This document shows positions 1 through 36,242 of a stretch of 36,242 bases of DNA, one piece after another; the first letter of the stretch is position 1, and each line of letters starts with the position of its first letter. The DNA lies in NCBI GenBank assembly GCA_021782015.1, contig JAJXVS010000004.1, positions 1 to 36,242 on the forward strand, given 5' to 3'. Both the position numbers and the translations under genes were made by a program. The notes under the pieces are model-generated. The model made no database searches. It was not told where the DNA came from and saw only the letters and a program-made list of their open reading frames with translations. Source of the stretch: a bacterium. Lineage in GTDB: Bacteria > Spirochaetota > Spirochaetia > Treponematales > Rectinemataceae.

Positions 1-238
1 CCGGCGCGATGCCCCTGCCCCTGCGGGAAAAGCCCCGGCAGCCTTCATAATACTAATTAGTTCGATTAGGCAGGGCGCTTGGAATCCGTTGGGCCGGGGC
101 CGCGCGTCCCGCAATTGTCCCGGCCCCATTCGATGATCAGGCGCCCGCCGCTATGATCCCCGGCGCCCGCCGCGCCGAGCCGGCCGTTTCGACGGCTTGC
201 TCGGCGGCCCAAAAGGGGCGGGTGCGGATGATCTGCAT

Positions 239-244
239 TATAAT
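239..244 (+). promoter_or_regulatory. possible -10 element (TATAAT) upstream of SPFH gene
   Basis: Exact TATAAT about 28 bp upstream of the predicted ATG (272); no convincing -35 seen. Confidence 0.35.
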
Positions 245-271
245 GGGGGCGAACCCCAAGGAGGCTCCAGC

Positions 272-1141
272 ATGGAAATCGTTCTATCGGCAATCGTCAT
301 CGTCGTCGCAGTACTGTTCTTCTCCGGCATCCGCATCGTCCGACCGACCCACCGCGGCCTCATCGAGGTGCTCGGCAAATACCGGCGCTTCGCCGAGCCC
401 GGCTTCCACTGGATCATCCCCGGCATCACGAAGCTCTTCCGGATCAACACCACCGAGCAGATGGTCAACGCCGAGCCGCAGGAAATCATCACCAACGACA
501 ACCTCAACGCCCGCGTCGACGCCCAGGTCTACTTCCGCGTCAAGGGCGACGAGGACAGCGTCAAGGCCTCGGTCTATAATGTTAACAATTATCAATATCA
601 GATCGTCAACCTCGCGCGGACGACCTTGCGCAACATCATCGGCACCATGACCCTCAAGACGGCCAACTCCGAGCGCTCCCGCATCAATTCGGAGCTGCTC
701 TCGACCCTCCTCAACGAGACCAAGACCTGGGGCATCGCCGTGGTGCGCACCGAGCTCAAGGAGATCGACCCGCCCAAGGACGTCCAGGAAACGATGAACA
801 AGGTCGTCAAGGCCGAGAACGAGAAGATCGCCGCGGTAGATTTCGCCACCGCCACCGAGACCATGGCCGACGGCGAGAAGCGCGCCGCCATCAAGAAGGC
901 CGAGGGTATTAGGCAGGCAGAAATTCTCAAGGCCGAGGGCGAGGCCCAGGCGATCGCCCTCGTGAATGAGGCTGCGGAAAAATACTTCGTGGGCAACGCC
1001 CAGCTCCTCCGCAGGCTTCAGACGGTCGAGACGGCCTTGCAGAACAACGCGAAGATCGTGCTGCCCGCGGATCGCGAACTCGTCAACGTCATCGGCGACC
1101 TGGCCGGCGTTCCGGTGAAGGCCAGACCCGCGGCGAGCTGA
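272..1141 (+). CDS. SPFH/stomatin-like (band 7) membrane protein
   Basis: N-terminal TM helix, then RIVRPTHRGLIEVLGKYRRFAEPGFHWIIPGI and typical coiled-coil KKAEGIRQAEILKAEGEAQA. ATG at 272 follows AAGGAGG SD; the 197 start in the ORF track is likely too early. Confidence 0.9.
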   Translation: MEIVLSAIVIVVAVLFFSGIRIVRPTHRGLIEVLGKYRRFAEPGFHWIIPGITKLFRINTTEQMVNAEPQEIITNDNLNARVDAQVYFRVKGDEDSVKASVYNVNNYQYQIVNLARTTLRNIIGTMTLKTANSERSRINSELLSTLLNETKTWGIAVVRTELKEIDPPKDVQETMNKVVKAENEKIAAVDFATATETMADGEKRAAIKKAEGIRQAEILKAEGEAQAIALVNEAAEKYFVGNAQLLRRLQTVETALQNNAKIVLPADRELVNVIGDLAGVPVKARPAAS

Positions 1142-1255
1142 GGGCCGAGAGGGACTGCGGCGGCCGCCCCGGCAGCTACCACCAAGCGGGCGGGTGCCGC
1201 AACAACGGCCAAGGGGGACGCGGCGGCCGCCCCTCCGCAATCGCCCCCTGGGCGA

Positions 1256-2080
1256 TCAGACGCCCGAGTGGGCGAGGAAGCCGCCATCCACGGGGATGAC
1301 TATTCCCGTGATGAACGAGGCCTCGTCCGAGCAGAGGAACACGGTCGCCCCGCGAAGATCCTTCGCGTCGCCGAAGCGGCCCATCGGGGTCTTGGCGAGC
1401 ACCTTCTTGCCGCGGGGCGTCGGCGTCTTTCCGTCGGCCTCCATCATGAGGAAGCGATTCTGCTCGGTGATGAAGAATCCGGGCGAGACCGCGTTGACGC
1501 GGATGCCGACCTTGGCGAGATGGACGGCGAGCCATCGCGTGAAGTTTTCGACGCCAGCCTTGGCGGCGGAATAGCCGCCTACCTTGGTGAGGGGCTGGGT
1601 CGCGTTCATCGACGAAACGTTGAGGACGCAGCCGCCCTTGCCGAGCATGGCCTCGCCGAAAACCTGGCTCGGCAGCACCGTGCCCATGAGGTTGAGGCGG
1701 TTGACGTTTTCGAAGCCGCCGAGGTCGAGGCCGAAAAAGCCGTCGGCTTTGGGTGTATCCTTTTCAAGTTGCTCGACCTTGGTGGTGCCGGAAGGATGGT
1801 TGCCGCCCGCGCCGTTCACGAGGATGTCGATGCGCCCCCACTCGCGGAGCACCCGCTCGCGAGCGGCCTCCAGTGAGGCCCTGTCGAGAACGTCGCCGGA
1901 GGTGACGATGACGTCGTGATGGCCCTGGGCGGCGAGCGAAGCCCGGAGGGCCTCGGCCGATTCGGCATGGCGATTGAGGAGGGCGAGCTTGCAGCCCTCG
2001 TCGGCCAAGGCGCGGACCATCTCCGAGCAGAGCACGCCGGAAGCGCCCGTGATGACAGCCACCCTGTCTTTCAACTTCAT
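1256..2080 (-). CDS. SDR-family oxidoreductase, D-mannonate oxidoreductase (UxuB/YjmF-type) likely
   Basis: TGASG-type Rossmann motif, NGAGGNHP, YSAAKAGVENFTRWLA active site, C-terminal VPVDGGF-like end. The GGNHPSGTT...FFGLDLGGFENVNRLNLMGTVLPSQVF region resembles SDR-type mannonate oxidoreductases. Confidence 0.8.
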   Translation of the reverse strand: MKLKDRVAVITGASGVLCSEMVRALADEGCKLALLNRHAESAEALRASLAAQGHHDVIVTSGDVLDRASLEAARERVLREWGRIDILVNGAGGNHPSGTTKVEQLEKDTPKADGFFGLDLGGFENVNRLNLMGTVLPSQVFGEAMLGKGGCVLNVSSMNATQPLTKVGGYSAAKAGVENFTRWLAVHLAKVGIRVNAVSPGFFITEQNRFLMMEADGKTPTPRGKKVLAKTPMGRFGDAKDLRGATVFLCSDEASFITGIVIPVDGGFLAHSGV

Positions 2081-2142
2081 CGAATCCCCCTTGCGAAATG
2101 TTGCGAATTGAACGGGGAATATACTCTCCCGCGAGGCGCGGG

Positions 2143-2220
2143 CCCGTCAAGGAAGGCGCTGGCCCATAAAGGTGGGCGCGCGATGCGCGCATGGCCCTGC
2201 GGCCCCGTCAAGGAAGGCGC
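2143..2220. repeat. two copies of a 17-bp direct repeat CCCGTCAAGGAAGGCGC (2143-2159, 2204-2220)
   Basis: Identical 17-mers 61 bp apart in the divergent SDR/ilvE intergenic region. Confidence 0.7.
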
Positions 2221-2322
2221 GGGCTGGCGAGGGGGCGGGGGGCCTTCGAGGACATTGTCCTCATCCGGGTTTTTCCGTAAGATGATCCAGCCTTCCATGG
2301 CAAATATCATTTAGGAGCGCAT

Positions 2323-3345
2323 ATGTCCAAGGTCGATCTCGATTGGGGCAAACTTTCGTTTTCCTACATAAAAACCGATTATCGCTACATTTCCCATTGG
2401 AAGAACGGGGCGTGGGACGCCGGTTCCCTGGTCACGGAAAATACGATTACCATCGCCGAGGGTTCCACCGCCATTCACTACGGCCAGCAATGCTTCGAGG
2501 GGCTGAAAGCCTATACGCGCGCCGATGGTAAGATTCAGCTCTTTCGCCCCGATCGCAACTCGGCGAGGATGAACGCCACCGCCGACCGCATGGTGATGCC
2601 GCACGTCCCCGAGGCCAAGTTCATCGACGCCTGCATGCAGGTGGTCAAGGCCAACGAGAAATGGGTGCCGCCCTACGGTACGGGCGCAACCCTCTATCTC
2701 AGGCCCTGGCTCATCGGGGTGGGCGACAACATCGGGGTCAAGCCGGCGCCCGAATACCTCTTCGGCGTGTTTTGCATCCCCGTCGGGCCCTATTTCAAGG
2801 AAGGGCTCAAGCCGGTCAACTTCATTGCGAGCGAGTACGATCGAGCGGCACCCCGGGGCACGGGGGCGGCCAAGGTCGGCGGCAATTACGCCGCCAGTCT
2901 CATGCCCCACGAGGAAGCCGCCCACAAGGGCTACGCCGATTGCGTCTACCTCGATCCGGCCACCCACACGAAGATCGAGGAAGTCGGCGCGGCCAATTTT
3001 TTCGGCATCACGAAAACGGGGGCCTTCGTCACACCCCTGTCGCCCTCGATTCTCCCAAGCATTACCAAGTATTCGCTGCTGCAGGTGGCCAAGGATAACT
3101 TCGGCATGAAGACCGAGGAGCGCGACGTCTACATCGATCGCCTCGACGAATTCGCCGAAGCGGGAGCCTGCGGCACAGCGGCCGTCATCACGCCCATCGG
3201 TGGCCTCTTTTATAAGGGCAAGCTCCACGTGTTCCATTCGGAGACGGAAACCGGACCGGTCACCCGCAAGTTATACGATACGCTCGTGGGAATTCAGTAT
3301 GGTGATTTGCCTGACCCGGCGCACTGGATTCGCGTGGTCGAGTAA
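2323..3345 (+). CDS. ilvE: branched-chain amino acid aminotransferase
   Basis: Class IV PLP aminotransferase sequence: HYGQQCFEGLKAY, KVGGNYAASLMPHEEA, EVGAANFFGI, GTAAVITPI; SD AGGAG upstream. Confidence 0.93.
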   Translation: MSKVDLDWGKLSFSYIKTDYRYISHWKNGAWDAGSLVTENTITIAEGSTAIHYGQQCFEGLKAYTRADGKIQLFRPDRNSARMNATADRMVMPHVPEAKFIDACMQVVKANEKWVPPYGTGATLYLRPWLIGVGDNIGVKPAPEYLFGVFCIPVGPYFKEGLKPVNFIASEYDRAAPRGTGAAKVGGNYAASLMPHEEAAHKGYADCVYLDPATHTKIEEVGAANFFGITKTGAFVTPLSPSILPSITKYSLLQVAKDNFGMKTEERDVYIDRLDEFAEAGACGTAAVITPIGGLFYKGKLHVFHSETETGPVTRKLYDTLVGIQYGDLPDPAHWIRVVE

Positions 3346-3401
3346 ACGAAGGGGAGGGGCGCTGGCGGCCATGGCTGCCGGCGGCGCGGGCCGCAGCGGC
3401 C

Positions 3402-3830
3402 TCAGGCCTGCTTCGCGCAGGCCGGGCAGAGGCCCGTCACGAAGAGCTGGACCCTTTCCACCTGGCTGCCGTCGCCGAGATCCGACACGGCAGGCACTTT
3501 GAGGTCGAACAGGTCGGAGACCTCGCCGCAGGCATGACAGCGGAAGTGGGCGTGGGAACTCGTGTCCGCGTCGTAGCGCACCTCCGAACCGGTGATCTCG
3601 AGGCGCTGCGCCATGCCGAGCCCCACGAACAGATCGAGGGTCGAGTAGACGGTGGTCCGCGATAGTGTGGGAATCTCCGGGGAAAGCACCCGGTGCACCG
3701 CATCGGCGGAGGGATGGGCCTTCGTCGAGGCGAGGGCCTCCCAAATCCGGATTCGCTGTTGTGAAGGTTGTACGCCTTTTGATCTCAAATAATCGACCGT
3801 GTTCACCTTCGTCTCCGATCGCGTTCCCAC
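3402..3830 (-). CDS. perR: Fur-family peroxide regulator PerR
   Basis: Fur fold. RYDADTSSHAHFRCHACGEVSD carries residues equivalent to PerR Asp85/His91/His93/Asp104; HPSADAV supplies the His37 equivalent; CHAC and CPAC form the Zn site. Confidence 0.85.
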   Translation of the reverse strand: MGTRSETKVNTVDYLRSKGVQPSQQRIRIWEALASTKAHPSADAVHRVLSPEIPTLSRTTVYSTLDLFVGLGMAQRLEITGSEVRYDADTSSHAHFRCHACGEVSDLFDLKVPAVSDLGDGSQVERVQLFVTGLCPACAKQA

Positions 3831-3843
3831 GCGGAAAAGCGCT

Positions 3844-3868
3844 GCGGCGTCAGCTATATCGACGCCGC
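3844..3868 (-). terminator. stem-loop downstream of reverse rubrerythrin gene
   Basis: GCGGCGTC / GACGCCGC, 8-bp perfect stem with 9-nt loop; on the - strand it is followed by AGCGCTTTTCC. Confidence 0.4.
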
Positions 3869-3892
3869 GCGCAGAGAGTCAAGAGGGCTCGC

Positions 3893-4501
3893 CTATTTGA
3901 AATAGCGGGCGAGGAGGCCGCGGAAGCCGGATCCGTGCCGAGCCTCGTCCTTGCACATTTCATGGACAGTATCATGGATCGCGTCGTAGCCCAACTCCTT
4001 GGCGCGTTTGGCGAGCTTGAGCTTGCCCTCGCAGGCGCCGAATTCGGCGTCGGCCCGCAACCGGAGGTTGGTTCGCGTGTCAGCGTGAAGCACCTCGCCG
4101 AGGAGTTCTGCGAAACGGGAGGCATGGTCCGCCTCCTCGAAGGCATAGCGCCGATAGGCTTCGGCGATTTCGGGAAAACCTTCGCGCTCGGCCTGGCGGC
4201 TCATCGCGAGATACATGCCGACCTCGGTGCACTCACCCTGGAAATTCTGGCGCAGGCCTTCGACGACTTCCGCATCCAGCCCCTTGGCGACTCCGATGCG
4301 ATGCTCGTCCGCGAAGGGGGCAGCGCTAGCAGGCACGGCGCCGGCCGCAGTCCCGGCGTGGGCCGAAGTGCCGGCTCCAGCACCGGCTACGGCCTTTCGT
4401 TCAACGAATTTTTCTTTGGGGGCCTTGCATTGGGGGCAAAAATCCGGAGCCTCACCGCCCTCGAACACATAGCCGCACACCGAACAGATCCACGTCTTCA
4501 T
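3893..4501 (-). CDS. reverse rubrerythrin (N-terminal rubredoxin, C-terminal ferritin-like domain)
   Basis: N-terminal [29 protein letters not shown] rubredoxin site, then ferritin-like helices with [28 protein letters not shown] and [11 protein letters not shown] diiron ligands. Confidence 0.92.
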
Positions 4502-4528
4502 GTAGCTCTCCTATGAAAATGGTGTAAA

Positions 4529-4545
4529 ATTGTACTTTGTTCAAT
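4529..4545 (-). promoter_or_regulatory. candidate PerR operator
   Basis: - strand ATTGAACAAAGTACAAT: 17-bp imperfect palindrome (6 of 8 pairs match) 28 bp upstream of the reverse rubrerythrin ATG, next to a perR gene. Confidence 0.5.
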
Positions 4546-4663
4546 ATACCCCTTCCCAGAAGGCCTGTCAATATTCCAAGTTTCCGTGCTCTACCTTTTA
4601 TTTGACAGGGAGGCCGGCAGGGACTAGCCTAGCCTCTACTTGCAGGAAGCCGGAGGGCATTTG

Positions 4664-6523
4664 ATGGCACAGGATGAAAAGGGGCTCGAAGAAAGGGTTT
4701 CCCTCCTGGAAAAAAGAATTGAAGGGCTCGAGACCGGCTTCGCGGCCCTGTCGCGTCAGCTTGACGAAGCGAGGAGCGGGGCCACGAGTCTCGGCATGCC
4801 TCCGCTATTCGGGGGCGGGGGCGGCGATTCACCCGCTCCGGGGGCCGCTCCCATTTCAGATGAGGCCATTTCCTGGGCCGGTCGCACCTCGCTCCTCCAG
4901 AGGGCCGCGACCTTTTCCTTCCTCCTTGTAGTGGCCCTGATTCTCCGGACGATCACCGATGCGGGCGTGGTCGACAAGCTCCTGGGCGCCATCATCGGCA
5001 TGGGCTACGCGACGGCCCTCATGGTCGCCTCATGGTTCATGTACCGCAGGAAGAGCCCCGCAGCCCCGGTTTTCGCCGCCTCGGGAGCCGTACTTCTCGC
5101 AACCGTCGTCGTCGAGACCCACAATCGATTCCTCTCCCTCCCCCTCGTGCCCGCCTACCTCACGTTGGTCGCCATGGGAGTCGGTCTCGTCCTCGTGAGC
5201 AGGCGCTACGCGACCTATCTCCCGGTCGCGGCTGGCGTCATCGGCATGTGCGTGGCTGGTGTGGCGATGGACTATCCCAATCCCTCCTGGCCCCTCCTCG
5301 CCCTCATACTCGTCTTTGCGAACATCCTCGGCTTCTACGCCTCGAGCCTCAAGAGCAGGTCCTGGCTCCGGTGGCTCGTCCTTTTCGTGACAATTGCCAT
5401 GATCGGGTACTGGAGCTTCATTCTCGGCGGCGTCCCCTCCGGAGGAGGGCTGCCGGAAGGCCTCTATGCCGGCTTTTTCACGCCCTCCCTTGTGATTCTC
5501 TTCGCCGGCTTCCTCGTGTTCGCCGTGCTGGGCCTTTCCAAGGGTTTCTCGAAGGGTTTCGACGCCTTCGACCTCGCGACGCCTTCGATCGCGGCCCTGT
5601 GGGCCTATACCTCTGCCATCATGGCCATGGCGGGCTTTTCCGGATGGAATTGGGCGCTCATCGCCGTGGGCGCCGCCCTCGTCCTCGTCCATTTCGTCCT
5701 CTCGCTCTGGTTCGCGGCCCGCGCCGGACGGGGCGGACAGTCGGCGAGGGATGGCCAGACCGGACGGGGCGGGCAGACAGCTCCGGCGACGGCCTTCGCC
5801 GTCGCGGCCATGCTTCTTCTATTTATGACGATTCCCCGCGGCGGCGCGGCCTTCGTGCCGGGGCTCGCAGTGGCGGCTCTCGCGGCCCTCGGCCTCGCCT
5901 TCCTCGGAAGGCTTTGGAATTCCAGGGGCATGCGCATCGCGAGCTATTTCGGCCAGGCCCTCGCGGCCTCGGCCTTGGCGATCGACGTCCTCGCCCGCTA
6001 TCGCGGAACGCTGGAGCCCTGGGAGATGGTCCCGGCCCTGGTGGTGGCCGGCTCCGGCATCTTCCAGTTCCTCTGGTGCCGGGGCATTTTCCGGCCCCGA
6101 TCGCCCCGCTTCGAGATGGAGGGAACGGGCGATCGCGCCGCGGTGGTCGTCCTCGTCGGCGGCCTGTCGTCACTCTTCATGGCGGGTCGAATCGGCATCG
6201 CCTGGATCGTGGCGCCCTTCCTCGCCGATCCCCAAACCGCCTGGTTCGTGTGCGGCCAGTCGGTCCTGATCAACGTGGCGGCCATCGCCGTCGTCCTTTT
6301 CGCGGCGGCACGGGCGGATCGCGAACTCAGGAACGTCGCCATCCTCATCGTGATCGCGGGCGCGCTCAAGGTCTTCATGCTCGATCTGCTCAATTATCAC
6401 GGATTCCCGCTCGTGGCGAGCGTCCTCACCTTCGGCGTGGCCGCGGCCGTCTTCTCGATCGCCCTCGGCCGCTGGCCGCATTCGGGAAAGACCGGGGAGT
6501 CGGAGACCCCGCCCGCCGCCTGA
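4664..6523 (+). CDS. DUF2339-like polytopic membrane protein
   Basis: N-terminal coiled coil then many TM helices; ISWAGRTSLLQRAATFSFLLVVALILRTITDAG resembles DUF2339-type proteins. ATG at 4664 follows GGAGGG. Confidence 0.7.
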   Translation: MAQDEKGLEERVSLLEKRIEGLETGFAALSRQLDEARSGATSLGMPPLFGGGGGDSPAPGAAPISDEAISWAGRTSLLQRAATFSFLLVVALILRTITDAGVVDKLLGAIIGMGYATALMVASWFMYRRKSPAAPVFAASGAVLLATVVVETHNRFLSLPLVPAYLTLVAMGVGLVLVSRRYATYLPVAAGVIGMCVAGVAMDYPNPSWPLLALILVFANILGFYASSLKSRSWLRWLVLFVTIAMIGYWSFILGGVPSGGGLPEGLYAGFFTPSLVILFAGFLVFAVLGLSKGFSKGFDAFDLATPSIAALWAYTSAIMAMAGFSGWNWALIAVGAALVLVHFVLSLWFAARAGRGGQSARDGQTGRGGQTAPATAFAVAAMLLLFMTIPRGGAAFVPGLAVAALAALGLAFLGRLWNSRGMRIASYFGQALAASALAIDVLARYRGTLEPWEMVPALVVAGSGIFQFLWCRGIFRPRSPRFEMEGTGDRAAVVVLVGGLSSLFMAGRIGIAWIVAPFLADPQTAWFVCGQSVLINVAAIAVVLFAAARADRELRNVAILIVIAGALKVFMLDLLNYHGFPLVASVLTFGVAAAVFSIALGRWPHSGKTGESETPPAA

Positions 6524-6557
6524 CGCCGCGGGGCCCTTGCATTCACAGGGGGCCAGG

Positions 6558-6582
6558 CCGCGAGGGGCCCCAGCCCTCGCGG
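6558..6582. terminator. stem-loop between convergent genes
   Basis: CCGCGAGGG-GCCCCAG-CCCTCGCGG, perfect 9-bp stem between the 4664-6523 (+) and 6589-7665 (-) genes; no clear U-tract. Confidence 0.5.
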
Positions 6583-6588
6583 GGCGCC

Positions 6589-7665
6589 TCAGCGGGCGGG
6601 GGCGGCGGTCCCGGGCAGGGGAAATCGCAGGCGAATCCTGCCGCCGGGGCCCTCGGAGAATTCGAGCGTCCCGCCCAGTTCCTCGGCGAAGGACTCGACC
6701 AGGAGGAGGCCGAGGGAATTGCGCCCCTCGCGCCAACCGGGGGCGAAGCCGGGGCCATCGTCGGCCACGTGGAGTTCGCATATCCCGCCGTCGATCGCCG
6801 CGAGCCTCACGAGGACGGCCGGAGGCGCGGCGGGGCTGCCGCCATATTTGAAGGCATTGGTAAGGAGTTCGGCAAGGATCAGCCCCACCTTGATGGCCTG
6901 GCTCGCGGGTAGTCGAAGGGCGGCGAGTTCGAGCGACAACCTCGACAAGCCAAGGTCGCCGAAATAGCTCCGTGCGATGGTCGAGGAAAGGCGCGAAAGA
7001 TACTCGTCGACCCGTGGGTCATCCTCCGAGGGATGGGAATATAGCAATTCGTGAAGGAGGCCGATGGATCGGATGCGGGAGCCGAGGTCAATGAGGAAAT
7101 GTCGCGAGGCCTCGTCGGGAGCCCTGTCTTCCTCAAGCGAAACGAGGCTGGCCACCATCGTGAGATTGTTCTTGATGCGGTGATTCGATTCGCGAAGGAT
7201 GGCTTCCTTGGCGATCAAGGCGCGCTGCAGGGCGAGCTCGGCCTCGCGTCGTCGGGTCAGCTCGACCTTGGTCCCATGGAGGAGCTCCGAAATTTCTGTG
7301 TAGTCCTCCACCGAAAAGAGGATGCCGTTTCGATTCGGCAACGCGCTCGCCACCGTGTACCAGGCGCCCGGCTTCCTGAGCCCCCCTCCGTTCCGGGGAT
7401 AGAGATCGCGGTGGAGCTGCCAGGAAAGGACCACGGGCGGGCCGCCGGCCATCACGGTCTCGAGTCGCGAAAAATTCTGCCGTTCGGCGAGGCGCGGGAG
7501 GATTTCGCCGAGGGGATGGCCGGAGGCCCGATCGGCTCCGATGCCGGTCCAGTCGACGAGGCGCGCGTTCCAGAAGTCGATGCGCCAGTTGGAGTCCACC
7601 GTGAATACGCCGATCGGGAGCCGTGCGATGATGTCGGCGCAGGCCGGTCCGGCGAACTCAGCCAT
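6589..7665 (-). CDS. cytoplasmic sensor histidine kinase, PAS + HisKA_2-type
   Basis: PAS-like N-terminus (RLPIGVFTVDSNWRIDFWNARLVDWTG); RESNHRIKNNLTMVASLVSLE is the HisKA_2 phospho-His box; ELLTNAFKYG N box and DDGPGFAPGW G1 box; no TM helix. Confidence 0.9.
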   Translation of the reverse strand: MAEFAGPACADIIARLPIGVFTVDSNWRIDFWNARLVDWTGIGADRASGHPLGEILPRLAERQNFSRLETVMAGGPPVVLSWQLHRDLYPRNGGGLRKPGAWYTVASALPNRNGILFSVEDYTEISELLHGTKVELTRRREAELALQRALIAKEAILRESNHRIKNNLTMVASLVSLEEDRAPDEASRHFLIDLGSRIRSIGLLHELLYSHPSEDDPRVDEYLSRLSSTIARSYFGDLGLSRLSLELAALRLPASQAIKVGLILAELLTNAFKYGGSPAAPPAVLVRLAAIDGGICELHVADDGPGFAPGWREGRNSLGLLLVESFAEELGGTLEFSEGPGGRIRLRFPLPGTAAPAR

Positions 7666-8260
7666 CGACGAATCGCCTGATCGCGGTCTCCAGCCTGGCG
7701 AAGGTGGAGAGCGAAAGGAAAATGAGAAGGTCGCCGTCTATCGAGAAGTTCTCGACCTCGAAGCGCGCACGCACGACGATGATGAGTTCGGCGCCGTCGC
7801 GCACGACCCTGAGCACATTCGCGAGGGAGCCTTCGGTATAAAGAGGAACCGTGTAGGTGAGTTCGGAGTGCAGCACATTGACGATGTTGCCGAGAAGGGC
7901 GTTGATGACGATGTTGCCGACCTCGCACAGGGTGCCCGCGCGGATCGAGTCGAGATCCCCGTCGGGCATCGGAATGTCGTTGGTGATGCAATCCACCAGC
8001 TTGCCCGCGTCCGCCGAGGCGAAGACCAGCTCGGCGCTCCCCTCGAAATCCCCGGAAAAACCCATCTCCACCGCCGAGAGTTTTTCGACTCCCCGGAGAA
8101 ACAGAGCCCCTTCGAGATCCTCGGGCCTGACGAGCTCGAGGGACGGGGCGGTGAGGCGAACATGCGAATTGAGCATGGTGTTGAGGACCTCGGCCGCCTT
8201 GCCGATACCAATACCGACGATTTCGGCTATCGGTTCGAGGTTGAACTCGGAAAGACTCAT
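7658..8260 (-). CDS. CheC/CheX/FliY-family protein (probable CheY-P phosphatase-like)
   Basis: MSLSEFNLEPIAEIVGIGIGKAAEVLNTML... and CEVGNIVINALLGNI match the duplicated CheC helix motifs. ATG at 8260 overlaps the upstream stop (8257); ORF end overlaps the kinase start by 8 bp. Confidence 0.8.
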   Translation of the reverse strand: MSLSEFNLEPIAEIVGIGIGKAAEVLNTMLNSHVRLTAPSLELVRPEDLEGALFLRGVEKLSAVEMGFSGDFEGSAELVFASADAGKLVDCITNDIPMPDGDLDSIRAGTLCEVGNIVINALLGNIVNVLHSELTYTVPLYTEGSLANVLRVVRDGAELIIVVRARFEVENFSIDGDLLIFLSLSTFARLETAIRRFVDG

Positions 8261-8619
8261 GGCAGCTTTCCGAGCACGGCATCGATGCCGGCGAGGAGAT
8301 TGTCCTGGCGAAGGGGCTTGTTGACGACGGCGGCGGCGCCGAGCCCCATGACACGCGCGCGCGTGGTTTCCTGGATGTCGGCCGTGATGACGATGACGGG
8401 CAGGCCGGGATGGCGCACGACGATTTCCCTGAGGACGGTCGGCCCGTCCATGCCGGGCATCAAAAGATCGAGGAGGACGGCGTCGAAGGACTCGCTCGCC
8501 AGAAGGGCGAGGGCTGTCTCTCCGTCCCCGCTGGGAATCGCCTTGTGCTTGTCGCCGAGAAGCCGTGTCACGATCGCTCGGCTGGTCGGTGAATCGTCTA
8601 CTACCAAAAGTTTGGCCAT
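8257..8619 (-). CDS. single-domain CheY-like response regulator
   Basis: REC domain: LLVVDDSPTSRAIVTRLL, DAVLLDLLMPGMDG, VIVITAD, NKPLRQDNL. Confidence 0.93.
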   Translation of the reverse strand: MAKLLVVDDSPTSRAIVTRLLGDKHKAIPSGDGETALALLASESFDAVLLDLLMPGMDGPTVLREIVVRHPGLPVIVITADIQETTRARVMGLGAAAVVNKPLRQDNLLAGIDAVLGKLP

Positions 8620-8686
8620 GTGCGCCTTTCGTCCCGTAAAAGAACTCCTCTATTGTCGTCGGCGTGACATGAATCGTCAAGGTCGG

Positions 8687-8729
8687 GCCGGGGCCGCCCC
8701 TTCGCTGGGAGCGAGGGGACAGCCCCGGC
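8687..8729 (-). terminator. GC-rich stem-loop 3' of the 2423-aa gene
   Basis: GCCGGGGC...GCCCCGGC outer stem plus CCCCTTCGCT/AGCGAGGGG inner stem (one bulge), just after the stop at 8739; no U-tract. Confidence 0.45.
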
Positions 8730-8738
8730 ATGCCTCGC

Positions 8739-11700
8739 TCAAAAAATCCCCAGGCGCAAGCCGAAGGAGGGCTTGGGGATGAAGCCCCCCTGGACCACCG
8801 AAGAAAGCACCCATAATTGATATTCGAAATAGATGGAATATTTCCTGAAGGCGGGCATGGTCTTGAGCGTGACCTTGGGAAATTCGACCTGTCCGAACAC
8901 GGAACTCAGCATGAGGCCCCTCGTCGGATCGCCGTTCACGACGGAAAAATAACTGAAATTGGCGCCGAGGCCAAGGCTGAGCGATAGCCATTCCCAGTCG
9001 GGCCCGAAGATAGAGGCCAGCGGGAGGGAATACAGGTTCGCTATGAGCTTGGCGCCGTAGACCGCGCCGCCGAAACTCGAGGCGAGCCCCGTGGTGGCAT
9101 CGACCGTGGGAGCCTGGCCGTATTCGCCCTGGAGCTTCACGTTGTCACCGAAGAAGGTCAGGCCCGCTCCCACCTCCCAATCCGTCGCGCCAAGCACGTG
9201 GCCATCGAGGTAGAGTCCCTGGACGAAGGCCGGAAGTTCATAATTGGACTTATCTCCCTTGCGGAGGATGACCTTGACGCTGTCCATCCCGTTTTCGTCC
9301 TGTGCCGTACCTAATACGTCGATGACCTGGTTCTGGCGCGAGGCCGCCGCGGGGGCCAGCACATCGACCTTCGGAGGCGTCGTGTCGAGACGGTACCAGG
9401 CGGGAGCCGACACCTGACTGCCATCGCCAAAGGTAGCCCGGGCGATCGCGAAGAGGGGACCTTCCGGATAGTTGCCGGTTTCGACGCGATAGCTCCAGGA
9501 GTCCTTGCCCGAGGCCCTTTCCCAGCTTCGACCGCCGTCGAGGCTCACTTCGACGAAGGTGACCGCACGCCGAGCCTCCGTCTTCCGGAAGGCAGCGAGG
9601 GCAGCCTTGTCGGCTGGGTCGGGGGACTCGGCCTTGAAGCCCGCGCGGCCGCGGAGGAAGGGTCGGTAAGAAAGAAAGGTTCCATTCTGGATATTGTCAA
9701 TCGTGACCCAGGGGCCGAGGGCTCGCCAATCGAGACCCTGAACGGGACTCGCGAGGTCGCGGAGCCCATCGACGGAGCACTTCACCGACAAGGCGCGCGG
9801 GCCGGCGGCGGGGGGAGGGCCGGCTGCGGCGGGCGATCCGGGGGCGGCGGGGGGGGGGCTGGCGGCGGCGGGCGTGGCGGCGGGAGGACCGGCGTCGCCC
9901 AAGCCATCTTTGAAGGCATAGTTGAAAATACCTTCGGCATCGGGGTGGACCGTGGCAACGATCCTGCCGTCGAGCAGGATGTCGACCGACTCGACCTTGC
10001 CGTTGGCGTGAAGCCTGCCGCCCAGCGTGAAGGGTCCGTCAATTCTGGCGCCGGGACGGGGAAAGAGAATTTCGATCGACTCGCCTTCGGTCTTGCCAAT
10101 TGCGGTGAAGTCGCGCGTTGCCAGACTCTCGTTGCCCGCACGATCAATCGCGATGAGCCTCACGACGTAGTCGCCCGCGGGCAACGAAGAGATGTCCACC
10201 GATCTCGATTGCACTCGCGACGTATCGAGATCGATTTTCATGATGGGTGGCGAGCCGGCGGCCACGGGGGCGATCTCCAGACGGGCCGCCGAGAGGCCGG
10301 TGTTGTCCGAAACGCGGCCGCTCACCGAAAGGGAAGAGGCAACCTTCTCGCCGTCGAGGGGGCGATCGAGAACGGCCACGGGCGGGGTGTTGTCGACGGT
10401 GATAAGGGCGGCGGCGAGTCCCGGCGTGTCATAGCCATCGACCGGACGCATCAGAACCGCGTGCGGACCGTCGGCCAAGGTGTTCGTATCGAGACGATAG
10501 GCCCAGGAGGTCGTGCCCTCAGGTTCCTGCCAACTAGTACCATTGTCGAAGGAAAGGGCCATCGATGCTATGTCGTTGGCGTCCGAGGCGCTCCCCGAAA
10601 CATCGATGACTCCCCTGACAACTTCGGTGGCGGGGGGCGAGGCGAGAAGGGCGAAGGGTTCCTCCTTCGAAATGCGCCACCTGCGCATGACCGGGTCTCC
10701 GACGACGCCATAGATGTCGGTGGCCTTGATCTCGATGGAGTGCCCGTTGTCCGTCGTGTCGGCCAGCGCGATGGGCAGCGAGAATCCCATGCCCGTGAGC
10801 GGCAGGTTTTGCCATGCGCCATTGTCGAGACGATACGAAATCGACGCTACCCCATCATCGTCGAAGGCGACGCCGGAGACGGCGAAATCCTGGCGCAACA
10901 CCTCGTTGTCGGAGGGTGCGTTTATCTCGACGACGGGCTTGTCGGCCTGGATATCGATTGTGAGTTTTGGTCGAAAGATCGCGACATTGCCTGCCGCGTC
11001 GACGGCCCTGAAGCCGGCTCCTTCGGGAAGTGGATCGGGGAGCGTCGAGAGATCGAGGCTGGCGCCGAAGGCGCGGAGTCCGTCGACCTTCTCCGCCTTC
11101 GCGTCGGGGGCCGCGAGGAAGTCCACGGTCGTGACCCGGCCGGCATCGCTCACCTCGCCCACGAAGGTCGTCAGACCATTGACGGCTACATCGGGGTCAG
11201 GCAGGACCTGGGTGAAGATGGGCGCGACGGTGTCCTTCGTGAAGACGCGCGTCAGGACGGCGCTGCGTCCGGCCGCGTCTTCCATCCGCAACATGAGGGC
11301 CACCGTGCCATCATCCGGCTCGAGCTTGACGGTCGAATCGAAGGGCCAGCTTGCGGCGAGGGGTGCGGTGGGGGCGAGGGGTGCGGTGGGGGCGGCGGGG
11401 GCGGCGGGTGCGGGTGATGGTGTCGCGGGGGCGGCGGGGGCGGCGGGTGCGGGTGATGGTGTCGCGGGGGCGGCGGGGGCGGCGCCCCCAACGGACTTGG
11501 CGAGTCCGACCCAGGTGCTGCCATCGAAGGAATATTCAACCTTCACAATTGCTTCTTTCCCCGATTCGGCGGTCCCTGCGATCCTGAGACTGGCCCCTTT
11601 CCAGTCGAGGTCAGCCGGAGCGGAAAGCGTGAGCACGGGGGGCGTCGCATCGATGAAAAAGGTCGCGGGCCCCCAATCAAAGACGTCGCCGTCGATGGTG

Positions 11701-14700
11701 GTGACCTCGACTTTTGTTGGAGGCGTGGTGCCTTCGCCCTTGGCCGCCAGCCTGACGATGGGGCCCGCGAAGGATGCGGCGAGAATGGATGTCGGGGGCA
11801 CGAGCTCCACCTGCTTGATCGCGCGCCCATTGAAGCGTCCGACGAGGTCTTCGCCCGGCGCCATGAGGGCCTTCATCTCGCCACCGGCCGCTGCGATGCG
11901 CTGGTCGGCGAACCGGAGCCCCTCGGCGTCGTCCACGCCACCCTTGGCCGGCACTATCGAGACGAAGACGAAATCGCGAGAGGTGGAAAGGCCGGCCATA
12001 TCCTTTGTCGTCAGTGTTATGACATTTTTGCCGTAGGGCAGGCCGCCGAGGGAGAGGGTGAATGGAATCGCCCCCCCCTGCGCGACTGCCTGGCCCGGCG
12101 CTGATGACTTGCCTGGCGCGTCGGCCCTGCCGAGCACGGCCGACGCCGGCTTTCCATCGATGGAGCATTCGAGTGTGGCGAGGCCGTTGGGCGCCTCGAG
12201 TTCGCCGCCGAAGAAGAATTGGGCGCCAAGGGTGAAGAGTGCCCCTGGCGCGAAGGCGGTTTTGGTCTTGGCGTCGCCGATGGCAAGAGCCCCGAATGAG
12301 GGCGCGGGGCCTTGGACGAGAATTGCCCGCTTCACTTCGCTCTTGTGGCCGCCGGCATCGGTCGATACGGCGGCGAGAAGATGGGTGCCGGGCGAGAGTG
12401 CGGGAAGGGCGACTGCAACCGCGCCCGCGTCTGAACTCGCGATACTCGCGCCATCGATTTCGAGGGACAGGCCGACAGGCCCTTCGGGACCGATGGCCCT
12501 GGCGGAGATCCTATCGCCTGCCTGAAGGAATTTGGCGTCGGAGCCAAACTCGATCGTGGGAGCAGGCCGGGCTGCGACCGCATCGTAGGCTATCTTGACC
12601 GGCAAGGTGGTCGTGTTGCCGGCCAGGTCTTTCGCGACAAGGCTTCCTTGAAAGGCCGCGCCCTTGAGCGCTGTCGCGGGATCGATGAGGACCGCGAACC
12701 ATGTGGCTCCGCTCGCGGCACCGAGATCCTTCATGCTTCCTTGGCCCGTCGACCAGCCGAGCGAGGCGAGGGCGCTATCATCGCTCGCCTGCACGACGAC
12801 GGGAACGAGGCCGGTCACCGGGGTCGAGGCTGCTGCCGGTCCGGCGAGAATCAGAGTCGGCGGAGCATTGTCGACGTAGATATCCAGCGATCCGTAACGC
12901 GTTCCGCCGGCGAAATCTTCCACCTTGAAAAGGAGTCGTCCCGCACCGGGATGTAGCTGCTTGGCTGTATCGAGCACGATGGTGACGGGCATCGTCGACA
13001 GGGCATTCTTCTGATCCTTAACGGCGCCGATGGGTATCCAGGTTCCGCCTTTGTCGAGGCTCAAGGATAGGGCCTTGATGCCAGACGAGCCGGCCGCACC
13101 ACCCGCACCACCCGCACCAGATGCGCCACCCGCGGCAGACGCACCTCCGACAATCGAGACGATGCCTTTGAGCGAAAGGGTTCCCGAGACCAATAGGCGG
13201 GCGCCGAAACGCGAGTCGGAATCGGCGGCGTTTTGATCGGCCAAGGTCGGGATGAGGGCGGCAAGCTTGCGGGTCCCGGCCGAGCCTGTAAGTTCGATTT
13301 TGCCTTCGTCCGCCGCCGGGCGAATCGTCAGGGTATCGGCGGGAAGTGCGCGGACCGCGCCGGCCTCGATCGTAACGGTGGGCGCGGCGATGGTCACATT
13401 TCCCGCCCTATCCGTCACGCGCCAGCTTGATTTCGGAAAGGCGGAGAAATTGACAGTTGTCACAATCCATCCGCCCTGAGTCTCCACAGGCTGCCAACTG
13501 GTCCCGTCGAGGGCATATTCCACCGTGGCGATGCCGGCCGGATCGGAAAGCCTCGCGATGACGGCCTCGGTGCCGGACACCCTGGAACCCGCGGCTGGCG
13601 CTACGAAATCTACCTTCGGAGCCGTCGTCTCAAGTCCCAACGCCACATAGGCCCTCCCCAGGTTACCCGCGACATCGGTAGCGTCGACCTCCACATCAGC
13701 CAGGCCTCCTCCGAGATCGGAAGGATTCACCGTAAAGGAGAAGTCGCCATTCGCTTCGACCTTGAGTTCGTGCTGGGGGCCGGAAGGCGCGACCCGCCAG
13801 GACAGGGAGGCAAGGCCCCCCGAGTCGGCGGCATGCCCTTTGACATCGACCGCGTCCCGGGAGAGCGTGCCCTGGGCAGGCGAATCGATCGCCAGGGTGG
13901 GCGCCGTCGTATCGGTGACGAAGGTCCATGGTCCGGCTGCGAACTCGTGGCCCTTCTTAGTAGTTACGATTACTTTTTCCAGTCCCGTCCGGCCCTCCCC
14001 CGCCGCCGCGATGGAAATGGCGGGGCCGTCGAAGGTGGGCGCCAAAAGGCCCGTCTCGGGCTCGAGCCTGACCGAGGCGATCTCCTCGCGCCAGAAAACG
14101 CCGACGAAGGGGTCGGTCCGCCCGAGGGTCACCGTACCGCCCGCCGCGCGAGACTCATCGAAGGTAAAGCCCGTGTCCTCGCGCGGCGAGGCATAATCAG
14201 TCACATAGAGCAAGGCCTTTCCGCCCCAGCTGTTCCCGAAACCATCGGCGATCTCGATCGTGATCGCCGCGAAACCATAGGGGAAGGAAGGATCGATCGG
14301 GATGCGCCAGGAGAAATCCGTTGCGCCTGCGCCCTTGACGAGGTCCAGCTTGCGACTCGGGCCCTCCCCTATCCGCCACTCTGCCCGCGTGAGGGGATTG
14401 GGGGCGGTAACTTTCCCGACAAGGCTCTCGCCGTCGTCCACGGCGACGACCGCCCCCTGTGTGAAGTCGCGCAGGGCCGGGCCAGGCGTGGCGGCGCCCG
14501 GCTTGGCTGCAGCAGGCTTGGCGGCGCCCGGCTTGGCTGCAGCAGGCGTGGCGGCGCCTGGCGTCAAGGAATCAATTGTCAAGGTTCCGGGCCCCTTGTC
14601 GAAGTTGAAGACGACGATCGCCGGATCCCCCAGGACGCCGAAGCTATCGCGTCCGACGACGGCCAGGCTGTGCTTGCCCGAGGCGAGATCTGGAAGGTCG

Positions 14701-16010
14701 AAGACAAAGGATCCGTCCGCCCTGGCCTCCCGCTGCGCTCCGCCGTCCACCGACCAGAGCACTGCGCTCGCTCCGTCTTCGTCGGCGATACTGCCATATA
14801 CCCTGTCGCCCGCCTTCGCCGTCCCGCCAGCCTTAGGATACGCGATGCGCACCAGTGGCTTGTCCGCCTGGCGGTCGATCTTGCGGTTCACCACGAAGGT
14901 CGAAATGTTGCCCGCGAAATCCTCGGCGCTCAGCGTGACGAGAAACTGGTCGGCCTTGACCTCGCGCGCATTGAAGGTCTTCTCGAAAAAAGGATCGCCT
15001 TTGCGGAGTTCGATGTCGCCCTTGCCAAGCCCGGGCCCCTCCCAACTCAGGCGCTTGATGCCAACGACGTCCCTCACCGAGCCGGCCACCATGACGCTGC
15101 CGTGCACCGCCCGGGTGGGGAGGGGCCGGACGATCGAAAAGGCCGGCTTGGCATTCGCCACCATGAGAAGATAGGCGGTGCTGCCAAGGGAGCCCACCCC
15201 GTCGTGGCTTCTGAACTGGAGGAGTTCCGGCCCGTCCTTCAGTTTCCTTGAATCGACAACTGTCTGAAAATCCACCTTCGTCGGATTCTTGCCACGCTTG
15301 AGATCGAGCTTCGACCAAAGCTTGCCGCCGTCGACCGACAGCTCAAGGTCGCGGACTCCGTTGGCGTCGCTCACCGTGCCGTCGACCTTCACGGTCCCGG
15401 TCACGAGGGAACCCGGGGCCGGGGTTCTCACATCGACCACGGGCTTGAAATGATCGAGGTCGAAGGCCACCTTGACGGCCGGCCCGACCAGGCCGTTGAT
15501 GTCCGTTCCGCGTACCGAGATCGTTCTTCTGCCGTCGGGTACCAGTTTGGTATTAACTGTGAGCATCCAGAGGTCGGTGCCCCGCGCCTGAACATAGGGA
15601 CCGTCGTCTATCGCAACCTCAACCTTGCGGACCCCATCGTCGTCGGAGCAAATACCGACAATTGTGAGGTCTCCTCCGACCCGCTGGGCCGGCAGGGGAT
15701 TGAGGACGTGCACTATCGGGAGATCGGATTTCGGGTCGATGAAAATGTTGAAAGGGCCGCCCACGGCGATATTGCCTGCCCTGTCCTTGCCTTCGACGAG
15801 AATGTTGTACTTGCCGGTGGGGAAGCCGTCGATCGTGAAGCGCGATTCCCAGTTGGCCGTGCCCACCGCCAACTGCTCGACCGGCTTGGTCTGGGCCATC
15901 GCCGGGGCGGTGAGAAAAAGCGTGACAAGGGCGGCGACGATCGCCCCGCCTTTCCTGTTCGCCGCCTGGGCCGGTCTCTCGTTCGCGCCGTGCATCATCG
16001 TTCGCTCCAT
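8739..16010 (-). CDS. giant secreted Ig-like-repeat protein with C-terminal outer-membrane beta-barrel-like region
   Basis: Signal peptide GGAIVAALVTLFLTAPAMA|Q; many repeats with D.DGV..V..S.DGG.W and D.AGN motifs; last ~180 aa amphipathic, ending ...PSFGLRLGIF. Start may be the ATG at 15998, which has GGAG upstream. Confidence 0.85.
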   Translation of the reverse strand: MERTMMHGANERPAQAANRKGGAIVAALVTLFLTAPAMAQTKPVEQLAVGTANWESRFTIDGFPTGKYNILVEGKDRAGNIAVGGPFNIFIDPKSDLPIVHVLNPLPAQRVGGDLTIVGICSDDDGVRKVEVAIDDGPYVQARGTDLWMLTVNTKLVPDGRRTISVRGTDINGLVGPAVKVAFDLDHFKPVVDVRTPAPGSLVTGTVKVDGTVSDANGVRDLELSVDGGKLWSKLDLKRGKNPTKVDFQTVVDSRKLKDGPELLQFRSHDGVGSLGSTAYLLMVANAKPAFSIVRPLPTRAVHGSVMVAGSVRDVVGIKRLSWEGPGLGKGDIELRKGDPFFEKTFNAREVKADQFLVTLSAEDFAGNISTFVVNRKIDRQADKPLVRIAYPKAGGTAKAGDRVYGSIADEDGASAVLWSVDGGAQREARADGSFVFDLPDLASGKHSLAVVGRDSFGVLGDPAIVVFNFDKGPGTLTIDSLTPGAATPAAAKPGAAKPAAAKPGAATPGPALRDFTQGAVVAVDDGESLVGKVTAPNPLTRAEWRIGEGPSRKLDLVKGAGATDFSWRIPIDPSFPYGFAAITIEIADGFGNSWGGKALLYVTDYASPREDTGFTFDESRAAGGTVTLGRTDPFVGVFWREEIASVRLEPETGLLAPTFDGPAISIAAAGEGRTGLEKVIVTTKKGHEFAAGPWTFVTDTTAPTLAIDSPAQGTLSRDAVDVKGHAADSGGLASLSWRVAPSGPQHELKVEANGDFSFTVNPSDLGGGLADVEVDATDVAGNLGRAYVALGLETTAPKVDFVAPAAGSRVSGTEAVIARLSDPAGIATVEYALDGTSWQPVETQGGWIVTTVNFSAFPKSSWRVTDRAGNVTIAAPTVTIEAGAVRALPADTLTIRPAADEGKIELTGSAGTRKLAALIPTLADQNAADSDSRFGARLLVSGTLSLKGIVSIVGGASAAGGASGAGGAGGAAGSSGIKALSLSLDKGGTWIPIGAVKDQKNALSTMPVTIVLDTAKQLHPGAGRLLFKVEDFAGGTRYGSLDIYVDNAPPTLILAGPAAASTPVTGLVPVVVQASDDSALASLGWSTGQGSMKDLGAASGATWFAVLIDPATALKGAAFQGSLVAKDLAGNTTTLPVKIAYDAVAARPAPTIEFGSDAKFLQAGDRISARAIGPEGPVGLSLEIDGASIASSDAGAVAVALPALSPGTHLLAAVSTDAGGHKSEVKRAILVQGPAPSFGALAIGDAKTKTAFAPGALFTLGAQFFFGGELEAPNGLATLECSIDGKPASAVLGRADAPGKSSAPGQAVAQGGAIPFTLSLGGLPYGKNVITLTTKDMAGLSTSRDFVFVSIVPAKGGVDDAEGLRFADQRIAAAGGEMKALMAPGEDLVGRFNGRAIKQVELVPPTSILAASFAGPIVRLAAKGEGTTPPTKVEVTTIDGDVFDWGPATFFIDATPPVLTLSAPADLDWKGASLRIAGTAESGKEAIVKVEYSFDGSTWVGLAKSVGGAAPAAPATPSPAPAAPAAPATPSPAPAAPAAPTAPLAPTAPLAASWPFDSTVKLEPDDGTVALMLRMEDAAGRSAVLTRVFTKDTVAPIFTQVLPDPDVAVNGLTTFVGEVSDAGRVTTVDFLAAPDAKAEKVDGLRAFGASLDLSTLPDPLPEGAGFRAVDAAGNVAIFRPKLTIDIQADKPVVEINAPSDNEVLRQDFAVSGVAFDDDGVASISYRLDNGAWQNLPLTGMGFSLPIALADTTDNGHSIEIKATDIYGVVGDPVMRRWRISKEEPFALLASPPATEVVRGVIDVSGSASDANDIASMALSFDNGTSWQEPEGTTSWAYRLDTNTLADGPHAVLMRPVDGYDTPGLAAALITVDNTPPVAVLDRPLDGEKVASSLSVSGRVSDNTGLSAARLEIAPVAAGSPPIMKIDLDTSRVQSRSVDISSLPAGDYVVRLIAIDRAGNESLATRDFTAIGKTEGESIEILFPRPGARIDGPFTLGGRLHANGKVESVDILLDGRIVATVHPDAEGIFNYAFKDGLGDAGPPAATPAAASPPPAAPGSPAAAGPPPAAGPRALSVKCSVDGLRDLASPVQGLDWRALGPWVTIDNIQNGTFLSYRPFLRGRAGFKAESPDPADKAALAAFRKTEARRAVTFVEVSLDGGRSWERASGKDSWSYRVETGNYPEGPLFAIARATFGDGSQVSAPAWYRLDTTPPKVDVLAPAAASRQNQVIDVLGTAQDENGMDSVKVILRKGDKSNYELPAFVQGLYLDGHVLGATDWEVGAGLTFFGDNVKLQGEYGQAPTVDATTGLASSFGGAVYGAKLIANLYSLPLASIFGPDWEWLSLSLGLGANFSYFSVVNGDPTRGLMLSSVFGQVEFPKVTLKTMPAFRKYSIYFEYQLWVLSSVVQGGFIPKPSFGLRLGIF
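11345..11490 (-). repeat. in-frame tandem repeats coding Ala/Pro-rich linker (39-bp x2, 18-bp x2)
   Basis: Protein ...TPSPAPAAPAAPA|TPSPAPAAPAAPT...PTAPLA|PTAPLA; matching DNA repeats on the + strand text. Confidence 0.8.
14490..14570 (-). repeat. low-complexity repeat coding TPGAATPAAAKPGAAKPAAAKPGAATPG
   Basis: Repeated GGCTTGGCTGCAGCAGGC / GGCGGCGCC units, in frame within the 2423-aa ORF. Confidence 0.75.
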
Positions 16011-16137
16011 TCGCGCTGCGGGATCGACGATGGACCGCCCTCGCGCTGAGCGACCCCGGGCGGCGCCTTGGCGCGACCCGGGGCGGAGTTCGACTATCGC
16101 CTTTCAGAAATATCGGCAGTATACAGAAGGAAGGCCC

Positions 16138-16791
16138 TCAATTCTCCCGGATATCGATGATTTCATCGACCAGGGGTTTGAGAATGGCTGCGACCTTGTC
16201 CTTGGCGACCCCCTGGACCTTGAGCGCTGTCTGCCAGACAACGGCGCCCGAAGGCGTCTGCACATCGATCGATCCGAAACCGAGAATGTCCCCGCCGGCC
16301 TCGGAGATTGCGCCCGTAATCTTGGCGAAGGTGCCCTTCGCGCCCGCGGTGCGCACCGTCGCGCGCACGCCCTTGGAGCGTCCGCCGAGCAGCTTGAGGA
16401 AGGTGCGGAAGACGTCGGTCTCGGTGATGATGCCGACGAGCTTGCCTTCCTTGAGTACGGGGAGGCCTCCGATCTTCCGGTCGGCCATGACGAGTGCCGC
16501 TTCCTCAAGAGGCGCATCCTCGGTGACGCTCAGGACCTGGCGGGTCATCACCTTCTCGATGGAAAGCTTCGAAAGCAAATAGGGAATTTCGTAGACCGAG
16601 AGCGAAGTGGTCGGTGAAGGCGAGGCGTAGAGCAAATCCTTTTCCGAAACGATGCCGACAAGCTTGCCTTGGGCATCGGCCACGAGAAGGCGGCGAATCC
16701 TTTTTTCACGCATCAAGGCCAGTGCGTCCTGCACGGACATCGAAGGAAGAACGGTGACGGGATTGCGGGTCATGGTGTCGCGAACGAGCAT
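16138..16791 (-). CDS. tandem CBS-domain protein with C-terminal ACT-like region (AcuB-like)
   Basis: MLVRDTMTRNPVTVLPSMSVQDALALMREKRIRRLLVADAQGKLVGIVSEKDLL and a second CBS ending LVGIITETDVFRTF. ATG at 16791 is preceded by GGAGG; the 353-aa ORF start is too early. Confidence 0.85.
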   Translation of the reverse strand: MLVRDTMTRNPVTVLPSMSVQDALALMREKRIRRLLVADAQGKLVGIVSEKDLLYASPSPTTSLSVYEIPYLLSKLSIEKVMTRQVLSVTEDAPLEEAALVMADRKIGGLPVLKEGKLVGIITETDVFRTFLKLLGGRSKGVRATVRTAGAKGTFAKITGAISEAGGDILGFGSIDVQTPSGAVVWQTALKVQGVAKDKVAAILKPLVDEIIDIREN

Positions 16792-16972
16792 AAAACCTCC
16801 AAGTAAGGTGCTATCGATGACGAATCCAGTGTAGCGCGAAGTATGGTTGGGGGCCAGTGCCGCGGCGATGTCGAGCGAAGCCACAACCTCCATTGACAGA
16901 GGGGGCCGCGCCACGCAGGATGGGGCGCCAGGCGGGCATGTGCGACAAGCCGCCCGGCGAAATGAAGACCAA

Positions 16973-17713
16973 TTGCATAGGAAAGCCCTCGCCGTTTCGC
17001 TTCGTTTTCTCGCCCTCCTCCTCCCTGCCTCTTTGGGGGCAGCCGACCTCGCGGCCCAAAGCGCGGCCTTCGCCTCGCGGCCCCCGCCGCCGGCCATCTT
17101 CCCCGCGGCCGCGGCATCGGATCGCAGCGAAGAACTCCCCTCCCCGCCCGACCGCGCCACAGCCCGTAGCCTCCTTGCGGGCAGACCGCGGGCGCTCACC
17201 TACCAGGTGACCCGCAGTGAAGACGGAAAATGGATACGCCTCTCCGCCGAAACCGAGGCAGCCTATCCCGTCCACGCTTCCACGATCGAAGGAATAATCA
17301 AGAACTATGTAGGAGCATCGAAGGTCTTCAGCCGCATCGATTGGGTGAAGATCATCGAAAAGCTGGACAACGGCGCAATCACGGAGCAATTTTCGGGGGT
17401 GAAGGCCTTCGGGTTCAAATTCTATACCACCAATCGCTTCCATATGTGGACAAGTGGCAAGGGCGATTACACGGTGATGCATTTTCTCCAGGTCGCGAGC
17501 GGCGGCACCCTGCGCGATTGCAGCGGCTACTGGGCCGTGGTGGATCGCTCGACCGCCGACGCGCCCCTTTGCTACCTTCATTACAGTCTGAGCTTCGAGG
17601 CCCGCGATCAGTTCCCGGGCCAAGAGGCCGTGATGCGAAGCTTCGGCGAGGCTGATGTGCTCCGGGCCCTCAATGAGCTCGGAAATGCGGCAGAAAAAGC
17701 GGAAAAGCAATGA
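16973..17713 (+). CDS. secreted START/SRPBCC-like protein
   Basis: Signal peptide ALAVSLRFLALLLPASLGAADLAAQS; lipid-binding-like body (TYQVTRSEDGKWIRLSAETEAAYPVHASTIEGIIKNY...). Start codon uncertain: TTG 16973 or GTG 16938. Confidence 0.6.
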   Translation: MHRKALAVSLRFLALLLPASLGAADLAAQSAAFASRPPPPAIFPAAAASDRSEELPSPPDRATARSLLAGRPRALTYQVTRSEDGKWIRLSAETEAAYPVHASTIEGIIKNYVGASKVFSRIDWVKIIEKLDNGAITEQFSGVKAFGFKFYTTNRFHMWTSGKGDYTVMHFLQVASGGTLRDCSGYWAVVDRSTADAPLCYLHYSLSFEARDQFPGQEAVMRSFGEADVLRALNELGNAAEKAEKQ

Positions 17714-17738
17714 TCGCCCTCCCCCTCAGCTCCTGGGA

Positions 17739-18167
17739 CTAAAACAGCAATTTCACCTTGACCCCGGGGAAGCGCCCAAAGTCGCGGTCGCCCGTGACGA
17801 TGGTCGCCTCATTCTCCAAGGCGAGGGCGGCAAGGTGGGTATCGGTCGTGAGGTTCCCCCCCGTTCCGGCCACCAAGAGGAGATGGCCGAGTATGCCCAT
17901 GTGCGCCTTTCCCGGTTGAAGCTCCACGACACCCCGCGCGGATCGGAGGGCCGAGAGCCATTCGAGGGCCGCGTCGATGGAAAGCGGCGAGCGGAAGACC
18001 CTCGGGTTCGTCACCAATCGGAGAAAGCCGAGACTGACTATAAGGGGGAGGCCGAGCTCCTCCTTCCCCTCATTTATGGCTGCCTCGAGCCAGACGCGGG
18101 CCTCCGTGTGCCGCGACGAATCGGCATCGGCCGCGTAGATGAGGACATTGAGGTCGGGGATGGTCAC
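17739..18167 (-). CDS. vapC: PIN-domain toxin, VapC-like
   Basis: TIPDLNVLIYAADADSSRHTEARVWLE and TIVTGDRDFGRFPGVK PIN motifs; 4-bp ATGA overlap with the upstream antitoxin gene. Confidence 0.85.
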   Translation of the reverse strand: MTIPDLNVLIYAADADSSRHTEARVWLEAAINEGKEELGLPLIVSLGFLRLVTNPRVFRSPLSIDAALEWLSALRSARGVVELQPGKAHMGILGHLLLVAGTGGNLTTDTHLAALALENEATIVTGDRDFGRFPGVKVKLLF

Positions 18168-18421
18168 TTGCCGAGATCCCGCTTGGCCACATAGGCTTCG
18201 GCCTCAAGCGAATCTACAAGCTCCCAGACCGAGCCGGCCGCCAGGGCCGCGCCCCCAAGATGATGCTCGGCCACGCTAAAAACCTCTTCGGCCCGAGTCC
18301 CAAGGCCGAGGGCCCGCTCGAGGCAGACGTTGACCTCGTCCTTTAGGGAGAGTTTGTCCCTGGCCGCCCTCGCCTGGAGTTCGACCATCAAATCATCTCG
18401 ATATTCAACAGTGGTGCGCAT
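18164..18421 (-). CDS. vapB: VapB-like antitoxin
   Basis: MRTTVEYRDDLMVELQARAARDKLSLKDEVNVCLERAL is an RHH-type antitoxin N-terminus; start probably at 18421. Confidence 0.75.
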   Translation of the reverse strand: MRTTVEYRDDLMVELQARAARDKLSLKDEVNVCLERALGLGTRAEEVFSVAEHHLGGAALAAGSVWELVDSLEAEAYVAKRDLGK

Positions 18422-18610
18422 ACAGACATACATATCTCGCGTTTTTGAGATGTCAAGATGAAAAGATGATTTTCTGCAGGCCCTTTGGATCCCCTACCGG
18501 GAAACTCGAAGGCTTCGGCGGAGAAGCGGCAACCGGGTTTCCACGGCGTGCAGATCCTTGTCGGCCGCGGAGATGGAAATGGCGCAGCAGGGACGCGCGA
18601 AAATGGTCCT

Positions 18611-19708
18611 TCATCTCTTCTTTGCGAAATTGAAGGCTGCCTGGATCTCCCCCAAGAGGTTGCTGGAGGGAATCGATCCGGGCAGGCGCTCGGTGAGCGG
18701 GAAAAATCGAAGCGCGGCGCGAGCCGCGTCGCGCACGGCCGCGCTGTCCCCGTCAATTTCGGAGGTCGACTGGCTGACGGCCATCCATTTGAGGCGAACA
18801 CCTACCTCGATTTGGAACTCGGGCGAGCAGAGAAGCTTTAACAAAGCTTCCAATCCCTTGGATTTTTTTGCGTCGCCATAGACTTCGAGGAAGAGAGCCT
18901 GGCCGGCCAGGGCCGTCTGCCCCGAATCGTAGCTTCGTCGCCAGGCGGAGAAGCGACGCTGGAGAACTCCCCTCGAGATCTCGAAAGATCTGTAGGTCGT
19001 GCCGAAGACATATGGCGACCCGGCCTTTCGCCAGATGTCCAGATCGCCAGGGGCGAAGTTCCAGGTCGAGGACACCCATGCCGATAAGGTGGTCAGGTTC
19101 GAGACCCGCGACAGCCCCCGCTGCCACGCGGCATTGCTTTGTGAAAACCAACCCTCCAGGTGGGGGGCGGGCGATTGCGGAGAGGATTCGCCGAGGAAGA
19201 AGACGGCCTCGCGATACATCGGCTGGCCTCCGGGCAGGGTCACCCGCCCCGCCCAGCGCTCCTCCCCAAGTTGATTCCAATTAGGAAGGTCTGGTGCTGC
19301 GGCACTGCCCTCGCGATAGTAGGCTTCGACGCCGACCGCATCGAAGAACAGGGGCAGCGCATCCCACGAACCATCCTTGGTCTGACCCAGGGCCGCGAAT
19401 ACGGACAGGGGGGCGTAGGCGGGAGGCAGGACAGCCGCGGGTATCGGGGAAGACCGGGGCGCGGCTTCGGGCAGGTTCCATCCCGGCGTCGAGGTGAGGC
19501 GCGCGACAAGGCCCTTGGCCGGCCAGGGATCGGCGTCGGGGAGGACGACAAGGCCCTCCAGGCCCTTCGCTTGTCGAGCCGCTTGCGCGGCAAGGGCTCC
19601 GACCTCCGCCGCCTCCGGGCTCACGAGGAGGCTGAGACGGGGGGAGCAGGAGGCGAGGAAAGAGAGGGCAATCGCAAGCGTCGCCAGCCCGATACCAGGG
19701 CGAATCAT
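18611..19708 (-). CDS. putative lipoprotein, distantly resembling a periplasmic solute-binding protein
   Basis: Lipobox-like LSFLASC; SBP-like sequence (PLFFDAVGVEAYYREG..., KKSKGLEALLKLLCSPEFQ). Start overlaps the stop of the 4.6k-aa gene by 4 bp. Confidence 0.65.
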   Translation of the reverse strand: MIRPGIGLATLAIALSFLASCSPRLSLLVSPEAAEVGALAAQAARQAKGLEGLVVLPDADPWPAKGLVARLTSTPGWNLPEAAPRSSPIPAAVLPPAYAPLSVFAALGQTKDGSWDALPLFFDAVGVEAYYREGSAAAPDLPNWNQLGEERWAGRVTLPGGQPMYREAVFFLGESSPQSPAPHLEGWFSQSNAAWQRGLSRVSNLTTLSAWVSSTWNFAPGDLDIWRKAGSPYVFGTTYRSFEISRGVLQRRFSAWRRSYDSGQTALAGQALFLEVYGDAKKSKGLEALLKLLCSPEFQIEVGVRLKWMAVSQSTSEIDGDSAAVRDAARAALRFFPLTERLPGSIPSSNLLGEIQAAFNFAKKR

Positions 19709-22700
19709 GGCTGGTACGCGTACTCAAGGCCTGCGTTCGTGGCATAGCCCAACACCGGGGTGAGGCCGTTCGGCGTTCCGAAGTTCTTGTACCCAATGCT
19801 GACAGTAAAGGTCTTCGGGCTATTGGTCGCGGGAACGGTCTGCACCTCCCAGGCTCCCGTATATTGGTCATTCACCGCCCCATTCTGGAATGTAGCGAAA
19901 TTGACCCGGGTGGCTAGCTTCACGCAAAATGATGTGCCGCTATAGGTCCCGGCATAATACGAAATGCTCGGGACATAGTTACCGCCAACCAAAGTCGTGC
20001 CAATTCGAAGGTATTGGCCGACGGAAAGATAGCTATCGACCGTCGCGAGTTGGGGGCTGGTGGATGCATAGCCGGGAAGATATGCGTAACACAGGTCCCC
20101 TGAGGAAGAGCGATAGTAGGCAATATGAACTCCGCCGCCTGCGTCGACCGTGATATCGCAATTCTGCCCTGCGAAACTGCTGTCTATGACGAGAGCATGG
20201 CTCGCCCATTGCCCAGATTGCGCCGCACTGGTGGGAGCGGTGTTATAGCTGTACCAAAGCCTTCGATTCGTCGAGTCGTACCAAACCGCCACAAGGGTAG
20301 AACGGTCAACGGGATTCAGGGCGATCGCGCTATACGCCCCGGAGGTCGCGGCTCCGGCAATCGTAATCGCTCCCGGCTGATCCCAAGGAATGGTGCTACT
20401 CGTGCCTTTGTCTGACAAGGCAGTTCCGCTCGGAATTGTGGAACGTCCATTCACGGTTCCGGTTCGCAGCATTACCTGATTGAGGACTGCATCGTAATAA
20501 CTGAGATAGGAGGTCGCCAGGTTGCCGGCTCCCAAAGCCGCCGCGGGATTGGCCAAGGCCGCCACAATATCGGGATTCTGGAAACGATTCGAATTCGTGT
20601 TTGCCACCGTCCCATCGCTCGACAGGGAAGCAAAGCGCGAGGTGTAGGTTCCCCCGTCATAACCACCTGTATAGCTGCTCGCGCCAGAACCCGGTTGATT
20701 CGAGAAGAAACACCCGCTCGACCAATTCACGATCCTTCCTCCTCCCGCCGTGATATCCCCGCTATTGCCTTCCCCGAAGGTATCCCCCTGCTCATCGTAG
20801 GCGAAGGCAGTGTCGTAATAACGCGTAGGATTGCTCTGGAATTGCTGGGGCGTCTGAGTGCCGGAATCCGTCATGTAGAAATAATTCTCGCTGCTGTCGT
20901 AGGTCCAGCCGATGTATTGGTTCGAGGCGGTCGCGGAATTGACGATACGCATGCTCGGATATCGTATCGAGGCGTCTGTCGAGACCGAGGTGATGCTCCA
21001 CACGGTGAGATTGCGATCGTCGGTCAGAAGATTGTTGTTTACGTTGTTGGGTTCGTCGTTGTAGTAGTAGGGCTGGCCAGCCCCGGTGAGAACATAGGCA
21101 GTGTTAACATTTGAATTATTGGTCGATGAGACTGCCGTTGGCGAACCTGCCGAAACTACCAGCCCGCCCGAAGTCGCCGTCGTACCGATTGAGGCGGTCA
21201 CCTCCGTGGTGGTCTTTCCGGCCACCGCTCCGACAGTAAGCGGAGTCCCGTTCAAGGCGACCGAGGTGGAAATCCCGTTGAAATTGTATCCATCAATTAT
21301 GATCGTCTCGTTCCTTTGCACCGGGTAGTAGCCCAGGGCGCTCCGGTTCGTCACGGACGGAACCGAACTGTAGGCGCTCGACAAAGCCGTAGTCACCTTT
21401 GAAATGTACGGCACCGCATCCACCAACGACTGCGCCGTGGCCGAGTTCTGCGCCGGGATCGGGTTGGCGTTGTAGGCCTTGAAGGTCACCGCGAGGTTTT
21501 TCCCGGTGACCGTGGACAGGGTAGAGCTGTCCCAGGTGAAGGTCCAGTTAACCTGTTGCCCGGAGAGGCCGAGGACCTGGTGGCTCGTGTCGATCGCGAC
21601 GCTCCAGCCCGTGCCTGAGAGTGGCGCCCAAGTGCCCCCCGAATATGTGGCAATACTGAACTCCAAGGAGCCGTTGTACCCAGGAATCGTCGCGGTGATC
21701 TTTGTCATGGCCTGGTCGTTCCATGCGCTGCCGAGGAAGACCACCTGGCCCGAGATAGACGCCGCGCCGGAGGTGTAGGGGCTCGTGTAATCGATGTGTC
21801 CGCCGCTCGGGCCGATGTTCTGGCCGTAGGTCGAAACCGGTCCGGTCTGGAAGGCTTTGCCCGTCGTATAGGGGTTGGTCGTCGGCAGAAGGTACTGCGT
21901 GCCGAAGGGCGCCACGCCGATGGCCGGGGTTCCGTGGTCCGCGTTCTGGATGTTCATGTTGATCGCAACACTGTACGACTGAGGAATCGTGACCGTGGCG
22001 TCGGTGACGGTCAGGACGAAGCTCGCCCCGTTGGAGGTCGAAGTGTCGGCTATTGCCGGCGAAACCGTGGTCGGATTGAAGGTCACCGTCGCGCCGTTGC
22101 TGCTGAGGCCCGTCACCGTTCCCTGCGACCAATAGTTGACGCCCCCGCAGGTCAGCTTGTAGCTCAAGGCGCCGTTCGGAGTGGTGGTCCCGTTGCCGTA
22201 GACCGAGCTGACATTGAAGGAGAGGGTGTTCCCCTCGGCGATGAAGCCGGTGTTTGGAAGAGAGGCTGCGGTGCAGGATTGGGTAACAGCCGTGCCGCCG
22301 ACGCTCGTTCCCAGCGTCACGCTGCCGAATTTCGGGCCGTTGTTCTGCACGAAAATCCGATAGGTGTAATGCGTCGCATTTCCCGCGATATCGAAGACCG
22401 TGTAGGCGAGGGTGTAGGGACCGTCGGCCAATTTGGTGGTGTCGAGCTGAATGCCCCAGGTCGTACTGCTGCCGCTCAACCCCATCATCTCAGTTACGCC
22501 CGTGATGCCTGAACCTACGTAGGCGCCGCTCGTCATCGTTGCGATGTCGACATAAAAGCCGCCAACAGTCGTCGACGGCCAGGTTTGTGTGCGTCCCTGG
22601 TAATCAATATAGGTATAGGTACTTGTCGGAATCGAAGACCCTCCCGCAAGCGGCACGGCGTTCCCCGAACCATCGAGGAGATAGACGTAGATATCCTTGA

Positions 22701-25700
22701 TTCCCGATACGGTCCCGGAGGTTGCCGAAATATCGGTCGCGGAACTCGATATCGTCTGGGCCGCGCCGGTGAGTACTCCGTAGACGTTCGAGGAACTGTC
22801 GGTGACAGTACCAAGCCCCGTCGGTGTGCCGGCCAAAGGCGCGAAATTATCCACGCTCACACCGGCGGGACTGGTCGTGACCTGGGCCGTAGGCGTGGTG
22901 AGATCGGCTGCCTGGAGATTGAACCCCAGGGTGCCGGAAAAATAGGCGCCGGTCGTGAGGCTCGGATACACCGTGGATGAATTGATGGTAATTGCGATCG
23001 AGTACTGGAACTTTCCGCTTGCGTCGCTCTCGATGGCTTGCGCCCCGGTCGGCACGCTGCCGGCGGATGATACGGTGAACACCGTGCCCACGACCGGGGT
23101 GATCGTGCTTCCAAGCCCGAGGGCAGCCCAAGGATTGGTCCCCGGCGTGGTATTCACGCCGGGAGCGACAATGAGAAGCTTGTAAGATTGGCCAGCCGCA
23201 TAAGTAACGGCGGCTCCGGAGACGAGCTGCCCCAGGGCGGCGATCGAGTAGGTATAGCCATTGCCCGTCGTGCCACTCGTGGAAAACGGGATGGCTGTCA
23301 CCGTTCCGCTCGCAGTCGTGACGGCGTAAAGGCTGCTCGTGCCGCTGAAAGGTCCCGTATCGACGAGACTGAGATTCGATAGGCCGACAGGGGTGCTCGC
23401 CGTTCCCGACAACGTGAAGGTGCCCCGGGCGTCCATCGATTGCGTATAGGACAGGGCGCTGCCGCCCTGGGGAGTTATCGTTGCAATTGTTACAGTCGGA
23501 AAGGTATTGTTGAAGGTCATCGTGAGGGGGCTCGCGAGGTAACCGGTGAAATTGCCCCGCGGTCCGCCGAAGGAGGTCGCGCTCCACGCCCTCCCCGTGA
23601 CGGAGATGGTTTGAGATGACCGGCCCGGCAGGGGATAGACGTTGCCCACGTTAATGTCATAATACCAAGAAACACTTGTGCCAGAGGTCATCAGCGTTAC
23701 CGGGGCCCACTGATCGACCGCGTAAGTCACCCCGGTACCGGAGGTGAAGCTGACTGCCGAGCCTCCGGCAGTCGCGGCAACCTGGAATGATGTCGTGGTC
23801 GAGGTCGCCCCGACGACATAGTAGGCCTTGCCCGCCGTCGCGCCGCCGGGAAGGGTCGGGATCTGCGCCACGCTCTTGATGTAGACCACCGCGTTTGCGG
23901 GCAGTGGGCTTGCGAGGGCGGAAATCAGCGTGAAGGTGGCGGAACTCGTCAGCACGCTCGTCGGGATCGAAGTCGGAGGCGTCGAGCCATTCGTCGGATC
24001 CACGTAGACTTCGGCGCCATAGACGCCGACCGGCTGGGTCGCCGTGCCGTAAATGCGCTGCTGGCCGCCGAAGGTCTGCGCGTTCGCGGGCGAACTGATG
24101 CTTATCGTGGGCGTATTCGCGTTGGAGTTATAAACGAAGTAGTCTGTCGCCTGGACTTGATTGCCCGCGTTGTCGACGGCCTGAAAATGGATCGGGATCA
24201 GCCAGTAGTCGAGCGAAAGCAGTGTCTGGCCGTTCAGGTCGCACGGATATGCGTTCGTCGTGTTCGCATAGCCGCTGATGTCGCCCAGGGTCAGCACCCA
24301 ATTCGAGGCCGAGGCGCCAGCCTGGTAGGTTCCCGTCTTTCCTATATAGTATTTAATATTCTGGCTCACGCCGCTGCCCGAATCGACGGTGGTGCCGGCG
24401 ATGGAGACCAGCCCCTGAAGAGGACTGCCTGAGGCCCCGACGGCAATCGTGCCGAGGGTGGGGGAGTTCGCGGCCGAAATCGAGGTCGTGGAGGGGCTGT
24501 TCATCGAGATGACGGGCGCTTGGTTGTCGAGACTGTAGCTCCTGCTGATGACGCTCGTCTTGCCGTTCGCGGAAACGACCTGCGCATAGACGGTGAAGGC
24601 GCCATTGCCGACGCCGCCAAGAGATATGCCGGGCAGCAGCCAACCCAGGTTCAGCGAGGGACTATAGACTGTGGCCGCAGCAGCGGCGCTGAAATTGAGG
24701 ATGGTACCTCCGCCCGCTGCCGTGGACAGAACGAAACTCGACCCCGAAACACTTTGTACGTAGTAGGGCGTTCCAACCCCTATGGCGGGCGTAGCCGATG
24801 GCGGAGTCCCGGTGAAATAAACCACATCGCCGTTTGAGAAGAGGGGCGAAGTGCTGGAAATCCCTGTTCCTCCCGCGACGGAGAGGGCCGGACTAGGAGG
24901 GATCGAGCCTGAGCCGAAATTCGTTCCCGCCTTGGCGACCAAGAGACCGGAGCCCGCCCCGGTGAGCGTCACACCCGAGAGAGTGAACTCGTCCACGCCC
25001 GAAGTCGCGGATGAGGAGGCAAGGCTCGCCACCGCGTAGGTCGAGGTGGAGGACAAAAAGCCGCCACCGGAAAGGGTCGGCATCACCGATCCGGCGACAT
25101 AGACCAAATCACCGACGGCAAAACCGTGGGGCAGGCTGGTCTGGAAGGTCCCGGTGGCCGGATTGACGCCGATGACGGAAAAGGCCGGAAGCGCGTTCGA
25201 GGCGCCGAAGGAAGGCGAGGAACCGCTCGTCGCGAGGACGCTCACGCCCGTCACGTTCGCACTATCCTGCGCCGTGCCGGTCAGGGTGAAAGATGCGCTG
25301 ACCCAACTGCCCAGTGCCGGCGAGGCGAGGGAGCCGGATGGCGACGCGTTCGAGATGAAGAACTGCACCTGTGCAGGGGATGCAGTCGTGTTCGGGCCGA
25401 CCGCGACATCGGTGGCGCTGATCGCCACCCGGTATTTCCCGTCGGGAAGGGCGAGCGTCGACAAAGGAATAGACCAATTATAATTAAGTGGATTGCCGGC
25501 GACGACTGTCGGTCCGGAGGATGTCATCGTGTTCCACACCTGGCTCGCGGGATTGTAGACGCTGAGCGTCCAGGAATAGGAGGCGATGCCCGAGGCGTCG
25601 CTCAGAGTTCCGGAGAGGCTTGGCGTCGCAGAGGTCGAAACCACGGTCGGATACCCCGGACCCGAGGTGGCGATGTTGCCGTAGGAGATGCCAGGAGCCA

Positions 25701-28700
25701 TCGTGTCCTTGACGAAGGTTCTCGGCGCCGTCGTCACCCTGCCGGCGATATCGGTCGCCGTCAGGGTGAGCGTGTGCGTGCCTTCCGACAGACCCGCCCA
25801 ATTCCATGAAGGATAGGTCCAGGCCCCAGCGCTCGCGAAGACATCGACGGGAGTATTCGTATCGAGTTGGATCGTCGCCGCCGTCAAGTTGGCGTCGCTC
25901 GCCGCTCCGGTCGGGGCACCGATGTCGGTCGACGCGATCTCGCCGGCAACGGGAATCGTGATCGTCGCGCTCGGCGCCGCGGTATCGATGTAGAATTCGC
26001 AGACACGCGCGGCCATGACATTGGGAACCGGCGAGGCGCGATCCTGGGCGGTGAGGGTGAGGCGATAGTGGCCGTCCGCGTAGCCGGTCAGATCGACGGT
26101 CCAGGGAAAATTGGTTGAATTGGCGGTTGTTCCAAGGCTCGTGACCGCCTGTTTGGAAACCCATGCCCCGCCCGTGTACTGATCGATGGCGTAGCTGGCC
26201 GAGGCGACTCCGGTCGCGTCCGAGACCGTCCCCGATACTTTGGTGGCGGTCTGGAGGTACACGGTCCAGGGCGCGGCGATCGCCAGATTCGCGAAGGCCG
26301 CCGAGGGCGCCACTGTGTCTTTAATGAAGGCGAAGCTCGTGTCGAAGGTCTTCCCCGCCTTGTCGATCGCGCGGGCGTAGAGGGTATGCGCCCCTTCGGG
26401 AATGGCCGCGAAGGTGGAGGGAGCCCCCGAAAGGCCGTTGAAGAAGCTGGCGGGAGCGGCTCCGAGATCGAAGGACCAGGCCGTCGTTTTCGTCAAATCT
26501 ATCGCAACTGTTCCGGCATGCGAGGCGCTGAACGCGGGATCGTCAATGGCGAGAAGCACGGACGCGATGCCGTTTGTCGCCGTCGCCACACTCGCGTCGG
26601 GCGGATCGGTCGCGAGTCCCGAGGCCGCGAAGGACGCGCTGAATATCCCCGAAGCAGCCGTGGTCGAGAAATCCAGCGTGGGCAGGCCCTGGTCGATCGT
26701 GACACGCGAGGCGATGGCCGCGCTCACATTGCCCGCCAGATCGGTGGCCCGCGCGAGGAGAAGATAGCTTCCTTCGCTCAGCGTAGTCGAATTGAGAGTG
26801 GTGTTCCATGTCGAAGCGCCGTAGGTCGCGGCGGTCCAAGCTCCGGCCTTGGCCGCGAAAAAGGCAGTCGCGCCGGCACCGGGAGTCAGCACAGCGCCCC
26901 CGTTCGTAGCGGAAATTTCGAAGCTCGTAGCGGTGAGCCCCGTCGCACTCACCCAATAGGGAACATTCGCAGAGATGCCGGAAGGCAGGCTGCCGCCGGA
27001 ATACGGAGAAAAATAGACAAGGTCGCCTGCCGACAACCCATGGGCGGTCGCTGCGGTGAAGTTCGAGGTCGAGAGGGAAAGCGAGATGCCGCGGGCGATT
27101 TGCCAATCTACGCTCGCGACGCCGGCCGGAGTGCCTCCGCCGCCCAAATCCGTTGCGCCGCCGCCGATGGCAACCATGCTGCCCGAAATCGCCCCTCCGC
27201 CCGCGGGCATGGTTATCGTCGGCGTGGGAGGGGTTCGGTCGACGAGGAAGGAAAAGGTCTGCGTTCCCACTCTCTGTCCCGTGCTCAGAGCCTCGACCGT
27301 CAGCGTGTGCGCTCCTTCCGTCATCGTGGCAGCGGCCACAGAGATCGCGTTGAGACCGGCGGTCGAGAAGCTGAAAGTACCGGGGACGACGCCGCTCATG
27401 GCGGTATAGGAACCCGAATCCAGCTTGTATTGGACGACCGAAAGGTTGTTGGAGGAAGCGCTTCCCGACAGGCTGAAACTCGAATTCACCGAAGTGGCCG
27501 GCGCCGTCGACAGGAGGCTGGAAACGACCGGATTATTCCTGTCGAGGCGGAACCAGACAGTCGCTGAGCTGCCGATGTTCGGCGTCGCGAGTGTGTCGGA
27601 GGCACTCAGCGTTATGCGATAGAGTCCGTCCGTGGTGAAGGGCGAAACGGAGAGATCCTTCGAGAAGGTGACGCTGAGCGGTGTCGAACCGGCGGTCGAG
27701 AGGGCCGTCGAAGCCTGGGCCGTCGTCCAGGTGCTGCCGTTGTCGGCCGAGAACTCCACCACGGACTGCACGGCACCGACTCCGGTTGAATCAGTTATAG
27801 TGCCTATGATTTTTGGCGAACTGTCAACCAGGGACAGCGCCGTCGAGGCCGTGTTCTTGGTTGGGTCGATATTGCCAAAGGTCACGACGGGTGGCTGCGT
27901 GTCGACCGCAACGGTCCTCGTGATCGACTTCACGTTGCCCGCCAGGTCCCTGGCCGTAAATAGATAGGAATGAGTACCATCGGCGGGCAACGAGGAGACG
28001 GGATAGGTCCACGAGCCTGAACCGAAGGTCAGGGCCGTCGGCGGACTGGCTCCATCGACGCTCACCGTGAGGCTGGCGAGTCCGCTCGCGGCGTCGGAGA
28101 CATTTCCCGCGAGGGTGAAGACCGAATTCACCGTCGAAGGCACGCTGTCCGTAGATGACAGGCTCGGCGCGGTCTTGTCGAACCCGAAATCCGTCTTCGC
28201 GGATAGGGCCTCGGCCGCTGTCGTCCAGTTGCCGTCGTTGTCGACGGCCTTGACCCACAGCGTCTTCGTTCCCTCCATCGTCAGGCTCAGGCTAGCCCCG
28301 AAGCTTACCGTCCCCGTCGCCTTCGTCCACAAGGATCCAGTAGCCGTCGGATCATCAGTACTATGATCGGTTGGCGAACTCGCCAGGTACAGCCCATCCA
28401 CCAGCACGTACACCGACTTGACCCCGGACCCCGAACCATCGTTGGCAACCCCCGTCACGCCCAGCGAGGAGCTGGCAACCCATGTCATCGGCGTCGTAGT
28501 TGCAGGTGATGTGATCGTCAGCTGTGGCGACATCGTGTCAACTGTCATGGGAAACGGACCGCTCTGCGTCATCTTCCCCGCCGCGTCCGTCGCCGTGAAG
28601 GTAAAGGAGTAAATCCCGTCGTTTGTATGCGTGGCCGCGTCAATCCCGCCCGCGAAGGGCGTCCAGCCCCACGCGTTGCCCGGCGTTGCGTGGACGCTAT

Positions 28701-31700
28701 CCGTCACCTTGATCGGCGCCGTCGTCGCGGCTCCTCCGTTCTTCGAATAGCTCACCGACAGCGATCCCGATGTAGCCAACAGGTACGAATCCCAAACCGT
28801 CCCCGCGATCCCCACGAACGATGAAGCCGTCGCGGCCGTAACCGTGGTGGGTGGAGCCGTCACCGCAAGGTTCGGCGGACTGTAGTCGACCCCGAAGTTG
28901 ACCGCCGCGTTCGTCACAACGTTCCCCGCCGCGTCGGTCGCCCGCACCATCACCCCGTGGGGTCCTTCCGCCATCCCCGTCATCGTGGCCGTCCAGGTCC
29001 CCGCAACGTTGGTGCCCGACGTATCCGTCCAGGCTGCCGCGTTCCAGGTGCTTCCCCCATCCAGGCTGAACTGCACGCTGGCCACGCCCGAAGCCCCCGC
29101 GTTCGGGTCCGTTGCGCTTCCCCCGATCGTGTAGGCGCTCGACGAGATCCACGCCGGCAGGGCATTCATGCTCACCGTCGGCGCAGTTGTGTCGATCGTA
29201 TAAGTTCGGCTGACGGTGCTCGTTTTGCCGGCGGCGTCCATCGCCGTCAGCAAATAGGTATAGGTTCCGTCCACGACACCACCGAGGGGCAAAGCCACCG
29301 AGGTGTAGCCGGCGGACTTCGCCCCGGAGAGAACCACCGTGGGAGTAAAGCCCACAACCTGCGCCGTTCCTCCATTTTTGCTTTCTGTAATGCCGAGCGA
29401 AGCGATGGCGTTGCCGTCCGCCACCGTGCCCGACAGTGCGAAACTTGCCTTGGTGAAGTTCGTCGCCGCATGAATTTCGGCGAGGACCGGAGGCGCCTGG
29501 TCCACGCCGAAATCCCTTGTCTTCGCCGTCTCGACGTTGCCCACCGCATCCGTCGCCGCCACGTACAACGTGAACTCGCCCTCGCCGATCCCGCCCATCC
29601 CGCTCAGCGTCACCGTCCCGTTCCAGTTCGTCGTGCCCCCGGCCTGCGTCCAGCCCGTCTTCGAGAAGGCCGGCGCCGCGCTCCCCTTCGTCACAATTGT
29701 GTAGTATACCCCCGTTACCCCGGTCGCTCCGCTCCCCGCGTCCGCCGAGGTCCCATTGATCGCCGCCGTCGTCCCCGACAGCCAATACGCCGCGTTCGCA
29801 CCAGTCAATGCCGCCGTCGGCGTCGCGATGCCGCTCACCGGCGCCGTCGTGTCGATCGTCACCGTCCGCGTCACGCTCGTCGTCTTCCCCGCGATGTCCC
29901 TCGCCGTGAACACGAAACCATGCACACCGTCCGCCAGCCCTCCGCCTCCCACCGCCACAGCCAGCGTCCACGATCCCGCCGTTCCACCGGCCGTGTACGG
30001 AGCGCTCGTCATCGCCAATACGTCCTGCGCCGCGCCTCCGTCCACCGACACCGTCAGCGAATGCGCCCCGGCAAGGGCGTCCGTATCGCTCGCCGTCCCC
30101 GCGAAATGTATCGCCCCATTCGTGCTCATCGCATAACTCGCCGGGTTCGTGCCCCCGCCTACCCCGGTCTCCTGCATCACAGGCGGATTCAAATCGTAGA
30201 AGAATCCGATCGTCTGGCTCGCCTGGTTCCCCAGCTTGTCCGTCGACCGCACCTTCAGCGTCTTCGCTCCCTCCGTCGTCCCCAGACTCACCGCGGCGCT
30301 CCAGGAGGTCCCGCTCACGCTCACATCGTGCCCCGATCCGCTCGCCGTCCCGATCCAGCTCACTCCTCCGTCCAGGCTGTACTCAACCGCATTCGCCGCG
30401 GCCAATCCAACCCCTCCCGTGTCGGTCGAGGTCCCCTGGATCGTGTAGCTCGAATTGGCGGCAGATTCGTTCACCACCGGAGCCGTCACCACCAGCGCCG
30501 GCGGCGTCGTGTCGATCTGCACCTGCCGCGTCACCGTCGCCGTCTTTCCCGCAATGTCCGTCAAGGTGAAACTAAAGACATAAATACCATCATTCGTGTG
30601 TCCGATCGCGTCGACTCCGGCGGGAAAGGGTGTCCAGGACCAGACGTTCCCCGGTGCGGCGTGGCTGGAGTCCGTCAGGTTGATTGTCGCACCCGTCGGC
30701 GTCCCTCCGTTTCTCGTGTAGGAGACCGCCAGCGACGAGGAGGTCGCCAGCGCGTTCGAGTCCCAGGCGGTTCCCGCAAAGCCCGGAAACCCGTTCGTCC
30801 CCGAAGCCGCATAGACCGAAGGATCGATCGCCGGCGTTCCCACCCCGAGATTCGGCGGATTGAAATCCACACCGAAGGTCCTTTGCGAAAGAGTCGTAGA
30901 ATTGCCGGCGGCGTCCACAAGCTTGACGACGACGGTATGAAGGCCCTCCGACAGGCCTTTCAGCGTGGCAGACCATGTACCACTTAGGTTCTTGCCACCG
31001 GAGGTATCGGTCCAGTCGGCGTTCGCCCAGGCTCCCCCATCGAGCTGATACGTCACGGAGGCGAGCCCCGACGCGCTCGCGCTGCTCCCGTCGCTGGCGG
31101 TTCCCCCTATCGTGTACTCACCGACCCCGGTCCAGGTCGTTGCCGCCGGAGGCGCCAAAACGGTGCCCGTGGGCGGCGTCTTGTCGATCATGACAATTCG
31201 TTGTAATTGCGCGGTCTTGCCGGCGACATCGGTCGCTGTGACGGTATAGGTGTATACCCCGTCATTCGCCCCGACTGTCGGCAACTGCTGTGTCTGCCAG
31301 GTCTCATGCCTGCCTGCGACGTCGCCGGATGCGGCAACGACCGAGCGGGTAACCGTCGCGTTGACGGCGGCCGCGGAACCAACCTGTTCGGTGACGGCGA
31401 GGGATGCAATTGCATTCGTATCCGCGACGCTTCCGCCGAGCGTAAAGGTCGAGGTGCTCGCCGAGGTCGCGGAATGCGACTCCGTCACCGTGGGCGGATT
31501 TTGATCCACGCCGAAATCCCTCGTTTTCGCCGTCTCGACGTTGCCCACCGCGTCCAGGCCCGCCACGCAAAGGGTGAATTGCCCTTCGCCGAGGCCGCCC
31601 GCTCCGCTGAGCTTGAGCGTGCCGCTCCAGTTGAGGGTGCCGCCAGCTGCCACCCAGACGCCGTTCGAGGAAGAGAATGCCGGCGTCGCGCTCCCCTTGG

Positions 31701-33531
31701 GGACGACTGCATAATAAATGCCCGCGATCCCGCTGCCCGCATCGGAAGAAGTGCCGCCGATGCCAGCCGTCGGCCCCGACAGCCAAAAGGCGGAATCCAG
31801 GAGCGAAAGGACGGGCGGCGTCACGATGACGCTCGCCGGTGCCGTCGTATCGATTTGCACCGTTCGGGAAACCGTCGACACCTTGTCGGCAAAGTCGGTG
31901 ACGGTCAATGTGAGTACATAGGTCCCGTCGCCCAAAGATCCGGGAAGAGTGTAACTCCAAGTTCCTTTTGTCTGGTCCCAGGCGAACCCATTCGGCGTTG
32001 CCGTCGAGGCCGGTGACGCCGCTATGGGCGAGGCCCCGTCCTTCGAATAGGTGAGAACCGCGCTCTTCGCCTTCCGGCCCGCGGTGAGCTTGGCATCGTC
32101 CGCTATCCCTGCGAAGCTGACATCCCTGTTCGACTGGATGAGCGAGCTGCCGTAGTTCGTCTCTGTCGCTCTCGGCGGCGCGAGATCGATCGTGACGGTG
32201 GCGCCTACCAGCCTCGTTTCGTTCGCGACCGTGTTCCCCGCCGGGGCCTTGGCCCTGTGATCGTTTGTCGCCGAGAAGCCGAGGACGAAATCCCCGTCCT
32301 GGTCAGAGGGGAAGCTGAGCCGATAGGCCGCGGAAATGACATAGGTCTTACCATCCGGCGCCACCCTTGTCTTCGGCGCAATCGTGGATACCGGCAGAAG
32401 CCAGCCTTTCGCCCGCGCGCTCTCCGGTGTGCCCATGGTTCCATCCGGAAGCTTGGGAGTGATGCTCACGTCGACATCGAGATTGCTCGCTGTCGTCCAC
32501 GTGTACGGCGAGCCATCGGTAGTCGCCAACCCGTTCACATCTTCGACGACCAGAGGGATGGTCACTCCCGGATTGAGAGTGTAGATCATCGTTCCGTTGG
32601 GCCAGAGGCCGGCCTTGAGATCGAGATTGAGGTTGTTTCCATTATCGGAATTGAACGTGGGTTTTCCGGCATCCTGGTCGATGACAACGCCGTAGAGGTT
32701 GGTGGCCGAATCCTTGGGATTCATTTCAAAGGTCGTCGAATTGCCGCCCCTGTCGCTGTCCGAATAGGCGCTGTCCGTGGCCGTGAATGCGAGATCCACC
32801 CGCCCTCCCGCGGTGGCGAAAATCTTCGTGGTATCAAGATTGAGCGACCAGGCGCTGGTGCCGCTCGCGAGAATGGTCGTGGAACTTCCGCGATTCCCCT
32901 TGTCGTCATAAGGCGTATAAGTAAGCGAAACCTGCTTGAGCCCGACATCGAAGGCGGTCCCGCTGAAGGGAACGATGCCGCTCAACGAAAGATGATCGGA
33001 ACTGTCCGAAGCGGCCATCAAGGCAGAAGGGTCGGGATAGCTCAGGGCGAGCGTTGGCGCATGCTCGTCGAACACGAGCTTGAGGGGGGGAATGGTCCTC
33101 GTGGTCTTGGGCGGGTCGGCTATATCGGTCACGGTTACCACGATGGAAACCGGCACCTCAGCCGTGGCGGCGGAGGGGACAAGGGCGGGCACATCGAGGG
33201 GAGCGGTCCAGAGGCCTGTCTGGGAGTCGAAACTCGCCTGGATGGCCTGCCCGATCGGCGCTTGGGTCTGATCGTTGGTCAGCCCGAGGACGACGGACTT
33301 GACGCCCGTATCGTCCGCCGCCTTCCCCTTAATCGTAATTGTGCCTTTTACGTAGTCGCCGCTCGTCGGCGACAGGATGCTCACGCTCGGCGGCTCGATG
33401 TCTATCTTCGCCCCCAGGCCGGCTGAGAAAGCCTTGCAGGTCGTCAGGGAAAGCGTAAGGACGATGGCGAGCCCGAACAAGAAAACCAGGCTCGCGGACT
33501 GAACGCGACGCCTCCCGGACATATCATCCAT
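19705..33531 (-). CDS. giant (~4608 aa) putative surface lipoprotein: Ig-like repeats, inserted modules, TIG domain, propeller-like C-terminus
   Basis: ATG at 33531 follows GGAGGG; N-terminus MDDMSGRRRVQSASLVFLFGLAIVLTLSLTTC|K is lipobox-like; dozens of Ig-like repeats with DTTAP linkers and D.AGN motifs. Confidence 0.85.
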   Translation of the reverse strand: MDDMSGRRRVQSASLVFLFGLAIVLTLSLTTCKAFSAGLGAKIDIEPPSVSILSPTSGDYVKGTITIKGKAADDTGVKSVVLGLTNDQTQAPIGQAIQASFDSQTGLWTAPLDVPALVPSAATAEVPVSIVVTVTDIADPPKTTRTIPPLKLVFDEHAPTLALSYPDPSALMAASDSSDHLSLSGIVPFSGTAFDVGLKQVSLTYTPYDDKGNRGSSTTILASGTSAWSLNLDTTKIFATAGGRVDLAFTATDSAYSDSDRGGNSTTFEMNPKDSATNLYGVVIDQDAGKPTFNSDNGNNLNLDLKAGLWPNGTMIYTLNPGVTIPLVVEDVNGLATTDGSPYTWTTASNLDVDVSITPKLPDGTMGTPESARAKGWLLPVSTIAPKTRVAPDGKTYVISAAYRLSFPSDQDGDFVLGFSATNDHRAKAPAGNTVANETRLVGATVTIDLAPPRATETNYGSSLIQSNRDVSFAGIADDAKLTAGRKAKSAVLTYSKDGASPIAASPASTATPNGFAWDQTKGTWSYTLPGSLGDGTYVLTLTVTDFADKVSTVSRTVQIDTTAPASVIVTPPVLSLLDSAFWLSGPTAGIGGTSSDAGSGIAGIYYAVVPKGSATPAFSSSNGVWVAAGGTLNWSGTLKLSGAGGLGEGQFTLCVAGLDAVGNVETAKTRDFGVDQNPPTVTESHSATSASTSTFTLGGSVADTNAIASLAVTEQVGSAAAVNATVTRSVVAASGDVAGRHETWQTQQLPTVGANDGVYTYTVTATDVAGKTAQLQRIVMIDKTPPTGTVLAPPAATTWTGVGEYTIGGTASDGSSASASGLASVTYQLDGGAWANADWTDTSGGKNLSGTWSATLKGLSEGLHTVVVKLVDAAGNSTTLSQRTFGVDFNPPNLGVGTPAIDPSVYAASGTNGFPGFAGTAWDSNALATSSSLAVSYTRNGGTPTGATINLTDSSHAAPGNVWSWTPFPAGVDAIGHTNDGIYVFSFTLTDIAGKTATVTRQVQIDTTPPALVVTAPVVNESAANSSYTIQGTSTDTGGVGLAAANAVEYSLDGGVSWIGTASGSGHDVSVSGTSWSAAVSLGTTEGAKTLKVRSTDKLGNQASQTIGFFYDLNPPVMQETGVGGGTNPASYAMSTNGAIHFAGTASDTDALAGAHSLTVSVDGGAAQDVLAMTSAPYTAGGTAGSWTLAVAVGGGGLADGVHGFVFTARDIAGKTTSVTRTVTIDTTAPVSGIATPTAALTGANAAYWLSGTTAAINGTSADAGSGATGVTGVYYTIVTKGSAAPAFSKTGWTQAGGTTNWNGTVTLSGMGGIGEGEFTLYVAATDAVGNVETAKTRDFGVDQAPPVLAEIHAATNFTKASFALSGTVADGNAIASLGITESKNGGTAQVVGFTPTVVLSGAKSAGYTSVALPLGGVVDGTYTYLLTAMDAAGKTSTVSRTYTIDTTAPTVSMNALPAWISSSAYTIGGSATDPNAGASGVASVQFSLDGGSTWNAAAWTDTSGTNVAGTWTATMTGMAEGPHGVMVRATDAAGNVVTNAAVNFGVDYSPPNLAVTAPPTTVTAATASSFVGIAGTVWDSYLLATSGSLSVSYSKNGGAATTAPIKVTDSVHATPGNAWGWTPFAGGIDAATHTNDGIYSFTFTATDAAGKMTQSGPFPMTVDTMSPQLTITSPATTTPMTWVASSSLGVTGVANDGSGSGVKSVYVLVDGLYLASSPTDHSTDDPTATGSLWTKATGTVSFGASLSLTMEGTKTLWVKAVDNDGNWTTAAEALSAKTDFGFDKTAPSLSSTDSVPSTVNSVFTLAGNVSDAASGLASLTVSVDGASPPTALTFGSGSWTYPVSSLPADGTHSYLFTARDLAGNVKSITRTVAVDTQPPVVTFGNIDPTKNTASTALSLVDSSPKIIGTITDSTGVGAVQSVVEFSADNGSTWTTAQASTALSTAGSTPLSVTFSKDLSVSPFTTDGLYRITLSASDTLATPNIGSSATVWFRLDRNNPVVSSLLSTAPATSVNSSFSLSGSASSNNLSVVQYKLDSGSYTAMSGVVPGTFSFSTAGLNAISVAAATMTEGAHTLTVEALSTGQRVGTQTFSFLVDRTPPTPTITMPAGGGAISGSMVAIGGGATDLGGGGTPAGVASVDWQIARGISLSLSTSNFTAATAHGLSAGDLVYFSPYSGGSLPSGISANVPYWVSATGLTATSFEISATNGGAVLTPGAGATAFFAAKAGAWTAATYGASTWNTTLNSTTLSEGSYLLLARATDLAGNVSAAIASRVTIDQGLPTLDFSTTAASGIFSASFAASGLATDPPDASVATATNGIASVLLAIDDPAFSASHAGTVAIDLTKTTAWSFDLGAAPASFFNGLSGAPSTFAAIPEGAHTLYARAIDKAGKTFDTSFAFIKDTVAPSAAFANLAIAAPWTVYLQTATKVSGTVSDATGVASASYAIDQYTGGAWVSKQAVTSLGTTANSTNFPWTVDLTGYADGHYRLTLTAQDRASPVPNVMAARVCEFYIDTAAPSATITIPVAGEIASTDIGAPTGAASDANLTAATIQLDTNTPVDVFASAGAWTYPSWNWAGLSEGTHTLTLTATDIAGRVTTAPRTFVKDTMAPGISYGNIATSGPGYPTVVSTSATPSLSGTLSDASGIASYSWTLSVYNPASQVWNTMTSSGPTVVAGNPLNYNWSIPLSTLALPDGKYRVAISATDVAVGPNTTASPAQVQFFISNASPSGSLASPALGSWVSASFTLTGTAQDSANVTGVSVLATSGSSPSFGASNALPAFSVIGVNPATGTFQTSLPHGFAVGDLVYVAGSVMPTLSGGGFLSSTSTYAVASLASSSATSGVDEFTLSGVTLTGAGSGLLVAKAGTNFGSGSIPPSPALSVAGGTGISSTSPLFSNGDVVYFTGTPPSATPAIGVGTPYYVQSVSGSSFVLSTAAGGGTILNFSAAAAATVYSPSLNLGWLLPGISLGGVGNGAFTVYAQVVSANGKTSVISRSYSLDNQAPVISMNSPSTTSISAANSPTLGTIAVGASGSPLQGLVSIAGTTVDSGSGVSQNIKYYIGKTGTYQAGASASNWVLTLGDISGYANTTNAYPCDLNGQTLLSLDYWLIPIHFQAVDNAGNQVQATDYFVYNSNANTPTISISSPANAQTFGGQQRIYGTATQPVGVYGAEVYVDPTNGSTPPTSIPTSVLTSSATFTLISALASPLPANAVVYIKSVAQIPTLPGGATAGKAYYVVGATSTTTSFQVAATAGGSAVSFTSGTGVTYAVDQWAPVTLMTSGTSVSWYYDINVGNVYPLPGRSSQTISVTGRAWSATSFGGPRGNFTGYLASPLTMTFNNTFPTVTIATITPQGGSALSYTQSMDARGTFTLSGTASTPVGLSNLSLVDTGPFSGTSSLYAVTTASGTVTAIPFSTSGTTGNGYTYSIAALGQLVSGAAVTYAAGQSYKLLIVAPGVNTTPGTNPWAALGLGSTITPVVGTVFTVSSAGSVPTGAQAIESDASGKFQYSIAITINSSTVYPSLTTGAYFSGTLGFNLQAADLTTPTAQVTTSPAGVSVDNFAPLAGTPTGLGTVTDSSSNVYGVLTGAAQTISSSATDISATSGTVSGIKDIYVYLLDGSGNAVPLAGGSSIPTSTYTYIDYQGRTQTWPSTTVGGFYVDIATMTSGAYVGSGITGVTEMMGLSGSSTTWGIQLDTTKLADGPYTLAYTVFDIAGNATHYTYRIFVQNNGPKFGSVTLGTSVGGTAVTQSCTAASLPNTGFIAEGNTLSFNVSSVYGNGTTTPNGALSYKLTCGGVNYWSQGTVTGLSSNGATVTFNPTTVSPAIADTSTSNGASFVLTVTDATVTIPQSYSVAINMNIQNADHGTPAIGVAPFGTQYLLPTTNPYTTGKAFQTGPVSTYGQNIGPSGGHIDYTSPYTSGAASISGQVVFLGSAWNDQAMTKITATIPGYNGSLEFSIATYSGGTWAPLSGTGWSVAIDTSHQVLGLSGQQVNWTFTWDSSTLSTVTGKNLAVTFKAYNANPIPAQNSATAQSLVDAVPYISKVTTALSSAYSSVPSVTNRSALGYYPVQRNETIIIDGYNFNGISTSVALNGTPLTVGAVAGKTTTEVTASIGTTATSGGLVVSAGSPTAVSSTNNSNVNTAYVLTGAGQPYYYNDEPNNVNNNLLTDDRNLTVWSITSVSTDASIRYPSMRIVNSATASNQYIGWTYDSSENYFYMTDSGTQTPQQFQSNPTRYYDTAFAYDEQGDTFGEGNSGDITAGGGRIVNWSSGCFFSNQPGSGASSYTGGYDGGTYTSRFASLSSDGTVANTNSNRFQNPDIVAALANPAAALGAGNLATSYLSYYDAVLNQVMLRTGTVNGRSTIPSGTALSDKGTSSTIPWDQPGAITIAGAATSGAYSAIALNPVDRSTLVAVWYDSTNRRLWYSYNTAPTSAAQSGQWASHALVIDSSFAGQNCDITVDAGGGVHIAYYRSSSGDLCYAYLPGYASTSPQLATVDSYLSVGQYLRIGTTLVGGNYVPSISYYAGTYSGTSFCVKLATRVNFATFQNGAVNDQYTGAWEVQTVPATNSPKTFTVSIGYKNFGTPNGLTPVLGYATNAGLEYAYQP
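28530..31870 (-). repeat. higher-order protein/DNA repeat with ~2004-bp period
   Basis: CCACGCCGAAATCCCT.GT.TTCGCCGTCTCGACGTTGCCCACCGC at ~29502 and ~31506 with matching flanking domains in the same order. Confidence 0.8.
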
Positions 33532-33739
33532 ACACCCTCCAAGGCATGCCGTACGCAGAGGGGACAATTCCCCACAACAATTTCGGCTTTTTGGAATAAG
33601 ACTTTAGAGAGTGATGAAGGAAGAAGGGCCCCCGCTTCCTTTTGGCAAGGCTCGATGCCCTCGCCATGGCAACCTGACTCTGGTTCAGTCTCTTCGAATG
33701 CTACTTGCACGATCCGTGCCATCCTGATTTCATGATCCC

Positions 33740-35242
33740 ATGACCCTCGATATACTATGCCGGGTGGTGGACAATTACGGCGATATCGGACTCGTGTATC
33801 GACTCGCGAAGGCTATTTCCGGGGTCGATCCGACGGTTGGCCTCCGCATCCATGTCGACAAACTGGCAGCCTTCCACGAGCTCTGCCCCGAAGTCGAACC
33901 CGGCAAACAGCTACAAAAACTTCACGAATGGACCATCATCGACTGGAATATCGAGCTTCCCGCCCTCCGCGAGGCCTGCGCCTCAGGGGGCCCGCCCACG
34001 AGGATCGTGGAATGCTTCGCCTGTAATCGCCCGCCGGCGCTGGAAATACTCCTCTTCGACCGAAAACGCGATGACAAGCGACTCATCGTCAACCTCGAAC
34101 ACCTGAGCGCCGAAACCTGGGTCGACGAAATTCACCGCATGCGCTCGGCCACTCGCCACGCTCTTGTCCGGAAGTACATTTTCATGCCTGGATTCACCAA
34201 GGCGAGCGGCGGCCTCATAATCGACCCAACCTTCCGCGCCATGGCCGGGATCTGGAGGGCCGGCAGGACTCGCCTTTCGGAAAGTACAAGCGTCGAGTCC
34301 CAAACTGTCGCCCTGGCGACAGTGACTGTCCCAAATCCGACAGCGACCGTCCCAAACTCAACAGTGGGCGAAGGCGCGACGGCCCCAGGCCCGGGCGAAG
34401 CAGGCTTCGCCCCACCCTCCCATGCCGCCCTCCGACTCGAACTCGCAGCCCGCGCTGGCCTGGCTCTGGCCCCCGGCGACGAAACCCGCCCCTGGTTTCT
34501 CGTTTTCAGCTACCAGCACGACTACAGCCGCATCGTCGATGGCATCATGAGCCTGGGGCAAGGCGCCAACATGAGCGGGGGCGGGGGCGCAGACATGAGC
34601 GCCAACATGAGCGCGGGCGGGGGCGACAACATGAGCGCCAACATGAGCGGGGGCGGAGGCGACAACATGGGCGGGGGCGGGGCGGACCCAGTCTCACGCG
34701 GAACGAAGGCGTCATCCCGGGCTCCTCTCGTCCTCGTCGCCCAGGGCCTCGGGGCCGCGCCCTTCCTCCAAGCATGGCGGGCCAAAGGCGAAACCTTCCC
34801 AACTATGTCCATCCCCTTCCTGCCGCAGGAAGCCTGGGACGAGTTCATCCTCGCCTCCGATTTCGCCATCGTCCGCGGCGAAGAAAGCCTCGCTCGCGCC
34901 GCCCTCGCCGGAATCCCCTTCGTCTGGCACGCCTACCGCCAGGATGGAAACCACCAATTGGTAAAGGTACAGGCCATCCTCGACCGCCTCCGCCCCTTCC
35001 TGTCGGGAGCGGGCGCCCCCGCCTCGACCATCGCCTCCTACGAAGCCTTGTGCCTGGCCTTCAACGACCGCCTCATCGACGGCCCCGAAGCCTCGGGCGG
35101 CGAGCGCGAGGACATCGCGCCTATTCTGAAAGCCTTGCCGACCCTGCGCCCCGGATTCGAAGCCTTCGCGGAGTCCCTCTTCGCGAATGGCGACCTCACC
35201 GCCCGACTCCTCGAATTCATGGGAACCCTCGCGGGCCCATAA
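33740..35242 (+). CDS. earP: EF-P arginine rhamnosyltransferase EarP
   Basis: N-terminal DILCRVVDNYGDIGLVYRLAK, NLEHLSAETWVDEIHRMRS, KYIFMPGFTKASGGLI, C-terminal DFAIVRGEESLARAALAGIPFVWHAYRQDGNHQLVKVQAIL. Confidence 0.93.
   Translation: MTLDILCRVVDNYGDIGLVYRLAKAISGVDPTVGLRIHVDKLAAFHELCPEVEPGKQLQKLHEWTIIDWNIELPALREACASGGPPTRIVECFACNRPPALEILLFDRKRDDKRLIVNLEHLSAETWVDEIHRMRSATRHALVRKYIFMPGFTKASGGLIIDPTFRAMAGIWRAGRTRLSESTSVESQTVALATVTVPNPTATVPNSTVGEGATAPGPGEAGFAPPSHAALRLELAARAGLALAPGDETRPWFLVFSYQHDYSRIVDGIMSLGQGANMSGGGGADMSANMSAGGGDNMSANMSGGGGDNMGGGGADPVSRGTKASSRAPLVLVAQGLGAAPFLQAWRAKGETFPTMSIPFLPQEAWDEFILASDFAIVRGEESLARAALAGIPFVWHAYRQDGNHQLVKVQAILDRLRPFLSGAGAPASTIASYEALCLAFNDRLIDGPEASGGEREDIAPILKALPTLRPGFEAFAESLFANGDLTARLLEFMGTLAGP
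34560..34685 (+). repeat. in-frame low-complexity repeat inside earP
   Basis: Repeated aacatgagcgggggcgggggcg / aacatgagcgcc units coding ANMSGGGGADMSANMSAGGGDNMSANMSGGGGDNMGGGG. Confidence 0.85.
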
Positions 35243-35453
35243 CCCAGCGCCAGCCGCCCACTGGCAATTATCCGCGAAATGCGCTAGCATGCGGTCCCGC
35301 ATTCGTACAGACCGCAGGCAACGACACTTCCGGCCACGAATCGCGGGAATCGACACCGCCTCCAGGGTGCGCAGACAAAGGGAAAACGGCCAAAGACATC
35401 TCGCGCGGCGCGGGAAGGACCAAGGCTAAATCATTTTCAGGCGAGGAACTACC

Positions 35454-36020
35454 ATGCTCATGACAGGCGATATCCGCGGCGGCACGGTCTTCAAGGTTGG
35501 CAACGACGTCGTCGTCGTCCAGCGCATGCTCGGCATCAAGGGCGGGCGCAACGGCCAGGTCAAGCGACTCAGGGTCAGGAACATCATCACCGGCTCCACC
35601 TCCGAGCTCGGCCTCGACATGGGCGAGAAGTTCGAGGACGTGTCCATCGACTACCACACGATGAAACCCTCCTACATGGACGGCGAAACCTGGGTCTTCA
35701 TGGACCAGGAGAGCTTCGAGCAGTACGAACTGACCCGCGAAGACCTCGGCGAGGCCGCCGACTACATGCTCCCCGAAGACGACATCGAAGTCGAGGTCGG
35801 CTTCTACGAAGGCAAGCCCGTCTCCGTCACCCTCCCGATCAACATAGTTAGGACGATCACCTACTGCGAGCCCGGCATCAAGGGCGACACCTCCGGCAAG
35901 TCCACCAAGCCGGCCAAGCTCGACTCGGGCTTCGAGGTCCAGGTCCCCCTCTTCTGCGACATCGGCACGAAAATCGTCTTCGATACGCGGGATGGGTCCT
36001 TCGTCGAGCGAGCGAAATAA
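35454..36020 (+). CDS. efp: translation elongation factor P
   Basis: KGGRNGQVKRLRVRNIITGS modification loop, YMDGETWVFMDQESFEQYEL, LPINIVRTITYCEPGIKGDTSGKSTKPAKLDSG; adjacent to earP. Confidence 0.95.
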   Translation: MLMTGDIRGGTVFKVGNDVVVVQRMLGIKGGRNGQVKRLRVRNIITGSTSELGLDMGEKFEDVSIDYHTMKPSYMDGETWVFMDQESFEQYELTREDLGEAADYMLPEDDIEVEVGFYEGKPVSVTLPINIVRTITYCEPGIKGDTSGKSTKPAKLDSGFEVQVPLFCDIGTKIVFDTRDGSFVERAK

Positions 36021-36110
36021 GGCAAAGGGGGAGCGGAGCCGGGAGCGCGAAGCGATCACGGCGAAGCCTAGCGAGCGCAGCGAGCGTTAGCACATCCCGA
36101 TCTGCCCACG

Positions 36111-36139
36111 AAAGCCCCTCCCCGACGGAGGGGCTTTTT
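36111..36139 (+). terminator. rho-independent terminator after efp
   Basis: AAAGCCCCTCC-CCGAC-GGAGGGGCTTTTT. Confidence 0.9.
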
Positions 36140-36151
36140 CATGCCCGCTCG

Positions 36152-36233
36152 GGCGGGTCCTGGGGCGAGCAATGCGAGCACACCCGCTTCGCTTCGCTAC
36201 GCGCGCGCGCTCGCGCTGCTCGCCCCACCCGCC
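36152..36233. repeat. long imperfect inverted repeat
   Basis: TGGGGCGAGCAATGCGAGC (36161-36179) pairs with GCTCGCGCTGCTCGCCCCA (36209-36227) with about two mismatches; outer GGCGGGT/ACCCGCC extends it. Confidence 0.7.
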
Positions 36234-36242
36234 GTCCAAGCG

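Follow-up and report, generated by a model that had tools for sequence, protein, structure and literature searches.

The giant Ig-repeat surface protein encoded in the window (i.e. the whole analysed stretch of DNA, 36,242 nucleotides) is, in what we consider the likely reading, built from Ig-like repeats whose exposed loops bear small beta-rich modules; these would be standard components of tailed-phage virion proteins, acquired from phage genes and spread thereafter. Two kinds are involved: module A (~65 aa, pattern HGLxxGDxVxF...YYVxxx...FxxSATxGGxA) and module B (~48 aa, pattern GxxYxIxxxGTTDFTAIGAxSNTVGxxFxATGxGxGTGTA). The features are listed in Table 1.

Table 1. Location of the giant gene, its modules and the sites related to them.
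Feature	Position	Strand	Residues	Remarks
Giant Ig-repeat surface protein	19705..33567	-	4620 aa from listed TTG	ORF and translation
N-terminal half of Ig domain split by A1	27088..27240	-		rejoins the C-terminal half on excision
Module A1	26866..27063	-	2169-2234	profile i-E 1.8e-17
C-terminal half of Ig domain split by A1	26689..26844	-		same excision test
Module A2	24940..25149	-	2807-2876	profile i-E 1.6e-4; probably a duplicate of extended A3
Module A3	24676..24867	-	2901-2964	profile i-E 5.8e-9; kept in orthologues G008 and G015 (aligned)
Module A4	23731..23931	-	3213-3279	profile i-E 4.4e-12; kept in orthologues G008 and G015 (aligned)
Module B, eroded copy	23032..23214	-	about 3452-3512	position equivalent to a clear B in the orthologues
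Empty loop TAPTSAAQSGQW	20206..20241	-		within the conserved C-terminal part; homologues compared at this loop

The giant protein and its genomic setting

The likely start of the protein is the ATG at residue 13, not the listed TTG. Its Ig-like nature is evident from Pfam Big_13 (PF19077), which matches in 18 stretches with 222.6 bits, where the cut-off is 27 (E 7.7e-67); Pfam recovered no phage family on the whole protein, and a PHROGs search with all 4620 aa returned no match. Read by eye, the N-terminus contains a putative signal peptide with a lipobox-like LTTC (Cys44, within VLTLSLTTC), which makes the giant a candidate surface lipoprotein. Its neighbours, namely SPFH, SDR, class IV aminotransferase, histidine kinase, CBS, EarP and EF-P, are chromosomal genes, another Ig giant (2423 aa) lies nearby, and no phage head, tail or packaging genes were seen within the window. 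Homologous giants are present in many relatives; a first scan of genome contigs with the long protein as query retrieved no relative.

Identification of the modules

The initial annotation had singled out five segments that did not look Ig-like, and all five quoted peptides were recovered from one ORF, at positions that it had placed correctly to within some tens of bases. It had also noticed that four of them share a pattern: the iterated module A profile detects precisely these four (A1 to A4) and no other site in the protein. The profile was seeded with six modules, namely A1 and A3 of the window and four from two orthologues, and was then widened with viral copies; A2 and A4 are therefore independent detections. 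The A1 segment alone retrieved phrog_9370, a tail fiber protein, from PHROGs (E 2.6e-4), and it is 47% identical to the module in a viral tail fibre J. Pfam names neither module: two A sequences hit no family at E values up to 1, E1_FCCH (PF16190) included.

The fifth segment, which had been taken for a different module, is indeed one, in eroded form. On its own it scores 4.5 bits against the module B profile, which is not significant; it was identified as B because the two orthologues G008 and G015 both carry an unmistakable, intact B at the same place (E 1e-17 and 2e-19).

Independent folding of the segments, which the initial annotation had named as a sign in favour of its reading, is backed by confident AlphaFold2 models of A1 (pLDDT about 80-95 across most of the module) and of the B from a related giant (pLDDT 95-98), not of the Ig flanks, where confidence was low. 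A structural approach to the nesting of the modules was dropped, as the flanks were poorly modelled: Ig domains lacking an insert had aligned onto the module, so that they were omitted from the input; the nesting thus rests on profiles. Foldseek linked the predicted A fold to viral models at a probability of 1.00; among these were tail fibres, a phage protein with FN3 and the tail fibre of Leptospira phage LE3 (E 3.2e-3). Among PDB structures the best matches were the phi92 endosialidase (E 4.6e-3) and a tail tube protein, in a range of about 5e-3 to 8e-3. The resemblance to phage endosialidases is a weak one of fold, as is that to the E1 FCCH beta-barrel (UBA1, E 0.064), and neither is significant by sequence. 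A sequence search of solved structures with A gave as best matches neocarzinostatin/macromomycin (E 0.003-0.01) and the tail protein gp15 (E 0.0075), which were judged too weak; B retrieved nothing from solved structures by sequence or from the PDB by fold.

Occurrence of the modules outside the giant

In cultured phages, module A was found in putative and minor tail proteins of Rhizobium and Microbacterium phages. The carriers recovered from IMG/VR comprised: a tail fibre J group (phrog_31, E 6e-218), SU10-type major capsid proteins of about 400 aa that align over a 292-aa profile and have ~110 extra residues, one Phage_capsid protein and a tail-sheath stabiliser resembling T4 gp15; one viral protein contained eleven A copies. 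The A profile is thus common to phage tail, capsid and tail-fibre proteins, as expected of a phage-structural-type module and in agreement with the suggestion that the segments are of this type and not Ig loops. Homologues are not confined to non-phage Ig proteins.

Module B gave 516 confirmed matches in viral contigs versus 11 in 257 Gb of genomes, a contrast that is qualitative because IMG/VR and the genome collections are unequal in size and sampling, and because both scans need exact peptide seeds. Four of the 11 genomic matches are spirochaete giants, and several of the others are phage-tail-like by sequence, two of them not; one B lies in a 3261-aa verrucomicrobial protein. The B carriers include virion structural proteins of phrog_3287, and A and B occur together in five viral proteins, a combination also seen in the spirochaete giants. 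No B was found in the plasmids that were searched. The B motif was also looked for in the literature, with no result; since such strings rarely appear in running text, this is weak evidence of absence.

In relatives of the same order all A matches fall in ORFs of at least 2204 aa and all B matches in ORFs of at least 935 aa, most of them above 2000 aa. Large ORFs also carry A in distant Spirochaetota, and a few A matches in the wider phylum come from shorter ORFs (319-744 aa) that are possibly of phage origin. At the level of sequence, these comparisons establish that module A, and module B of the relatives, are homologous to modules in viral structural proteins.

Insertion of the modules into Ig domains

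At least one segment had been proposed to interrupt an Ig domain (DWQIARGIS...GAWTAATYG), and excision in silico supports this for A1: the Big_13 match, which had scored 28.7 bits over positions 51-102, reached 34.7 bits over positions 33-102, and the Big_7 match rose from 9.2 to 20.6 bits with nearly the whole profile covered. Since the Ig match improves once A1 is removed, its flanks constitute one Ig domain within which, as judged from these profiles, A1 is nested. The insert is bordered by VDWQIARG ... TWNTTLNSTTLSEGSYLLLARATDLAGN. A comparable placement is seen in tail fibre J, a phage tail tip protein and in this respect different, where module A comes after the strand sYEVkykkg and ahead of the closing half WFETSLFDVGTYVVMVKSVDA with the last strands of the beta-sandwich. 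Two more A copies are similarly placed in other Ig repeats of the giant of G017. The remaining A and B insertions are in different loops, some of them outside Ig domains, and the idea that insertion always takes place in the same Ig loop was therefore rejected.

Inheritance, probable duplication and gain of the inserts

The orthologues G008 and G015 belong to other genera of the same family. They have A3, A4 and the B site in common with the window, and B with the same surroundings recurs in giants of three further families, which implies that these inserts are old and inherited. At the place taken by A2 and A3 in the window, both orthologues contain a single module, and the leaders of A2 and A3 are similar by eye; the pair is therefore probably an internal tandem duplication. 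Both orthologues are without the A1-bearing Ig domain and the Ig domain after it, so that A1 must have been gained or lost along with its domain.

The initial annotation had suggested a comparison with relatives that lack the inserts. Among the compared homologues no empty site was found for A1 itself; variation was found elsewhere, beyond the coordinates of the initial annotation. The C-terminal loop at LWYSYNTAPTSAAQSGQWASHALVID contains no B in the window and in most of the compared homologues, one B in G008 and seven tandem copies in G017, which is of the same genus as G008, and this is the clearest case of module gain. The B in the G008 loop scores higher with a viral B (61% identity, score 148) than with the best-scoring spirochaete B (55%, score 127), a weak contrast that fits a separate entry and does not prove it.

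The direction and age of transfer were also approached by composition and phylogeny. The GC content of the inserts is the same as that of the gene, so that nothing in it points to a recent arrival in this genome, and it was discarded as a mark of recent entry. In the module trees (49-62 alignable columns) most forks are open, and the AU test does not reject a single spirochaete clade (p 0.66 for B and 0.17 for A); the trees were dropped as a pointer to direction. The proposal of module exchange between phages and a surface lipoprotein is thus upheld in that the modules are of phage type and at least A1 is nested in an Ig domain, in a manner comparable to phage J, and has to be modified in that a newly exchanged set is not supported (A3, A4 and the B site being inherited, A2 and A3 apparently duplicated and GC being uniform). 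The direction of exchange and a role of the giant as adhesin are both inferences.

Proposed origin and possible role of the modules

According to the explanation that we prefer, the modules would derive from phage genes and have entered the lineage of the giants by illegitimate or short-homology recombination, the insertions being tolerated because the loops of beta-sandwich domains may accept inserts; afterwards they could have spread within and between giants via duplication and recombination. On the long filament they might form accessory surface patches through which binding to glycans or to external surfaces is gained or changed, or else provide bulk or protease resistance, and the same modules may act likewise on the virion exterior. 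A more far-reaching version, which we put forward tentatively and would not bet on, holds that the spirochaete giants are active acceptors in which virion modules repeatedly enter permissive loops and multiply in place (0, 1 and 7 copies). If so, phage structural genes would constitute a domain reservoir for bacterial surface proteins, with a possible effect on how the cell meets phages that bear the same modules. Because one loop exists in empty, single and sevenfold states, it can be tested directly whether adhesin-like diversity arises by loop grafting.

The modules might instead belong to an old shared domain pool, or have moved from bacterial surface proteins to phages that merely spread them more widely. 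The age of A3, A4 and the B site in spirochaetes, the verrucomicrobial B, the A copies in large ORFs of distant Spirochaetota and the single spirochaete clades that were not rejected are all compatible with such a history, which we nevertheless regard as rather unlikely, given the strong enrichment of B in viruses, the presence of A and B across unrelated virion protein classes and, as a weak contrast, the greater similarity of the lineage-specific G008 B to viral B. Equally doubtful is the notion that the inserts are inert, i.e. that the loops tolerate spreading modules that confer no function: the variable copy number and choice of loop and the erosion of the window B would fit, but A3 and A4 have been kept from genus to genus, as has the B site across families.

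The phage-type character of the modules could be illusory if the segments were ordinary Ig loops, or Gly/Ser/Thr-rich beta sequence with a chance resemblance, as might be suspected from their low-complexity composition, their absence from Pfam and the low score of the window B. This is very improbable in view of the specific profile matches, the improved Ig match on excision, the confident autonomous folds predicted for A and the relative's B, the Foldseek link to viral proteins and the variable presence of the modules between homologues. That the gene of the giant belongs to a prophage and encodes a tail fibre, to which its phage-type modules could point, is hardly credible: the whole protein has no PHROG match, it has a lipoprotein-like start and housekeeping neighbours, and homologous giants occur in many relatives. 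Its identity as a prophage or phage tail protein was rejected on the lack of that match and on the chromosomal neighbours. Short phage-structural matches in giant surface ORFs therefore need not imply a prophage.

Relation to known systems

Ig-like domains are reportedly common to phages and bacteria, and the modules described here are likewise promiscuous beta domains of virion proteins with bacterial surface relatives; they differ in that the unit is not the Ig domain but a small non-Ig module, at least one copy of which is inside an Ig domain. We accordingly rate the case as one of domain exchange between phage and bacterial surface proteins, which as an idea is old for Ig domains, the new aspect being the unit set into Ig-repeat loops: two small modules that recur in virions, are unnamed in Pfam and reside within bacterial giants. 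Mosaicism of phage receptor-binding and tail proteins, in which tail fibres, tail spikes and further virion proteins have their fragments shuffled, has been described in a phage-only study (PMC10684548), whereas here the same kind of unit is found in chromosomal giants. The Lig proteins of Leptospira and other spirochaete or fibrillar adhesins are, like this giant, long Ig-repeat surface proteins; the Ig domains of Lig are Big_2, a family also present in phage tail proteins (PMC7821625), whereas this giant uses Big_13.

Modules in viral proteins

Module A, the phage-structural-type unit of about 65 aa, was found inside the major capsid proteins L091, L192, L193, L194 and L196-L198 of IMG/VR, and these are capsid proteins with an extra domain; the SU10_MCP domain was tested in L091 and L193 of this set. 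Arrays of 7-11 diverged A modules occur in viral proteins of about 2700 aa from the same database (L200-L202 and L206). A spirochaete phage, Leptospira phage LE3, is also predicted to carry a module similar to A, as judged from its tail fibre (BFVD A0A343LE39), which matches the model of module A with a probability of 1.00 (E 3.2e-3).

Modules in bacterial proteins

In more distant Spirochaetota (family f37; G131, G143, G184, G210, G219 and G253), A modules lie in ORFs that are 1000-3000 aa long, and several such genes are present in some of the genomes. The number of B modules (about 48 aa) at the C-terminal loop is zero in the window, one in an orthologue from another genus (G008) and seven in the 5186-aa ORF L042 (G017:C44), where they are diverged and arranged in tandem (aa 4587-4966). 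Three B modules were found in L178, an open frame of 3261 aa from a Verrucomicrobia MAG, possibly a parallel case in another phylum. The second giant protein of the window, encoded two to three genes from the main giant, gave no matches to A or B.

Second giant protein encoded in the window
Feature	Position	Strand
Giant protein of 2423 aa with Big_7 repeats	8739-16010	minus
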